Source: Amaricoccus solimangrovi (GTDB lineage Bacteria > Pseudomonadota > Alphaproteobacteria > Rhodobacterales > Rhodobacteraceae). Taken from it: a DNA stretch of 64,000 nt. The DNA lies in assembly GCF_006385685.1 (NCBI RefSeq), contig NZ_VFRP01000016.1, forward strand, positions 1 to 64,000. Reading direction: 5' to 3'. The position numbers and the translations under genes are program-made. The notes under the pieces were generated by a model. That model saw only the letters and a program-made list of their open reading frames with translations. It did not search any database and was not told where the DNA came from. Positions 1 through 64,000 of the stretch are shown here, one piece after another. Numbering within the stretch: the first letter of the stretch is position 1; each line of letters starts with the position of its first letter.

Positions 1-177
1 CTGGTCGTCGTTCCTGACATGGCAATGCGCGATGGTGGCGCCGGCCTCGAAAGCCTCCTGCGTGCTCTCGATCTGCTCCGCGACGGTGATCGGAACGGCG
101 GGGTTGTTCTCCTTGCGCGGCAGCGAGCCGGTGATGGCGACGCAGATGACGCAGGGCTTGGTCGAGAGATCAGACAT
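1..177 (-). CDS. BKACE-family beta-keto acid cleavage enzyme (DUF849), N-terminal part
   Basis: Only the first 59 codons lie inside the window; the gene runs off the left edge. The peptide opens MSDLSTKPCVICVAITGSLP and continues with a KENNPAVPIT stretch and an AHCHVRNDD stretch. These match the start of the 3-keto-5-aminohexanoate cleavage (BKACE) family, in which the His-x-His pair binds the catalytic divalent metal; here it is H51/H53. Family members condense a beta-keto acid with acetyl-CoA and split it into acetoacetate and a new acyl-CoA. The ATG overlaps the pcaG stop (ATGTCTGA), so it is translated with the pca genes. In this setting beta-ketoadipate or a related keto acid is the likely substrate, but that is inference. 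Confidence 0.8.
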   Translation of the reverse strand, partial: MSDLSTKPCVICVAITGSLPRKENNPAVPITVAEQIESTQEAFEAGATIAHCHVRNDDQ

Positions 178-865
178 CGAGGAACACCGTTTCATTCTCG
201 CCCTGCAGGCGGATGTCGAAGCGATAGACCACCTTGCCGTCGCGCTCCCCGCGTTTCGCGATCAGCGTCGGGCGGCGGTCGACCTGTTCGATCAGGTTCA
301 GCACCGGATCCTTGGCATTGGCCTCCTCCTCGTCGGAGAAGTACATCCGGGTGTTGAGCCCGATGTTGATGCCGCGGGCGACGATCCAGAGATTCAGATG
401 CGGCGCCATCGGGCGCTGGTCCTGACGGCCGCGGCCGAGCGCGTCCTTCGCCTCCTCATCGGCGCTCCGGCGCGGCGGATGCGCGGCGGGCCGGCCGGGG
501 ACGGAGCCCGGCTTGATCGTCTCGAAGCTGAAGAGCCCGGTCTCGAAATTCGAGATGACCCGGCCCCAGCCCCGGAAGCCTTCCTCGACCTCCCCGGCGC
601 GGCGGTCGGCGGGATGCGGATAGATGCCGGCGGCGTTGGCCTGCCAGACCTCGATCAGCACGTCCTTGAGCGGCGCGCCCATGCCGTCGATCACGGTGCC
701 CTCGACGGTGATCCGCTCGCCCTTCGCATTCGGACCCGCGATGTCGGTGCCGAGTTCCTTCTCGAAGAGGTCGAACCCCGCGGCGCCCGGCGCGAGGCCG
801 ATGTGGACGTAGGGGCCGGCGGTCTGGGACGCGGTCTCGCGCAGGTAGTTCAGCGGCTGCGGCAT
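170..865 (-). CDS. pcaG: protocatechuate 3,4-dioxygenase alpha subunit
   Basis: This is the non-iron-binding partner of PcaH in the intradiol dioxygenase that opens protocatechuate to 3-carboxy-cis,cis-muconate in the cytoplasm. The 231 residues show the family's N-terminal TASQTAGPYVHIGLAPGAAG, a central IEVWQANAAG and a C-terminal FDIRLQGE. It lacks the full iron ligand set, as expected for an alpha subunit. Residues about 125-152 form a basic, proline-rich and charged insert between IKPGSVPG and MAPHLNLW, where the relatives I know have only a short turn, so this protein is longer than the usual ~200 residues. It lies 3 bases after pcaH and overlaps the BKACE start. Confidence 0.93.
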   Translation of the reverse strand: MPQPLNYLRETASQTAGPYVHIGLAPGAAGFDLFEKELGTDIAGPNAKGERITVEGTVIDGMGAPLKDVLIEVWQANAAGIYPHPADRRAGEVEEGFRGWGRVISNFETGLFSFETIKPGSVPGRPAAHPPRRSADEEAKDALGRGRQDQRPMAPHLNLWIVARGINIGLNTRMYFSDEEEANAKDPVLNLIEQVDRRPTLIAKRGERDGKVVYRFDIRLQGENETVFLDV

Positions 866-868
866 GGC

Positions 869-1996
<1,128 letters not shown>

Positions 1997-2004
<8 letters not shown>

Positions 2005-2791
2005 GTCCGATCTCCTTCGCGAAATCCCCGATCAGGCGGGCGACCGTCTCCGGCGCCTCGACGCAGGGGATGTGGCCGGCGCCCCGGATCAGTTCGAACC
2101 GGGCGCCCTCGATGCTCTCGGCCATCTCCCGCACCAGATCGGGCGGGGTCGAGCCGTCCTCGGACCCGGCGATCACCAGCGCGGGCAGCCGCAGTCCGGC
2201 GGTCGAGTCGCGCAGATCCGTCTCGGCGAGCGCGGCGCAGCAGCCGATGTAGCCGCCGGCCGGCGTGCGGGTCAGCATGTGCCGCCAGCCCGCGAATTCG
2301 GTGGCGCGCTCGGCGCGGAACTTCTTCGAGAACCAGCGTTCCAGCACCGGATCCGCCAGCGCGGCGATGCCGCCCGCGCGGATCGTCGCGATCCGCTCCT
2401 TCCACATCGTGTCGGTGCCGATCTTCGGCGCGGTATTCGAAAGCACGATGCCCCGGACGAGGTCCGGCCGCTCCGCCGCGAGCCCCTGGGCGATCACGCC
2501 GCCGATCGAGAGGCCGACGAAGAGCACATCGCGAAGACCGAGATGCCCGATCAGCCCGGCGGCGTCGGCCACCAGATCGCCCATGTAGTAGTCGCCGTTC
2601 GGCGCGTCGGTCAGCCCGTGGCCGCGCTTGTCGTAGCGGATCACGCGCAGGCCCCGGGGCAGGAGCGGAACCACCGCGTCCCAGACGCGCAGATCGGTGC
2701 CGAGGGAATTCGCGAACACCACCGCGGGGCCATCGGCCGCGCCTTCGTCCGTGTAATGGACGGTGAGCCCGTTGATTTCCGCCATCTTCAT
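1997..2791 (-). CDS. pcaD: 3-oxoadipate enol-lactonase
   Basis: Alpha/beta hydrolase that opens beta-ketoadipate enol-lactone to beta-ketoadipate. With the ATG at 2791 it has 264 residues. It shows the oxyanion segment FANSLGTDLRVWD, the YDKRGHG turn, the nucleophile elbow GLSIGG (S95), an Asp in IAGSEDGSTPP and a C-terminal His in GAGHIPCVEAPE. An AGGAGG lies eight bases before this ATG (2800-2806 on the plus strand), which favours it over an upstream start at 2815. It is the first gene of the leftward pca operon, divergent from pcaQ. Confidence 0.94.
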
Positions 2792-2830
2792 GGTCGTTTC
2801 CTCCTTGCCACGCACGATCTCATTTTCATG

Positions 2831-2879
2831 TGGTTATGTAAAATGATAAGGTTCTTCCAATCCATAACCTGTGGGATAT
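2831..2879. promoter_or_regulatory. Likely PcaQ operator between pcaD and pcaQ
   Basis: The 90-base gap between the divergent pcaD and pcaQ genes is AT-richer than its surroundings. It contains ATAACC-TGTG-GGATAT at 2864-2879, close to the published PcaQ half-site arrangement ATAACC-N4-GGTTAA. An inverted pair GGTTATG (2832-2838) and CATAACC (2863-2869) flanks it. LysR-type activators normally bind such a site next to their own gene and activate the divergent operon with the pathway intermediate as co-inducer. The site call is inference from sequence and position. Confidence 0.55.
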
Positions 2880-2881
2880 GA

Positions 2882-3775
2882 ATGCGCGAGATCAGCTACC
2901 GTCACGTCCGCTGCTTCCTCGAGATCGCGCGGCTGCAGAGCGTCGGACAGGCGGCCGAGGCGCTGGCGGTGTCGCAGCCCGCGGTCTCCAAGACCCTGCG
3001 CGAACTCGAGGATCGGCTGGGGGTGAAGCTCTTCGAGCGCGCGGGGCGGCGGCTGCGCCTGACGGCGGAGGGGGCGGTGTTCCAGGCCCATGCCGGGCTC
3101 TCGCTCCTCGAACTGCAGCGCGGCGTCCGGGCGCTCAGCGCCGGCGCCCGGATCGGGCAGCGGATCGAGGTCGGCGTGCTGCCGACGGTCGCGACCGACC
3201 TGATGCCGCGCGCGGCGCTCACCTTCGCCGAGCGGATGCCGGGCGTCACGCTCACCATCACCACCGGGCCGAACTGGCTCCTGCTGGCGCAGCTGCGCGA
3301 CGGCGCGCTCGATCTGGTAATCGGGCGGCTCGCGGCGCCGGCGGCGATGGCGGGGCTGGTCTTCGAGCAGCTCTATGTCGAGGCGGTCGTGGCCGTGGTG
3401 CGCGCGGGCCATCCGCTCACCGCCGATCCAGCGCGCGCGCTCACCGGATTTCCGCTGATCATGCCGCCGGCGGGGGCGATCATCCGGCCGGTGGTGGAGC
3501 AGTATTTCCTCAGCATCGGCCAGGAGCCGCCGCGCGGCTTCGCCGAGACGGTGGCCCAGGCGGTGGGGCGCGGGCTGCTCACGCGTTCGGACGCGGTCTG
3601 GTTCATCTCGCGCGGGGTGGTGGCCGATGATCTCGCCGCCGGGGTGCTCGTGGAACTCGACCTGCCCGGCCTGCCGATCCCCGGCCCGGTCGGACTCACC
3701 CAGCGCGGCGGCGACGCGCCCGCGCCGCTGCTCGCGGAGGTGATGCGCGCCATTCGCGACAGCGTCGCGCGCTGA
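2882..3775 (+). CDS. pcaQ: LysR-type activator of the pca operon
   Basis: LysR-family regulator of 297 residues. The N-terminal winged helix-turn-helix (about 5-65) contains the family pattern SVGQAAEALAVSQPAVSKTLRELE. The rest is the periplasmic-binding-protein-like co-inducer domain. The opening ISYRHVRCFLEIARLQSVGQA resembles PcaQ/PcaR-like activators, and its divergent position beside pcaDCHG with a matching operator makes PcaQ the best name. The ATG at 2882 gives the typical start; only a weak purine stretch (GTGGGA) precedes it. PcaQ of rhizobia responds to beta-carboxymuconate or muconolactone; the inducer here is assumed. Confidence 0.88.
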   Translation: MREISYRHVRCFLEIARLQSVGQAAEALAVSQPAVSKTLRELEDRLGVKLFERAGRRLRLTAEGAVFQAHAGLSLLELQRGVRALSAGARIGQRIEVGVLPTVATDLMPRAALTFAERMPGVTLTITTGPNWLLLAQLRDGALDLVIGRLAAPAAMAGLVFEQLYVEAVVAVVRAGHPLTADPARALTGFPLIMPPAGAIIRPVVEQYFLSIGQEPPRGFAETVAQAVGRGLLTRSDAVWFISRGVVADDLAAGVLVELDLPGLPIPGPVGLTQRGGDAPAPLLAEVMRAIRDSVAR

Positions 3776-3950
3776 GCGGGAATGTCGGCGGATCGAGGCC
3801 CTTCCGCGGTCGGAGGTCAGGCCGGATGACGCAAGGCCTCGATCGCTACGCTTCCTCCTGGTCCCGGCTTCTGCCGCGCAAGATGGGCGCGCGCGCGAAA
3901 CCGGACCTTGCGCTGGATCAAGCGCGGGGCGGAAACCGGCCCCGGGGGGC

Positions 3951-5084
3951 CTATTCCTCGAGCCCGGCCTGCGCGTCCGCCCGGCTCTTGCCCGCGACCT
4001 GGAGCGCGAGGGCCGCGGCCATGAACGGATCGAGGTCGCCGTCGAGCACGCCCTGCGTGTCCGAGGTCTCGTGGTTCGTGCGCAGGTCCTTCACCATCTG
4101 GTAGGGCTGCAGCACGTAGGAGCGGATCTGGTTGCCCCAGCCCGCGTCGCCCTTGGCCTCGTGCTGGGCGGTGATCGCCTCGTTGCGGCGCCGGAGCTCC
4201 ATCTCGTAGAGCCGCGACTTCAGAGCCGCCATCGCATTCGCGCGGTTCTGGTGCTGCGACTTCTCGGACGAGGTCACCACGATATTGGTCGGGATATGGG
4301 TGATCCGGACCGCCGAATCGGTCGTGTTCACATGCTGCCCGCCCGCGCCCGAGGAGCGGTAGGTGTCGATCCGGATGTCGTTCGGCGCGATCTCGATCTC
4401 GATGTTCTCGTCCACCACCGGATAGACCCAGACCGAGGAGAAGCTCGTGTGCCGGCGCGCGGCGGAATCGTAGGGCGAGATCCGCACCAGCCGGTGCACG
4501 CCCGATTCCGACTTCAGCCAGCCATAGGCGTTCTGCCCCCTGATCTGGTAGGTGACGGAGCGGATCCCCGCTTCCTCGCCCGGGCTCTCGGAGATGAGCT
4601 CGACCTTGTAGCCATGCGCCTCGGCCCAGCGCACGTACATCCGCGCGAGCATCGAGGCCCAGTCGCAGCTTTCGGTGCCGCCCGCGCCCGCGTTCACCTC
4701 GAGGAAGGTGTCGTTGCCATCGGCCTCGCCGTCGAGCAGCGCCTCGATCTCCTTCTGCGCCGCCGCCTCGCGCAGCGCCCTGAGCGCCGCCTCCGCCTCG
4801 GCCACCACCTCGGCGTCGTCCTCGGCCTCGCCGAGCTCGATGAGTTCGCGCTGGTCGTCGAGCTCGCGCGCGAGCCCGGTGTAGCCGTCGATCGCATCCG
4901 CGAGCACCTGCCGGTCGCGCATCAGCTTCTGCGCCCGGGCCGGATCGTTCCAGAGCTCGGGATCCTCGCTCATCGCATTGAGTTCCTCGAGCCGATGCGG
5001 CGCGGTCTCCCAGTTGAGCCGCTGGCGCAAGAGCGCGAGCGACTTCTCGATCTCGGCGACGACATGTTCGGTTTCGGCGCGCAT
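3951..5084 (-). CDS. prfB: peptide chain release factor 2
   Basis: Class I release factor of 377 residues that recognises UGA/UAA and triggers peptidyl-tRNA hydrolysis in the ribosome. The catalytic GGQ is at 248-250 (GAGGQHVN). The codon-recognition tripeptide is SPY ([14 protein letters not shown]) rather than enterobacterial SPF, which I recall as common in alphaproteobacteria. The frame is continuous, so there is no programmed +1 frameshift as in E. coli prfB. The gene ends in TAG, a codon RF2 itself does not read. In many alphaproteobacteria prfB directly follows the PBP1A gene; here another gene separates them. Confidence 0.96.
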
Positions 5085-5291
5085 GACTGAAAGCTCCCCC
5101 TCCGGCGGTTGCGTGTTCTATCCGCGCGCGGGGTGAGGGTAAAGGGGTGGGGGGTGTCGGGGGTGCCCGGATCACTGCCGGCCCGGCGCCCCCACCGCCG
5201 CGGTGCGCGAAATTCCCCGCCCTGGCCGGGGGCGAGGAACGAAAGAACCGCGCGCCGGTTTGTCCCTCGCCACGCACGAAGTCAAACCCCG

Positions 5292-6653
5292 ATGAGCCCC
5301 CCGATGAGCGAACCTGACACGGCATTGCCCGTGATCGAAGAAACCTTGTCCGTCGCCAGGCGCGAGCATGTCGTCGGACGGGTCCGGGTCGAGACGGTGA
5401 CCGAGACGGTCGAGGAAACCGTCACGGCCGATCTCGAGAGCAGCTCCGTGGAAATCGAGCGGATCCCGGTCGGAAAGGAGATCGAGGCCGTCCCCGACGT
5501 CCGCGTCGAGGGCGACGTGACCATCATCCCGGTGATCGAGGAGGTGGTCGTGGTCGAGAAGCGGCTCGTGCTGCGCGAGGAGATCCGCGTGACACGCATC
5601 CGTGCGAGCAGGACCGTCGAGGCTCCGGTGGAGCTTCGCAGGCAGCGAGCGATCGTGACGCGCGAAAGGGCCGAGCCCTCCGGCGCCGATCCAAACCCCA
5701 AGGAGAATGCAATGTCAGACTTCGCAGGCACCCGCCATCTCACCGCCTTCTTCGACACGCGCGAGGACGCCGACCGGGCCGTGTCCCGGCTCCGCGCCGC
5801 CGGCCTGACGGAGGCGGACATCCGCGTGGCGGGAGGCGAGGACTACGGCTCCCGTCTCGAGTCCCGCGACACCGGCGGATTCTGGGACAGCATAGCCGAT
5901 TTCTTCTTCCCCACGGAGGAACGCGACACCTATGCCGAGGGGTTGCGGCGCGGCGGCTACATCGTCACGGTCGGCGCCATTCCCGCGGGGCGTTTCGACG
6001 AGGCGGTGGACATTCTCGACGAGGAAGGCTCGATCGACCTCGACGAGCGTAGCGCGAGCTGGCGGGCCGAGGGCTGGGGCGCCGCGCCGGACGCGGAGGC
6101 CGACATGCTGACCGGGGCCGACGCGGGCGTCGCCACGACGCCGGAGCGCCTCGGCATGGCGGCCACGGCCCCGGGTGTTGGCGTGGAGGCCGGCGGCGAG
6201 CCCGGAATGCGCGCGGCGGCCACCGGCTTCGACGCCGGCCCGGCGGAGGCCGGCCACGCCGGGCGCGACGAAGTGATCCCGGTGGTCGAGGAAAGGCTGC
6301 GCGTCGGCAAGCGCGACGCCTCCCTCGGCCGGGTCCGCGTCCGTTCCTACGTCGTCGAGGAGCCGGTCTCGGAGGAGGTGCGGCTGCGCTCGGAACAGGT
6401 CGAGATCGAGCGCCGCCCGGTGGACCGGCCGCTGGAGGCGACCGACGACGCCTTCGTCGATCGCACCATCGAGGCGGAGGAACGCGCGGAGGAGGCGGTG
6501 GTCGACAAGGAGGCGCGGGTCACCGAGGAAATCGGGCTGCGCCGGACCGCCGACGAGCGGACCGAGACCATCTCCGACACCGTGCGCCACACCGAGGTCG
6601 AGGTCGAGGACGACCGCGACATCGCCCGGCGCGATCCGAAGCCCGGCATGTGA
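5292..6653 (+). CDS. DUF2382 (YsnF/AvaK) stress-type protein with two DUF2382 units around a 17M/YflT-like domain
   Basis: A 453-residue acidic protein. Residues about 10-130 and 325-445 are two related charged units (LPVIEETLSVARREHVVGRV versus IPVVEERLRVGKRDASLGRV) of the DUF2382 type. Between them lies a general-stress-protein-like domain beginning TRHLTAFFDTREDADRAVSRL, followed by an alanine/glycine-rich linker. The start at 5292 is uncertain because no good ribosome binding site is visible. An internal in-frame ATG at 5711 is preceded by AAGGAG with six-base spacing and would give a shorter middle-plus-C-terminal protein. The biochemical function is unknown; relatives are linked to envelope or salt stress. 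It sits inverted between mrcA and prfB. Confidence 0.75.
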   Translation: MSPPMSEPDTALPVIEETLSVARREHVVGRVRVETVTETVEETVTADLESSSVEIERIPVGKEIEAVPDVRVEGDVTIIPVIEEVVVVEKRLVLREEIRVTRIRASRTVEAPVELRRQRAIVTRERAEPSGADPNPKENAMSDFAGTRHLTAFFDTREDADRAVSRLRAAGLTEADIRVAGGEDYGSRLESRDTGGFWDSIADFFFPTEERDTYAEGLRRGGYIVTVGAIPAGRFDEAVDILDEEGSIDLDERSASWRAEGWGAAPDAEADMLTGADAGVATTPERLGMAATAPGVGVEAGGEPGMRAAATGFDAGPAEAGHAGRDEVIPVVEERLRVGKRDASLGRVRVRSYVVEEPVSEEVRLRSEQVEIERRPVDRPLEATDDAFVDRTIEAEERAEEAVVDKEARVTEEIGLRRTADERTETISDTVRHTEVEVEDDRDIARRDPKPGM

Positions 6654-6666
6654 TCCGCGCGAACGG

Positions 6667-6691
6667 AGGCGGCGGGCAAGCCGCCGCCTTT
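6667..6691. terminator. Hairpin terminator between DUF2382 gene and mrcA
   Basis: Perfect 9-bp inverted repeat AGGCGGCGG / CCGCCGCCT with a 5-base loop, followed on the plus strand by TTT. It lies 13 bases after the DUF2382 stop and before the convergent mrcA stop. Confidence 0.6.
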
Positions 6692-6723
6692 CCGCCCCGG
6701 CGCGGGTCGGTTGTCCGGAGGCT

Positions 6724-9270
6724 TCAGTAAAGCCCCCCGCTCGACATCGAGCCCATCGACGGGTTGCTCGGCAGCGTCCGGGTCTGGCCGCGGACCTGGA
6801 TGCGCTCGATCTGCGACTGGGCGGCGCCCTCGTAGAGCGGCACGTCGGAGCCCATGCGCCAGCCGCCGTCGACCAGGTCGCCGTAGCCGCCGACCACCGT
6901 CTGCTGGCCGTCGCGGATGTATTCCGCCTGCACGTTGGCGCCATCGGCGTTGTCGGCGAGGCGCTGGCCGGAGCGGCGGTCGATCTTGATGAAGTAGCCG
7001 CCCGGCGGCACGTCCCAGCGCACCGGCTTCTGGCCCGCGAGCGCGACCTTCATGAAATCGACGAAGACCGGCGCGCAGAGCGTTCCGCCGAAAGCGGATT
7101 TGCCGAGCGGGCGCGGCGTGTCGTAGCCCATGTAGCAGCCGGCGACGATGCGCGGCGAATAGCCGATGAACCAGACGTCCTTCGCCTCGTTCGTCGTGCC
7201 GGTCTTGCCGGCGAGGTTCATGTGCATCTGGCCCACGGTCGCGGCCGAGGTGCCGCGGGCGGCGGCGCCCTGCAGCATCGAGGTGATCTGGTAGTCGGTG
7301 ATCGGGTCGAGCAGCCGCTGCGCGTCGGTCCGGATCACCGGCGCGCTCGCCGCCGAGAGCGTCGGCCCCTGGCAGTCGTCGCATTCGCGCCGGTCGTGGC
7401 GGTAGATCGTCTCGCCGTAGCGGTCCTGCACGCGGTCGACCAGCGTCGGCTCGACCTTGAGCCCGCCGTTCGCCAGTTCGGCGTAGGCCGTGACCATCTT
7501 GTAGAGCGTCGTCTCGCCCGCGCCGAGCGAATAGCTCAGGAGCGGCGGCATGTCGTCGTAGATGCCGAAGTCATGCGCGTATTTCGCCACCGTCTCCATG
7601 CCGACCTGCTGGGCCATGCGCACGGTCATCAGGTTGCGCGACTGTTCGAGCCCGGTGCGCATCGGCGTCGGCCCGTAGTACTTGTTGCCCGAGTTCTCCG
7701 GCTTCCAGAGCCCCTCCGGCGTCGAGACCTCGATCGGCGCGTCGAGCACGATGGTCGCGGGGCTGTAGCCGTTGTCGAGCGCGGCGGCGTAGACGAAGGG
7801 CTTGAACGAGGATCCGGGCTGGCGCAGCGCCTGGGTCGCGCGGTTGAACACGCTCGACTGGTAGGAGAAGCCGCCCTGCATCGCGAGCACGCGGCCGGTC
7901 TGGGTGTCCATCGCCATGAAGCCGCCCTGGATCGCCGGGATCTGGCGGTAGGACCAGCGCTCGCCGCTGTCCGTGGCGAGCCGCTTCACGAGGATCACGT
8001 CGCCGACTTCGAACGTGTCCGCGATGCCCGACGAGGCGCGCAGCCGCCCGTTCTCGGCGCGGAGCCGCGCCCAGCTCACGTCCGAGAAGGGCAGGACGTT
8101 CCCCTCCGCGCCCTCGTCGACGCCCTCGATCCCGATCCGGGCCGAGCCGTCGCCGAGGGAGAGCACCACCGCCGGGCGCCAGCCCTCGATGTCGCGCGGC
8201 ACCCGGGTCGCGGAGAGCGCCTTGCGCCAGCCGGCCTCGGTCGAGAGGTCGGCCTCGGCCGGGTCGATGTGGGCGAGGGCGCCGCGATAGATCTTGAGCC
8301 CCCGGTCGTAATCCTCGAGCCCTGCGCGCAGCGCGCGCGCCGCGGCCGCCTGCAGGTCGGGATTGACCGTGGCGCGGATCGTCAGCCCGCCGGTATGAAG
8401 CTCGTCGTCGCCGAACCGCGCCGAGAGCTGGCGGCGGATCTCGTCGGTGAAATAGTCCCGCGGCGGCGTCTCGCCCCGGCCCGAGGGGATGCCGCCGCCC
8501 TGCACCGTGACGAGGTCCTGCGCCTTCGCGGCCTCGGCCTGGGCCTGGGTCACGTAGCCGTTCTGCGCCATCTGATCGAGCACGTAGTTGCGCCGCGCGA
8601 TCGCGCGCTCCTTCTCGCGCACCGGATGCAGGAAGCTCGGCGCCTGCGGCAGCGCGGCGAGATAGGCCATCTCCGCGAGGCTCAGCTCGTCGAGCGGCTT
8701 GTTGAAATAGACCTCGGCCGCCGCCGTCACGCCGTAGGAATTCTGCCCGAGGAAGATCTCGTTGAGATAGAGTTCGAGGATCTGGTCCTTCGAGAGCGTC
8801 TTCTCGAGCCGGGTGGCGAGGATGATCTCCTTGATCTTGCGCTCGCCCGAGCGGTCGCCGGTCAGCAGGAAGTTCTTCATCACCTGCTGCGTGATGGTCG
8901 ATGCGCCGCGCAGGCGCCCGCCCTGCGTCGCCGCCTGATAGATCGCGACCGCGATGCCGCGCGGGTCGAAGCCCCGGTGCTGGTAGAAGTTCTTGTCCTC
9001 GGCCGAGATGAAGGCGTCCTTCACGAGGTCGGGGATCTCGTAGATCGGCGTGAAGATCCGGCGTTCGCGCGCGAACTGGTCCATCAGCTCGCCCTCGCCC
9101 GAATAGATCCGGCTGAGCGTCGGGGGTTCGTAATTGGCGAGCTGCTGGTAGTCGGGCAGGTCGCGGCCGTAGATCACGAACAGCGCCGCGAGCCCGACGA
9201 GCCCGACGACCGAGCCGATCGCGAGCCAGCTGAACACCAGCCCGAGGAATCTGAGGATGAGACGCAGCAC
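6724..9270 (-). CDS. mrcA: penicillin-binding protein 1A, bifunctional peptidoglycan synthase
   Basis: Class A PBP of 848 residues with one N-terminal membrane segment (about 10-33). The glycosyltransferase (GT51) domain has catalytic Glu91 in SAEDKNFYQHRG and a later STITQQ motif. An OB-like insert occupies about residues 310-440. The transpeptidase domain has SxxK at S487-K490 (GSSFKPF), SRN as the SxN motif, and KTG at K689 (AGKTGTTNE). It polymerises and cross-links murein on the periplasmic face. The start codon is GTG at 9270 with a weak AAGG. The amidase gene lies 112 bases upstream in the same direction. Confidence 0.95.
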   Translation of the reverse strand: MLRLILRFLGLVFSWLAIGSVVGLVGLAALFVIYGRDLPDYQQLANYEPPTLSRIYSGEGELMDQFARERRIFTPIYEIPDLVKDAFISAEDKNFYQHRGFDPRGIAVAIYQAATQGGRLRGASTITQQVMKNFLLTGDRSGERKIKEIILATRLEKTLSKDQILELYLNEIFLGQNSYGVTAAAEVYFNKPLDELSLAEMAYLAALPQAPSFLHPVREKERAIARRNYVLDQMAQNGYVTQAQAEAAKAQDLVTVQGGGIPSGRGETPPRDYFTDEIRRQLSARFGDDELHTGGLTIRATVNPDLQAAAARALRAGLEDYDRGLKIYRGALAHIDPAEADLSTEAGWRKALSATRVPRDIEGWRPAVVLSLGDGSARIGIEGVDEGAEGNVLPFSDVSWARLRAENGRLRASSGIADTFEVGDVILVKRLATDSGERWSYRQIPAIQGGFMAMDTQTGRVLAMQGGFSYQSSVFNRATQALRQPGSSFKPFVYAAALDNGYSPATIVLDAPIEVSTPEGLWKPENSGNKYYGPTPMRTGLEQSRNLMTVRMAQQVGMETVAKYAHDFGIYDDMPPLLSYSLGAGETTLYKMVTAYAELANGGLKVEPTLVDRVQDRYGETIYRHDRRECDDCQGPTLSAASAPVIRTDAQRLLDPITDYQITSMLQGAAARGTSAATVGQMHMNLAGKTGTTNEAKDVWFIGYSPRIVAGCYMGYDTPRPLGKSAFGGTLCAPVFVDFMKVALAGQKPVRWDVPPGGYFIKIDRRSGQRLADNADGANVQAEYIRDGQQTVVGGYGDLVDGGWRMGSDVPLYEGAAQSQIERIQVRGQTRTLPSNPSMGSMSSGGLY

Positions 9271-9382
9271 GATTCGAAGCCTTGCGTGGATACGCGCGCA
9301 CCTTATCGGACCCCCCGCCGAGCGTCAAAAACCGCGGAGGGCCGCGACGCCGCCCCCGGCGGGATGATGCGCGGCCGCGCGG

Positions 9383-10633
9383 TCACTTCCGCGTCAACGG
9401 CCCGCCCGCGTCGAGCCAGCCGACCATCCCCGCGGCGATCGCCGCGGCCGCGCGCGCGCGCCATTCGGGCGAGGTGAGCGCGCGCCGGTCGGCCGCGTTC
9501 GAGAGGAATCCGAGTTCGAGCAGCGCCGCCGGCACGTCGGGCACGCGCAGCACCTGGAAATCCGCCGATTGCAGCGGCGCCGGCCCGGCCCCCGTCACCG
9601 GCCCCAGCGCCCGCCCGAGCGCCCGGGCGAGGTCGATCGAGCGCGCCTGACCCTCGGCGCGCAGGAGCCCGCCGAGCACCTCCGCGACGGAATCGCCCGG
9701 CCCGGGCGCCGCCGGCCCCGCGGCCGCGTCGGCGCGGTTCTCGGCCGCCGCCCGCTCGCGCGCCGCCGTGCTCGATCCGGCCTCCGACAGGGTGAAGACG
9801 ATGCCGCCGCGCGCCGCTTCGTCCGCGACCGCGTTGGCATGGATCGAGACGAAGGCCCGCGCGCCGAGGCGCCGCGCGAGATCCGCGCGCGCGGCGAGGG
9901 GCAGGAAGACGTCCGTGTCGCGCGTGGTGGCGACGCGGAACCGCCCCGTCGCCTCGAGCGCGGCGCCGAGAGCCTCCGAGAAGGCGAGCACGACGTCCTT
10001 CTCCGCCACGCCGTCGCGCGTCGCTCCGGGGTCGATCCCGCCGTGGCCGGGGTCGAGCACAACCAGCGCGTGTCCCCCCTCCCCGTCCCCGCCGAGCACC
10101 ACGCCCGGCGGCGCGCCCGAACGCGCGGCGAAGTCCTCCGCGCCCACGCGGCGGAGCGTCAGCGCGAGCCCGCCTTCGCCCATCTCCGCCGTTTCGAGCG
10201 CGAAGGGCCGCGCCAGATCGAGGACGAGCCGCGCCCAGCCCGGCCGGGCCGGGGCGGCGGAGACGCGCGCCACCGCGCGCGAGCGCGCGACGGCGGCCGG
10301 ATCGAAACCCGCCGCGTCGAGCCCTTCGAGATCGACGACGAGGCGCGGCGGATCGGTCAGCGTGAAGACGCGGAACGGCCGCGGCGCCTCGAATCCGACC
10401 GTGACCGAGAGGCCGCGGCCGAAAAACCAGCGCCGGAGCGCGATCCGCGCGGGATCGAGCCGCGCGGGCCGGGGCGCCGGCGCCATCGCGGAGGGCGCGG
10501 CGGAAGGGCCGGTCTCGGCCGCGGCGACCGCGGCCGGCCAGCCCGGCGCGCGCGGCGGCGCCGTGACCGGGGCGAGAGCCAGCGCCGCGAGAAGGGCCGC
10601 GGCCATGCGAAAGATGAAGCCCGATTCCAGCAC
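9383..10633 (-). CDS. amiC: periplasmic N-acetylmuramoyl-L-alanine amidase with AMIN domain
   Basis: Zinc amidase that cuts the bond between MurNAc and the stem peptide during cell separation. After a signal-peptide-like stretch (FIFRMAAALLAALALAPVTA) comes an AMIN-type domain, then Amidase_3. The metal-binding motifs are LDPGHGG, an acidic residue in GVAEKD, SIHANA and a C-terminal LELGFLSN glutamate. The start is unclear: GTG at 10633 gives a basic n-region, ATG at 10606 gives a shorter leader, and ATG at 10696 would lie inside the probable rne promoter region. It precedes mrcA in the conserved amidase-PBP1A order. Confidence 0.88.
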   Translation of the reverse strand: MLESGFIFRMAAALLAALALAPVTAPPRAPGWPAAVAAAETGPSAAPSAMAPAPRPARLDPARIALRRWFFGRGLSVTVGFEAPRPFRVFTLTDPPRLVVDLEGLDAAGFDPAAVARSRAVARVSAAPARPGWARLVLDLARPFALETAEMGEGGLALTLRRVGAEDFAARSGAPPGVVLGGDGEGGHALVVLDPGHGGIDPGATRDGVAEKDVVLAFSEALGAALEATGRFRVATTRDTDVFLPLAARADLARRLGARAFVSIHANAVADEAARGGIVFTLSEAGSSTAARERAAAENRADAAAGPAAPGPGDSVAEVLGGLLRAEGQARSIDLARALGRALGPVTGAGPAPLQSADFQVLRVPDVPAALLELGFLSNAADRRALTSPEWRARAAAAIAAGMVGWLDAGGPLTRK

Positions 10634-11093
10634 CTTAACCCCGCCGCCCCGAAGCGGGTTCGGACATGGCTTGCCTTTCGCTTGACAAAATACCAATTGT
10701 CATTTGAGCCCCGCCATGCCTATTGTGCAAGCGAGGATTGGGTGAATGTCACACCCGGCTCTACTCGTATTCGTCGCACGCCCGCGGCTTCGCGGAACGG
10801 TTCAGCGTTCCGGTCGACCCGGCGGATCGCGGCAGGCGTTCGCGCCATACCTGAGGAATACCGCGGCCGAAAGCCCGGGAAAAGCATGGCCAAGCGTCGC
10901 AGAGGGCGCCTGGCCGGAGAACGAACCGCGGTGACACGCGCAGGAACAGAACCGGTCCGACACAGCAGCCGCCCCTTGGCGCGCGGGACCGTGTTCCTTT
11001 GCCCCGGCGCCACCGCGTCCCCCACAGCAACACGAGAAACCGACGCCGCGCGCGCCCCGACACGGGCCCGGCGCGGCGTTGCCGAAAGATACC
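10634..11093 (+). promoter_or_regulatory. Intergenic region with rne promoter and long 5' leader
   Basis: About 460 bases without a convincing gene separate the divergent amidase and rne genes. A TTGACA at 10682 and a TTGTCA at 10697 are candidate -35 elements; the second is followed after 18 bases by TATTGT at 10721-10726. Transcription from there would give rne a leader of roughly 360 nt. E. coli rne also has a long leader used for autoregulation by RNase E cleavage. Conservation of that mechanism here is inference. The remainder is GC-rich with no clear small gene. Confidence 0.45.
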
Positions 11094-14000
11094 ATGACAA
11101 GAAAAATGCTGATCGATGCCACGCACGCGGAAGAGACCCGCGTCGTGGTCGTGGATGGAAACAAGGTTGACGAATTCGACTTCGAGTCGCTGAACAAACG
11201 CCAGCTCGCCGGAAACATCTATCTCGCGAAGGTGACGCGCGTGGAGCCGTCGCTTCAGGCGGCCTTCGTCGATTACGGCGGCAACCGCCACGGTTTCCTC
11301 GCCTTCTCGGAAATCCATCCGGACTACTACCAGATCCCGAAGGCGGATCGCGAGGCGCTGCTCGCCGAGGAAGCGGCGCTCGCCCGCGAGGCCGAGGAAG
11401 AGGCGCCGCGCGAGAAGCCGAAGCCGAAACCCCGCTCGCGCTCGCGCCGGCGGGCGCAGCCCGCGGCCGAGGGGCTCGGCGCCGAGGACGCGGTCGTCGT
11501 CTCCGACGTCGTGCCGGCGGAGACCGGCGCGGAGCCGTCCGGCGACGCGGGGCGTGAGCAGCCCGGACACGCCCATTCCGGACACGCCGCTTCCGACCAT
11601 GCGCCGCGCACCGACTGGGTCGACGCGGCGCCGGAGGGAGTCGGGACCGAGGATCGGGCGGAGGAGTCGCGGGGCGGCGACGAGCCGGCCTTCGCGGACG
11701 CGCCGCCGCCCAACGCCGCCTCGGGCGAGGTCGAGATCCGCGTCGCGGACGAGCCCGAGGGCACGCCCGACCTCGTTCCGGTCGAGGCCCCGCGCGACGA
11801 GGCCTCCGACGCGCGCGACGACGAGCACGCGGACGCCGGTGACCGGGGCGAGGACGCGCCGAAGGCGCGCGGCCGGGGCCACGAGGACGACGACGCCCAG
11901 GACGAATACGAATCCGTCGGCGGCGACGACGTGGCCGAGGAGCGCGCGCCGCGCAAGCAGGTGCGCCACCGCCGCTACAAGATCCAGGAAGTCATCAAGG
12001 TCCGCCAGATCCTGCTCGTGCAGGTCGTCAAGGAGGAGCGCGGCAACAAGGGCGCGGCGCTCACCACCTATCTCAGCCTCGCCGGCCGCTACTGCGTGCT
12101 GATGCCCAATACCGCGCGCGGCGGCGGGATCAGCCGCAAGATCACCAACGCGGCCGACCGCAAGAAGCTCAAGGAGATCTCGAACTCGATCACGGTGCCC
12201 GAGGGCGCGGGGCTCATCATCCGCACCGCCGGCGCGAACCGCACCAAGACCGAGATCAAGCGCGACTACGAATACCTGCTGCGCCAGTGGGAGCAGATCC
12301 GCGACCTGACGCTGAAGTCGATCGCCCCCGCGCCGATCTACGAGGAAGGCAGCCTGATCAAGCGCGTGATCCGCGACCTCTACAGCCGCGACATCGACGA
12401 GGTGCTCGTCGATGGCGAGCGCGGCTATCGCGAGGCCAAGGACTACATGAAGATGCTCATGCCTTCGCATGCGAAGAACGTGAAGCATTACAACGAGGCG
12501 CTGCCGCTCTTCTCGCGCTTCCAGGTCGAGAACTACCTCTCGGCGATGTTCAACCCGGTGGTGCAGCTGAAATCCGGCGGCTACATCGTGATCGACGTGA
12601 CCGAGGCGCTGGTCGCGATCGACGTGAACTCGGGCCGGGCGACGCGCGAGGCCTCGATCGAGGAGACCGCGCTCAAGACCAATCTCGAGGCGGCGGAGGA
12701 AGCCGCGCGGCAGATGCGGCTGCGCGACCTCGCCGGGCTCATCGTCATCGACTTCATCGACATGGAGGACCGGCGCAACAACGCCGCCGTCGAGAAGCGC
12801 CTGAAGGAGAAGCTGAAGAGCGACCGCGCCCGGATCCAGGTCGGCCGGATCTCCGGCTTCGGCCTGCTGGAGATGAGCCGCCAGCGCCTGCGCCCCGGCA
12901 TGATCGAGGCGACGACGAAGCCCTGCGCGCATTGCCATGGCACGGGCCGGGTGCGCTCCGACGACAGTCTCGCGCTCGCGCTGCTGCGCGAGGTCGAGGA
13001 GGAAGGGACGCGGCAGCGCTCGAAGGAAGTGCTGATCGTGGCGCCGGTCGAGATCGCGAACTACCTGCTGAACCAGAAGCGCGAGCATGTCGCGCTGATC
13101 GAGAGCCGCTTCGGCCTCTCGGTCCGGGTCGAGGGCGATCCGGCGCTGATCAGCCCGGATTTCAAGCTCGAACGCTTCAAGACCGCCTCGCGCGTGATCC
13201 CGGCCCCGGCCGCGATGGCGCTGCCCGCGGTCGCCTATCCCGAGGACGATTTCGCCGACGAGGCCGAGGAGACCGAGGCCGAGGACGAAGGCGCCCGGAG
13301 CGAGGCGGCGGAGGGCAACGGTGACCAGGCGGGCGACCAGTCGGGCGACCGGCAGGGCAAGCGCAAGCGCCGCCGCCGCCGTCGCGGGCGCGGCGCCGAG
13401 GATCAGGCGCGCGAGACCGAGCCCGCGCGGCATGTCGAGTCCATCGAGACGCATGCCTCGCTGCCGGCCGACGTGATGGAGCCGGTCGAGGACGGGGTCG
13501 AGGGCATGGTCGCGGAGGCCGGGGACGAGACCTCCGGCGAGGCGTCGGGCCAGCCGGCCGAGGCCGCGAAGCCGGAACCGCGCACCCGCTCCCGCCGCCG
13601 CTCGCGCGGGGGAGCCGGCGTCGCCGCGCAGCCCAACGACGGGCTCGGCGAGGTGATCGACCTCGGCGAAGGCACCGCGCCCGAGATCGTCGACGTTCCG
13701 GAGGCCTCCGCCCCCGCGCCGCGCAAGCGCGAACGGATCCGCCGCCCGGCCCCGACGACGGAGGGGGAGGCGGAGGCCTCCGCCCCGGACGAGACCACGC
13801 CGACCGAACCCGCCCTGGCCGAATCCACCCCGGCCGAGACGGGCGCGGCGGAACCGCTGGAGGCGAGCACGATGGGCGCGACGCTGTTCGAGCCGATGGA
13901 GCCCGCCGCGCAGGCCGATGGGGAAACCGGTGGGGAGGCGGTGGACGAACCCGCCGCCGCCGAACTCGCCGGAGACGCGGATGCGACGGGCCAGCCGCCC

Positions 14001-14489
14001 GCCGCTCTGCCGCCCTCCGACCCCCGGCCCGCCGAGGCGCCCGAGGCCGAGGCCGCCCCGGTCGCGGAGGCTCCGGCGCCGGAACCGGCGGCGGAGGACG
14101 GCTTCCGGCCCGCCGATCAGGGCGGGATCGCCGCGCCGGACTTCGTTCCGGCCGGCGAGATCCCGGACGTGGCCGCGTTCCAGAGCCCGAGCGAAGCTCC
14201 GGAGATCCTCGACGCGCCCTTCGAGGCGCCCTACGAGACGCTGACGGCGGAGACCCCGCCCGAGGATCCGCTCCCGGCGGAAACCCCGGCCGCGGCCGAG
14301 GCGGCTCCGGAAGCCGCCCCGGAAGCGACCGCGGAAGCTCCGGCGGAGGTCCAGGGTGAAGCCCAGGGGGAGACTCCGGCCGAGCCGGAGGCGCCGCGGG
14401 AATACGAGACCGCGGTCGCGGCGGGGGCGGAGCCGGAGACGGACGGACCCGCCGCGCCGAAGCGCCGCGGCTGGTGGTCGCGCGACTGA
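11094..14489 (+). CDS. rne: ribonuclease E
   Basis: Endoribonuclease and degradosome scaffold, 1131 residues from the ATG at 11094 (GAAAG upstream). The N-terminal MLIDATHAEETRVVVVDGNK and the S1 segment NIYLAKVTRVEPSLQAAFVDYG are diagnostic. A roughly 195-residue acidic insert (about 90-285, with RSRSRRR and EDDD stretches) splits the S1 domain, as in other alphaproteobacteria. The DNase I-like catalytic part carries IVIDFIDMEDRRNN. The zinc link is C611/C614 (PCAHCHGTG). From about residue 740 the chain is a disordered Ala/Pro/Glu-rich scaffold with arginine-rich patches (GKRKRRRRRRGRG) suited to RNA and partner binding. It ends RRGWWSRD. Confidence 0.96.
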   Translation: MTRKMLIDATHAEETRVVVVDGNKVDEFDFESLNKRQLAGNIYLAKVTRVEPSLQAAFVDYGGNRHGFLAFSEIHPDYYQIPKADREALLAEEAALAREAEEEAPREKPKPKPRSRSRRRAQPAAEGLGAEDAVVVSDVVPAETGAEPSGDAGREQPGHAHSGHAASDHAPRTDWVDAAPEGVGTEDRAEESRGGDEPAFADAPPPNAASGEVEIRVADEPEGTPDLVPVEAPRDEASDARDDEHADAGDRGEDAPKARGRGHEDDDAQDEYESVGGDDVAEERAPRKQVRHRRYKIQEVIKVRQILLVQVVKEERGNKGAALTTYLSLAGRYCVLMPNTARGGGISRKITNAADRKKLKEISNSITVPEGAGLIIRTAGANRTKTEIKRDYEYLLRQWEQIRDLTLKSIAPAPIYEEGSLIKRVIRDLYSRDIDEVLVDGERGYREAKDYMKMLMPSHAKNVKHYNEALPLFSRFQVENYLSAMFNPVVQLKSGGYIVIDVTEALVAIDVNSGRATREASIEETALKTNLEAAEEAARQMRLRDLAGLIVIDFIDMEDRRNNAAVEKRLKEKLKSDRARIQVGRISGFGLLEMSRQRLRPGMIEATTKPCAHCHGTGRVRSDDSLALALLREVEEEGTRQRSKEVLIVAPVEIANYLLNQKREHVALIESRFGLSVRVEGDPALISPDFKLERFKTASRVIPAPAAMALPAVAYPEDDFADEAEETEAEDEGARSEAAEGNGDQAGDQSGDRQGKRKRRRRRRGRGAEDQARETEPARHVESIETHASLPADVMEPVEDGVEGMVAEAGDETSGEASGQPAEAAKPEPRTRSRRRSRGGAGVAAQPNDGLGEVIDLGEGTAPEIVDVPEASAPAPRKRERIRRPAPTTEGEAEASAPDETTPTEPALAESTPAETGAAEPLEASTMGATLFEPMEPAAQADGETGGEAVDEPAAAELAGDADATGQPPAALPPSDPRPAEAPEAEAAPVAEAPAPEPAAEDGFRPADQGGIAAPDFVPAGEIPDVAAFQSPSEAPEILDAPFEAPYETLTAETPPEDPLPAETPAAAEAAPEAAPEATAEAPAEVQGEAQGETPAEPEAPREYETAVAAGAEPETDGPAAPKRRGWWSRD

Positions 14490-14499
14490 GCGAAGCATC

Positions 14500-14530
14500 T
14501 TCCCGCCGGGCCCGCGCGGCCCGGCGGGAA
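14500..14530. terminator. Bidirectional hairpin between rne and aminotransferase gene
   Basis: Perfect 12-bp inverted repeat TTCCCGCCGGGC / GCCCGGCGGGAA with a 7-base loop. It lies 10 bases after the rne stop and 5 bases before the stop of the convergent gene. No long T-run is present, but placement and stem strength support termination in both directions. Confidence 0.65.
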
Positions 14531-14535
14531 TCCCC

Positions 14536-15675
14536 TCAGCGCCCGGACCAGGCCCTGAGCCGGCGCAGCCCCTCGGCGATGTCCGCGGTCGAGCGCGCGT
14601 AGGAGAAGCGGAGCGTGCCGGCGCCCCGGCCCGGGTCGAAATCGAGCCCCGGCGTCACCGCCACCCCCGCCTCGCGCAGGATCCGCGCGCAGAGCGCCCG
14701 GCTGTCCTCGCCCCGCCCGCTCACATCGGCGTAGATGTAGAAGGCGCCGTCGGGCGGCGCGATCCGGTCGAAACCGGCCCCGGGCAGTTCCGCGAGCATC
14801 AGCGCGCGGTTGGCGCGATAGGTGGCGAGGTTCGCCTCCAGCTCCCCGCCCGCGTCCATCGCGGCGAGCGCGGCGATCTGGCTCGCATGCGGGGCGCAGA
14901 TGAACATGTTCTGCGCCAGCCGCTCGATCTTTCGGACATGCGCCTCCGGCACGACCATCCAGCCGATCCGCCAGCCGGTCATCGAGAAGTATTTCGAGAA
15001 CGAGTTGATCACATAGACCTCGTCGCTCAGTTCGAGCGCCGAGACCGCGCGCGCGCCGTACTGGATGCCGTGGTAGATCTCGTCCGAGACGAAGGCGATC
15101 CCCCGCTCCGCCGCCGCCCCGACGAGCGCGCCGAGCGCGGCCTTGTCGAGCATCGTGCCGGTGGGATTGGCCGGGCTCGCGATCAGCACGCCGGCGAGAT
15201 CGTCGCGGTCGAGATCGGCGGGCACCGGCTGGTAGCGGTTCTGCGCGGAGGTCTCGATCCTGACCGGAACGAGGCCGAGCGATTTCAGGATGTTGCGGTA
15301 GCTCGGATAGCCGGGATCGCCGATCGCCACCCGCTCGCCCGCGTCGAAGAGCGCGGTGAAGGCGAGCAGGAAGCCCGCCGAGGAACCGGCGGTGACCACG
15401 ACCCGCCCCGGATCGAGATCGACATCGTACCACTCGCCATAGAGCCGCGCGATCCGCGCCCGGAGCGCCGGCAGGCCGAGCGCCACGGTATAGCCGAGCG
15501 GATCGGCGCCGAGCGCGCGGGTGAGCGCGCGGCGCGCCGCCTCGGGCGCGGGCGTGCCGGGCTGGCCCACCTCCATGTGGATGACGGAGCGCCCGCGCGC
15601 CTCCTCGGCCCGGGCCGCCTCCATCACGTCCATCACAATGAAAGGATCGACCTCGCCCCGGGTTGAACTGCGCAC
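14536..15675 (-). CDS. class I/II pyridoxal-phosphate aminotransferase
   Basis: Fold-type I PLP enzyme of 379 residues. Motifs include HMEVGQPGTPAPEAA near the N-terminus, SPANPTGTML (cofactor contact), SDEIYHGIQYG (Asp pairing with the pyridine nitrogen), NSFSKYFSMTGWRIGW with the Schiff-base lysine, and a C-terminal TLRFSYARS arginine that holds the substrate carboxylate. The start is GTG at 15675, chosen because AGGAGA stands six bases before it; an ATG at 15720 lacks a site. The amino donor and acceptor cannot be read from sequence; aspartate- or aromatic-type aminotransferase is possible. It is divergent from the M48 protease gene with a 63-base gap. Confidence 0.88.
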   Translation of the reverse strand: MRSSTRGEVDPFIVMDVMEAARAEEARGRSVIHMEVGQPGTPAPEAARRALTRALGADPLGYTVALGLPALRARIARLYGEWYDVDLDPGRVVVTAGSSAGFLLAFTALFDAGERVAIGDPGYPSYRNILKSLGLVPVRIETSAQNRYQPVPADLDRDDLAGVLIASPANPTGTMLDKAALGALVGAAAERGIAFVSDEIYHGIQYGARAVSALELSDEVYVINSFSKYFSMTGWRIGWMVVPEAHVRKIERLAQNMFICAPHASQIAALAAMDAGGELEANLATYRANRALMLAELPGAGFDRIAPPDGAFYIYADVSGRGEDSRALCARILREAGVAVTPGLDFDPGRGAGTLRFSYARSTADIAEGLRRLRAWSGR

Positions 15676-15738
15676 ACCGACTCTCCTACGCTTCCGCTCG
15701 AACGGGCCCCCTTGGGCCATGAAATGCGACGAGGCGCA

Positions 15739-17100
15739 ATGGAGGCGCTCTTGACCGGGGTGTTCCGGACCGCCGCGGCGCTTCTCATCGGTTGTGCCCT
15801 CGGCCTCGCGGCGCCCGCGCGCCCGGCGGCGGCGGCGAACGGCCCGCCGCTCATCCGCGACGCCGAGATCGAGGCGACGCTGCGCCGGGTCGCCGATCCG
15901 ATCTTCCGCGCAGCCAATGTCACGCCCTCGACCGTGGACCTCTACCTGCTCCAGGATCCGGAGATGAACGCCTTCGTCGCGGACGGGCAGAACATCTTCA
16001 TCAACACCGGGATGATCACCCGGCTCGACACGATCGACGAACTGCGCGGCGTGATCGCGCACGAGACCGGGCATATCGTCGGCGGCCATCTCGCGCGGCG
16101 CGCGCAGGCGACGAGCGGCGGGCGCAACATGGTGCTGCTCGGCCTGCTCGGCGCCGCCGCGGTCGGGATCGCCGGGGCGCCGGATGCGAGCGTCGCGATC
16201 GCCGCCGGCAGCCAGCAGGTCGCCCGGCGCAACCTGCTCGCCTACAGCCGGGGCGAGGAGGCGGCGGCGGACCAGATGGGCGTGCGTTATGTCGCGACGG
16301 CGGGCGGCGATCCGGGGGCGATCCTCGACGTGCTCAGGATCTTCCGCGGGCAGGAGGCGATGATGCCCGGGATCGACCCCTATGCCCAGTCGCACCCGAT
16401 GTCGGTCGAGCGCATGGCGATGCTCGAGGACAGGATCGCGAAACTGCCGAAGGGGGGACCGCCGAGCGCGGAGGATGCCTACTGGTACGGCCGCATGGTC
16501 ACCAAGCTCGACGCCTTCCTCGACCGGCCGGCGAAGACGCTTCGCGAGCATCCGGTGTCGGACCAGTCCGAGATGGCCGCCCTCGCGCGGAGCATCGCCT
16601 ATTACCGCCTGCCCGACATGGCGCGCGCGGGCGCGCAGATGGACGCGCTGATCGCCATGCGGCCCGAGGATCCCTATTACATCGAGCTCAAGGGCCAGTT
16701 CCTGCTCGAGAGCGGGAAGGCCGAGGCGGCGGCCGCTTCCTATGGCCGGGCGGCGGAACTCGCCCCGGACGAGCCGCTCATCCTCGCGGGGCTCGGCCGG
16801 GCGCTGCTCAATACCGACGATCCGGACGCGACGGCGCGCGCGCGCGACGTGCTCGCCCGCGCGACGCGGCTCGACCGGCGCAACCCCGACGCGCTGCGCG
16901 ACCTGGCGCTGGCCGAGGCCCGGCTCGGCCACGAGGGCGCGGCGGCGCTCGCCACGGCCGAGCGGTTCACGATGACGGGCGACGCGCGCGACGTGCTCCG
17001 CAACGCGACCCGCGCCGCCGATCTGCTGCCGGTCGGCTCCCCGGGCTGGCGGCGGGCCCAGGATATGATTACGATGGCGCGACGCGCGCTCAAGCAATGA
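15739..17100 (+). CDS. periplasmic M48 metalloprotease with TPR tail (BepA/YfgC-like)
   Basis: 453 residues. An N-terminal hydrophobic signal (TAAALLIGCALGLAAPARPAAAA) directs export. The M48 domain holds the zinc motif HETGHIVGGH preceded by NIFINTGMI, with a downstream EEAAADQMGV glutamate as third ligand. The C-terminal third is TPR-like alpha-helical repeat. BepA-type proteins degrade or chaperone misassembled outer-membrane proteins such as LptD/BamA. The ATG at 15739 follows GAGG; an upstream ATG at 15712 is possible. The stop overlaps the next gene's start (ATGA), which couples it to a thiol-disulfide protein, a logical partner in envelope protein quality control. Confidence 0.88.
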   Translation: MEALLTGVFRTAAALLIGCALGLAAPARPAAAANGPPLIRDAEIEATLRRVADPIFRAANVTPSTVDLYLLQDPEMNAFVADGQNIFINTGMITRLDTIDELRGVIAHETGHIVGGHLARRAQATSGGRNMVLLGLLGAAAVGIAGAPDASVAIAAGSQQVARRNLLAYSRGEEAAADQMGVRYVATAGGDPGAILDVLRIFRGQEAMMPGIDPYAQSHPMSVERMAMLEDRIAKLPKGGPPSAEDAYWYGRMVTKLDAFLDRPAKTLREHPVSDQSEMAALARSIAYYRLPDMARAGAQMDALIAMRPEDPYYIELKGQFLLESGKAEAAAASYGRAAELAPDEPLILAGLGRALLNTDDPDATARARDVLARATRLDRRNPDALRDLALAEARLGHEGAAALATAERFTMTGDARDVLRNATRAADLLPVGSPGWRRAQDMITMARRALKQ

Positions 17101-17885
17101 GGCTCCTTCCGATGCGACTCCCCTTCCTGGCCCTCCTGCCGCTGGCGGCCCTGCTGGCCGCGCCGGTGGCCCATGCCGAGGATCAGGCGACGCCGCGCCC
17201 CGGCCTCGACATGACCGACGCCGAGCGCGAGGCGTTCCAGCGCGAGGTTCACGACTATCTCCTCGCCCACCCCGAGATCCTGAACGAGATGGTGAGGATC
17301 CTCGACGCGCGGCAGAAGGAACAGGCGGCGCAATCGGACCAGCAGCTGGTCGCGGCCAATGCCGATGCGATCTTCGACGACGGATATTCCTGGGTCACCG
17401 GCAATCCGGAGGGCGACTTCACGCTGGTCGAATTCCTCGACTACCAGTGCGGCTACTGCCGCAAGGCGATGCCGGAACTGACCGAACTGCTGGAAAGCGA
17501 CGGCCGGATCCGCATGATCGTGAAGGATTTCCCGATCCTCGGCCCCGGATCCGAACTCGCCGCGCGCGCGGCGGTCGCGACGATGATCGCCGAGGGGCCG
17601 GAGGCCTACGGGCGGCTCCATGACACGCTGATGGCCGGCAAGGGCCAGATCACCGACGAGAGCCTCGACCGGGCGATGCGCAAGGCCGATCTCGACCCGG
17701 CGAAGATCCGCGCGGCGATGAGCGATCCCGAGGTCGACGGCCGGATCGCCCGGAACCGCGCGCTGGCCGAGAAGCTCTCGATCACCGGCACGCCGACCTT
17801 CGTCTTCCAGTCCGACATGGTGCGCGGCTACATCCCGCTCGCGGACATGCGCAAGGTGGTGGACCAGCTGCGCGGAAGCGAGTAA
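17097..17885 (+). CDS. DsbA-family thiol:disulfide oxidoreductase (Com1/ScsC-like)
   Basis: 262 residues with a signal peptide (LPFLALLPLAALLAAPVAHA). A helical N-terminal segment (about 35-90) resembles the oligomerisation region of ScsC/Com1-type proteins. The thioredoxin fold has the active site CGYC (FLDYQCGYCRKAMPEL) and a cis-Pro loop TGTPTFVF. It would oxidise or isomerise disulfides in the periplasm. The ATG at 17097 overlaps the M48 stop; a second ATG at 17112 is an alternative. Whether it is an oxidase or an isomerase cannot be told from sequence alone. Confidence 0.88.
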   Translation: MRLLPMRLPFLALLPLAALLAAPVAHAEDQATPRPGLDMTDAEREAFQREVHDYLLAHPEILNEMVRILDARQKEQAAQSDQQLVAANADAIFDDGYSWVTGNPEGDFTLVEFLDYQCGYCRKAMPELTELLESDGRIRMIVKDFPILGPGSELAARAAVATMIAEGPEAYGRLHDTLMAGKGQITDESLDRAMRKADLDPAKIRAAMSDPEVDGRIARNRALAEKLSITGTPTFVFQSDMVRGYIPLADMRKVVDQLRGSE

Positions 17886-17897
17886 GAGCGGCCGTCC

Positions 17898-17914
17898 GCG
17901 CGCCGCCGGCGCGC
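17898..17914 (+). terminator. Possible terminator after the DsbA-like gene
   Basis: 7-bp stem GCGCGCC / GGCGCGC with a 3-base loop, 13 bases after the stop, followed within eight bases by TTTT (17923-17926). It is short and GC-only, so confidence is modest. Confidence 0.4.
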
Positions 17915-17922
17915 ATTGATGC

Positions 17923-17951
17923 TTTTCAGCGCCGTCCGCCCCGCCTATACA
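17923..17951 (+). promoter_or_regulatory. Candidate promoter for accBC
   Basis: TTTTCA (17923-17928), a 17-base spacer, then TATACA (17946-17951), about 75 bases upstream of accB. Each box matches four of six consensus positions. It stands out in a GC-rich gap between dsbA-like and accB. Confidence 0.4.
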
Positions 17952-18027
17952 CGGGAGCCAGGGCCGAGAGAGCAGGCCAAGGCGCGCGCGTGCGCGCGCC
18001 CCGGTTCAAAGAATAACAGGGCAATCC

Positions 18028-18522
18028 ATGGCTATGAAACCTCAGGAGTCGGACGTCGCCTTCATCAAGGCCCTCGCCGAACTCCTGCGTGAGAACGACC
18101 TGACCGAGATCGAGGTCAGCCGCGAATATGGCGAGGACGACGCGCTGAACGTGCGCGTGGCGCGCCAGATCCCCGTCGCCATCCAGCCGGCGGCCGCCGC
18201 CGCGCCGGTGACCGTGCAGATGCCGGGACCGGCCGCGCCGCAGGCCGCCGCCCCGGCGGTCGTCGCCGCCCCCGATCCGGCCGAGGATCCGGGCGTCGTG
18301 ATCTCGCCGATGGTCGGCACCGTCTATCTGCAGGCGCAGCCCGGCTCGCCTCCCTTCGCCAAGGTGGGCGACACGCTGGCCGAGGGTCAGACGATCCTGA
18401 TCATCGAGGCGATGAAGACGATGAACCAGATCCCCGCCCCGCGCGCCGGCCGGGTGAAGCGGATCCTGGTCGAAGACGGCTCGCCGGTCGAATTCGGCGC
18501 CCCGCTGATCATTCTCGAGTGA
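18028..18522 (+). CDS. accB: biotin carboxyl carrier protein of acetyl-CoA carboxylase
   Basis: 164-residue carrier that shuttles carboxybiotin from AccC to the AccAD transferase in the first step of fatty-acid synthesis. The C-terminal biotinyl domain has the biotin-accepting lysine in [10 protein letters not shown] and the protruding-thumb-type insert [15 protein letters not shown]. An Ala/Pro-rich linker (about 55-85) joins it to a helical N-terminal part. It starts at an ATG after CAGGG and is 41 bases upstream of accC in one operon. Confidence 0.95.
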
Positions 18523-18563
18523 GGCCCGCCTCCCGGGGCAAGTCCAAGGAACGCGAGGCGACC

Positions 18564-19907
18564 ATGTTCAACAAGATCCTCATCGCCAACCGGGGCGAGA
18601 TCGCGCTGCGCATCCATCGTGCCTGCAAGGAGATGGGTATCGAGACGGTGGCGATCCATTCGACCGCCGACGCGCATGCGATGCATGTGCGCATGGCCGA
18701 CGAGAGCGTCTGCGTCGGCCCGCCGCCGGCGGGGCAGTCCTATCTCTCGATCCCGAACCTGATCGCCGCCTGCGAGATCACCGGGGCGGAGGCGATCCAC
18801 CCGGGCTACGGCTTCCTCTCCGAGAATGCGAATTTCGTCCAGATCGTCGAGGATCACGGCCTGACCTTCATCGGCCCCTCGTCGGAGCACATCCGGCTGA
18901 TGGGCGACAAGATCACCGCGATCGACACGATGAAGAAGCTCGGCGTGCCCTGCGTGCCCGGTTCGGGCGGCGGCGTGCCGAGCGTCGAGGAGGCGATCCG
19001 GATCGCGAACGAGATCGGCTATCCGGTCATCGTCAAGGCGACCGCCGGCGGCGGCGGCCGCGGCATGAAGGTCGCGCGGAGCGACGCGGAGATGGAGACC
19101 GCCTTCGGCTCGGCCCGGTCCGAGGCCAAGGCCGCCTTCGGCAATGACGAGGTCTATCTCGAGAAATATCTCGAGAAGCCGCGCCATATCGAGGTGCAGG
19201 TCTTCGGCGACGGCAAGGGCGGCGCCGTCCATCTCGGCGAGCGCGACTGCTCGCTGCAGCGGCGGCACCAGAAGGTGCTGGAGGAAGCCCCCTCCCCCGC
19301 GATCGACGCCAAGACCCGGGCGCGGATCGGCAAGACCTGCGCCGAGGCGATCGGGCGGATCCGGTATTCCGGCGCGGGCACGATCGAGTTCCTCTACGAG
19401 GATGGCGAGTTCTACTTCATCGAGATGAACACGCGCCTCCAGGTCGAGCATCCGGTGACCGAGGCGATCTACGACGTCGACCTGGTGCAGGAACAGATCC
19501 GGGTCGCGGCCGGCAAGAAGATGTCCTTCACCCAGGAGGACCTGGTGCCGAACGGCCATGCGATCGAATGCCGGATCAACGCGGAGAAGCTGCCGAACTT
19601 CCAGCCGAGCCCGGGCCGGGTGCGCACCTATTACGCGCCGGGCGGCCTTGGCGTCCGGATGGACAGCGCGGTCTACGACGGCTACGTGATCCCGCCCTAT
19701 TACGACAGCCTGGTCGGCAAGCTCATCGTGCATGCCCGCAACCGCGAGCTCGCGCTCGCGCGTCTGCGCCGCGCGCTGCGCGAGCTCGTGATCGACGGGA
19801 TCGACACGACGACGCCGCTCTTCCACGCGCTGCTCGACGAGCCCGACATCCAGGCCGGGCGCTACAACATCCACTGGCTCGAGAAGTGGCTGGCCCAGGA
19901 GGGGTGA
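18564..19907 (+). CDS. accC: acetyl-CoA carboxylase, biotin carboxylase subunit
   Basis: ATP-grasp enzyme of 447 residues that carboxylates the biotin on AccB using ATP and bicarbonate. The start [20 protein letters not shown], the glycine-rich ATP loop [13 protein letters not shown], the [18 protein letters not shown] segment and the catalytic [14 protein letters not shown] are all present. The ATG at 18564 is the normal family start; an upstream frame extension to 18519 carries no family sequence. aat follows 16 bases later and may be co-transcribed. Confidence 0.96.
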
Positions 19908-19923
19908 GCGCCGCGCCGCGCCG

Positions 19924-20565
19924 ATGGCCAGCGATCCGATCCTGACCCCGGACCTCCTGCTCCGCGCCTATGCCTCCGGCGTGTTTCCGATGGCGGACGA
20001 CGCGGCGGCGGAGGAGCTGTTCTGGGTCGATCCGATCCGGCGCGGCGTCCTGCCGCTCGAGGCGCTCCGCGTCTCGCGGCGGCTGGCGCGCGATTTCCTC
20101 GGCAAACCGTTCGAGATCCGGATCGACGCCGATTTCGCCGGAACGGTCAGGGCCTGCGCCGACCGGGAGACCACCTGGATCAACGGCGAGATCTTCCGGC
20201 TCTATCGCGAGCTGCACCGGATGGGCCACGCGCATTCGGTCGAGATCTGGCAGGGCGACACGCTCGCGGGCGGGCTCTACGGCGTGGTGCTCGGCGCGGC
20301 CTTCTTCGGCGAGAGCATGTTCAGCCGGATGCGCGACGGATCGAAATTCGCGCTGGTCGCGCTGGTCGCGCGGTTGCGCGCGGGCGGCTTCACGCTGCTC
20401 GACACCCAGTTCATCACGCCCCATCTCGAAAGCCTCGGCGCGGTCGAGATCACGCGGGCGGAGTACCGTGCCCGGCTCGCCGCCGCGCTGCGCCGGCCGG
20501 CCGATTTCCGCGCGCTGCCCATGGGCGCGACACGCCGCGCCCTGCTCGACCTCGCGCGGGAATAG
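19924..20565 (+). CDS. aat: leucyl/phenylalanyl-tRNA-protein transferase
   Basis: 213-residue GNAT-like enzyme that adds Leu or Phe to N-terminal Arg/Lys of proteins, marking them for ClpAP through ClpS. Motifs YASGVFPMAD, FWVDPIRRGVLPL, TWINGEIFRLYRELHRMGHAHSVE, GGLYGVVLGAAFFGESMFSR and LLDTQFITPHLESLGAVE are characteristic. It converges on the DUF2155 gene with only 3 bases between stops. Confidence 0.95.
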   Translation: MASDPILTPDLLLRAYASGVFPMADDAAAEELFWVDPIRRGVLPLEALRVSRRLARDFLGKPFEIRIDADFAGTVRACADRETTWINGEIFRLYRELHRMGHAHSVEIWQGDTLAGGLYGVVLGAAFFGESMFSRMRDGSKFALVALVARLRAGGFTLLDTQFITPHLESLGAVEITRAEYRARLAAALRRPADFRALPMGATRRALLDLARE

Positions 20566-20568
20566 GGC

Positions 20569-20955
20569 TCAGCCGTCGTCGCAGCCGACGACCCAGACGT
20601 CGTAGCGGGGATGGTCGAGCGCCGAGAGCGCCGGGGAGGAGGCGAGCATCCAGCCCGAGAACCGCGGCTCCGCCTCGCGCGTGTCGCGGATCCTGAGGAA
20701 GGCGAAGGCGTCGGCCTTCGGATCGTCGACGGGCACGCGGCAGGTCTCGGCGGTGATCTCGAGCCGCTTGAAGCGCGCGGTCTCGCCGACCCGGAGCACC
20801 AGATCGGTCACGCCGCCGTCGAGCGTGTCGAGCGCGCGGAGCCGCACCCGGCTCGCCGTCTCGGTGTCGCGCCCGTTCGTGACCTGCTCGGTCTGGGCCG
20901 CGACGGCCTGACACCCCGCGCAGAGGGCGGCGATCAGGGTGAGCGCGCGTATCAC
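20569..20955 (-). CDS. DUF2155 secreted protein
   Basis: 128 residues with a signal peptide (ALTLIAALCAGCQAVAA); the GCQA stretch could also be read as a weak lipobox. The core VRLRALDTLDGGVTDLVLRVGET, the C-terminal FSGWMLASSPALSALDHPRYDVWVVGC and a conserved cysteine are typical of DUF2155. Its function is unknown. The start is GTG at 20955, overlapping the mlaD stop (GTGA). The run DUF2155 - mlaD - NDUFA12-like recurs, to my knowledge, in Rhodobacterales. Confidence 0.85.
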   Translation of the reverse strand: MIRALTLIAALCAGCQAVAAQTEQVTNGRDTETASRVRLRALDTLDGGVTDLVLRVGETARFKRLEITAETCRVPVDDPKADAFAFLRIRDTREAEPRFSGWMLASSPALSALDHPRYDVWVVGCDDG

Positions 20956-21398
20956 TTCGACGACCCGGTCCCGAAGCGCATCAGCAGGTTCAGGAGGTCG
21001 ATCGAGCCCTGCGTGTTCAGCACCTGATCGCCGGCGGCGAGCATGGTCTCGGAGGCGCCGGGCTGGATGTCGAGATAGTTGCCACCGAGCAGCCCCTCGG
21101 AGGCGATCTTCACGTCGGAATCGTCGGGAACGTCGAGATCCGTCGGCACGGTGAAGGTCGCCTGCGCCTGGTAGGTCTTGGGATCGAGCACGAGCGCGGT
21201 GACCGAGCCGACCTTGATCCCGGCGACGCGCACGTCGGTTCCGACCGAGATGCCGTTGGCATCGCGGAAATCGGCGCGGAGCGGCTTCTCGGCGGAGCCG
21301 AAGCCATGTCCGCTGGTCTGCCCGGCATAGAGCGCGAAACCGGCGGCGGCGACGAGCACCACCGCGCCGATCACCGCCTCGGCGACGCTATTTGCCAT
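20952..21398 (-). CDS. mlaD: MlaD-type phospholipid transport protein (MCE domain)
   Basis: 148 residues with one N-terminal membrane anchor (about 7-27) and an MCE domain (KPLRADFRDANGISVGTDVRVAGIKVGSV). MlaD forms a hexameric ring in the periplasm on the MlaFEB ABC transporter and moves phospholipids between membranes. The other mla genes are not next to it. The ATG at 21398 lies 12 bases after the NDUFA12-like stop, and the gene is coupled to DUF2155 downstream. Confidence 0.9.
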   Translation of the reverse strand: MANSVAEAVIGAVVLVAAAGFALYAGQTSGHGFGSAEKPLRADFRDANGISVGTDVRVAGIKVGSVTALVLDPKTYQAQATFTVPTDLDVPDDSDVKIASEGLLGGNYLDIQPGASETMLAAGDQVLNTQGSIDLLNLLMRFGTGSSK

Positions 21399-21410
21399 CT
21401 GAGATCGTCC

Positions 21411-21785
21411 CTATTCCGGCGTCCAGGCCTCGTAGTCGCGGGCGACGCCCGGACCGGCCGCGAGCAGGCTGCCCGTCGGGTGATAGGCGGCGGGGCCGCC
21501 GGTCGCGTTCGCGCGGTGCGGCTTCACCCAGGGCTTCGTCGCCAACGGCGCCTCGGTCGGCGGCTGCTGCCAGGTGTGGTGCAGCCAGCCGTGCCATTCG
21601 GGCGCGATCCGGCTCGCCTCGACCTCGCCGTTGAAGATCACCCAGCGGCGCGTCCCGTCGGCGTTCTGGTAGTAGACGTTGCCGTCGGCGTCCGCGCCGA
21701 CCTTCTTGCCGTTGCGCCAGGTGAAGAACCGGGTGGCCAGTGTCTCGCCGTTCCACCATGTCAGCGCCTGCAAGAGCCACTTCAT
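21411..21785 (-). CDS. NDUFA12-like accessory subunit of NADH:ubiquinone oxidoreductase
   Basis: 124-residue protein of the B17.2/NDUFA12 family, an accessory subunit of alphaproteobacterial and mitochondrial complex I. Family features are [51 protein letters not shown] and a C-terminal proline-rich YHPTGSLL. The start ATG at 21785 is preceded by GGAG. Its presence separate from a nuo cluster is usual in this group. Confidence 0.9.
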
Positions 21786-21916
21786 GCCGTTCACTCCGTT
21801 CAACCTCACCCCTCTTCGCACATGCGCCGAACCCGGTCCAGCCCCGCCGCGATCACCTGCGCGGCACGCGAGACGCCCCGGCGCGGGCGCGTCCGGAGCC
21901 CGGCCCGGAACGGAAA

Positions 21917-21947
21917 CGGCGCGCGCCCGGGGGACGGGCGCGCGCCG
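21917..21947 (-). terminator. Terminator of clpX
   Basis: Perfect 13-bp inverted repeat CGGCGCGCGCCCG / CGGGCGCGCGCCG with a 5-base loop, just downstream of the clpX stop. On the minus strand it is followed by TTT. Confidence 0.7.
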
Positions 21948-21968
21948 CGAAAGCCCTCTCCGCCGGCC

Positions 21969-23234
21969 TCAGGAGGCCGAGGCGGAGCCTTCCTTGCGGT
22001 CGGCGTAGATCAGGAGCGGCTCGCCCTTGCGCGAGATGCAGTCCTCGTTCACGACCACCTCCTCGACGCCCTGCATCGAGGGGAGTTCGAACATCGTGTC
22101 GAGCAGCACCTCCTCGAGGATCGAGCGCAGGCCGCGCGCGCCGGTCTTGCGGTCGATCGCGCGCTTGGCCACCGCGCGGAGCGCGTCCTCGGTGAAGGTG
22201 AGCTTCACGTCCTCCATCTCGAAGAGCCGCTGATACTGCTTGATCAGCGCGTTCTTCGGCTCGGTCAGGATCGTGATCAGCGCCGCCTCGTCGAGGTCGT
22301 TCAGCGTCGCGAGCACCGGCAGACGGCCGACGAATTCGGGGATGAGCCCGAACTTCAGCAGATCCTCCGGCTCGAGCTCCTGGAAGAGCTCACCCACCCG
22401 GCGCTCGTCGGTGTCCTTCACATCGGCGCCGAAGCCCATGGCCGAGCCCCGGCCGCGCTGCGCGATGATCTTGTCGAGCCCGGCGAAGGCGCCGCCGCAG
22501 ATGAAGAGGATGTTGGTCGTGTCCACCTGCAGGAATTCCTGCTGCGGATGCTTGCGCCCGCCCTGCGGCGGAACGGAGGCGACCGTGCCCTCCATGATCT
22601 TCAGGAGCGCCTGCTGCACCCCCTCGCCCGAGACGTCGCGGGTGATCGAGGGATTGTCGGACTTGCGGCTGATCTTGTCGACCTCGTCGATATAGACGAT
22701 GCCGCGCTGCGCGCGCTCGACATTGTACTCGGCCGCCTGCAGGAGCTTCAGGATGATGTTCTCGACATCCTCGCCGACATAGCCCGCCTCGGTCAGCGTC
22801 GTCGCATCCGCCATGGTGAAGGGCACGTCGAGGATGCGGGCGAGCGTCTGCGCGAGCAGCGTCTTGCCGCAGCCGGTCGGGCCGATCAGCATGATGTTGG
22901 ATTTCTGCAGTTCGACGTCGGAATTCTTCTGCGCGTGGTTCAGCCGCTTGTAGTGGTTGTGCACCGCGACCGACAGCACCCGCTTGGCGACCTTCTGCCC
23001 GATCACGTAATCGTCGAGCACCTTGCAGATTTCCTGCGGGGTCGGGACGCCATCCGAGGATTTGACGAGGTTCGACTTCGTCTCCTCGCGGATGATGTCC
23101 ATGCAGAGCTCGACGCATTCATCGCAGATGAACACGGTCGGACCCGCGATGAGCTTGCGCACCTCGTGCTGGCTCTTGCCGCAGAAAGAGCAGTAGAGGG
23201 TGTTTTTCGCGTCTCCGCCGCTTGTTTTGCTCAT
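21969..23234 (-). CDS. clpX: ATP-dependent Clp protease ATP-binding subunit ClpX
   Basis: AAA+ unfoldase of 421 residues that feeds substrates to ClpP. The N-terminal zinc-binding domain has CSFCGKS and CDECVELC. Walker A is GPTGCGKT, Walker B is [10 protein letters not shown], the pore loop is GYVGED, and the IGL-type ClpP-docking loop is missing only in my reading of short motifs, not as a clear deletion. The ATG at 23234 follows GGAGG with six-base spacing. clpP lies upstream with a 144-base gap, so clpX may have its own promoter as well as read-through from clpP. Confidence 0.96.
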
Positions 23235-23378
23235 TCTCCGCCTCCGGCTTTCGCCCATTATCGCCGCGCCGCGAGCACGGCGACCCGCTCCTCCGGGAAC
23301 GCCCCCACCATAGGAGCATGGCTGTCACACCAATGACAAGTCCAAACGCGCCACAAGGTTTCGTGACGCGCGCCGCTT

Positions 23379-23999
23379 TTACGCCGCGGCCGGCTCGCGC
23401 TTGACGACGATGTCGTCGATCAGGCCCCAGTCCTTCGCGTCCTGCGCGGTCATGAACCGGTCCCGCTCCAGCGCCGCCTCGACCGCCTCGAAGGTCTGGC
23501 CGGTATGCGTCTCGTAGATCTGGTTCAGCCGGTCCTTCAGCGCCTGGGTCTCGCGCGCGTGGATCATGATGTCCGTCGCCTGGCCCTGGTAGCCGCCCGA
23601 GGGCTGGTGCACCATGATCCGGCTGTTCGGCAGCGAGAAGCGCATCCCCTTCTCGCCCGCGGTCAAGAGCAGCGAGCCCATCGAGGCCGCCTGGCCGCAG
23701 CACAGCGTCGAGACCGGCGGCTTGATGTACTGCATCGTGTCGTAGATCGACAGGCCCGAGGTGACGACGCCGCCCGGGCTGTTGATGTACATCGCGATCT
23801 CCTTCTTCGGGTTCTCGGCCTCGAGGAAGAGAAGCTGCGCGACGATCAGGGTCGACATCCCGTCGTGCACCGGCCCGGAAACGAAGATGATCCGTTCCTT
23901 CAGGAGCCGGGAGAAAATGTCATAGGCGCGCTCGCCGCGGGCGGTCTGCTCGACCACCATCGGCACCAGATTCATATAAGTTTCAATGGGATCATTCAT
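23379..23999 (-). CDS. clpP: ATP-dependent Clp protease proteolytic subunit ClpP
   Basis: Serine protease of 206 residues forming the tetradecameric chamber used by ClpX/ClpA. The catalytic Ser is in GQAASMGS and the His in IMVHQPSGG; the Asp lies in the [18 protein letters not shown] region. The sequence [19 protein letters not shown] marks the usual alphaproteobacterial start. Order tig - clpP - clpX is the classical arrangement. Confidence 0.96.
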
Positions 24000-24093
24000 C
24001 GCGGATCTTGCCTGTCGCTATGTTGAGGCCCCGCGCGCGGGGAGCCCACAGGCCAAGATTAGTCATCGCCTCCCGCATCCGCAAGGGGCGGGC

Positions 24094-24154
24094 GGGCCGA
24101 TTCCGGATCGGCCCGGAAAGGCGGCGCGCGCCCGGCTCGCAACCGGGCGCGCGC
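24094..24154 (-). terminator. Two hairpins downstream of tig
   Basis: A perfect 12-bp stem GCGCGCGCCCGG / CCGGGCGCGCGC (24124-24154, 7-base loop) lies 19 bases after the tig stop and is followed on the minus strand by a short T-run. A second perfect 8-bp stem GGGCCGAT / ATCGGCCC occupies 24094-24114. Together they probably separate tig from clpP transcription. Confidence 0.65.
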
Positions 24155-24173
24155 GACCGTCTCGCCCCGGCGG

Positions 24174-25538
24174 TCAGTCGGCCGGGGCGACCTCGACCTC
24201 GGTCGCGGCCTCGTCGCCGAGCGCGTCGATCGCGGCCTGGAGCTCTTCCTTGCTGACCGGCTTGTCGGTCACCTCGGCCTGCTCCACGATGTGGTCGACG
24301 ACCTTGTCCTCGAAGAGCGGCGCGCGCAGCTGCTGGAGCGCGGAGGGGTTCTTCTGCACGAATTCGAAGAACTGCCGCTCCTGGCCCGGATACTGCCGCG
24401 CCTGGGCGAAGATCGCCCGCTGCAGTTCCTGGTCGCTCACCGTCACCTCGGCCTTCTGGCCGATCTCGGCGAGGAGCAGGCCGAGGCGCACGCGGCGCGC
24501 GGCGAGCTCGCGATGCTCGTCGGTCGGCTCGATCTCCGGGTGATCGTGGCCCTGGTGGTCGTGATGCTCCTCGTGCCAGAGCTGATGCGCGATCTGCGCG
24601 GCCTCCGCGTCGACGAGCACCGGCGGCAGATCGAAGCTCACCATCGCGTCGAGCGCGTCCATCAGCCGGCGCTTCAGCACCGCGCGGCTCGCCTGGCCGT
24701 ATTCCTCGCCGAGGCGCTCGCGCACCTGCTGCTTCAGCGCGTCGAGCGAGTCCGCGCCGAAGCGGGTCGCGAGCGCGTCGTCGATCTCGGCGGACTTGGG
24801 CTTGCGCACTTCCTTCACCGCGCAGGCGAAGACGGCTTCCTTGCCCGCGAGATGCGGCGCGCCGTAGTTCTCGGGGAAGGTGACCTTCACCTCGGGCGTG
24901 TCACCGGCCTTCGCGCCGATCAGCTGATCCTCGAAACCGGGGATGAAGCTGCCCGAGCCGAGCACCAGCGGGAAATCCTCGGCCGAGCCGCCGTCGAACT
25001 CGACGCCGTCGACCGAGCCCTTGAAGTCGAACACGACCTGGTCTCCCGATTCCGCCGCCGTCCCTTCCGGGGCCGCCTCGAAGGAGGTCGCCGAATTCGC
25101 GAGATTGCCGAGCGCCTCGTCGACCGAGGCCTCGTCGATCTCCGCCACCAGCCGCTCGAGCCGGATCTCCGCGAGCGCGACCTCGGGGACCGCCGGCAGC
25201 TTCTGGTAGGCCATCGAGACCTGGACGTCCTGGCCCTCCTCCCAGTCCTCGTTGGTGACCTTCACCTCGGGCTGGACCGCCGGGCGATCGCCGGTCTGCT
25301 CGAAATGCTCGCGCATCGCGGCGTCGATCGTCTCCTGCATCGCCTCGCCGAGGACCGACTTGCCGAACATCTTCTTCATCAGGGCGGCGGGGGCCTTGCC
25401 CTTGCGGAAGCCCTTCATCTGGAAGTCCTTGCGGGCTTCCTCGAGCTTCTCGTTGACCTTGGCCTCGAGCTCACCGGCCGGAACCGTGATCGAGTATTCC
25501 CGCTTCAAACCCTCGTTCAGGGTCTCCACAACCTGCAT
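24174..25538 (-). CDS. tig: trigger factor
   Basis: Ribosome-associated chaperone and prolyl isomerase, 454 residues. The ribosome-binding signature GFRKGKAPA ([19 protein letters not shown]) is in the N-terminal domain. The FKBP-like domain includes [20 protein letters not shown] and [13 protein letters not shown]. The C-terminal helical arms follow. Residues 318-333 contain a histidine cluster ([16 protein letters not shown]), unusual for the family in my experience and possibly metal-binding. The ATG at 25538 is preceded by GAGGATGCGAG. Confidence 0.95.
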
Positions 25539-25885
25539 CTCGCATCCTCGCCTGTTGTCCGACACGGGCCGGGGGCCCTCACCCTCGGCCGCGCGGTGCC
25601 GCGACTGAAATCCGTCCGTCGCCGGCGGCCGGGGCCGGAAACCCCCTCGGGACCTCCGCGCCTCCCGCGCCGACTTCCTCGCCATGCGCCTCGCGGCGGC
25701 CAGCCTTCGCCACGTCTCCGCCGCCCGGCCGGCGCCGGGTGTCTACGAGGTCGCGCGCGACTGCGCAAGGCCTCGCCCGTAAGCGAGCGGACCCTCCGCG
25801 TCAAGCCGGGACGCCGGCCGCGCCTGCGCCGCGGGCGTTCCTCCGCCTTGACAGCGCCCCGGTTCCACCGCCATCTGAGCCCCGC
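25539..25885. other. Gene-free stretch between tig and tRNA-Leu
   Basis: About 350 very GC-rich bases between two divergent units. Open frames here are short and resemble no known protein. It must hold the tig promoter on the left and the tRNA promoter (25848-25877) on the right. No repeat or other RNA gene was recognised. Confidence 0.5.
25848..25877 (+). promoter_or_regulatory. tRNA-Leu promoter
   Basis: Perfect -35 TTGACA at 25848-25853, then after 18 bases CATCTG (25872-25877) as a weak -10, ending 8 bases before the mature tRNA. The near-perfect -35 with a poor -10 is common for stable-RNA promoters in GC-rich alphaproteobacteria. Confidence 0.5.
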
Positions 25886-25970
25886 GCGGGCGTGGCGGAA
25901 TTGGTAGACGCAGCTGGTTTAGGTCCAGCCGGTGAGAGCCTTGGGGGTTCGAGTCCCTTCGCCCGCACCA
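25886..25970 (+). tRNA. tRNA-Leu (anticodon UAG)
   Basis: 85-nt class II tRNA. Acceptor GCGGGCG pairs with CGCCCGC before A-CCA, so CCA is encoded. The D arm carries GCGGAATTGGTAGACGC. The anticodon stem GCTGG/CCAGC encloses TTTAGGT, giving UAG, which reads CUA and probably other CUN leucine codons. A long variable arm (GGTGAGAGCCT) and the T loop GGTTCGAGTCC complete the fold. Confidence 0.96.
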
Positions 25971-26091
25971 ATCCCCCGTCCCGGCCCCGGCGGGCGGGTC
26001 GCGGCGGGTGGCCGGGGCTAGCCAGGGCTTCGCGGCGGGGATAGGCTTTCGGACACGGACGTTCGCCCAGCCGGAAGCAGAGGATCCCCCG

Positions 26092-26859
26092 ATGAAACAG
26101 TTCGCAGCCGCCGGTCTTCTCGGCCTTCTCGCGGCCGCCGGTCCGGCGCTGGCGCAGGACGCGGCCCAGGCCAACAACCCGCTTGCCAATACCAAGGCGC
26201 TGAACTTCCAGACCCTCTACACGGGCGAGCTGACCGGCGTCGACCGCGACGCGAATCAGTTCACCATCCGCTACGCCCAGCCCTTCTCCGCGTTCGGGGG
26301 CCAGTGGCTGATGCGCGCGACGCTGCCGGTCAACACCTTTCCGGTCGCGGACGGCGGAAACGACACCGGGCTCGGCGATTTCAACGTCTTCGCCGCCTAT
26401 CTCATCGACACCGGCGATCCCGGGATCAGCTTCGGCGTCGGCCCCGAATTCACGCTGCCGACGGCGAGCGAGGATTCGCTCGGCGCGGGCAAATGGCAGG
26501 CGGGCTTCGCCAACGTGCTCTTCGACGCGCGGAGCCCGAAGTTCCAGTGGGGCTACCTGCTCACCTGGCAGGCGAGTTTCGCGGGCGAGGAGGACCGGCC
26601 CTATGTGAGCGTCGGCGCGCTGCAGCCCTTCGGCTTCTACCAGCTCGGCCAGGGGTGGTACCTGCGGTCCACCGGCATCTGGTCCTACAGCTTCACCACC
26701 GACGCCTACGCGGTGCCGATCGGCCTCGGCGTCGGCAAGGTGATCAAGACGCCACGCGCGGTGGTGAACGCCTTCCTCGAGCCGCAGTACTCGGTCGCGA
26801 CCCGGGGCGACGGCCAGCCGGAGTGGAACATCTTCGGCGGCGTCAACTTCCAGTTCTGA
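26092..26859 (+). CDS. outer-membrane beta-barrel protein (neuromedin U / MetA-pathway-like)
   Basis: 255 residues with a clear signal peptide ([21 protein letters not shown], cleavage before QD). The mature part is rich in alternating aromatic/glycine strands and ends VNFQF, the C-terminal phenylalanine signal for Bam insertion. Segments such as [24 protein letters not shown] and [14 protein letters not shown] resemble the family annotated as transporter or MetA-pathway phenol-degradation proteins. Substrate and pore function are unknown. The ATG at 26092 gives the signal peptide; no operon partner is evident. Confidence 0.75.
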
Positions 26860-26874
26860 CGCCGCGGGCGCCGA

Positions 26875-27198
26875 TCACGCCTCCGGCTCCTCGCCGGGGG
26901 CGGTGGTGAAGACATCGGCCCATTCCGGGTGCCGGGCGTACTGGCCGCGGATGAAGGGGCAGAGCGGGATGATCCGCAGGCCGCGCGCCCGGGCGTCGGC
27001 GAGCATGAACTCGATCAGCGCCTTGCCCACGCCCCGCCCGCCCATCGCCTCCGGCACGCCGGTATGATCGGCGCTGACGCGACCGGGGCCGCGGCGGGTG
27101 AAGATGATCTCCGCCTCGGCCGCGATCCCGGCGACGCGCGCGACATAGCGGCCGTGCCGGGCGTCGGTTTCCTCCAGCGTGATCGTGATCTCGTCCAT
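26875..27198 (-). CDS. small GNAT-type acetyltransferase (YjdJ/NATD1-like)
   Basis: 107 residues of the short COG2388 acetyltransferase-like group. It shows HTGVPEAMGGRGVGKALIEFML (acetyl-CoA loop of the V/IxxxxRGxGxG/A type), then GLRIIPLCPFIRGQYARHPEWADV, the family's C-terminal signature. The ATG at 27198 is preceded by AAGGAGAC. Its substrate is unknown. It converges on the barrel gene with 15 bases between them. Confidence 0.85.
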   Translation of the reverse strand: MDEITITLEETDARHGRYVARVAGIAAEAEIIFTRRGPGRVSADHTGVPEAMGGRGVGKALIEFMLADARARGLRIIPLCPFIRGQYARHPEWADVFTTAPGEEPEA

Positions 27199-27248
27199 CG
27201 GCGTCTCCTTCTGGCCGCCGGGCAGGCTGGCGGCGCCCCGCGCCGGTG

Positions 27249-27614
27249 TCAATCGCCGGCGCAGCGGGAGAGCGTGACCGGAGGGCCGGCCTCGGCGCCG
27301 ATCACGCGGCATTCCCCCGCCGCGCAGAGCGTCCAGCCGCCGCCCGTTGCCCCGGAGGCGGCGAGGACGAGTTCGGGCAGCGGCGGCAGGTCGGGGCGGT
27401 AGTCCCAGCCGCCCGCGACGCGGCGCGCGCCCTCCGGCGGCTCCATCCCGGCGCCGGAGCCGCGCACCCGCGCCTCCTCGATCCGGAGGCCCGCGGGCGT
27501 GACCGCCCAGCGCTCCCACCACTCGACCCGCTCGACGGAATGGGTCCAGGAGAGGGTGAAGCCGGTGACCGCGAGCCGGAGCACCCCGCCCGCGAGGGCG
27601 AGGCAGAGGCTCAC
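27249..27614 (-). CDS. DUF1850 protein linked to TAXI-TRAP transporter
   Basis: 121 residues from GTG 27614, which overlaps the stop of the TRAP permease gene (GTGA). It contains FTLSWTHSVERVEWWERW and later GWDYRPDLPPLPELVLAAS, the pattern of DUF1850. This small domain is repeatedly found beside fused TRAP permeases with TAXI-type binding proteins. Its role is unknown. Translational coupling suggests an accessory role for the transporter. Confidence 0.8.
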   Translation of the reverse strand: MSLCLALAGGVLRLAVTGFTLSWTHSVERVEWWERWAVTPAGLRIEEARVRGSGAGMEPPEGARRVAGGWDYRPDLPPLPELVLAASGATGGGWTLCAAGECRVIGAEAGPPVTLSRCAGD

Positions 27615-29680
27615 GCCCGGCTCCGCCGCCACCACTGCCAGCCGAGCAGAACCGCGGCGAGGCCGAAGCCGAGCTCGTCGGTCAGCGGCAGCGCGAGGAT
27701 GAGGCTCGCCGCCGCCCCGGCCGCGACGAGCCGTTCCCAGAGCGCGAGCCGCCCGACGAGGAAGCCCACCACCGCCGCGCCCCAGAGGCCGATGCCGAGG
27801 CAGGCCTTCAGCACGACGTAGACGACCTCGACCGGATAGCCGAGGCTCGCCGAGATCGCCCCGCCCTGCTGCAGCATCAGCGCGGGCGCGAAGACCGCCA
27901 TGAAGGGCACGACATAGCCCGCCACCGCGAGCTTCGTCGCCTGGCCGGCGATCCGCATCCCCGAGGCCTTGGCGATCGGCGCCGCCGCGAAGGCCGCGAG
28001 CGCCACGGGCGGGGTCAGGTCGGCCATGATGCCGAAATAGAAGATGAACATGTGGCTGACGAGCAGCGGCACGTCGAGCGCGAGAAGCGCGGGGCCGGCG
28101 ATCGAGGAGGTGATGATGTAGTTCGGGATCGTCGGGATCCCCATGCCGAGCACGAGGCAGGTCAGCATCGTGAGCAGGAGCGACAGGAAGAGATGCTTCT
28201 CCCCGATCGCGATGATCGCGCCGATGAAGGTCGAGGCGATGCCCGTCAGCGTCAGCGTGCCGATCACGATTCCGACGATGGCGCAGGCCGCCCCGACGGG
28301 CAGCGCGTTCTTCGCCCCCTCCGCCAGCGCGTCGACGCAGAGCCGCAGCGTCGCGCGCCCGCCCCGCAGGAAGGCGCAGCCGATCACGAGCGCCGCGATG
28401 ACGAGCGCGAGCAGGCCGACGCCCCAGCGCAGGAAGCTCGCCGCCGCCAGGCCGAGCGCGAGCCAGAAGACGAGGCGGAAGGCGAGCGGCCCGATCGCCG
28501 CGGCGAGCGGCATGCCGAGGATCAGCACCGCGGTCAGCGCGAGGCCCATCGTGCCGGCGAAGATCGGCGTGTAGCCCGCGAAGAGCAGGTAGACGAGCAT
28601 CGCGAGCGGCAGCACCAGCGGCCAGTGCTTCCGGATCGGATCCCAGGGGTTCGGAAGCTCCGCCCGCGGCAGGCCGCGGAGGCCGAACTTTCCCGATTCT
28701 AGATAGACCATCCAGAAGCAGGCGCCGAAATAGAGCGCCGCGGGGATGAGCGCGGCCTTGACGATCTCGGCGTAGGGCAGGTCCAGCGTCTCGGCCATGA
28801 TGAAGGCGACCGCGCCCATGACCGGCGGCATGATCTGGCCGCCCATCGAGGAGGTCGCCTCGACCCCGCCCGCGAATTCGGCGCGGAAGCCGAAGCGCTT
28901 CATCAAGGGAATCGTGAACTGGCCCGAGGCCACCACGTTCGCGACGCCCGAGCCCGAGATCGTGCCCATGAGCGCCGAGGAGAGCACGCAGACCTGCGCC
29001 GGCCCGCCGCGCCAGCCGCCGACGAGGCCGAGCGCGAAATCGTTGAAGAGCGCGATCATCCCCGCCTTCTCGAGGAAGGCGGCGAAGAGCACGAAGATGA
29101 AGATGTAGGAGGCCGAGACGTAGATCGGCGTGCCGTAGATCCCCTCGGTGCCGAAGGCGAAGGTGTCGATGAGTTGGTCGATCCCGTAGCCCCGGTGGAT
29201 GAAGGGGGCCGGGAAGTGGTTGCCGAAGAGCGCGTAGACGAGGAAGATCCCGGCGATGATCGCGAGCGGCCAGCCGAGCAGCCGCCGCGCCGCCTCGAAG
29301 ACCAGCGCGATCAGCGCCGCGCCCACCACCATGTCGGCCGGCGTGAGGAACCCGGCGCGCCGGATCAGGTCGGCATAGAAGATCCAGTGGTAGAGCCCGG
29401 TGCCGAAGCCGAGCAGCCCGAGGGTCCAGAAGAGCGCCCGGCCCCGCCGGCTCCGTGCCTTCAGGTTGCCGATCAGCGCGAAGCCGAGCAGCAGCAGGAA
29501 GCCCACGTGCATCGCCCGCGTCACCTGGCTCGGCAGCGCGCCGAAGGCGGCGACCCAGATCTGGAAGGCGGAGAAGGCGAGCGCGATGGCGAAGGCGGCG
29601 CGCCCGGCGCCGCCCTCCCCCCAGCCGGGCGGCAGCCCCTCGCCCGGGGTTTCCCCGGGCACCTCGGCGGCGGCGGTCAT
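27611..29680 (-). CDS. TRAP transporter fused permease (4TM/12TM, TAXI type)
   Basis: 689 residues and some 16-18 hydrophobic helices: an N-terminal DctQ-like part fused to the large DctM-like part. Segments such as GTISGSGVANVVASGQFTIP and VEATSSMGGQIMPPVMGA are hallmarks of DctM in TAXI systems. It uses the Na+ or proton gradient to import an organic acid delivered by the periplasmic binding protein encoded 10 bases upstream. Substrate is unknown; glutamate, C4-dicarboxylates or similar acids are known for the class. Confidence 0.93.
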   Translation of the reverse strand: MTAAAEVPGETPGEGLPPGWGEGGAGRAAFAIALAFSAFQIWVAAFGALPSQVTRAMHVGFLLLLGFALIGNLKARSRRGRALFWTLGLLGFGTGLYHWIFYADLIRRAGFLTPADMVVGAALIALVFEAARRLLGWPLAIIAGIFLVYALFGNHFPAPFIHRGYGIDQLIDTFAFGTEGIYGTPIYVSASYIFIFVLFAAFLEKAGMIALFNDFALGLVGGWRGGPAQVCVLSSALMGTISGSGVANVVASGQFTIPLMKRFGFRAEFAGGVEATSSMGGQIMPPVMGAVAFIMAETLDLPYAEIVKAALIPAALYFGACFWMVYLESGKFGLRGLPRAELPNPWDPIRKHWPLVLPLAMLVYLLFAGYTPIFAGTMGLALTAVLILGMPLAAAIGPLAFRLVFWLALGLAAASFLRWGVGLLALVIAALVIGCAFLRGGRATLRLCVDALAEGAKNALPVGAACAIVGIVIGTLTLTGIASTFIGAIIAIGEKHLFLSLLLTMLTCLVLGMGIPTIPNYIITSSIAGPALLALDVPLLVSHMFIFYFGIMADLTPPVALAAFAAAPIAKASGMRIAGQATKLAVAGYVVPFMAVFAPALMLQQGGAISASLGYPVEVVYVVLKACLGIGLWGAAVVGFLVGRLALWERLVAAGAAASLILALPLTDELGFGLAAVLLGWQWWRRSRA

Positions 29681-29690
29681 CGGACCCGCC

Positions 29691-30641
29691 TCAGGGCATC
29701 AGCCCCGCTTCCTTGTAATACCGCTCGGCGCCGGGATGGAGCGGCACCGGCATGCCCTCGAGCGCCTTCTTCGGGTCGATCCCCTTGGCGGCGGCGTGCG
29801 CGGCGGCGAGCCGGTCGAGATTTTCGAACAGCGCCTTCGTCATCTGATAGGCGAGATCGTCGGAGACGCCGTCCTGGCTGACGAGGAAGTTGCCGACCGC
29901 GGCCGTCGCCACGTCGGCCGCCTGCCCGTCATAGGTGCCCGCCGGGATCGTCGCCGCCATGAAGGGCGCGCCGATCTTCGCGACGATCTCGGGCGAGACC
30001 GAGACCACGTTGATCGGCACCGAGGCGGCGAGGTCGCGGATCGAGGCGACGCCGAGCCCGGCCGATTGCAGCGTCGCGTCGATCTGGCGGTTCTTCATCA
30101 GCTCGACCGATTCCGCGAAGGGCAGGTATTCGACCCGGCCGAGATCCTCGTAGCTCATGCCGGCGGCGGCGAAGATCGCGCGCGCGTTGAGTTCGGTCCC
30201 CGAGGCGGGGGCGCCGACGGAGACGCTCTTGCCCTTCAGATCCGCGAGCGACTTCACCCCGCTCTCCTGCGAGGCGACGATCTGGATGTAGTTGGGATAG
30301 ATCGCGGCGATGCCCCTGAGCTTGTCGAGCTTGCCGGGGAAGCCCGCCTCCTCGTTCCCCTCGGCCGCGGCCTTCACGCTGTCGCCGAGCGCGAAGGCGA
30401 TCTCGCCCCGGCCCCGCTGCAGCAGGTTCAGGTTCTCGACCGAGGCCTTGGTGGCCTGCACCTGGGTCCGCGCGCCCGGGATCTCCTCGGCGTAGATCTC
30501 CGACAAGGCGACGCCGAGCGGGTAGTAGACCCCCGAGGTGCCCCCGGTCAGCACGTTGATGAATTCCTGCGCCCCGGCCTGCCCCGCGCCCAGCCCGAGC
30601 AGCACCGCGCCGATCGCGAAGCCCTTGCGAAGACCCATCAT
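29691..30641 (-). CDS. TAXI-family TRAP transporter substrate-binding protein
   Basis: 316-residue periplasmic receptor with a signal peptide (GFAIGAVLLGLGAGQAGA, cleaved before QEF). The mature start FINVLTGGTSGVYYPLGVALSEIYAEEIPGA and the middle segments FALGDSVK and GSVSVGAPASGTELNAR-like motifs are typical of TAXI proteins. It starts at tandem ATGs after GGGAGGATGACGG and leads the transporter operon (receptor - permease - DUF1850). Confidence 0.93.
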   Translation of the reverse strand: MMGLRKGFAIGAVLLGLGAGQAGAQEFINVLTGGTSGVYYPLGVALSEIYAEEIPGARTQVQATKASVENLNLLQRGRGEIAFALGDSVKAAAEGNEEAGFPGKLDKLRGIAAIYPNYIQIVASQESGVKSLADLKGKSVSVGAPASGTELNARAIFAAAGMSYEDLGRVEYLPFAESVELMKNRQIDATLQSAGLGVASIRDLAASVPINVVSVSPEIVAKIGAPFMAATIPAGTYDGQAADVATAAVGNFLVSQDGVSDDLAYQMTKALFENLDRLAAAHAAAKGIDPKKALEGMPVPLHPGAERYYKEAGLMP

Positions 30642-30792
30642 CCGTCATCCTCCCTGCGTTTTTCCCGCGGGCGCCCGTTCACCCGGGCGCTCCGGTCTCA
30701 GCTTAGGGGGACGGGCGGGTTTTCCAACCCCGTTCGGCGCCCCGCGACGCGGAATGGTTACCGCGGGGGGCGCGCGGGACCGCGGGGCGGCG

Positions 30793-31569
30793 TCAGAACG
30801 CCGCCCAGCTCTTCCAGAGCATGTAGGCCGCGACGACGAAGACGATGCTCGCGAAGACCGTGGTGAGCGCGCCCTTGCCCGAGAGCCGCCGCGCGAGACT
30901 GGCTCCGACGAGCCCGCCCAGGAAACCCGAGGCGATGAAGACGAGCGCGAGCCCCCAGGCGACATAGCCCGAGAAGGCGTAGTTGGCCGCCGTCGTCAGG
31001 CCGAAGGCCGTCACCGCGACGAGGCTGGTCCCGACCGCGTAGATCATCGGCATGCTGGTCGAGGCGACGAGGGCCGGCACGATCAGGAAGCCGCCGCCGA
31101 TCCCGAAGAAGCCCGAGAAGCCGCCGGTCCCGAGCCCGTAGGCCACGACCTTGCCGGCGTTTTCGCGGCCGCATTGCGCGCCCTCGATCCCGACCGCCTT
31201 GCGGTTGCGCAGCATCAGCGCGCCGACGATGATCATCACGATCGCGAAGAGGAACAGGAGCTTGTGCCCGTCGATCGCCTTGCCGACCGTGGAGCCGAGG
31301 AGCGCGCCGACGACGCCGGCCGCGGCGAAGATCCCGCCGCAGCGCCATTTGACGTTCCCCGCCCGCGCGTGATGCGAGAGGCTGCTGAGCGCGTTGACCG
31401 CGACGGCGAGCGCGCTGGTCCCGATCGCGACATGCGGATCGGAAACGCCGACGACATAGACCATCAGCGGCACGGCGAGGATCGAGCCGCCGCCGCCGAT
31501 CAGGCCGAGCGTGAGCCCGACGAGCACCCCCGAGAAGGCGCCGAGAAGATATTGCAATGGTTCGAACAT
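30793..31569 (-). CDS. TSUP family (TauE/SafE) sulfite/sulfonate-type exporter
   Basis: 258 residues with about eight membrane helices. The first half has GLTLGLIGGGGSILAVPLMVY and the second half repeats it as GFSGFFGIGGGFLIVPALVA, the twofold TSUP signature. It lies 48 bases after the fused sulfurtransferase/SQR gene. Such pairs occur in sulfide-detoxification operons where the carrier removes sulfite or another oxidised sulfur product; the exact substrate is inferred. Confidence 0.88.
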   Translation of the reverse strand: MFEPLQYLLGAFSGVLVGLTLGLIGGGGSILAVPLMVYVVGVSDPHVAIGTSALAVAVNALSSLSHHARAGNVKWRCGGIFAAAGVVGALLGSTVGKAIDGHKLLFLFAIVMIIVGALMLRNRKAVGIEGAQCGRENAGKVVAYGLGTGGFSGFFGIGGGFLIVPALVASTSMPMIYAVGTSLVAVTAFGLTTAANYAFSGYVAWGLALVFIASGFLGGLVGASLARRLSGKGALTTVFASIVFVVAAYMLWKSWAAF

Positions 31570-31617
31570 GGGAGACTGGCCTTCGTGTTTCGGGAGGCCC
31601 GCGGCGCGCGCGGGCGG

Positions 31618-33294
31618 TCACTCGGCGGCGCGGATCGGCTCGGGATGGGCCATCCACTCGTGGCCGCGCAGCATCGCCCGCCAGTAGATCGGCGGCAGCA
31701 TCCGCTCCTTCAGGAGCCAGGCCGCGCGCGTCGGCCGCGTGCCGTCGAGCAGGAATTTCGGGAAGGAGGGTTTCAGCGCCCCGCCATAGCCGAATTCCGC
31801 CAGCACGATCCTGCCGCGCTCCACCGTCAGCGGGCAGGAGCCGTAGCCGTCGTATTGCGCGACCGGCGCGCGGCCGGCGATGTCGGCCACGACGTTCTCC
31901 GCCACCACCGGCGCCTGCTTGCGCGCCGCGGCCGCCGTCTTGGCATTGGGCGCGTTCATCACGTCGCCGAGCGACCAGATGTTCTCGTAGGTCCGGTGGC
32001 GCAGCGTCGCCTGATCGACGTCGACCCAGCCGGCCGCGTCCGCGAGCGGCGAGACCCGGATGAAGTCCGGCGCGACCTGCGGCGGGCAGACGTGGATCAT
32101 GTCGAATTCGGTCTCGACCCGGCGGACCGGCTGGCCGGGCTCGCTCACCTCGAAGGTGGCCCGACGGGCCGGGCCGTCGATGGCGACGAGGTTGTGGAAG
32201 AAGTTCAGCCCGGCGCGGTAGCGTTCGACATATTCCATCAGCGCCGGCACGTAGTCCTTCACGCCGAAGAGCACGCCGCCCGCGTTCATGAAGGAGATCT
32301 CGATGTCGTCGAGCACGCCCCGGCGCAGCCAGGCGTCGCCGGAGAGATACATCGCCTTCTGCGGCGCGCCGGCGCATTTGATCGGCATCGGCGGCTGGGT
32401 GAAGATCGCGCGGCCGCGCTTCATCTCGCCGACGAGCTTCCAGGTATAGGGCGCGAGGTCGTAGCGGTAGTTCGAGGTGACGCCGTTCCGGCCGAGCGTG
32501 CGCTCCAGCCCCTCGATCCGGTCCCAGTCGAGCTTCAGCCCGGGGCAGACGATCAGCCGGTCGTATCTCACCACCCGGCAGCCGTCGAGGATCACCGCGT
32601 TCGCCTCCGGCTCGAAGGCCGCGACCGCCGCCTTGATCCAGTGCACGCCCTTCGGGACCAGCCCGCCCATCACCCGCGCGGTGTCGCGCGCCTCGAAGAC
32701 GCCGGCGCCGACGAGGGTCCAGCCGGGCTGGTAGTAATGCACGTCGGCCGGGTCGATCAGCGCGATCTCGAGATCGGCCTTGCGCGCCCTGAGGCTCGCC
32801 GCGACCGAGATGCCGGCCGCGCCCGCGCCGACGATCACCACGTCGAACCGCGCGTCGGCCGTGTCGGTCGGCGTGCGCCCGCCGTTGGCGATGCGCCGCG
32901 CGACGCCGTTCATGTCGTAGCCGGCGCCGCGCGTCCGGCCGAGGATGTCCGAGAGCGCCCTGTCGCCGGCCTCGGCGAGCGACCAGAGCGTCGCCGAGCG
33001 CGTGCCGGTGCGGCAATAGGCGAGGATCGGCCCCGGCAGGCGGCGGATCGCCGCGCCGAAGGCGACGGCGTCCTCGTCCCGGACCATGCCCGTGGCGACC
33101 GGCAGGTAGAGCGCCTCGATCCCCTCGGCGGCGGCGGCGGCCTCGATCTCCTCGAAGCCCGGCTGGTCCGGCCCCTCGCCGTCGGGCCGGTTGCAGATCA
33201 CCGCGCGAAAGCCGAGTTCGCGCAGCCGGGGCAGATCCTCCGCCAGGATCTGCGGGGAGACGCTCAGCGTCTCGTCGATCTTCCTTACATCCAT
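31618..33294 (-). CDS. fused DUF442 sulfurtransferase and sulfide:quinone oxidoreductase-like flavoprotein
   Basis: 558 residues. Residues 1-115 are a DUF442 (Blh-like, TIGR01244-type) domain with a rhodanese-like loop YCRTGTRS (C94). Residues 150-540 are an FAD-dependent oxidoreductase with VVIVGAGAAG (GxGxxG), an IVCPGL cysteine and PIKCAGAPQK, a motif shared with SQRDL-type sulfide:quinone oxidoreductases, plus IHVCPPQ. A plausible role is oxidising sulfide at the membrane and passing the sulfane sulfur to the attached domain. The ATG at 33294 follows AGGAGG by eight bases. No BigR-like repressor is adjacent. Confidence 0.88.
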   Translation of the reverse strand: MDVRKIDETLSVSPQILAEDLPRLRELGFRAVICNRPDGEGPDQPGFEEIEAAAAAEGIEALYLPVATGMVRDEDAVAFGAAIRRLPGPILAYCRTGTRSATLWSLAEAGDRALSDILGRTRGAGYDMNGVARRIANGGRTPTDTADARFDVVIVGAGAAGISVAASLRARKADLEIALIDPADVHYYQPGWTLVGAGVFEARDTARVMGGLVPKGVHWIKAAVAAFEPEANAVILDGCRVVRYDRLIVCPGLKLDWDRIEGLERTLGRNGVTSNYRYDLAPYTWKLVGEMKRGRAIFTQPPMPIKCAGAPQKAMYLSGDAWLRRGVLDDIEISFMNAGGVLFGVKDYVPALMEYVERYRAGLNFFHNLVAIDGPARRATFEVSEPGQPVRRVETEFDMIHVCPPQVAPDFIRVSPLADAAGWVDVDQATLRHRTYENIWSLGDVMNAPNAKTAAAARKQAPVVAENVVADIAGRAPVAQYDGYGSCPLTVERGRIVLAEFGYGGALKPSFPKFLLDGTRPTRAAWLLKERMLPPIYWRAMLRGHEWMAHPEPIRAAE

Positions 33295-33635
33295 CACGAT
33301 CACCTCCTCGGTCGCGCCCGGGGGTTCCGGGCGTCTCGGGTCGGCGCCTCTATGACACGCGCGGGGGCCGGCTCTCGGTGACCTACGTCACAGAAGCGGC
33401 GCGCGCGTTTTCGTGATCGCCGGCGCCCCCGCCCCCGTCCCGTCCGCGCGGGCGCGATCCCGGCCTTCGCCGCGGCGCGGCAATGGATGTCGCAGCGCAG
33501 CAAGAACAGGGGAACAGAAATTCCGTAGCGATCAGAATGATTTTCTGGTAGGCTTTAAGAAAGACGATTCCGGTTAGCCATTTTTCGCGCTGTGCCCCGG
33601 CTTCTATTCTGGAGCCGACAAACAAGAGCTTTGTC
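33295..33635. promoter_or_regulatory. Divergent promoter region with CRP/FNR-type palindrome
   Basis: About 340 bases between the leftward sulfide genes and the rightward eight-gene redox/protease cluster. At 33377-33392 is GGTGA-CCTACG-TCACA, matching 9 of 10 positions of the CRP half-site pair; its core GTGAC-CTAC-GTCAC is a perfect palindrome. It stands about 85 bases before the SQR start. The right half (33500-33635) is AT-richer and probably holds the cluster promoter; a TATTCT at 33605 is a possible -10 but no good -35 is seen. No gene is evident. Confidence 0.45.
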
Positions 33636-35045
33636 ATGTCGCACGTCGAGATGAGTGACGCCGATCAGCGATTCCTGCCGGAGGACAACGCGCGCCAGAT
33701 CTTCGCGCCGCTGGAGTTCCGGAACCTGACGGTGAAGAACCGGCTGTTCCGATCGAACATCTCCGGCACGTTCGACGATTACAACGGCCACGGCAGCCAC
33801 ACCCGGATCAACTGGGAGACGCGTTTCGCGAAGGGCGGCGTCGGCGCGATCATCTCCTCCTTCACCCCGGTCACGGTGCGCGGGCGAATCCTCACGCGCT
33901 ATGCGATGATCGACAAGGACGACAAGATCCCGTTCTGGACCCGCGTCGGCGAGAGCGTGCACGAGCACGACTGCCGCTTCATCATGCAGCTCAGCCATTC
34001 CGGCCGGCAGCAGGACATGGGCGGGATCGAGAACTATTTCCGCGAGGCGCCGAGTTCGACGAGCCGGAAGGACTTCTTCCACGGCATCCTCGCCAAGGCG
34101 ATGACAAAGCCCGAGATCGCCGAGACGGTGGAGCAGTTCGCGCAGGGCGCGCGGCGCGCGCGGGAGGCGGGGCTCGACGGGGTCGAGCTCCACGGCGCGA
34201 ACGGCTATCTCATCACCCAGTTCCTGAGCTCCGGGATCAACGACCGGACCGACGAATACGGCGGCGGCTGGGAGGCGCGGGCACGTTTCGTGCTCGAGAT
34301 CGTCCGCGCGATCCGCCGCGAGGTCGGGCGCGACTTCCATCTCCAGATGAAGATCAACGGCGTCGATCACAACGACTGGCTCTATCCCTGGGAGAAGAAG
34401 GGCAATCCGCTCGACGAGACGGTCGACATCTGCCGGCTGCTGCTCGATGACGGCGCGGGCGTCGACGCGTTCCACGTCTCTTCCGGCTCGACCTTCCCGC
34501 ATCCGCGCAACCCGCCGGGCGACCTGCCGATCCGCGAGCTCACGCGCTGGTACGACGGGCTGCTGTCGCAGGGCGTGCGCACGCATCTCAACTACGCGAT
34601 CTTCTCGAACCCGATCGCCGGGCCGCTCTTCCGGCGCTACTGGATCTGGCGGCGGGGCAAGGTGATCGAGGGGATCAACCTCGACTACGCCCGCGCGGTC
34701 AGGGACGCGGTCCATGCGATCGATCCCTCCGTCAAGGTGATCTGCACCGGCGGCTTCCAGCACGCCTCGAAGATCGCCGGGGCGATCCGCTCCGGGGCCT
34801 GCGACGGCGTCTCGATCGCGCGGCCGCTCATCGCCAATCCGGACCTGCCGGGGATGCTGCGCACGGCCGAGGGGCCGCCGCCGGGAAAGGAATGCACCTA
34901 TTGCAACAAGTGTCTCATCAACGACCTCGAGAACCCGCTCGGCTGCTACGAGCTCAGCCGGTTCGACGGCGACACGTTCGAGGCGCGCTACGACGCGATG
35001 ATCGCCGAGGTCATGTCCGTCTTCGAACCACCCGCCTACCGGTGA
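33636..35045 (+). CDS. Old Yellow Enzyme-type NADH:flavin oxidoreductase with C-terminal Fe-S cysteines
   Basis: 469 residues, an FMN TIM barrel. Active-site type motifs are FIMQLSHSGRQ, ELHGANGYLITQFLSSGINDRTDEYGG and TGGFQHASKIAGAIRSGACDGVSIARPL. Cysteines C420, C423, C426 and C437 (CTYCNKC ... GCYE) fit the [4Fe-4S] site of the dienoyl-CoA reductase/trimethylamine dehydrogenase branch. Those enzymes usually continue into a C-terminal NAD(P)H/FAD domain, but this chain stops, so its electron partner is unclear. It would reduce an activated C=C bond or demethylate/oxidise a substrate in the cytoplasm. First gene of the eight-gene cluster; the next starts 25 bases on. Confidence 0.85.
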   Translation: MSHVEMSDADQRFLPEDNARQIFAPLEFRNLTVKNRLFRSNISGTFDDYNGHGSHTRINWETRFAKGGVGAIISSFTPVTVRGRILTRYAMIDKDDKIPFWTRVGESVHEHDCRFIMQLSHSGRQQDMGGIENYFREAPSSTSRKDFFHGILAKAMTKPEIAETVEQFAQGARRAREAGLDGVELHGANGYLITQFLSSGINDRTDEYGGGWEARARFVLEIVRAIRREVGRDFHLQMKINGVDHNDWLYPWEKKGNPLDETVDICRLLLDDGAGVDAFHVSSGSTFPHPRNPPGDLPIRELTRWYDGLLSQGVRTHLNYAIFSNPIAGPLFRRYWIWRRGKVIEGINLDYARAVRDAVHAIDPSVKVICTGGFQHASKIAGAIRSGACDGVSIARPLIANPDLPGMLRTAEGPPPGKECTYCNKCLINDLENPLGCYELSRFDGDTFEARYDAMIAEVMSVFEPPAYR

Positions 35046-35070
35046 CGGCCCAGCAGCGAGGAGAAATCCG

Positions 35071-36585
35071 ATGGCGCTCGATCTCGACCGCCTCAGCCCC
35101 GTGGAAAAGGCGATGGCCCGCCGGCGGATCTGGCGCTGGATCATCATCGCGCTGATCGCCGCGCTGATCGTCTGGCGGCTCGTCTTCGTGAACCAGTACG
35201 TCGTCGCCTATGAAAAGCCCCTCGACCATTTCCTGCGCGGCTCGATCGGCTCGGAAACCGCGAACGGCATGCCGGTGCTGGTCTTCAAGGCGCTGCCGGT
35301 CATCTATCGCGACCGGCTCGGCCCCGGCGGCTGGCGCCATTTCGGCCTCCTCCAGGAACCGGGCGACGACCTGCCGCTCGGCTTCTCCCGCCGGGTGGTG
35401 ACGGGGGTCGAGCGGGTCTGGCTCAACTGCTCGGTCTGCCATGTCGGCACCTACCGGATGCCGGGCGAGAGCGAGGAGCATTATGTCTACGGCGCGCCCT
35501 CGAACAACCTCCGGCTCTACGCGCTCATCCGCTTCTTCATCGACGCCGGGCGGGATCCGGGTTTCACCGCCGACGCGCTCGTCGATGCGATCAACTCCGA
35601 CGCGGTGGGGGGCGAGCTCAATTTCGCCGAGCGCGCGCTCTACCGCCACATCGTCTTTCCCCGGGTGAAGGCGGCCTTCCTCAACCTCGGCCAGGAGCTC
35701 GCCTTCGTCGAGCGGCAGGAGGACTGGGGACCGGGGCGGGTCGACACGTTCAATCCCTACAAGGCGATCCAGTTCAACTTCCCGATGGGGCCGGACACGA
35801 TCAGCGAGGTCGCGCTCAACGGTTCCTCCGACTACCCCTCGATCTGGATGCAGCGCCCGCGCGAGGGGATGAACCTGCACTGGGACGGCAACAATTCCTC
35901 GGTCGCCGAGCGCAACCTCTCCGCCGCGCTCGGCGCGGGGGTGACGCCCGTCACCGTCGACCGCGCCGCGATCCACCGGATCGAGGACTGGATGTGGGAC
36001 CTGCCCGCGCCCGCCTGGCCCGGACCGGTCGACGCGGAGAAGGCCGGCCGGGGCGAGGCGCTCTACGCCGGATACTGCGCCGGCTGCCACGGGATGAAGC
36101 GCGAGGGCGCCTATGACTACGACCGCGCCCGCCATCCGGGGCTGGGAAAGGTCGTGCCCCTGCCCGAGATCGGCACCGATCCGGGGCGCTGGGCCTCCTA
36201 CACGCCCGATTTCGCCGGGGCGCAGAACACGCTCTACGCCGGCTATCCCTGGCGATTCACCCATTTCCACGTGACCGACGGCTATGTCGGCCAGCCGCTC
36301 GACGGGATCTGGGCGCGCTCGCCCTATCTGCACAACGGCTCGGTCCCGACGCTGCGCGACCTGCTGGAGCCGGCGGCGGACCGGCCGAAGGTCTGGTTCC
36401 GGGGCGGCGACGTGCTCGACCTCGACCGCGTCGGCTACCGCTCCGATCCCGGCGCGGCGGCGGCCTTCCGCTACGACACGCGCCGCCCGGGCAACAGCGA
36501 CGCCGGCCACGACGGCGCGGAATACGGCACGGCGCTGCCGGCGTCCGACAAGGACGCCATCGTCGAATACATGAAGACGCTGTGA
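35071..36585 (+). CDS. membrane-anchored di-heme cytochrome c, RoxA-like (first)
   Basis: 504 residues. One N-terminal membrane helix (about 20-42, IWRWIIIALIAALIVWRLVF) with positive residues on the cytoplasmic side places the body in the periplasm. Two heme c sites are CSVCH (C120-H124) and CAGCH (C336-H340). The segments RVDTFNPYKAIQF, SPYLHNGSVPTLRDLLEP and the end HDGAEYGTALPASDKDAIVEYMKTL are shared with the RoxA (rubber oxygenase)-like group of two-heme proteins, which is smaller here than RoxA. It may be an oxygenase or an electron carrier. Strong GAGGAGAAATCCG precedes the ATG. Confidence 0.82.
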   Translation: MALDLDRLSPVEKAMARRRIWRWIIIALIAALIVWRLVFVNQYVVAYEKPLDHFLRGSIGSETANGMPVLVFKALPVIYRDRLGPGGWRHFGLLQEPGDDLPLGFSRRVVTGVERVWLNCSVCHVGTYRMPGESEEHYVYGAPSNNLRLYALIRFFIDAGRDPGFTADALVDAINSDAVGGELNFAERALYRHIVFPRVKAAFLNLGQELAFVERQEDWGPGRVDTFNPYKAIQFNFPMGPDTISEVALNGSSDYPSIWMQRPREGMNLHWDGNNSSVAERNLSAALGAGVTPVTVDRAAIHRIEDWMWDLPAPAWPGPVDAEKAGRGEALYAGYCAGCHGMKREGAYDYDRARHPGLGKVVPLPEIGTDPGRWASYTPDFAGAQNTLYAGYPWRFTHFHVTDGYVGQPLDGIWARSPYLHNGSVPTLRDLLEPAADRPKVWFRGGDVLDLDRVGYRSDPGAAAAFRYDTRRPGNSDAGHDGAEYGTALPASDKDAIVEYMKTL

Positions 36586-36595
36586 GCAGGATGCC

Positions 36596-37036
36596 ATGAA
36601 TACGGGCCACGCCTCCCTCGCCCGCTGGAAGCTCCGCCACACGGTGGTGGTGGTGATCGGGATCCTGCTCAACCTCGCCTACTGCTTCCCGCTGCTCGTC
36701 GCGCCCGACTGGACGCTGGCGCTCTTCGGCATCCCGCGCGAGGGCACGACCTTCTGGCCGCGCCTCGTCGGCGGGCTCCTGATCCTGATCTCGACCTTCT
36801 ACGTGCCGATGACGGTCGATCTCGACCGCTACCGGATCTTCGCCTGGCTCTCGATCCTGCCGTCGCGGACCTTCGGCGCCACCTTCCTCTTCGTCGCGGT
36901 GCTCGGCTTCGGCTTCGCCGGCGGCTTCCTCGTGCCCGCGCTGATCGACGCGGGCATCGCCATCGCCTCGCTCTACTGCATGATCCATGTGGTGAGGATC
37001 GAGCAGGCGCTCGCCACCGGGAGGAGCGTGCGATGA
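36596..37036 (+). CDS. small four-helix membrane protein of the cytochrome cluster
   Basis: 146 residues with about four hydrophobic helices (around 14-42, 56-76, 82-103, 106-130) and a short basic tail. I do not recognise a family. The start ATG follows AGGATGCC, 10 bases after the first cytochrome stop, and the end overlaps the second cytochrome start by four bases (ATGA), so it is made together with them. A quinone-side membrane anchor or a partner subunit for the periplasmic cytochromes is possible but unproven. Confidence 0.75.
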   Translation: MNTGHASLARWKLRHTVVVVIGILLNLAYCFPLLVAPDWTLALFGIPREGTTFWPRLVGGLLILISTFYVPMTVDLDRYRIFAWLSILPSRTFGATFLFVAVLGFGFAGGFLVPALIDAGIAIASLYCMIHVVRIEQALATGRSVR

Positions 37037-38502
37037 GGTTCTGGCGCGCGCTCCTCTGGCTTCTCGTCGCGATGGTCGTGCTCGGCCTCGGAGCCTGGTT
37101 CCTGCTGCTCCGGCCGGTGCCGCAGAAGGCGACCAACGATCCGGCGGAGCTCTTCCACCACGGCTCGATCGGCAACGAGGCGGCGCAGGGCCTGCCCTAC
37201 TGGATCTGGCGCGTGCTGCCGAAGGTCTTTCCCGACCTGATGCCGGGCAACCGGGACGGCTACGGCGCCTTCGGCCTCTACTGGGCGGCGGGCGACGCGG
37301 TGCCGATCGGCATGTCGGTCAAGACGCTCGGCGTCATTCCCCGCGTCGCGCCGAACTGCGCCTTCTGCCACCAGGGCAGCTACCGGCTCGCGCCCGAGGA
37401 CGCGCCCCGCCTCGTCAGCGCCGGCGCCGGCACGCGGGTCGACACGCAGAGCTACATCCGCTTCGTGACCCGCGCGGGCTCGGACCCGCGCTTCACCGCC
37501 GACCGGCTGATGACCGAGATCCGCGCGATCTACGACATGCCGCTCTGGGAGCGGATGACCTACCGCTTCGTGCTGATCCCGGCGACGCGCAAGGCGCTGA
37601 CGAAACAGGCGCCCCAATTCGCCTGGATGGCGACGCGGCCGGACTGGGGGCCGGGGCGCATCGATCCGTTCAACCCGGTCAAGTTCCAGAACCTCCGGCT
37701 CGGCGACGACGGGACCATCGGCAATTCCGACATGATGCCGCTCTGGGACATGGCGAGCACCGAGGCGACGCCGCTCCGCCGCGCCGCGCTGCACTGGGAC
37801 GGGTTGCAGACCGACCTTACCGAGACCGTGGTCTCGGGCGCGATCGGCGACGGGATGAGCTACCAGTCCTTCCCGGAGACGAAGCCGGCGCTCGAGGGGA
37901 TGGAGGCCTTCATCTCGCGGATGAAGCCGCCGCCCTCGCCCTTCTCCGCCGACCGGCCGAGGGGCGATCCCTACCGCGTCGATCCGGCCCAGGTGGAGAC
38001 GGGCCGGGGGATCTACCTCCGCGACTGCGCCGAATGCCACGACGCGGGCGGGGCGCGCACGCGGAGCGTGATCCCGGTCGCGGAGCTTGGCACCGACCGG
38101 CACCGGATCGACATGTGGACCGAGGCGGCGCGGGCGCGCTACGCCGCCTACGAGCCGGGCCACGACTGGGGCTTCGAGCATTTCGAGAAGACGGAAGGTT
38201 ACGTCGCCGTGCCGCTGACCGGGCTCTGGCTGCGCGGCCCCTATCTGCACAACGGCTCGGTCCCGACGCTCGCCGCGCTGCTCGCGCCGCCGGACCGGCG
38301 GCCGAAGGTGTTCTGGCGCGGCTCCGACCTCGTCGACGCGGCGAACGGCGGGTTCGTCAGTTCCGAGGGCACGGACCCGCGGCGGCGGATGTGGCGCTAC
38401 GACACCGCCGAGCCCGGCAATGCCAATGGCGGGCATCTCTGGGGGACCGAGCTCGATCCCGCGTCGAAGGCCGCGCTGCTCGCCTATCTCAAGACGCTCT
38501 GA
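37033..38502 (+). CDS. membrane-anchored di-heme cytochrome c, RoxA-like (second)
   Basis: 489 residues, related to the first cytochrome of this cluster. An N-terminal helix (about 5-27) anchors it. Heme sites are CAFCH (C109-H113) and CAECH (C332-H336). It shares RIDPFNPVKFQNL, GPYLHNGSVPTLAALLAPPDRRPKVFWRG and the ending GGHLWGTELDPASKAALLAYLKTL with its neighbour, which indicates an old duplication. Spacing of the two heme motifs is nearly identical (223 versus 216 residues). GGGAGGAGCGTGCG precedes the ATG. Confidence 0.82.
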   Translation: MRFWRALLWLLVAMVVLGLGAWFLLLRPVPQKATNDPAELFHHGSIGNEAAQGLPYWIWRVLPKVFPDLMPGNRDGYGAFGLYWAAGDAVPIGMSVKTLGVIPRVAPNCAFCHQGSYRLAPEDAPRLVSAGAGTRVDTQSYIRFVTRAGSDPRFTADRLMTEIRAIYDMPLWERMTYRFVLIPATRKALTKQAPQFAWMATRPDWGPGRIDPFNPVKFQNLRLGDDGTIGNSDMMPLWDMASTEATPLRRAALHWDGLQTDLTETVVSGAIGDGMSYQSFPETKPALEGMEAFISRMKPPPSPFSADRPRGDPYRVDPAQVETGRGIYLRDCAECHDAGGARTRSVIPVAELGTDRHRIDMWTEAARARYAAYEPGHDWGFEHFEKTEGYVAVPLTGLWLRGPYLHNGSVPTLAALLAPPDRRPKVFWRGSDLVDAANGGFVSSEGTDPRRRMWRYDTAEPGNANGGHLWGTELDPASKAALLAYLKTL

Positions 38503-38515
38503 AAGGGAGGCGGCC

Positions 38516-41287
38516 ATGTGGCCAGAACGGATCACGCGCATCATCGGCTGGATCCTCGCCGTTCTCGCCGGCCTCGCGCTCTTCGTGCTCATCGTGGGCT
38601 TCTTCGCGGTCCGGGGCTTCGTCGAGCCGGATTCCGGCTCCTTCGGGACCCTCCCCGACGAGGCGAAACAGGCGGGCCGCGACGCGGAAAGCCTCCGCGC
38701 GGCGGGCGAGCCCTATTTCGCCGCGATGGACAAGGGCCTGCTCGAGATGCCCGCGGCCGGCGCGCCCTACCCGCCCGAGATCGAGCAGGTGGCGAAGATC
38801 GCGGGGCTGGAGCCGGAGGCGGTGCGGCTCGCCGCGATCCGGGGACAGAACATGTGGATCGCCTGGACCGGCGGCAACGACCGCTTCTGGGACTGGGCGG
38901 CGCGCAACGCGATCGGCTCCTTCGACCTCCTGAAGATCATCTCCTCGCATCCGAGCCAGGCCTATGGCCGGGGCAACCGCTTCCGCTATCTCGGCCTCTC
39001 GAACGAGCCCTGTTTCCGCGCGCCGGACGGGCCGGACGACACGCATTTCGGCCTCTGGATCGACCAGCGCGACCCCGCCTGCCCGCCCGACCCGTTCGCC
39101 GACGCCGACGCCTATCCCGGCGTGAAGGTCGGCGCGCGCGGCGAGACGCTGCCCGTCGGCTCCTACTACGGCGAGCCGACCGGGGTGATGGGGCTGCGCC
39201 TCTTCCCCAATCCCGATTTCGACGCCGCGGCCAAGGCGCGCTGGGATCCGGAGCGGTTCTACAAGGATCCCGCCTATTACAACGACAAGGACCTGGTGCG
39301 CCCCTACCGCGTCGGCATGTCCTGCGCCTTCTGCCACGTCGGCCCGAGCCCGATCCACCCGCCGAAGGACGTGGAGAACCCCGCGTTCGGCGAACTCGCC
39401 TCCAACACCGGCGCGCAGTATTTCTGGGTGGACCGGATCTTCTTCTGGAACACCCGGCCGCGCGAGGATCCCGCGGTGGCGAGCCCGAACGAGGGCAACA
39501 TCCTCTACCAGCTCTTCCACACCAACCCGCCGGGCGCGCTCGACACCTCGCTGGTCTCGACCGACTACATGAACAACCCGCGGACGATGAACGCGGTCTA
39601 CGAGACGATCGCGCGGCTCGACATGGCGCCCGGCCAGGGGATCGAGACGCTGCGGCGGGGCGAACTCGACAACCGGCAGTTCCAGGACTACCCGGAGACG
39701 GCGGCGCTCGGCGCGCTCTTCGATCCCGCGACCGGCAAGGCGGCCTCGATGCGGGTGCTGAAGGACGGCGCGGACAGCGTCGGCGCGCTCGGCGCGCTGA
39801 ACCGGGTCTATCTCAACATCGGCCTCTTCTCCGAGGAATGGCTGCTGCATTTCCGCGCCTTCCTCGGCGGGCGGAAGATCTCGCCGATCCCGATCGCCAC
39901 CGCGCGGAAGAACTCGGTCTACTGGCGCGCGACGGAGGCCGGAACGCCCGACATGGCGATCTTCTTCCTCGTCACCGCCCGCGCCGACCGGCTGAGGGAC
40001 GCGCCCGGCGGGGCGGAGATCCTCGCGGCCGAGGACAAGGATCAGGTGAAACGCGGCGAGATCGTCTTCGCGGAGACCTGCGCGGGCTGTCATTCGAGCA
40101 AGCAGCCGGTGCCCGACCCGTCCTTCGGCGTCGACACCGGCCCCTGCGCCGGCGGCGGCTCCGGCCCCGGCTATCGCGCCTGCTGGGACCGCTACTGGGC
40201 CTGGGTCAACTCCGACGGCTACAAGGCGGCGATGCGCGAGATGGTGGCGCGCCCCGACTTCCTCGACGGCAATTTCCTCTCGACCGACCGCCGCGTGCCG
40301 CTCGACCTCATCGGCGTCAACGCCTGCTCGGCGATCGCGACCAACGGGCTCGCCGGGGACATCTGGGACAATTTCACCTCCGCCACCTACAAGTCGCTGC
40401 CCGCGCCGAAGCCGGTGACGGTCTACCATCCGGTCTCGGGCGGGGCGACGGAATTCGCCCCGCTCGGCAACGGGCGCGGCTATGTCCGGCCCGCCTCGCT
40501 CGTCAGCCTCTGGTCGACCGCGCCCTATCTGCAGAACAACTCGGTCGGCTACGATCCGGACTACTACCACTACGACCGGCCCGCCGCCGGCTATGGCGCG
40601 GAGAAGCCGGAGAGCGCGAAGCCCGCCGCCTACGACCCGGGCGCGGCCGACGACTGGGGGCCGCGCACCTGCCCCTCCTCCGATCCCTACGACCCGGCGA
40701 TGCCCTGCGTCGAGAACCGGCTCCACGCCTTCGACCGCTCGATCCGCCAGATCCTCGATCCGGCCGAGCGGCGGACGGATCCGCTCACGACCGAGCCGGT
40801 GCCGGGCTACATCTACCGCACCTCGGCCCCCGCCTGCCTGATCGTGCCGCCGGGCTTCGTCCCGGACGCGGCGCGGCCCTTCACCGGCCTCGCCCACCGG
40901 CTCGCGCCCTGGGCGGTGACGGCGGAGGGCGGGATCGCGGTCGGCCCCTTCCCGAAGGACTTCCCGATCAACGCGCTCGTCAGCACCAAGCTCCTGCCCG
41001 ACAATGACGAGCCCGACATGATGGCCCATCTCTGGAAGCTCGCGAAGACCGGGCCCTCGATCCTCGCGGCGGTCAAGGCGCTGGGCGGCCAGTGCGCGCC
41101 GGAGCAGCTGCGCGATCCGGGCGTCGAGCAGCATGCCGAGGAAGTGGTGCGCGAGACCGGCCTCGTCGACACGCTGGTCGGCCTCAGCAAGTGCCCCGAC
41201 TACGTGGTGAACCGCGGCCACGATTTCGGCGCCCCGCTCTCGCCCGACGACCGCGAGGCGCTGATCGCCTATCTGCGGCATTTCTGA
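38516..41287 (+). CDS. large membrane-anchored two-heme cytochrome c protein
   Basis: 923 residues, almost twice the size of its neighbours. One N-terminal helix (about 8-33), then a periplasmic body. Heme sites are CAFCH (C270-H274) and CAGCH (C522-H526). At least ten further cysteines (for example GPCAGGGSGPGYRACW, TCPSSD, PCVENR, LSKCPDY) suggest disulfides. The C-terminal half has RPASLVSLWSTAPYLQNNSVG, the counterpart of PYLHNGSVPTL in the smaller proteins. It ends SPDDREALIAYLRHF. It is likely a catalytic or scaffold member of the same superfamily. The start at 38516 has GGGAGGCGGCC just upstream. Confidence 0.8.
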   Translation: MWPERITRIIGWILAVLAGLALFVLIVGFFAVRGFVEPDSGSFGTLPDEAKQAGRDAESLRAAGEPYFAAMDKGLLEMPAAGAPYPPEIEQVAKIAGLEPEAVRLAAIRGQNMWIAWTGGNDRFWDWAARNAIGSFDLLKIISSHPSQAYGRGNRFRYLGLSNEPCFRAPDGPDDTHFGLWIDQRDPACPPDPFADADAYPGVKVGARGETLPVGSYYGEPTGVMGLRLFPNPDFDAAAKARWDPERFYKDPAYYNDKDLVRPYRVGMSCAFCHVGPSPIHPPKDVENPAFGELASNTGAQYFWVDRIFFWNTRPREDPAVASPNEGNILYQLFHTNPPGALDTSLVSTDYMNNPRTMNAVYETIARLDMAPGQGIETLRRGELDNRQFQDYPETAALGALFDPATGKAASMRVLKDGADSVGALGALNRVYLNIGLFSEEWLLHFRAFLGGRKISPIPIATARKNSVYWRATEAGTPDMAIFFLVTARADRLRDAPGGAEILAAEDKDQVKRGEIVFAETCAGCHSSKQPVPDPSFGVDTGPCAGGGSGPGYRACWDRYWAWVNSDGYKAAMREMVARPDFLDGNFLSTDRRVPLDLIGVNACSAIATNGLAGDIWDNFTSATYKSLPAPKPVTVYHPVSGGATEFAPLGNGRGYVRPASLVSLWSTAPYLQNNSVGYDPDYYHYDRPAAGYGAEKPESAKPAAYDPGAADDWGPRTCPSSDPYDPAMPCVENRLHAFDRSIRQILDPAERRTDPLTTEPVPGYIYRTSAPACLIVPPGFVPDAARPFTGLAHRLAPWAVTAEGGIAVGPFPKDFPINALVSTKLLPDNDEPDMMAHLWKLAKTGPSILAAVKALGGQCAPEQLRDPGVEQHAEEVVRETGLVDTLVGLSKCPDYVVNRGHDFGAPLSPDDREALIAYLRHF

Positions 41288-41295
41288 GCGCGGCC

Positions 41296-43110
41296 ATGGC
41301 TCCCGGACCCGACATGTTCGACGTGATCGTCATCGGGGCCGGGGCCGCCGGCGCGCCGCTCGCCGCGCGGCTGGCGGAGGGAGGCGCGCATGTGCTGCTC
41401 CTCGAGGCGGGCGGCGACCCGCTCGCCCCGGCGGAGGATCGCCGCGGCGCGCGCTCGCTGGCGGACGACTATTCCGTGCCCGCCTTCCATGCCTTCGCCT
41501 CCGAGCATCCGGGCATGACGGAGAGCTTCTGGGTCCATCACTACGACGACGAGGCGGTCGAGCGGCGCGATCCGAAATACTGGCCCGAACGGAAGGGGGT
41601 GCTCTACCCGCGCGTGCGCGCGCTGGGCGGCTGCGCGGCGCATCACGCGCTGATCGTGATCCGGCCGAACGACGCCGACTGGAACCATATCGCGGAGACC
41701 ATGGGCGATCCCTCCTGGCGCGCCTCCGCGATGCAGGCCTACTGGGAGCGGGTGGAGCGCTGCCGCTCGCGCTGGTTTCCCTGGCGCTGGCTCGCGCGGC
41801 TCACCGGCTGGAACCCGCTCGGCCACGGCTGGGACGGCTGGCTCACCACCGAGCTCGCAATCCCGCTGCGCGGCCTCGCCGACCGCGCGCTCCGGGCCGA
41901 GGTGCTGTCCTCGCTCTTCGCGGCGGCGGACAACCATCCCGGCCGGGCCAGCGACTGGCAGGAGGCGCAGCCCGATCCGAACGAGCGCCCGCTCTGGAAC
42001 GCCTCGGCCTCCGGCATCAAGCTGATGCCGCTCGGCACCCGGCGCCATGCCCGGCACGGCCCGCGCGAGCGGCTGCGCGCGGCCGAGGCGGCGCATCCCG
42101 ACCGGCTGACGCTCCGGCTCCACGCCGAGGTGCGCCGGATCGAGATCGAGAACGGCCGCGCCGTCGCCGTCCGTTACGCCGAGCAGGGCGTGGAGCGGGT
42201 CTCCCGCGCGCGCCACGACATCGTGCTCTGCGCCGGCGCCTTCGGCTCGCCGAAACTGCTGCTTCTCTCGGGCATCGGCGATCCCGGCCATCTCGCGGAG
42301 GCGGGCGTCGCGCCGATCCACCCGCTGCCGGGCGTCGGGCGCAACCTGCAGGACCGCTACGAGATCGGCGTGGTGAACCGGATGAAACGGCCGTGGCAGA
42401 CGCTCGAGGGCGTGACCTACGGCCCGTCCGACCGCGCCTACAAGCTCTGGCGCCGGTTCCGGATCGGCAATTACACGAGCAACGGCGCGCTCTTCGCGGC
42501 GCGGTTCCGCTCGCGCGCGGAACTGCCCGAGCCAGACCTCTTCTGCTTCTCCTTCCTCGCGGATTTCCGGGGCTACTACCCGGGCTATTCCGCGCGGCTG
42601 CTGAAACCGGACTACCTGACCTGGGTGGTGCTGAAGGCCTACGCGGCCAATCGCGCCGGCACGGTGCGGCTCCGCTCCGCCGATCCCGCGGACCCGCCCG
42701 AGATCCGCTTCCGCTACTTCCACGACGACGGGCCGGGCGATCGCGACGATCTCGACGCGATGGTGACCGCGATCCGCTTCGTGCGCCGGATCGCGGGCGC
42801 GATGGAGAGCCGGATCGCCGAGGAGGAGGAGCCGGGGCGCCAGCGCGAATCCGACGCGGCGCTGCGCCAGTATGTGCGCGATCACGCCTGGGGCCACCAC
42901 GCCTGCGGCACCTGCGCGATGGCGCCGCTCGCCGACGGCGGCGTCGTCGACGGCGGCTTCCGCGTCCACGGGCTCGGGGGGCTCCGCGTCGTCGACGCCT
43001 CGGTCTTTCCGCGCATCCCCGGATATTTCCCCGTCGCCGCCGTCGCGATGCTGGCCGAGAAGGCCGCCGACCAGATCCTCGCGGACGCCGCGATCACCCG
43101 GAAGGAGTGA
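41296..43110 (+). CDS. GMC-family FAD oxidoreductase
   Basis: 604 residues. The Rossmann motif VIVIGAGAAGAPLAARLAEG binds FAD, followed by LLLEAGGD. The GMC active-site loop region is VRALGGCAAHHALIVIRPNDADWNHIAETMGDPSW. A second signature, FGSPKLLLLSGIGDPGHL, and the C-terminal GHHACGTCAMAP (H534/H535) with RVVDASVFPRIPGYFPVAAVAML complete it. GMC enzymes oxidise alcohols (choline, sterols, sugars, fatty alcohols) and pass electrons to O2, quinones or cytochromes. No signal peptide is visible, so it appears cytoplasmic. It starts 8 bases after the large cytochrome and ends 3 bases before the protease fusion. Confidence 0.88.
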   Translation: MAPGPDMFDVIVIGAGAAGAPLAARLAEGGAHVLLLEAGGDPLAPAEDRRGARSLADDYSVPAFHAFASEHPGMTESFWVHHYDDEAVERRDPKYWPERKGVLYPRVRALGGCAAHHALIVIRPNDADWNHIAETMGDPSWRASAMQAYWERVERCRSRWFPWRWLARLTGWNPLGHGWDGWLTTELAIPLRGLADRALRAEVLSSLFAAADNHPGRASDWQEAQPDPNERPLWNASASGIKLMPLGTRRHARHGPRERLRAAEAAHPDRLTLRLHAEVRRIEIENGRAVAVRYAEQGVERVSRARHDIVLCAGAFGSPKLLLLSGIGDPGHLAEAGVAPIHPLPGVGRNLQDRYEIGVVNRMKRPWQTLEGVTYGPSDRAYKLWRRFRIGNYTSNGALFAARFRSRAELPEPDLFCFSFLADFRGYYPGYSARLLKPDYLTWVVLKAYAANRAGTVRLRSADPADPPEIRFRYFHDDGPGDRDDLDAMVTAIRFVRRIAGAMESRIAEEEEPGRQRESDAALRQYVRDHAWGHHACGTCAMAPLADGGVVDGGFRVHGLGGLRVVDASVFPRIPGYFPVAAVAMLAEKAADQILADAAITRKE

Positions 43111-43113
43111 GCC

Positions 43114-46100
43114 ATGCCCCGCCCCGCCATCCTCATCAAGCTCGCCGGCGCGCCGGAACAGGGTTTCGCCGGGCTCCGCCTCGACACCGGCGCGCGGCTG
43201 ACGCCGCTCTTCGGCGTGCCGGGCGGCGACCCGGCGCTCGCGGGCGTGGCGCCCGGACGCCCCCGCGCCTGGTTCCGCGCCGAGGCGCCGGAGGGCTTCA
43301 TGACGCCGGCCGCCGCCTGGGACGCGGCCCACGCGGCGGTGCGCGACGGGCTCGGGGTCGCGGACGCCGCGGTGCTGGCGGCCGAGCCCGATCTCGAACA
43401 GGTCTGGCCGGGCGAGCCCGCCCGCGCAGCCTTCGGCGCCGCCGGGGGGCCGGAGGGGCAGAAGGGCGCGCCCTTCGACCTCGGCCCGGGCTTCGGCTGG
43501 CATCTCGACGACGCGCATTCGGGGCTGCGCGCCGCGCGCGAGGCGGTGGGCGCGGCGGGGGCCGGGATCACCATCGTCCATCTCGACACCGGCTACGACC
43601 CGGCGCACCGCGCGCTGCCGCGCAATCTCGACACGGCGCGGGCGCGCAATTTCGTCGAGGGCACGAACAGCGCCGTCGACATGGCCCCGGCCTCGGGCGT
43701 GCTCACGAACCGCGGCCACGGCACCGGCACGATCGGGCTGCTCGCGGGCGGGGACACGAGGGGGCTGCGGTCGGATCCGGCGATCCCGAACGGCTTCGGC
43801 CCGCTCGGCGGCGCGCCGGAGGCGCGGGTGGTCCCGGTCCGGATCGCCAATTCCGTGGTGCATTTCTGGACCAGCACGGTCGCGCGGGGCATCGATTACG
43901 CCCGCCGGATCGGCGCCGACGTCGTCTCGATGAGCATGGGGGGCCTGCCTTCGGCGAGCTGGGCCGACGCGGTCAACGCCGCCTACGAGGCGGGCGTGCT
44001 CATCGTCTGCGCGGCGGGCAACAGTTTCAACGGCCTGCCGACCTCGCTCATCGTCTATCCCGCGCGCTTCAACCGCGTGCTCGCCGCCTGCGGCGTGATG
44101 GCGAAGGGCAACCCCTATCACGGGCTCGGCGGCCCGATGGAGGGCTGCGCCGGGCCGATGAGCAAGATGCGCACCGCGATGGCCGCCTATACGCCGAACG
44201 CGCCCTGGGCGCGGATCGGCAGCCCCGACGTGATCGACATGGACGGCGCCGGCACCTCCGCCGCGACGCCGCAGCTCGCCGCCGCCGCCGCGCTCTGGCT
44301 CGCGCGCCATGGCGACAAGTACCAGCGCTCCTGGCAGCGGGTCGAGGCGGCGCGCTCGGCGCTCTACCATTCCGCCGGGCGCGCGGGCGACGCGCCGGAC
44401 GGCACCGTCGATCCGCTCCTCGGCCGGGGCCTCCTGCGCGCGCGCGCCGCGCTCGACATGCGCCCGAGCGCGGCGAGCCTCACCCGGACGGCGCCCGACA
44501 GCGCCTCGCACGCCTTCCTGCGGCTCGCGACCAGCGCCTTCGGCGCGGCCGAGCCCGATCCGCGTCGGCTCGCGATGCTCCGGCTCGAGCTTTCGCAACT
44601 CGCGCTCGCCACGCCGGCGGCCGCGCGCGCGCTCGCCGATCCCGACGATCCGGCCGCGGTCGGCGACGCGCTCGGCCGGCGCCGGCTGCTCGAGGCGATC
44701 CTCGACGAGGGCCATCCCTCCGCCGCGCTTCGCGCCGGGCTCGGCGCCGCGCTCGGCCGGGGCGCGCTCCAACCGCCAAAGCCGCGCCCGCCCGCGCCGC
44801 CCTCCACCGCGCCCGAGACCTCCTCCGGCCCCGGCGTGCCCGGCAGCGGCGCGAAGATCCCGCGCCGGATCGTCGAGCGCAAACCGACGAAGCGGCGGCT
44901 GCGCATCTTCGCGACCGACCCGGGCGACAGCCGCAGCCTGCGCCGCTCCTTCGTCAATGTCGCGACCGTCGAGATCCCCTGGGAGGAGAAGCTCGAACCC
45001 GGGCCGGTCGGCGAATATCTCGAGGTGATCGACATCGACCCGGCGAGCGGGGTCGCCTATCCGCCGGTCGATCTCGACGCGGGCGCGCTGCTGGCGCAGG
45101 ACGGGATCGCGCCTTCCGAGGGCAATCCGAACTTCCACCAGCAGATGGTCTACGCGGTGGCGATGCGCACCATCCGCAACTTCGAACTCGCGCTCGGCCG
45201 GCGCGCGCTCTGGGCGGATCACAACTGGCGGGACGACAAGGGCGCGTGGCACACCGACTTCGTCCGGCGCCTGCGGATCTATCCGCACGCGCTGCGCGAG
45301 AGGAACGCCTATTACAGCCCCGAGCGCGTCGCGCTGCTCTTCGGCTATTTCGCCGAGACCGGCAGCGCCTCGCAGAGCCGGAACACCGTCTTCTCCTGCC
45401 TCTCGCACGACATCGTCGCGCACGAGACCACCCACGCGCTGCTCGACGGGCTGCACCGCCGCTTCAAGGAGCCGACCAGCCCCGACGCCTTCGCATTTCA
45501 CGAGGCCTTCGCCGACATCGTGGCGATCTTCCAGCACTTCACCTTCCCCGAACTGCTCCGCTACGAGCTTCGCCGGCTGCGCGGAGACCTGACGCGCGCC
45601 TCGATCCTCTCCGATCTCGCGCGCCAGTTCGGCCAGGCGCTCCACAACGGCCGGGCGCTGCGCCAGGCGATCGGGGATGGCCCGGCGGGGGTGTTCGAGG
45701 ATACCGGCGAGGCGCCGGCGCCGGCGGAGAACTACATGGACGTCTCCGAGCCGCACCGGCGCGGCGCGATCCTCGTCGCCGCGATCTTCGAGGCCTTCCT
45801 CGCGATCTTCAACCGCCGGACCGAGGACCTGCTGCGCCTCGCGACCTCCGGCACCGGCGTGCTCGGCCCCGGCGCGCTGCCCCCCGACCTGATCGAGCGG
45901 CTGGCCCGGGAGGCCGTCCACGTCGCCCAGCGCATCCTGACGAGCGCGATCCGCGCGCTCGACTACATGCCCCCCGTGGATCCGACCTTCGGCGACTACC
46001 TGCGCGCGATCGTCACCGCCGACGCGGAGGTTTCCGCCGACAGCGAGAGCGGCTTCCGCGTCGCCTTCGCCGAGGCCTTCGCCCGCCGCGGCATCTATCC

Positions 46101-46713
46101 GAGCGACGTGCCCATCGTCTCGCCCGACGGGCTGCTCTGGCAGGGGCCGGCCGAGCCGGAGCGCTGGAAGGGCCTGCGCCTCTTCCTGCGGCGCGCGAAA
46201 GTGAACCTGCCCGATTACAACGCGCGCGACCGGAGCATCGTGCGCCGCGCCGCGGAACGGGCGGCGGTCGACCTGCACGACTGGCTCGTCCGCTCGCTCG
46301 ACGCGGAGATGGCGAGGTCGCTCGGCCTCGATCTCGCGCTGAAGATCGAGGTCCATTCGCTCCGGCCCGCCCAGCGCGTCACCGCGGACGGCGAGACGCG
46401 CACCGACCTCGTCGCCGTCATCACCCAGAAGAAGCGGCTGCCGCGCGACCCCGCCGATCCGGACGGGCCGAGCTTCACCTTCCGGGGCGGCTGCGTGCTG
46501 ATCCTCGACCGCGAATACGACGCCGACTGCCCGATCCGCTACGCGATCAGCCGGCCGATCTTCAACGAGAGCCGCGCGCGGCGGGTGCGCGAATACCAGT
46601 TCGGCGGCGGCGTCACCGACGCCTATGGCGACGCGGCCACCGCCTTCGAGGGCGGAGCCCGAAGCCGGGCCGAGCCCTTCGCGCTCGTCCACGCCGAACT
46701 CGGGAGGGAATGA
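43114..46713 (+). CDS. fusion of S8 subtilisin-like serine protease and HExxH metallopeptidase
   Basis: 1199 residues without a signal peptide. The S8 unit (about 140-445) has D158 (VHLDTGYD), H202 (NRGHGTGTIG), oxyanion N303 (CAAGNSFNG) and S382 (GAGTSAATPQ), so the full triad is present. A proline-rich linker (about 550-575) follows. The second unit (about 585-1190) has H770-E771-x-x-H774 (VAHETTHALLDG) and E797/D801 (HEAFADIVAIF), a thermolysin-like gluzincin zinc arrangement. It ends in a beta-rich domain. GGAAGGAGTGAGCC precedes the ATG. I know no named family with this order; substrate and target are unknown. Confidence 0.82.
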   Translation: MPRPAILIKLAGAPEQGFAGLRLDTGARLTPLFGVPGGDPALAGVAPGRPRAWFRAEAPEGFMTPAAAWDAAHAAVRDGLGVADAAVLAAEPDLEQVWPGEPARAAFGAAGGPEGQKGAPFDLGPGFGWHLDDAHSGLRAAREAVGAAGAGITIVHLDTGYDPAHRALPRNLDTARARNFVEGTNSAVDMAPASGVLTNRGHGTGTIGLLAGGDTRGLRSDPAIPNGFGPLGGAPEARVVPVRIANSVVHFWTSTVARGIDYARRIGADVVSMSMGGLPSASWADAVNAAYEAGVLIVCAAGNSFNGLPTSLIVYPARFNRVLAACGVMAKGNPYHGLGGPMEGCAGPMSKMRTAMAAYTPNAPWARIGSPDVIDMDGAGTSAATPQLAAAAALWLARHGDKYQRSWQRVEAARSALYHSAGRAGDAPDGTVDPLLGRGLLRARAALDMRPSAASLTRTAPDSASHAFLRLATSAFGAAEPDPRRLAMLRLELSQLALATPAAARALADPDDPAAVGDALGRRRLLEAILDEGHPSAALRAGLGAALGRGALQPPKPRPPAPPSTAPETSSGPGVPGSGAKIPRRIVERKPTKRRLRIFATDPGDSRSLRRSFVNVATVEIPWEEKLEPGPVGEYLEVIDIDPASGVAYPPVDLDAGALLAQDGIAPSEGNPNFHQQMVYAVAMRTIRNFELALGRRALWADHNWRDDKGAWHTDFVRRLRIYPHALRERNAYYSPERVALLFGYFAETGSASQSRNTVFSCLSHDIVAHETTHALLDGLHRRFKEPTSPDAFAFHEAFADIVAIFQHFTFPELLRYELRRLRGDLTRASILSDLARQFGQALHNGRALRQAIGDGPAGVFEDTGEAPAPAENYMDVSEPHRRGAILVAAIFEAFLAIFNRRTEDLLRLATSGTGVLGPGALPPDLIERLAREAVHVAQRILTSAIRALDYMPPVDPTFGDYLRAIVTADAEVSADSESGFRVAFAEAFARRGIYPSDVPIVSPDGLLWQGPAEPERWKGLRLFLRRAKVNLPDYNARDRSIVRRAAERAAVDLHDWLVRSLDAEMARSLGLDLALKIEVHSLRPAQRVTADGETRTDLVAVITQKKRLPRDPADPDGPSFTFRGGCVLILDREYDADCPIRYAISRPIFNESRARRVREYQFGGGVTDAYGDAATAFEGGARSRAEPFALVHAELGRE

Positions 46714-46715
46714 CC

Positions 46716-48185
46716 ATGGCCCGCGAAACCCAGGCCAGTGAAACCCGGCCTCGCGTCCGGGTCCGCATGTACCGCCAGGGGCTCGGCGACTGCTTCCTCG
46801 TCTCGGTGCTGCGCGACGACGCGCCCCCCTTCCACATGATGATCGACTGCGGCGTCATCCTCGGCACGCCCGACGCGACCGGACGGCTGCGCGCGGTCCT
46901 CGGCTCGGTGATCGAGGAGACCGGCGGGCGGATCGACGTGCTCGCCGTCACCCACGAGCATTACGATCACGTCGCGGGGTTCTTCCTCGCCCGGGATCTC
47001 TTCGCCGCGCCCGAGGAGGCGGGGGCGGCGGGCAAGCTCAGCGTCGGCGAGGTCTGGTTCGCCTGGACCGAGGATCCGGCCAGCGACCTCGCGCGGACGC
47101 TCCGCGAGGAACGCGCGGCCGGGCTGCGCGCGCTCACCGCGATGGCGCTGCGCCTCGGCGCGGCGGGGCTCGGGGACGAACCCGCCGTCGGCGCGGCGCT
47201 GAGCTTCTTCGGCGTCGAGGCGAAGGAGTCCGGGGCGAGCGGCCTCGGCCATACCGCGGAGGCGATGGCCTTCGCCGCCGGCCTCGCGCCGCCGGGCCGG
47301 GTGCGCTACCTCGAACCCGGCGCGGTGCTCGCCCCCGAGGCCGCGCCGGAACTGCGCTTCCGCGTGCTCGGGCCGCCGATGGACCGCGCGAGCCTGCGCC
47401 GGACCGACTCGACGCGCGAGGTCTATCACATCGCCGCCGGCGCGCTCGAGGCCTCGGTGCTGCTCGCCGCCGGGGAGGACGGCGCGGCCCCGGGCGAGGC
47501 GTTCAGCCCGTTCGGCCCCGGCTGGGGCCTGCCGCTCGCGAGCCTCGGGGAACTCGCCGACGACCGCGCGAAGTTCTTCCGCGAACTCTATCTCGACGAT
47601 GCGGAACAGTCCTGGCGGCGCATCGACGGCGCCTGGCTCGCGAGCGCCGAGGGCCTCGCGCTGGCGCTCGACGGGGCGACGAACAACACGAGCCTCGTGC
47701 TCGCGATCGAACTCGTCGAGGGCGACGGGGACGGCGAGGGCGGCGGCGGCGAGGTGCTGCTCTTCCCCGCCGACGCGCAGGTCGGCAACTGGCTCTCCTG
47801 GGACACGCTCGCCTGGCCGGGGCCGGAGGGCACGCTGACCGCCGCCGACCTGCTCGCGCGCACGGTCTTCTACAAGGTCGGCCATCACGGCAGCCACAAC
47901 GCCACGCTGCGCGCCCGGGGGCTCGAACGGATGCCGGCGCCCGATCTGGTGAGCTTCATTCCCGTGGACGAGGAGATGGCGCGGAAGAAGCGGTGGAACG
48001 CGATGCCGCTCCCCGCCCTTCTCGAGGCGCTGCGCGCGCATTGCGGGCCGGGGCTGGTCCGGCTCGACGAGGATCCGCCCGCGGACGCGCCCGGCGTCAC
48101 GACCGGCGGGACCGGGGTCCAGTACGGCTCGCTCTACGTCGACTGGACCCGCGCCCTGCCGGCGCGGCGGGCGGCCACGAGCTGA
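46716..48185 (+). CDS. metallo-beta-lactamase-fold hydrolase
   Basis: 489 residues, cytoplasmic by appearance. It opens VRVRMYRQGLGDCFLVSVLRDD, then MMIDCGVI and the metal motif THEHYDHVAG (H80, H82, D84, H85). Further ligands may lie in LFPADAQVGNW and KVGHHGSHNAT. This layout resembles ComEC-type MBL domains and stand-alone MBL proteins found beside proteases and in conflict-type operons. The ATG at 46716 is chosen because GGGAGG lies eight bases upstream; an ATG at 46710 is too close to it. It is the last gene of the cluster, 2 bases after the protease fusion. Its substrate is unknown. Confidence 0.85.
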   Translation: MARETQASETRPRVRVRMYRQGLGDCFLVSVLRDDAPPFHMMIDCGVILGTPDATGRLRAVLGSVIEETGGRIDVLAVTHEHYDHVAGFFLARDLFAAPEEAGAAGKLSVGEVWFAWTEDPASDLARTLREERAAGLRALTAMALRLGAAGLGDEPAVGAALSFFGVEAKESGASGLGHTAEAMAFAAGLAPPGRVRYLEPGAVLAPEAAPELRFRVLGPPMDRASLRRTDSTREVYHIAAGALEASVLLAAGEDGAAPGEAFSPFGPGWGLPLASLGELADDRAKFFRELYLDDAEQSWRRIDGAWLASAEGLALALDGATNNTSLVLAIELVEGDGDGEGGGGEVLLFPADAQVGNWLSWDTLAWPGPEGTLTAADLLARTVFYKVGHHGSHNATLRARGLERMPAPDLVSFIPVDEEMARKKRWNAMPLPALLEALRAHCGPGLVRLDEDPPADAPGVTTGGTGVQYGSLYVDWTRALPARRAATS

Positions 48186-48204
48186 GGCGGCTCACTCCGC
48201 CTCG
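48183..48204. terminator. Possible convergent terminator at end of cluster
   Basis: GAGGCGG (48184-48190) and CCGCCTC (48197-48203) form a 7-bp stem with a 6-base loop that spans the stops of the MBL gene and the convergent mnhG. No T-run is present, so the call is tentative. Confidence 0.35.
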
Positions 48205-48551
48205 CGCGCCGCCCGGTCCGCCTCGGCCTTCGCCTCGCTCCGGTCGCGGTAGAGCGCGGCGCGGCCGAGCAGCATCAGCGTCACCGGCGTCGTGATCGTG
48301 ACGAAGAAGCCGATCAGCAGTTCATGCACCGCGAGCCGCCCGGCGAGCACCGAGAAGAGCACCATCGAGGCGGTGACGATCCCCGCCGTGCCGCCGCTGG
48401 TGCCGAGGGTGGGCGCGTGGATGCGCTCGTAGAAGGTCGGGAGCCGCAGCAGGCCGACCGCGCCGATCAGCGTCAGCCCCGCGCCGATGACGAGCAGCGC
48501 CGCGACGAGGAGCGCGACGGCGGGCGGCAGCGCCTCGAAATGCGTCTTCAT
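48192..48551 (-). CDS. mnhG: multisubunit Na+/H+ antiporter subunit G
   Basis: 119 residues with three membrane helices and the family sequence GAVGLLRLPTFYERIHAPTLGTSGG. MrpG is a small structural subunit of the Mrp/Pha cation-proton antiporter, a relative of complex I. Its ATG overlaps the mnhF stop (ATGA). The C-terminal tail is charged (RSEAKAEADRAAREAE). Last gene of the operon. Confidence 0.93.
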   Translation of the reverse strand: MKTHFEALPPAVALLVAALLVIGAGLTLIGAVGLLRLPTFYERIHAPTLGTSGGTAGIVTASMVLFSVLAGRLAVHELLIGFFVTITTPVTLMLLGRAALYRDRSEAKAEADRAAREAE

Positions 48552-48829
48552 TCGATCACCTCCCCGCGCATCAGGAACTTGGCGAGCGCGACGGTCGCGA
48601 CGAAGGCGAGGGCGGAGATGACGAGCGCGCCCTCGAAGAAGAAGACGTTGCCGGTCCGCATCCCCTGGGTCACGAAGATCAGCATCGTGCAGATCGAGGC
48701 CGCGTCGAAGGCCAGCACGCGGTCCTGCGCGCGCGGGCCGATGATCATCCGGATCACCGCGCAGGCCATCGCCGCGACCAGCGCGACCTGGGCGCCGACG
48801 ACCGAGTAGTAGAGGATCGTTCCGCTCAT
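48548..48829 (-). CDS. mnhF: multisubunit Na+/H+ antiporter subunit F
   Basis: 93 residues with three helices; MIIGPRAQDRVLAFDAASICTMLIF is the MrpF signature, with the conserved Asp between helices. The ATG overlaps the mnhE stop by four bases. Its small size makes it easy to miss inside longer overlapping frames. Confidence 0.92.
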   Translation of the reverse strand: MSGTILYYSVVGAQVALVAAMACAVIRMIIGPRAQDRVLAFDAASICTMLIFVTQGMRTGNVFFFEGALVISALAFVATVALAKFLMRGEVIE

Positions 48830-49308
48830 TCGAAGATCTCCATCAGCGGCCCCTCGTAGCGCTCGCGCACGATGCCGGCCCAGTCGGTCCCGTCCCCGAG
48901 GTCGAGCGCGTGCAGCAGGAGCCGGCCGCTCGCGCGGTCGTACTGGATCCAGGCGGTGCCCGGCATCGCGGTCAGGATCGTCGCGAGGATGCCGAGCGCG
49001 AAGGGATCGCGGAGCCGGAGCCCGATCTCGACGAAGCCCGGCACGCGCCGCTCCGCCCCGCGCAGGATCTGGCCGGCGACGGCGAGGTTGGACCCGCCGA
49101 TGTCGCCGAGCACGCGGAGCGCGAGCCCCGGGATCAGCCACCACCGGCGCGGCCGGACCCGGGGCGGGCGCAGCGCCGACATCGCCTTGCCCGCGATGAC
49201 GCCGACGAGCGCGCCGAGCAGGAGATGCCCGACCGAGAAGCGGTTCAGCAGCAGCCACATCAGGATGACGGTGGCGGTCAGGATCGGATGGGGCAGATGC
49301 CGCGTCAT
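48826..49308 (-). CDS. mnhE: multisubunit Na+/H+ antiporter subunit E
   Basis: 160 residues with two or three N-terminal helices and a hydrophilic C-terminal domain. It has LLGALVGVIAGKAM and the MrpE-typical ILATILTAMPGTAWIQYDRASGRLLLHALDL. The ATG at 49308 overlaps the mnhD stop (49305-49307). E subunits are needed for assembly of the antiporter. Confidence 0.92.
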   Translation of the reverse strand: MTRHLPHPILTATVILMWLLLNRFSVGHLLLGALVGVIAGKAMSALRPPRVRPRRWWLIPGLALRVLGDIGGSNLAVAGQILRGAERRVPGFVEIGLRLRDPFALGILATILTAMPGTAWIQYDRASGRLLLHALDLGDGTDWAGIVRERYEGPLMEIFE

Positions 49309-50975
49309 CGCGCCTCCCCCTCCCCGCCCGCGTCGACGGGCGCGGTCTCCTCGATCACGTAGGGGCGCGCGCCGAGCACGGTCTCGACATAGAGGTGAGG
49401 CTCGGAGAGGGAGCGCGCCGTCGCCTCCATGTAGCGCATCACCGAATTGGCCTGCACCGTCATGTAGAGCGTGATCGCGATCAGCCCGATCACGGGCACG
49501 AGTTCGACGAGCGCCGCCCGGGTGCGGTCCTCCTCGTCCACCGGGCCCCAGAAGGTCTGGATCCCGGTCCGGACCAGCGCGATCATCGCGGCGAGGCCGG
49601 AGACGAGCAGGAGCCCGGTCAGCGCGAAGGCGAGCGGCGAGGGTGGCCCGTCCGTCCCGATCCCCTCCGGGTTGAAGGCGGCCGAGAGGATCGCGAATTT
49701 CGCCATGAACCCGGCGAGCGGCGGCAGCCCGGCGATGAGCAGCGCGACGCAGGCGTAGCAGACCGAGAGCACGGTGAAGACGCCGGGCAGCACCGGGCCG
49801 ACCAGCGGCTCGTCCTCGTCGGCCGCGTCCTCGCTGAAGCCGTAGAGCTCGGCCGTCACCGCGAAGACGGTGGCGAAACTGCCCTCGTCGCGCTCGACGA
49901 GTTCGATGATGAGAAAGAGCGCGCTGATCGCGAGCGTCGAACTCACGAGATAGTAGAGCCCGGCCGCGACGAGATGCGAGCCGCCGCCGAGCCCGAAGAG
50001 CCCGATCACCGCGAGCAGCGTGCCCGAGGAGACGAGCACCGTCGAGCCCGCGAGCCGGCCGAGCCCCTGGGAGGCGAGCACGCCGAAGGTGCCGAAGGCG
50101 ACGGTGGCGAAGCCGCCCGCGACGAGGATCTCCGCGCCGATCCCGGTCTCGCCGACGCCGGTGCCGAAGAGCGAGGTCATCCTCAGGATCACGTAGACCC
50201 CGACCTTGGAGAGCATCGCGAACATCGCCGCGACCGGCGGCGCCGCGGCCAGGTAGGTGATCGGCAGCCAGAAGCAGAGCGGCCACATCGCCGCCTTGAC
50301 GAGGAAGGCGATGCCGAGGATGGCCGCCGCCGCCTTCAGGAGCGGCTTCTGCTCGGCCGGCAGGGTCGGGATCTGCGCGGCGAGATCGGCCATGTTGAGC
50401 GTGCCGGTCACGCCGTAGATGAGCGAGACCCCGATCAGGAACAGGAGCGAGGCGGCGAGGTTGATCGCGATGTAGTGCAGGCTCGCCCGCACCCGGAGCG
50501 CGCCCGAGCCGTGCAGCGCCAGCCCGTAGGAGGCGGCGAGCATCACCTCGAAGAAGACGAAGAGGTTGAAGAGGTCGCCGGTCAGGAAGGCGCCGTTCAG
50601 CCCCGTCAGGATGAACATGAAGAGGCTGTGGAAATGCTGCCCCCGCCGGTCCCAGCGCGCGCTCGCGAAGATGAGCGCGCCGAGGCCGAGCACCGCAGTC
50701 AGGAGCAGCATCATCGCCGCGAGCCGGTCGAGCACCAGCACGATCGCGAAGGGCGGCGGCCAGTTGCCGAGCAGGTAGACCCCGACCGTCCCCGCCTCGC
50801 CCCCCCGGCGCGCGAGGTTCAGGAGGTCATGCGCGACGACGACGAGGGCCGCGACCGCGATGAAGCTGATGACCCGCTTCGCCCGCCGCTGCCGGTCCTC
50901 GTAGAAGAGCATGAGCGCGCCCGCGATCAGCGGGATCAGCACCGGCGCGATGATGAGGTGCTCCGGCGCCGGCAT
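49305..50975 (-). CDS. mnhD: multisubunit Na+/H+ antiporter subunit D
   Basis: 556 residues with about 14 helices, homologous to complex I subunits NuoM/NuoN. It contains the proton-channel helices with a Glu (FFEVMLAASYGLALHG) and Lys residues (LVKAAMWPLCFWLPITYLAAAPPVAAMFAMLSKVGVYVILR). It forms one of the proton-translocating paths. An unusual acidic loop EDAADEDEPLVGP lies near residue 385. The start overlaps the mnhC stop by one base. Confidence 0.94.
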   Translation of the reverse strand: MPAPEHLIIAPVLIPLIAGALMLFYEDRQRRAKRVISFIAVAALVVVAHDLLNLARRGGEAGTVGVYLLGNWPPPFAIVLVLDRLAAMMLLLTAVLGLGALIFASARWDRRGQHFHSLFMFILTGLNGAFLTGDLFNLFVFFEVMLAASYGLALHGSGALRVRASLHYIAINLAASLLFLIGVSLIYGVTGTLNMADLAAQIPTLPAEQKPLLKAAAAILGIAFLVKAAMWPLCFWLPITYLAAAPPVAAMFAMLSKVGVYVILRMTSLFGTGVGETGIGAEILVAGGFATVAFGTFGVLASQGLGRLAGSTVLVSSGTLLAVIGLFGLGGGSHLVAAGLYYLVSSTLAISALFLIIELVERDEGSFATVFAVTAELYGFSEDAADEDEPLVGPVLPGVFTVLSVCYACVALLIAGLPPLAGFMAKFAILSAAFNPEGIGTDGPPSPLAFALTGLLLVSGLAAMIALVRTGIQTFWGPVDEEDRTRAALVELVPVIGLIAITLYMTVQANSVMRYMEATARSLSEPHLYVETVLGARPYVIEETAPVDAGGEGEAR

Positions 50976-51316
50976 CAGTCGCTCTCCTTGCCGTCGACAT
51001 GGTCGGTATCGGTGAAGCCGCGGGCGGCGATCAGCACGACGAGAAAGAGCGCCGTGGTCGCGAAGCTGATCACGATCGCGGTCAGCACCAGCGCCTGCGG
51101 CACCGGATCGGCGTAGGCGCCGGCCGCGACCGCGCCCTCCTTGCTCAGGATCGGGCTCGCCCCGGTCCTGAGGCGCCCCATCGAGAAGATGAAGAGGTTG
51201 ACCCCGTGCGCGAGCAGCGCGAGGCCGACGATCACCTGATAGGTCCGGGGCCGCAGCAGCAGCCAGACGCCGGAGGCGACCAGCACCCCGATCGCGAGGG
51301 ACAGGACGAGTTCCAT
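50975..51316 (-). CDS. mnhC: multisubunit Na+/H+ antiporter subunit C
   Basis: 113 residues, three helices, homologous to NuoK. It has LLRPRTYQVIVGLALLAHGVNLFIF and DPVPQALVLTAIVISFATTALFL, the latter close to the NuoK/MrpC consensus. The ATG at 51316 overlaps the stop of the fused A/B subunit by one base. Confidence 0.94.
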   Translation of the reverse strand: MELVLSLAIGVLVASGVWLLLRPRTYQVIVGLALLAHGVNLFIFSMGRLRTGASPILSKEGAVAAGAYADPVPQALVLTAIVISFATTALFLVVLIAARGFTDTDHVDGKESD

Positions 51317-54282
51317 CAGGCGGAGCCTCCCCGCCAGCCGTCCTCTTCCTCCACCTCCGCCTCCGGCCCGGCCAGGTCCGGGTCGGGCTCCTCCTCGGGC
51401 GGGCGGTCGCGCTTGGAGCGGAGCGACTGGTGGGCGATCGCGATCAGCACCAGCACGGTCGCGCCGACGACGAGGGTGAAGACGCCGAAATCGAAGATGA
51501 GCGCGGTCGCGAAGGGCACCTTGCCGACCAGCGGCACCTCGAGATAGCGCGCATGCGCGGTTAGGAACGGGAAGCCGAACATCCAGGAGCCGAGCCCGGT
51601 CGCCGCGGCGATCAGCAGGCCGAAGCCGATCCAGCGGATCGGCAGGATCCGGAGCCGGTCCTCGACCCAGCGCGCGTCCGCGCCGAGATACTGCAGCAGG
51701 AAGCCGATCGCGAGCGCCACCCCGGCCGCGAAGCCGCCGCCCGGCAGGTCGTGGCCGCGCAGGAAGAGATAGGCCGCGATCATGATCGTCGCCGGGAACA
51801 TCCAGCGCATGATGACCGAGGGCACGAACATGTAGTCGCGCAGCGTCTCGCCCGGCCGGCGGTGCTCGGCCGTCACCTCGTAGTCGCGCTGGATCCGCTG
51901 CTGCTCGGGAATGTCGTCGCTCTCCCGCGCCGGGCGGAAGCGGCGCAGCAGCGCGAAGACGGTGAGCCCGACGATGCCGAGCACGGTGATCTCGCCGAAC
52001 GTGTCGAAGCCCCGGAAATCCACCAGGATCACGTTCACCACGTTGGTGCCGCCGCCGAGGCTGTAGGCGTGTTCGAGGAAATAGGTCGCGATCTCGCGGT
52101 CGAGCGGCGCGGACATGACGGTGTAGGAGATCATCGCGATCCCCGCGCCGCAGAAGACCGCGACGATGAGATCGGCGAAGCGCCGCGCGCGGGCGCGGAA
52201 CTCGACGTCGTCGCGGATCGCCTGGTTGCGCTTCGGCAGCCAGCGGAGCCCGAGGAGCAGCAGCACGGTCGTCACGATCTCGACGAGGAGCTGCGTCACC
52301 GAGAGGTCGGGGGCCGAGAACCAGGCGAAGGTCACGCAGGTCACGGTCCCGGCGCCCCCGAGCATCACGAGCGCGGCGAAACGGTGGTACTTCGCCTGCC
52401 AGGCCGCGCCGATCGCGCAGGCGGCGCCGACGAGCCAGACCAGCGCGAAGAGCGGGTCGAAATTCGCGAGCGAGAGCGGCGCCCAGGTCGGCGGATCGCG
52501 CAGGAAGGTCGCGGTCGCCGCGCCCGCGGCCATCAGCACCAGGATCCGGAGCTGGACCTGCAGCCGCTCGGTCCCGAGCAGCCGGTGCAGCGCGCGCATC
52601 CACCGCCAGGAGAGCGCGAGCAGCATCCGCTCGAAGATCCGCTGCCCCTCGAGCCGGCGGATCACCGGCGGCCCCTCCGGCGCCGCCGCGACATGGCGGG
52701 CGAGCAGCGCGTAGATCAGGCAGCCCGCGACGAGCGCGATCACGCTCATCACGAAGGGCGCGTTCACCCCGTGCCAGAGCGCGAGGCTGTAATCGGGCGT
52801 CGCATCGCCCAGAAGCGCCACGACCGCGGTCCTGAGATAGGGCGCGATCGTCGCCCCGGGCAGGATCCCGACCAGCAGGCAGATCGCGACCAGGATCTCG
52901 ATCGGGAAGCGCATCCAGTGCGGCGGCTCGTGCGGCTTTCGCGGGCAGTCGGTCGTTGTCGGCCCGAAGAAGACCGAGACGATGAAGCGCAGCGAATAGG
53001 CGACCGCGAGCGCGCTCGCGACGAGCGCGATCCAGGGCATGGCCTGGTCGAAGGCGGAATTGTCATGCGCCTCGATCGTCTCGGCGAAGAACATCTCCTT
53101 CGAGAGGAAGCCGTTCAGCAGCGGAATGCCCGCCATCGAGGCCGAGGCGACGATGGCGAGCGTCGCGGTATAGGGCATCGCGTGGCGCAGCCCGCCGAGC
53201 CGGCGCATGTCGCGCGTGCCGGTCTCGTGGTCGATGATTCCCGCCGCCATGAAGAGCGAGGCCTTGAACACCGCGTGGTTGATGATGTGGAAGGTCGCCG
53301 CCACCAGCGCCTCCGGCGTGCCGATCCCGGCGAGCGCGGTGATGAGGCCGAGATGGCTGATCGTCGAATAGGCGAGCAGCCCCTTCAGGTCGTGCTGGAA
53401 GAAGGCGAAGAAGGCGCCGAGCAGCAGCGTCGTCATGCCGACCCCGCCCACGACCCAGAACCAGGCCTCGGTCCCGTTCAGCACCGGCGCGAAGCGCAGC
53501 AGCAGGAAGACCCCCGCCTTCACCATCGTCGCCGAATGCAGATAGGCCGAGACCGGCGTCGGCGCGGCCATCGCATGCGGCAGCCAGAAGTGGAACGGCA
53601 CCTGCGCCGACTTGGTGAAGGCGCCGAGCATGACGAGGATGAGCGCGGTCAGGTAGAGCGGATCCTCCCGCAGCCGGTCGCCGGAGGCGAGCACGGTGTC
53701 GAGGTCGTAGCTTCCCACGACATGGCCGATGACGAGCAGCCCCGCGAGCAGGCAGAGCCCGCCCGCCCCGGTGACGATCAGCGACATCCGCGCCCCGTCG
53801 CGCCCCTGCGCGTTCTGGTGCCAGTAGCCGATCAGCAGGAAGGAGACGAGGCTCGTGAGCTCCCAGAAGATCAGGAGCAGGATCAGGTTCCCGGACATCA
53901 CGAGCCCGGTCATCGCCCCCATGAAGGCGAGGAGCGAGGCGTAGAACCGGGGCGCCGGGTCGCGCGCCGAGAGATAGTAGCGCGCGTAGATCACGACGAG
54001 CAGCCCGATGCCGAGGATCAGCACGAGGAAGATCCAGGCGAAACCGTCGACGCGGAGCGCGAAATCGAGGCCGAAGGAGGGCATCCAGCGGATCGTCTTC
54101 TCGACCACCCCGCCCTCGGTCACGTGGCCGCGCAGCGCCGCGAGGATCCCGAGTCCGACCGCGCTCACCGCCGCCGAGAGCCAGACCTCGGCGTTGCGCA
54201 GATTCGCGGGCGAGGTCGCGGCGACGACGCTGCCCGCGAAGGGAAGGATCAGCAGGATCAGCAGGAGGTTGCTCTCGACCAT
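51316..54282 (-). CDS. mnhA: fused antiporter subunits A and B (MrpAB/PhaAB)
   Basis: 988 residues. The first ~800 are MrpA, a NuoL-like proton/sodium channel with about 20 helices (VSAYLHSATMVKAGVFLLLRFAPVL with a channel Lys; FFQHDLKGLLAYSTISHLGLI). The last ~170, from about residue 800, are MrpB (MFPATIMIAAYLFLRGHDLPGGGFAAGVALAIGFLLQYL), which other bacteria encode separately. Fused A-B is the Pha type of rhizobia and relatives. First gene of the operon, 141 bases from divergent otsA. The complex exports Na+ (or K+) in exchange for H+, supporting salt and alkali tolerance. Confidence 0.94.
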   Translation of the reverse strand: MVESNLLLILLILPFAGSVVAATSPANLRNAEVWLSAAVSAVGLGILAALRGHVTEGGVVEKTIRWMPSFGLDFALRVDGFAWIFLVLILGIGLLVVIYARYYLSARDPAPRFYASLLAFMGAMTGLVMSGNLILLLIFWELTSLVSFLLIGYWHQNAQGRDGARMSLIVTGAGGLCLLAGLLVIGHVVGSYDLDTVLASGDRLREDPLYLTALILVMLGAFTKSAQVPFHFWLPHAMAAPTPVSAYLHSATMVKAGVFLLLRFAPVLNGTEAWFWVVGGVGMTTLLLGAFFAFFQHDLKGLLAYSTISHLGLITALAGIGTPEALVAATFHIINHAVFKASLFMAAGIIDHETGTRDMRRLGGLRHAMPYTATLAIVASASMAGIPLLNGFLSKEMFFAETIEAHDNSAFDQAMPWIALVASALAVAYSLRFIVSVFFGPTTTDCPRKPHEPPHWMRFPIEILVAICLLVGILPGATIAPYLRTAVVALLGDATPDYSLALWHGVNAPFVMSVIALVAGCLIYALLARHVAAAPEGPPVIRRLEGQRIFERMLLALSWRWMRALHRLLGTERLQVQLRILVLMAAGAATATFLRDPPTWAPLSLANFDPLFALVWLVGAACAIGAAWQAKYHRFAALVMLGGAGTVTCVTFAWFSAPDLSVTQLLVEIVTTVLLLLGLRWLPKRNQAIRDDVEFRARARRFADLIVAVFCGAGIAMISYTVMSAPLDREIATYFLEHAYSLGGGTNVVNVILVDFRGFDTFGEITVLGIVGLTVFALLRRFRPARESDDIPEQQRIQRDYEVTAEHRRPGETLRDYMFVPSVIMRWMFPATIMIAAYLFLRGHDLPGGGFAAGVALAIGFLLQYLGADARWVEDRLRILPIRWIGFGLLIAAATGLGSWMFGFPFLTAHARYLEVPLVGKVPFATALIFDFGVFTLVVGATVLVLIAIAHQSLRSKRDRPPEEEPDPDLAGPEAEVEEEDGWRGGSA

Positions 54283-54423
54283 GGGGAACTCATTTCAGGT
54301 CGGGCGCGGCGCGGCAAGGGCGCGTTGGGCGGCGCGCGCGGGGCCGCGGCGGGAAACCGCGGGAGCCGGCGCGCGATTCCGCGCCCTTGCCTTCTCGCCG
54401 GGGATGCTATCTTGTGCGCCGCA

Positions 54424-55800
54424 ATGCCACGCAGACTCGTCATCGCATCGAACCGAACCGCCGCGCCGGGCGAGCCGCGCGCCGGGGGGCTGGCCGTCGC
54501 GCTCTACGACGCGCTGACCGAGCGGGGCGGCGGCGTCTGGTTCGGCTGGTCCGGCGAGGTGGTCGAGCGCGAGACCCGGGGCGTCCGGCTCTTCGCCGAC
54601 GGCCCGATCGACTTCGCCCTCGCCGATCTCACCCAGCCCGAATGCGACGGCTACTATCTCGGCTATTCCAACCGCGCCCTCTGGCCGGTCTTTCACTACC
54701 GCACCGATCTCGCCCATTTCGACGAGGGCGAGTTCGAGGCCTACGAGGCGGTCAACCGCCGCTTCGGCCGGCTGCTCGCGCAGCAGACGCGGCCCGACGA
54801 TCTCGTCTGGATCCACGACTACCATTTCCTGCTGATGGGCGCGGAGATGCGGGCGAGCGGCTGGGAGGGGCTCATGGGCTTCTTCCTGCACATCCCCTTC
54901 CCCGCGCCGGAGGTCTTCACCTCCCTGCCGCAGCACCAGCGGCTCGCCCGCGGGCTCTGCGCCTTCGATCTCGTCGGCTTCCAGACCGACCGCGACGCGG
55001 CGAACTTCAGGCGCTACCTGACCGAGCAATGCGGCGGCGTCCAGAACGCGGACGGCACGATCAGCGTCTTCGAACGGGTGGTGCGGGCCGAAACCTTCTC
55101 GATCGGCATCGATCCCGAGGACATGCTGAGCCTCGCGGGCTCGCAGGAGGCGCTGGCGGCGGCGGACCGGCTCGGCCGGATCATCGAGAACCGCGCCCTC
55201 GTGCTCGGCGTGGACCGGATGGACTATTCCAAGGGGCTGCCGCAGCGGATGGCGGCCTTCGGCCGGATGCTCGACGAATCCCCCGAACTGCGCGGCACGG
55301 TGAGCTTCCTGCAGATCGCGCCGCCGTCGCGGGAATCGGTCGACGCCTATCAGGCGCTCCGGGTCGAGCTCGACGGGCTCGCGGGCCGGATCAACGCCGA
55401 TTACGGCGATCTCGACTGGGTGCCGATCCGCTATCTCGCCCGCGGCTATCCGCGCGAGGTGCTGGCCGGGCTCTACCGGATCGCGCGCGTGGCGCTGGTG
55501 ACGCCGCTCTACGACGGGATGAACCTCGTCGCGAAGGAATTCGTCGCCGCGCAGGATCCCGAGGATCCGGGCGTGCTGATCCTCTCCGAATTCGCCGGCG
55601 CCGCCGAGCAGATGCCCGACGCGCTCCTCGTCAATCCGCACGACATCGCCGGCATGGCCGATGCGATCGAGCGCGGCCTGCTGATGCCGGTCGAGGAGCG
55701 GCGCGAGCGGTGGAACGCGCTGATCCGGGGCGTGCGCCAGAACGACATCTCCTGGTGGCGCCGGAGCTTCCTCGACGCGCTCGAGGCTTGCGCGCAATGA
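54424..55800 (+). CDS. otsA: trehalose-6-phosphate synthase
   Basis: GT20 glycosyltransferase, 458 residues, making trehalose-6-phosphate from UDP-glucose and glucose-6-phosphate. It shows SNRTAAPGEPRAGGLAVAL, DLVWIHDYHFLLMG, FFLHIPFPAPEVFTSLP, VDRMDYSKGLPQR and LYDGMNLVAKEFVAAQ, all standard. The start is the ATG at 54424, with only a weak ribosome binding site. It overlaps otsB by four bases. Trehalose is a compatible solute; the divergent Mrp operon supports a salt-stress role for this locus. Confidence 0.95.
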   Translation: MPRRLVIASNRTAAPGEPRAGGLAVALYDALTERGGGVWFGWSGEVVERETRGVRLFADGPIDFALADLTQPECDGYYLGYSNRALWPVFHYRTDLAHFDEGEFEAYEAVNRRFGRLLAQQTRPDDLVWIHDYHFLLMGAEMRASGWEGLMGFFLHIPFPAPEVFTSLPQHQRLARGLCAFDLVGFQTDRDAANFRRYLTEQCGGVQNADGTISVFERVVRAETFSIGIDPEDMLSLAGSQEALAAADRLGRIIENRALVLGVDRMDYSKGLPQRMAAFGRMLDESPELRGTVSFLQIAPPSRESVDAYQALRVELDGLAGRINADYGDLDWVPIRYLARGYPREVLAGLYRIARVALVTPLYDGMNLVAKEFVAAQDPEDPGVLILSEFAGAAEQMPDALLVNPHDIAGMADAIERGLLMPVEERRERWNALIRGVRQNDISWWRRSFLDALEACAQ

Positions 55801-56531
55801 GCCGGAACCTGAGCGACCTGCGCCTCGCCCCGGGCGACGCGCTCTTTCTCGATTTCGACGGCACGCTGGCCGAATTGCGCGACGATCCCGACGCGGTGCG
55901 GCTCGACGCCGGGACCGAGGCGGCGCTGGCCCGGCTCGCCGCGCGGCTCTCGGGCGCGCTGGCGCTGCTGAGCGGGCGCGACATCCGCGACCTCGACCGC
56001 CGGACGCCGCGCGCGCTCTGGCGCGCCGGCGGCCACGGGCTCGAGGTCAGCGAACCGGGCAGCCCGCCGCCGCCGACCCCGCGCGGGCCGGTCGCGGAGA
56101 TGCTGGAACGGCTCGACGCGGCGGTGGCCGGCTTTCCCGGCGCCCGGATCGAGGTGAAGGGCCCGATCCTCGCGATCCACTACCGCGCCGCGCCCGAGGC
56201 CGGTGAAAGCCTGATCGCCGCCGCGAAGGCGGAAGCCGAGCGGAACGCGGATCACGTGGCCCAGGCCGGGCACATGGTCGTCGAGGTGAAGCCGGCGAGC
56301 GCGAACAAGGGCCGCGCGCTCCGCGCCCTCGCCGCCCGCGCGCCCTTCGCCGGGCGCCGGCCGGTGATGATCGGCGACGACACGACCGACGAGGATGCGA
56401 TCGCCGCCGCGCTCGATCTCGGCGGCGTCGGCGTGCGCGTGGGCCCGGGCGAGAGCGCCGCCGGCTACCGCGCCGCCGACCCGGCCGAGGTCCGCGCCTG
56501 GATCGCGCGCGAGGCCGCGCGGCTCGGCTGA
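55797..56531 (+). CDS. otsB: trehalose-6-phosphate phosphatase
   Basis: HAD-family phosphatase of 244 residues completing trehalose synthesis. Motif I is [11 protein letters not shown] with the nucleophile and acid Asp, motif II the Ser in [11 protein letters not shown], motif III the Lys in [11 protein letters not shown], and motif [12 protein letters not shown]. The ATG overlaps the otsA stop (ATGA), so the two enzymes are made together. Confidence 0.95.
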
Positions 56532-56587
56532 GGCGGCCCCCGCGCGAGGCTCTTGCGAAGGCCGCGGGCGCGAATTATGCGTCGCCC

Positions 56588-58168
56588 ATGACAGAGACAG
56601 CGATCCCCGACCCCGCCGCCGAACATCAGCGCCTCCTGATCGTCGATTTCGGCAGCCAGGTGACGCAGCTCATCGCCCGCCGCCTGCGCGAGGCGCGGAT
56701 CTACTGCGAGATCCATCCGTTCCAGAAGGTCGACGCGGCCTTCCTCGCCGATTTCGCCCCCCGCGCGGTGATCCTCTCCGGCGGCCCCGCCTCGGTGACC
56801 GAGGACGGGAGCCCCCGCGCCCCCGACGAGGTCTTCACCCTCGGCGTGCCGGTGCTCGGCATCTGCTACGGCCAGCAGGTGATGATGACCCAGCTCGGCG
56901 GCAGGGTCGAGGCCGGCCACCACGCCGAATTCGGCCGCGCCTACGTGACGCCGACCGAGACAAGCGACCCGCTCTTCACCGGCCTCTTCGCCACGGGGCG
57001 CGAGGAAGTCTGGATGAGCCACGGCGACCGCGTGACCGCGCTCGCCCCCGGCTTCTCGGTGATCGGCGAGAGCCCGAACGCGCCCTTCGCGATCACCTCC
57101 GACCCGGAGCGCCACTTCTACGCGGTGCAGTTCCACCCGGAGGTGCATCACACCGTCAATGGCGCGCGGATCCTGAGGAACTTCACCGATCTCGCGGGCT
57201 TTACCGGCGACTGGACCATGGCCGCCTACAAGGAGCAGGCGATCGAGGCGATCCGCGCCCAGGTGGGCGATGCCAAGGTGATCTGCGGCCTCTCGGGCGG
57301 CGTCGATTCCTCCGTCGCCGCCGTGCTGATCCACGAGGCGATCGGCGACCAGCTCACCTGCGTCTTCGTCGATACCGGGCTGATGCGGATGGGCGAGGCC
57401 GAGGAGGTCGTGACGCTCTTCCGCGACCATTACAACATCCCGCTCATTCACGCCGACGAGAGCGACCTCTTCATCGACGCGCTCGAGGGCGAGTCCGATC
57501 CCGAGACCAAGCGCAAGACCATCGGCCGGCTCTTCATCGAGGTGTTCGACCGCTACGCGCGCGAGGTGGGCGATGCGAAGTTCCTCGCCCAGGGCACGCT
57601 CTACCCCGACGTGATCGAGAGCGTCAGCTTCACCGGCGGCCCCTCGGTCACGATCAAGAGCCACCACAATGTCGGCGGCCTGCCCGAGCGGATGAACCTG
57701 AAGCTGGTCGAGCCGCTGCGCGAGCTCTTCAAGGACGAGGTCCGCGCGCTCGGCCGCGAACTGGGGTTGCCGGAGAGCTTCGTCGGCCGGCATCCCTTCC
57801 CCGGCCCCGGCCTCGCGATCCGCTGCCCGGGCGGGATCACGCGCGAGAAGCTCGAGATCCTTCGCAAGGCCGACGCGGTCTATCTCGACCAGATCCGCCG
57901 GCACGGGCTCTACGACGCGATCTGGCAGGCCTTCGCCGTGCTGCTCCCGGTGCGGACCGTGGGCGTGATGGGCGACGGCCGCACCTACGACTATGTCTGC
58001 GCCCTCCGCGCGGTGACGAGCGTCGACGGGATGACGGCGGATTTCTACCCGTTCGACGCCGCCTTCCTCGGCGAGACCGCGACGCGGATCATCAACGAGG
58101 TCAAGGGGATCAACCGGGTGACCTACGACTATACCTCGAAGCCGCCCGGCACGATCGAGTGGGAGTGA
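56588..58168 (+). CDS. guaA: GMP synthase (glutamine-hydrolysing)
   Basis: 526 residues. The N-terminal class I glutamine amidotransferase (about 17-205) has the nucleophile Cys in LGICYGQQV and His/Glu in QFHPEVHHT. The N-type ATP pyrophosphatase domain has the P-loop [12 protein letters not shown], and the C-terminal dimerisation domain ends [18 protein letters not shown], the family's universal end. It converts XMP to GMP. It is 56 bases after otsB and converges on arsH. Confidence 0.97.
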
Positions 58169-58175
58169 CCGCTCC

Positions 58176-58892
58176 TCAGATCGACCCGAGACCCGCCCGC
58201 GCTTCGAGTTTGGCCGCCTCCTCCTTCCGCTCGCTGTAGCGGTCGGTGAGATAGGCCGAGCAGTCGCGCGTCAGCAGCGTGAACTTGACGAGTTCCTCGC
58301 AGACGTCGACCACCCGGTCGTAATAGGCCGATGGCTTCATCCGGCCACCCTCGTCGAATTCCTGCCAGGCCTTGGCGACCGAGGACTGGTTCGGGATGGT
58401 GATCATCCGCATCCAGCGCCCGAGCAGGCGCATCGCATTGACCGCGTTGAAGGATTGCGAGCCGCCCGAGACCTGCATCACCGCGAGCGTCTTGCCCTGG
58501 GTCGGCCGGATCGCCCCGATCGCAAGCGGGATCCAGTCGATCTGCGCCTTCATCACGCCGGTGATCGCGCCATGGCGCTCGGGCGAGACCCAGACCTGCC
58601 CCTCCGACCATTCCGAGAGGTCGCGCAGCTCGCGCACCTTCGGATGCCCGGGGTCCGCGTCGTCGGGCAGCGGCAGGCCGGAGGGATCGAAGTGCCGGAC
58701 CTCCGCGCCCATGACTTCGAGCAGCCGCCCCGCCTCCCGCGCCAGCAGCCGGCTGTAGGAGACCCGGCGCAGCGAGCCGTGCAGGATCAGGATGCGCGGC
58801 GGATGCGTGGAAAAGACCGGGCGCAGCGCCGCGGGATCCGGCTGGCGCAGATGGAGAAGGTCGGCGGCGGGCAGATCGTCGCGATCAGGCAA
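58176..58892 (-). CDS. arsH: arsenical resistance flavoprotein ArsH
   Basis: NADPH-dependent FMN reductase of the flavodoxin-like fold, which oxidises trivalent organoarsenicals and can relieve oxidative stress. Motifs [20 protein letters not shown] (FMN phosphate loop), [23 protein letters not shown] and [26 protein letters not shown] are diagnostic. The likely start is TTG at 58892, preceded by GGAAGGGAAAG and overlapping the arsC stop; this gives 238 residues. The in-frame ATG at 58928 sits directly on an AGGAGG and is less likely. Confidence 0.92.
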
Positions 58893-59310
58893 CGGGCTTT
58901 CCCTTCCCGTCGAGCACGGCCTCGCCATCCTCCTTCGCGAAGGCCCCCGCGAAGGCCTCCGCCGGCAGGACCTCCAGCACGACCTCGGACGGCCGGCAGA
59001 GCCGGGTGCCGAGCGGCGTGACGACGAAGGGCCGGTTGATCAGGATCGGATGCGCGAGCATCGCATCGAGCAGCGCGGCGTCGCTCAGGCCCGGATCGTC
59101 GAGCCCGAGCTCGTCATGGGGCGTCCCCTTCCGCCGGATCGCCTCGCGCACCGAGAGCCCGGCGGCGGCGATCATCCCCGCCAGTTCGTCGCGGCCCGGC
59201 GGCGTCGCGAGATATTCGACGACCTTCGGCTCGATCCCCGCGTGCCGGATCAGCGCCAGCGTGTTGCGCGAGGTGCCGCAGGCGGGGTTGTGGTAGATGG
59301 TGACATCCAT
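58885..59310 (-). CDS. arsC: arsenate reductase, glutaredoxin-coupled type
   Basis: 141 residues of the ArsC/Spx fold. The catalytic Cys is in [13 protein letters not shown] and the supporting arginines in [20 protein letters not shown]. It reduces arsenate to arsenite with glutathione and glutaredoxin. The ATG at 59310 lies 2 bases after acr3. The C-terminal tail [18 protein letters not shown] is a common alphaproteobacterial variant. Confidence 0.95.
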
Positions 59311-59312
59311 GG

Positions 59313-60374
59313 TCAGGCTTCCCTGGCGGAGGTGGCATTGGCGGCGACGGCGGGCGCGCGCTCGTACCAGCACTTCGAGCGGTTCACGATCCAGACGACC
59401 GAGAGCATCACCGGAACCTCGATCAGCACGCCGACGACGGTGGCGAGCGCCGCGCCGGACTGGAAGCCGAAGAGGCTGATCGCCGCGGCGACCGCGAGTT
59501 CGAAGAAGTTCGACGCGCCGATGAGCGCCGAGGGTCCGGCCACGCAATGCGCCTCCCCCGCCCAGCGGTTCATGAGATAGGCGAGGCCGGCGTTGAAATA
59601 GACCTGGATCAGGATCGGCACCGCGAGCAGCGCGATCACCCCGGGCTGGGCGATGATCTGCTCGCCCTGGAAGCCGAAGAGCAGCACGAGCGTCGCAAGG
59701 AGCGCGAGAAGCGACAGCGGCCGGAGCCGGGCGAGCAGCGCGTCGAGCCGCGCGGTCGAGCCGCCCCTGATCAGCGCGCGCCGGATCAGCTGCGCCGCGA
59801 TCACCGGCACGACGATGTAGAGCACGACCGAGAGCACCAGCGTGCTCCAGGGCACGGTGATCGCCGAGAGGCCGAGCAGCAAGGCCACGATCGGCGCGAA
59901 GGCCACCACCATGATCGCATCGTTGAGCGCGACCTGGCTCAGCGTGAAATGCGGCTCGCCCTTCGTGAGGTTCGACCAGACGAAGACCATCGCCGTGCAG
60001 GGCGCGGCGGCGAGGATGATGAGCCCGGCGATATAGGACTCGATCTCCGCCTCCGGCAGCCAGGGCCGGAACAGCCAGCCGATGAAGATCCAGCCGAGCA
60101 GCGCCATCGAGAAGGGTTTCACCGCCCAGTTCACCAGCAGCGTGACGCCGATCCCGCGCCAGTGCTTCCCCACCCCGGCGAGCGCGGCGAAGTCGATTTT
60201 CAGCAGCATCGGGATGATCATGAGCCAGATCAGCGCCGCGACCGGCAGGTTCACCCGCGCGACCTCGATCGCGGCGACGAGATGAAAGAGGCCCGGCAGC
60301 GCGTGGCCGAGCGCGATGCCCGCCAGGATGCAGAGCGCGACCCAGAGGGTCAGGTAGCGTTCGAAGGCGGACAT
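59313..60374 (-). CDS. acr3: arsenite efflux permease ACR3
   Basis: 353 residues with ten membrane helices (BART superfamily). The conserved cysteine for As(III) transport is in LAAAPCTAMVFVWSNLTKGEP, and VALNDAIMVVAF and the C-terminal GPSALIGASNFFELAVAAAI match ACR3(1)/ACR3(2) proteins rather than the unrelated ArsB. It expels arsenite using the proton gradient. It sits 3 bases after arsR. Confidence 0.95.
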   Translation of the reverse strand: MSAFERYLTLWVALCILAGIALGHALPGLFHLVAAIEVARVNLPVAALIWLMIIPMLLKIDFAALAGVGKHWRGIGVTLLVNWAVKPFSMALLGWIFIGWLFRPWLPEAEIESYIAGLIILAAAPCTAMVFVWSNLTKGEPHFTLSQVALNDAIMVVAFAPIVALLLGLSAITVPWSTLVLSVVLYIVVPVIAAQLIRRALIRGGSTARLDALLARLRPLSLLALLATLVLLFGFQGEQIIAQPGVIALLAVPILIQVYFNAGLAYLMNRWAGEAHCVAGPSALIGASNFFELAVAAAISLFGFQSGAALATVVGVLIEVPVMLSVVWIVNRSKCWYERAPAVAANATSAREA

Positions 60375-60377
60375 GGG

Positions 60378-60740
60378 TCAGGCGGTCCTTCCGCTGGCCG
60401 CCCCGTCGGGACAGCATGGCATGAGATCCGAGACGAGCGGCGCGCAGAGGCTCGCGTTCCCTCCGCAGCAGTCCCGGAGCAGGTAGAGCATGACCGCGCC
60501 GAAATTGCCGAGATCCGCGCGGTAGACGATGGACCGGCCCCGGCGCTCGCCCGAGACGAGCCCGGCCCGCGTCAGTGTCGCGAGATGGGCCGACATCGTG
60601 TTCTGCGGCACGTCGATGAGCCGCGCGAGTTCCCCCGCGGGCAGGCCGCCGGGCTCCTTCCCGACCAGAAGTCGGAAAGTCCGGAGCCGCGTCGGCTGGG
60701 CCAGGGCGGCGAGCGCCGCGATCGTCGCTGATTCATCCAT
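60378..60740 (-). CDS. arsR: ArsR-family arsenite-responsive repressor
   Basis: 120-residue winged-helix repressor. The recognition helix region is LIDVPQNTMSAHLATLTRAGLV. As(III) sensing is probably through the C-terminal cysteines C91, C92 and C99 (RDCCGGNASLC) and perhaps PCC further on, an arrangement like the Acidithiobacillus ferrooxidans-type ArsR rather than the E. coli CVC helix. It heads the operon arsR-acr3-arsC-arsH. Confidence 0.94.
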   Translation of the reverse strand: MDESATIAALAALAQPTRLRTFRLLVGKEPGGLPAGELARLIDVPQNTMSAHLATLTRAGLVSGERRGRSIVYRADLGNFGAVMLYLLRDCCGGNASLCAPLVSDLMPCCPDGAASGRTA

Positions 60741-60774
60741 GCATCCAGAAGCACGGATATGTCATCGGTGTCAA
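60741..60774 (-). promoter_or_regulatory. ars promoter/operator
   Basis: On the minus strand TTGACA (60774-60769) precedes arsR by about 30 bases. Between it and the start is a small dyad ATCC (60743-60746) / GGAT (60755-60758). Autorepression by ArsR at such a site is normal for the family; the -10 is not clear. Confidence 0.4.
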
Positions 60775-60849
60775 GCCGGGCCTCGGGCGCTTGTCTCTCC
60801 CCGCCGCGCGAAGGAGACTGGCGCCCTTGTCACGACGCGGGGAGAGACC

Positions 60850-61305
60850 ATGAAGGAAATGCTCTATCTCGAGGATCTCGCGCCCGGAATGCGCTTCGAG
60901 AGCGCGCCAAGCGACCTGACGGCGGCGGCGATCAAGGCCTTCGCGGCGGAGTGGGATCCCCAGCCCTTCCATCTCGACGAGGCGGCGGCGGAGGCCACCT
61001 TCTTCGGCGGCCTCGCCGCGAGCGGCTGGCATGTCGGCGCGCTGACAATGCGGATGCTGGTCGAAACGCTGCCCATCGCGGGCGGGCTGATCGGGGCGGG
61101 CGTCGAGATCGCCTGGCCGCGCCCGACCCGTCCGGGCGACAGCCTGCGGGTGGTGGCGGAGATCATCGCCCTCCGGCCCTCCCGGTCGAAACCCGACCGG
61201 GGGATGGTGACGGTCCGCGCCGAGACGCTGAACCAGCGGGGCGAGGTCGCGCAGGTGATGACCTCGCAAATGCTGGCCTTCCGACGACCCGGGGAACGGG
61301 CCTAG
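60850..61305 (+). CDS. MaoC-like (R)-hydratase family protein
   Basis: 151-residue hot-dog-fold protein. The hydratase-2 motif region reads [31 protein letters not shown], with the catalytic Asp and His. Family members hydrate enoyl-CoAs or act as dehydratases; the substrate is unknown. The ATG at 60850 follows GGAGAGACC. It is divergent from arsR and overlaps the convergent nadC stop by four bases. Confidence 0.88.
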
Positions 61306-62144
61306 AAGTCGAGCCCGAGGTCCAGCACCCGCGCCGAATGGGTGAGCGCGCCGCAGGAGATGTAGTCGACCCCCGTCGCCGCCACCTCGGGCAGCCGGGC
61401 GAGCGTCATGTTCCCCGAGGCCTCGGTGATCAGCTTGCCCGCCACCATCTCGACCGCGCGGGCGAGCGTGGGCGTGTCCATGTTGTCGAGCAGCACGACC
61501 TCGGCGCCACCGACCGCCAGCACCTCGGAGAGCTGGTCGAGCGTGTCGACCTCGATCTCGACCCGCGTCATGTGCGAGGCGGCGGCCCGCGCGGCGGCCA
61601 GCGCGGCGCGGACCCCGCCCGCGGCGGCGATGTGGTTGTCCTTGATCAGGATCGCGTCCGAGAGGCCGAACCGGTGGCTCGACCCGCCGCCATGGGCGAC
61701 CGCCGCCTTCTCGACGAGGCGCAGGCCCGGCGTGGTCTTGCGCGTGCAGGTCACCTTCGCCGGCGCCGCGGCGCGCGCGAAGGCCGCCGTCATCGTCGCG
61801 ATACCCGAGAGCCTTCCCGCGAAATTGAGCGCCACCCGCTCGGCGGAGAGGATCGAGGCCGCGTCGCCCTCGATCTCCATCAGCGTGTCGCCCGGCAGGC
61901 AGGGATCGCCATCCGCGCGCACGGGGCGGAGTTCCAGCGCCGAATCGACGAGGCGGAACGCGATCCGCGCCAGCGCCATCCCGGAGACGACGCCCTGCTC
62001 GCGCGCGTTGATCCGCGCGGCGTAGCGCGTGCCCGCGGGGATCACCGCGCGCGTGGTCACGTCGCCCCAGGGGCCGAGATCCTCCGCGAGCGCCGCGCGC
62101 ACCAGCGGCTCGAGCAGCAGGTCGGGCAGGACGAGCGCGCTCAC
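61302..62144 (-). CDS. nadC: nicotinate-nucleotide pyrophosphorylase (quinolinate phosphoribosyltransferase)
   Basis: 280 residues. It joins quinolinate to PRPP giving nicotinate mononucleotide. Motifs [69 protein letters not shown] and [23 protein letters not shown] are diagnostic. The start is GTG at 62144, overlapping the nadB stop (GTGA). Third gene of nadABC. Confidence 0.96.
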
Positions 62145-63715
62145 GCCGCCACCTCGCCCAGCGCGGCGGCGCGGATACGCTCCGCCGCCGCCAGCGTCAT
62201 CCGCGAGCGCAGCGCCCGGGCAGGGTCGGGCGCGGGAAAGTCGGTCCGGTAATGCCCGCCCCGCGATTCCTCGCGCGCCAGCGCCGCGGCCGCGATCAGC
62301 GTCGCCGCCGCCGTCATCGCGCGCAGGACCGGCGAGTCCGTGCGCGCCTCCAGTTCCGCGATCCCGCGCAGGGCCGCGCGGAGTCCCTCTCCCGATCGCG
62401 TCACGCCAACCTCCTCCGTCATGATCCGGCGCAGGTCCGCGACCGCCTCGGCCGGCGCGGCCACCTCGCCCGGCGGGGGCGCGAAACCCGCCTCCGGCGC
62501 CGCCCCCGGCGCGCCGAGCGCGCCCGCGATGTCATGCGCCGCCGCCCGGCCATAGACCAGCGCCTCGAGCAGCCCGTTCGAGGCCAGCCGGTTCGCGCCA
62601 TGAAGCCCGGTCGAGCTCACCTCGCCGATGGCCCAGAGGCCCGGCAGGCTGCTCCGCCCGGTCGCGCCGACGGCGATCCCGCCCATGTGGTAATGCGCGG
62701 CCGCGGCGACCGGGATCGGCGCGCGCGCCGGATCGATGCCGAGCGCGCGGCAGCTGGCCGTGACGGTCGGGAAGCGCGTGTCGATCGCCTCCCCGATCGC
62801 GGCGCGCGTGTCGAGCATCGGCCGGCGGCCGGCGCGCCATTCGGCGAAGACCGCGCGCGCCACCACGTCGCGCGGCGCGAGCTCGGCGTCGGGGTGGATG
62901 TCCGGCATGAACCGCCGCCCCTCCGCGTCGACGAGCACCGCCCCCTCGCCGCGCAGCGCCTCGGTCGCGAGCGGCAGCGGATCGGCGTCGCAATCGATCG
63001 CGGTCGGATGGAACTGGACGAATTCCGCGTCGGCCACCGCCGCGCCGGCCCGCGCCGCGATGCCGAGCCCCTGCCCCCGGATCGTGCCGGGATTGGTCGT
63101 GCGCGCGTAGAGCCCGCCGACGCCCCCGGTCGCGAGCAAGACGGCGGGGGCGCGCAGCACCCCCTCGCCCGAATGCCCGTCGGCGGCGGCGAGGCGGAGC
63201 CCGGTCACCCGGCCGCCTTCGGTCTCGAGCCCGGTCGCGATCAGCCCTTCGAGCACCTGGACCGAGGGCGTGGAGCGCGTCACCGCGATCAGCGCCGTCA
63301 TGATCGCCCGGCCCGCGCCGTCGCCCTTCACCCGCACCACCCGCGCGCGGCCATGCGCCGCCTCGCGCGAGAGGACGAAGCCGCCCTCGGCGGTCCGGTC
63401 GAAGGGCGCGCCGCGCTCGGCGAGCGCCAGCACGTGTTCGAGCGCCTCGGCCGTCACCTGGCCCGCGACCAGCGGATCGACGGTCCCCGCGCCCGCGCGC
63501 GCCGTGTCGGCCGCGTGCTCGGCCGGGCTGTCGCCGGGGCCCACGGCCGCGGCGACGCCGCCCTGCGCGAAGGCCGAGCTCGCCCCCTCGCCCAGGGCCC
63601 CGGGCGAGATCACCAGAACCGGGCGCGGCGCGAGGCTCAGCGCGGCGTAGAGCGCGGCGAGGCCCGCGCCGACGATCACGACCCGCTGGGTCTCGGTCAC
63701 GGGCGTCGCGGTCAT
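62141..63715 (-). CDS. nadB: L-aspartate oxidase
   Basis: FAD flavoprotein of 524 residues that oxidises aspartate to iminoaspartate for quinolinate synthesis. It has [47 protein letters not shown], the catalytic arginine region [11 protein letters not shown] and [20 protein letters not shown]. The C-terminal succinate-dehydrogenase-like helical domain is present but short. It starts 7 bases after nadA. Confidence 0.95.
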
Positions 63716-63722
63716 GATGGGC

Positions 63723-64000
63723 TCAGGCCGCCTGCGCGGGGCGGCGGCTGATCTCGATCATCCGCTCCACCGCGCGCCGCGCGCCGGCCGCGACCGCGGG
63801 ATCGACCGTGACCTCGCCCGCGCCGGTATGCAGCGCGTAGAGCACCTTCTCGAGCGTGATCATCTTCATGTAGGGGCACATGTTGCAGGGCCGGGCGAAA
63901 TCGACGTCCGGAAGCGCGTCGGCGATGTTGGAGGCCATCGAGCATTCGGTGACCAGCATCGCCTTCGCCGGCCGCTCGCGGCTCACCCAGTCGATGATCC
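63723..64000 (-). CDS. nadA: quinolinate synthase, C-terminal part
   Basis: The gene enters from the right edge; the visible 91 residues begin within IIDWVSRERPAKAMLVTECSM. Two [4Fe-4S]-ligand cysteines fit the C-terminal ligand region (TECSMASN and CNMCPYMK). The enzyme condenses iminoaspartate with dihydroxyacetone phosphate. It is the first gene of the leftward nadABC operon as far as seen. Confidence 0.93.
   Translation of the reverse strand, partial: IIDWVSRERPAKAMLVTECSMASNIADALPDVDFARPCNMCPYMKMITLEKVLYALHTGAGEVTVDPAVAAGARRAVERMIEISRRPAQAA

Follow-up and report, generated by a model that had tools for sequence, protein, structure and literature searches.

The eight genes A to H in the 64,000-nucleotide stretch of Amaricoccus solimangrovi DNA analysed here (the window) form two separable units, A to F (unit 1) and G and H (unit 2), which usually occur apart. 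In the window they are probably joined in a single transcript. Our preferred explanation, which we hold at about an even chance, is that A to F is a lipid-oxidation operon and that G and H, carried on the same probable transcript, are a protease-activated MBL pair.

Table 1. The eight-gene run in the window, with the basis of each assignment.
Gene	Assignment	Position	Strand	Basis
A	OYE-type flavin reductase, 469 aa	33636-35045	+	Oxidored_FMN match
B	Anchored di-heme cytochrome, assigned to RoxA/MauG class	35071-36585	+	CXXCH x2, PF21419
C	Small membrane protein, about four helices	36596-37036	+	Hydrophobic windows
D	Anchored di-heme cytochrome, assigned to RoxA/MauG class	37033-38502	+	CXXCH x2, PF21419
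E	Anchored di-heme cytochrome, 923 aa, candidate distant MauG/RoxA relative	38516-41287	+	CXXCH x2, fold comparison
F	GMC oxidoreductase	41296-43110	+	GMC_oxred_N + GMC_oxred_C
G	Subtilase fused to a HExxH...E half	43114-46713	+	Peptidase_S8, motif
H	Putative MBL-fold hydrolase, kin of defence-system proteins	46716-48185	+	Motifs, PADLOC

First, the layout of the genes was examined. The ORF coordinates placed all eight genes on one strand with intergenic gaps of 25, 10, -4, 13, 8, 3, and 2 nt, exactly as the original prediction had described. The gene caller favoured a later ATG for F (41314), with which the E-F gap becomes 26 nt. The GC3 of all eight genes was 0.93-0.97. Scans of the run, which are weak for a GC-rich genome, found no promoter-like sites and three terminator-like sites (4.1 expected). 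The gene products predicted for unit 1, namely an OYE, a GMC oxidoreductase, three anchored two-heme cytochromes, and a four-helix protein, agreed with the Pfam matches, the CXXCH motifs, and the hydrophobic stretches.

Of 269 confirmed relatives of E, the best 80 were taken, and the neighbourhood of E was investigated at their loci (the best 80 E loci). Genes were counted by tblastn because gene calling broke down at several GC-rich loci, including L063, L083, L090, L101, and L167. E was followed directly by F at 69 of the best 80 E loci, and all of A to F were present in identical order at 23 of them and also at L025; this recurrence argues that the arrangement is more than chance. In a set of 23 A-F loci, with L025 included and L063 excluded, the order was conserved with short gaps. 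The E-F pair spanned proteobacteria, acidobacteria, and Nitrospira. The cluster had been described as without recognised precedent, but A-F is present in many public genomes; in the records examined its cytochromes are annotated as "hypothetical protein" or "cytochrome c", and the E-F pair carries no assigned function. A search of titles and abstract openings in open-licence PMC, a narrow test of novelty, returned no description of the cluster or of the G-H pair. A single conserved cluster of all eight genes was considered and rejected, since H was found at none of the best 80 E loci, where full-length G was found at three; H adjoined E-F only in the window.

We analyzed the three cytochromes by profile, motif, and fold. 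Each has two CXXCH sites (residues 120 and 336 in B, 109 and 332 in D, and 270 and 522 in E) and one N-terminal hydrophobic stretch. The RoxA-like_Cyt-c domain PF21419 was matched by B at 65.7 bits and by D at 56.3 bits (cut-off 26.7). A profile of B/D proteins found RoxA (PDB 4b2n), also a protein with two c-hemes, at 1.1e-24 in three collinear blocks, and this oxygenase was the closest structure to B and D by sequence. On these matches, B and D were assigned to the RoxA/MauG class as kin of RoxA. The His of the PYxHNGSVP motif was invariant in all 26 B/D proteins. However, the position of RoxA Phe317, which is essential according to an excerpt of PMC4496055 on RoxA residue roles, was occupied by Leu or Ile in 24 of the 26 and by Phe in one, and the position of RoxA Phe301 was His in 25 of the 26. 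Because Phe317 is replaced in 24 of the 26, oxygenase activity of B and D is not assured; the earlier label "RoxA-type" was overstated with regard to the essential Phe. B and D also differ from RoxA in being anchored and in scoring far under the NCBIfam RoxA cut-off of 1000 bits (53.4 and 44.8, respectively; E was not listed).

The heme sites of E were present, but a PF21419 match was absent, and nothing in Pfam exceeded its cut-off. The predicted structure of E (pLDDT 82.8) gave its best fold match with MauG (Z 8.2), followed by RoxA (Z 7.9), with the first unrelated row at 3.0; a Z of about 8 is middling, and the comparison points weakly to a distant MauG/RoxA relative. Foldseek returned no match for E at an E-value of 0.001, a result that excludes nothing. 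By eye, the PYxHNGSVP-type His kept in B and D was missing from E, which separates E from MauG, and no methylamine dehydrogenase gene was seen among the called genes of the window.

We regard it as unlikely that B, D, and E are instead peroxidases or MauG-like modifiers, serving in lipid-peroxide removal, membrane-lipid repair, or protein modification. Such a role would agree with NCBIfam family NF040606, named di-heme cytochrome C peroxidase, whose cut-off of 150 was exceeded by B (186.8) but not by D (131.7) or E (35.7), as well as with the changes at Phe301 and Phe317 in B/D proteins and the MauG match of E. It would also agree with the genes behind E-F elsewhere, since at 21 of the best 80 E loci E-F was followed by four genes including those of a DyP and a catalase-like protein. 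However, the nearest structure to B and D by sequence is an oxygenase, and E carries a Tyr-Trp...Phe-Phe pattern (Phe-Phe at 483-484) that, in an alignment by eye, resembles RoxA Trp302/Phe317. The nearest solved chain to the catalase-like neighbour was coral allene oxide synthase (E-value 3.2e-4); this weak match is a likeness to the coral allene oxide synthase/lipoxygenase oxylipin route, and the gene lies beside E-F elsewhere, not in the window.

The flavoenzymes and the membrane protein of unit 1 were also analyzed. Residues 22-240 of A matched Oxidored_FMN, the old yellow enzyme domain, at 186.1 bits (cut-off 27), with the profile covered only to position 225 of 342. Four Cys lie near the C-terminus of A (420, 423, 426, and 437), and the length of the protein apparently leaves no room for the FAD/NAD domains that long OYEs carry. 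The GMC N and C domains were matched by F at 66.4 and 116.7 bits, respectively, both above their cut-offs, and the choline-dehydrogenase model scored 237.6 bits against a cut-off of 605. No signal peptide was seen in F by eye. Five overlapping hydrophobic windows underlie the helix estimate for C, which had no match in Pfam, NCBIfam, or PADLOC and belongs to no known family there.

The closest described analogue of A-F was the oleate diol synthase operon PA2078-PA2077 (FadCcp) of P. aeruginosa. According to excerpts of PMC4496055, this operon encodes two related di-heme oleate enzymes in tandem, with PYxHNGSVP and, in PA2077, an inter-heme Trp; B and D likewise are tandem di-heme proteins with PYxHNGSVP, with C between them. 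However, unit 1 has three cytochromes together with an OYE, a GMC oxidoreductase, and a membrane protein, and PA2077 and PA2078 keep the Phe (F269 and F260; same excerpts) for which most B/D proteins have Leu or Ile. The P. aeruginosa oleate enzymes are active in the periplasm (excerpt of PMC5155153).

Genes beside E were compared with 60 control regions, each 20 kb long, drawn from nine genomes in which E or a distant relative is present. With seed sequences taken from outside the E loci, lipase relatives were found near E at 14 of the best 80 E loci and in 1 of the 60 controls (p 0.0018), and the remaining 66 had no lipase gene nearby. The p values of these comparisons are too good, because related loci are not independent. 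When seeds were taken partly from E loci, patatin was found at 20 of the best 80 E loci against 1 of 60 controls, a count that was not relied on. A patatin gene lay directly behind F at 10 of the 23 A-F loci, for example on pRL11 of R. johnstonii 3841; the patatin of L045 was called with Pfam, and those of L163 and L164 by motif and similarity only. The lipase enrichment near E favours oxygenation of an unsaturated lipid. Together with the conserved order and short gaps of A-F, the RoxA kinship, and the PA2077/PA2078 analogue, these data bear out the suggestion of an operon-like redox unit possibly acting on unsaturated substrates.

In the lipid-oxidation operon that we prefer, the anchored B, D, and E would act in the periplasm, where they would insert oxygen into an unsaturated lipid, with a fatty acyl chain as the likeliest target, or process the peroxide formed from it. 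One cytochrome, perhaps E, would make a hydroperoxide that the others convert, in the manner of PA2077 and PA2078, and C would be a membrane part. F, presumed cytosolic, would oxidise the alcohol product, and A would reduce a conjugated double bond. Elsewhere, a lipase encoded beside A-F may supply the substrate. The DyP and catalase-like genes behind E-F at 21 of the best 80 E loci, with the allene oxide synthase likeness of the latter, also speak for this scheme.

Next, we investigated unit 2. Residues 149-431 of G matched Peptidase_S8 at 91.8 bits (cut-off 21.8) and kept the triad pattern of a subtilase (D158, H202, and S382). The second half of G has HETTH at 770 and E797, and the His, Glu, His, and third Glu of the HExxH...E pattern were invariant in all 14 aligned second halves. 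However, this half reached no Pfam cut-off: its match to thermolysin was weak (E-value 0.74), as was that to Peptidase_M4, seen in 5 of the 14 second halves (best 0.024), and its structure model had a mean pLDDT of 38. Of the proposed two-protease fusion, the subtilase part was confirmed by domain and triad, and the second half is a candidate gluzincin (thermolysin-like) with an invariant motif and scores below the Pfam cut-offs. In viral_contigs, three pattern matches and no relatives of G were found.

The motifs HxHxDH and HHGS, the latter presumably ComEC-like, were invariant in all 12 relatives of H. H was assigned to the MBL proteins by motif, its Pfam scores lying below the cut-offs (22.4 against 22.7, and 20.3 against 27). 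Residues 14-120 of H matched the PADLOC LmuA model, which we take to be a defence-system profile, at 8.3e-11. The defence matches cover about the first 100 residues, and H also has a variable central stretch. The NCBIfam defence profiles were far from reached (22.7 bits against a cut-off of 420). PADLOC matched LmuA and RTasMBL in all 12 relatives of H and Avs1a in 7 of the 12, so that the suggested regulatory or conflict module was supported in part, as conflict-type. No hydrophobic or signal stretch was found in G or H, and both are therefore probably cytosolic.

The pair resembles protease-activated MBL nuclease pairs with a different protease class. Such nucleases are described in a section of PMC12799240, where, in Hachiman, AVAST, Lamassu, DRT, and canu pairs, a protease gene lies beside an MBL gene as G lies beside the defence-type H. 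However, the protease partner in the known pairs is trypsin-like or a caspase, whereas G is a subtilase with a HExxH half, and no sensor gene was seen beside G-H in the window. Further nuclease homologues pair with proteases of other families, which the section leaves unnamed, and G-H may be among them. In the known pairs the protease cleaves gating insertions of a DNase, and the variable central stretch of H may correspond to one. By analogy, the protease G would cleave H into an active self-damaging enzyme, probably a nuclease. G-H would be a pair that travels separately; in the window it lies behind F, where other loci have a gene for a patatin lipase or a relative of G, and it may have a functional tie to unit 1.

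The occurrence of unit 2 was examined in other genomes. G-H was found without the redox genes on other plasmids and chromosomes, standing by itself among defence-type genes in CM4, and at L135 with H in two pieces beside a G relative. We had considered that a G relative adjoins E-F only in the window, and this was rejected, since four acidobacterial loci have one (L079, L095, and L102, found through the E search, and L160 (G990), found through the G search alone); H is absent from them. Among 217 acidobacterial genomes sampled, full-length G was present in four and full-length E in six (one in two pieces). G and E occurred together in two of the 217, one of which was the chosen centre, and the other two with G had no E. 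Thus, the proposed search for the same gene order did find G relatives beside E-F in four acidobacterial loci, but A-F without G-H is the rule.

It is possible, though somewhat doubtful, that G-H is a passenger that came to lie behind F by chance and is unrelated to lipid oxidation. The separate existence of G-H and the absence of H from the best 80 E loci are in line with this, as is the finding that protease genes were not significantly enriched near E (outside seeds, 4 of the best 80 E loci against 0 of 60 controls, p 0.1). The region also appears recent here: F was missing at an E-value of 1e-80 from all 10 congeners, which suggests gain by transfer. In an empty-site comparison, the Mrp antiporter gene was matched in 4 of the 10 congeners, and no other flank gene of the window or gene of the cluster was adjacent in these four stretches, two of which lie on contigs of only 12 and 15 kb, so that the comparison counts for neither side. 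However, G starts 3 nt after F, and G relatives do adjoin E-F in the four acidobacterial loci, on a different branch of the G tree from the window G.

Two further explanations join all eight genes in one function. In one, A-H would serve in conflict or cell death, and the triggering of a protease or lipase arm would lead E-F to oxidise the membrane lipids of its own cell; we judge this improbable. It would explain why E has among its neighbours patatin, a Tle1-like lipase, a caspase gene (L054), a subtilase-trypsin fusion (L071), and G, and over-expression of PA2077 is lethal in the absence of its partner (excerpt of PMC4496055). However, B, E, and F had no match in PADLOC, the caspase and trypsin neighbours come from one or two loci each, and many rhizobia have A-F by itself as a stable unit that looks metabolic. 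An equally improbable form of the idea is a bacterial counterpart of lipid-peroxidation death, in which E-F would be the oxidising core, membrane lipids would be peroxidised at the same time as a nuclease set free by the protease breaks down DNA, and the exchangeable slot would take lipases, a caspase, multi-protease fusions, or G-H. In the other, still less probable, A-H would be one pathway for lipid-rich particles, from which the protease strips protein while the redox genes oxidise lipid. Lipase and protease genes were both seen beside E-F, but the probable cytosolic location of G and H and the defence-type surroundings of the lone G-H in CM4 speak against it.

If A-F oxygenates lipids, as in the explanation that we prefer, it would represent a widespread c-heme oxylipin-type pathway in soil and root bacteria, and G-H would extend the protease-activated MBL pairs to another protease class.

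The eight plus-strand ORFs that the original prediction had joined in one cluster (genes A to H, in the table) were present with the coordinates and gaps claimed for them, and the names given to their proteins agreed with the Pfam, NCBIfam and motif results. The source genome, alphaproteobacterial by its relatives, comprises 4.86 Mb in 135 contigs, and the GC3 of the eight ORFs was 0.93-0.97. The product of A, only 469 aa in total, carries four Cys near its C-terminus, as iron-sulfur OYEs do. In the product of the minus-strand side gene, the sulfide-quinone-reductase-like part scored 191 bits against NF049943 (cut-off 525).

Genes of the window and entries near E-F at two other loci (L numbers denote loci of relatives in other genomes or plasmids)
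Gene	Positions	Strand	Description
A	33636-35045	plus	OYE-type reductase
B	35071-36585	plus	anchored di-heme cytochrome
C	36596-37036	plus	membrane protein
D	37033-38502	plus	anchored di-heme cytochrome
E	38516-41287	plus	anchored di-heme cytochrome
F	41296-43110	plus	GMC oxidoreductase; start possibly 41314 (gene caller)
G	43114-46713	plus	subtilase with HExxH second half
H	46716-48185	plus	MBL-fold hydrolase
side gene	31618-33294	minus	TIGR01244 sulfur-transferase domain joined to sulfide-quinone-reductase-like part
neighbour of side gene	30793-31527		small permease-like membrane protein
Kaistia L054	14709-19339		relative of the metallopeptidase half of G and, next to it, caspase-domain protein gene; near E-F
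Rubellimicrobium L071	35-2755		subtilase-trypsin fusion about 7 kb from E-F; matches PADLOC 'nacht'

The claim that the cluster has no precedent was wrong. The genome_contigs scan gave 269 confirmed relatives of E, and among the best 80, which were kept, the redox genes A-F stood in order at 23 loci, in hosts including Paracoccus, Rhizobium, Sinorhizobium, Kaistia, Bradyrhizobium and Xanthobacter. In a set of 23 A-F loci that included L025 and left out L063, the gaps were -8 to 38, except four of 52-86, and the pairwise identities of the six proteins ran parallel (r 0.91-0.97), which host kinship could also give. The closest A-F relative among the best 80 of 269, in a Xanthobacter MAG (L063), had six proteins 72-84% identical and no match to G or H. 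F was present in 77 of these 80 loci. In 69 it lay downstream of E in the same orientation, no more than 700 nt away, and in 8 it was placed otherwise: upstream on the opposite strand in six acidobacterial loci (L078, L088, L091, L094, L100 and L112), separated from E by two genes in L102, and ahead of E in L123. Within the order, 5 of 244 genomes had a match to E, and within the class 7 of 385, both totals including the window's own genome; five of the seven class-level matches were weak (33-36% identity). An E locus within the family of the window's genome is that of Litoreibacter arenae (G219). Because A-F recurs in other genomes and F was absent from all ten congeners searched, A-F looks like a travelling unit.

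E-F also occurred with other partners. In 21 of the best 80 of 269 E loci, and in L021-L024, four genes followed E-F, coding in order for a protein with a PIPDG motif, one of 431 aa, one resembling DyP and one resembling catalase. The first two had no Pfam or NCBIfam match; the DyP-like protein scored under the NCBIfam cut-off (86.8 vs 100.5) and over that of one Pfam family (22.3 vs 20), and the nearest solved chain to the catalase-like protein was coral allene oxide synthase (E 3.2e-4). This set, with its allene-oxide-synthase-like member, is possibly a bacterial oxylipin cluster. L026-L029 held a distant E together with a PIPDG protein and cytochromes resembling B and D. Between the PIPDG and B-like cytochrome genes, L026, L028 and L029 encoded an extra protein of about 480-535 aa with a CxxCHQG heme motif; that of L026, the one tested, had no Pfam match.

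The B/D profile found RoxA (4b2n) first among solved structures, with E 1.1e-24 and three collinear blocks. The His residues of both CXXCH motifs, PYxHNGSVP and the C-terminal GH were invariant in all 26 B/D proteins, and the inter-heme Trp was kept in 24. The position of RoxA Phe301 was His in 25 of 26, and that of Phe317 was Leu or Ile in 24 of 26. The PYxHNGSVP His is kept by B and D, whereas E lacks it (alignment by eye). In E, Trp470 and Phe484 were conserved in 40 of 40 proteins, and Tyr469 and Phe483 nearly so. Its predicted structure was confident (mean pLDDT 82.8); Foldseek alone gave no significant match to this model, and a second-look fold comparison gave MauG and RoxA as best (Z about 8). 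B, D and, tentatively, E are placed in the wide MauG/RoxA/FadCcp class, but in none of its named families.

A patatin-like gene lay directly 3' of F in 10 of the 23 A-F loci in which gaps were measured, as in R. johnstonii pRL11, where a Patatin gene (Pfam) began 14 nt behind F. Seeds that did not come from the E loci detected lipase relatives in 14 of the best 80 of 269 E loci and not in the other 66, vs 1 of 60 control regions (p 0.0018). For protease relatives the counts were 4/80 vs 0/60 (p 0.1), and for either kind 18/80 vs 1/60 (p 1.6e-4); these p values are too good, as related loci are not independent. Two ordinary families showed no difference in the same 80 loci (ABC, 16/80 vs 14/60; LysR, 2/80 vs 2/60). 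The proposed redox pathway on unsaturated substrates is plausible as a lipid-type pathway, lipid being the best-supported class of candidate substrate.

Matches to G occurred in 10 of 398 genomes of the phylum, a count that includes the window's own, and some of them covered a single half of the protein. Among plasmid records there were 127 with a match, three of which covered at least 80% of G. Full-length G adjoined H in L041, L042 and L131-L134, and in L135 with H in two pieces; the second half of G alone stood with H in L043 (H in two pieces), L044, L045, L163, L164 and L169. No H was seen at L161, L162, L165, L166, L049 or the subtilase-only matches L046-L048. L045, L163 and L164 additionally had a patatin-like gene, and this arrangement, free of redox genes, is possibly a three-gene conflict module. 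In M. extorquens CM4 the G-H pair lay behind the gene for a Tle1-like lipase, in surroundings that also encode TIR, SIR2, AAA and exonuclease proteins. On a Phyllobacterium plasmid (L134), the genes near G-H included one for a 'peroxidase family protein' and those of a cytochrome oxidase operon.

All 12 H relatives kept HxHxDH and HHGS. It is plausible to read the protease/MBL pair as a conflict-type module attached to the redox genes, since H relatives match defence profiles in PADLOC (LmuA and RTasMBL, 12/12; Avs1a, 7/12), the window's H within its first ~100 residues only; its mechanism we only infer. The kind already described is the protease-activated MBL nuclease (PMC12799240). For such pairs that paper describes trypsin-like and caspase proteases, and its main text does not contain the word 'subtilisin'; it also states, however, that further nuclease homologues are paired with diverse proteases from other families, and G-H may therefore fall partly within that work.

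H stood beside E-F in the window only, and in none of the best 80 of 269 E loci. Full-length G relatives lay behind E-F in the acidobacterial loci L079, L095, L102 and, with three genes between, L160, none of them with H. A midpoint-rooted tree was built from 14 full-length G proteins. Its six members from acidobacteria formed one group (support 100/100), in which four lie near E-F. The G of the window, whose make-up was flagged as unusual, fell among the eight proteobacterial proteins (its fork, 92/94), all with H beside them (one in pieces) and one near E-F. Since G near E-F occurs in two separate groups of the tree, this neighbourhood has either two separate origins or a single old one followed by loss in most cases. 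On a thin base, one window and one acidobacterial group, two gains of G beside E-F would favour a functional tie between them.
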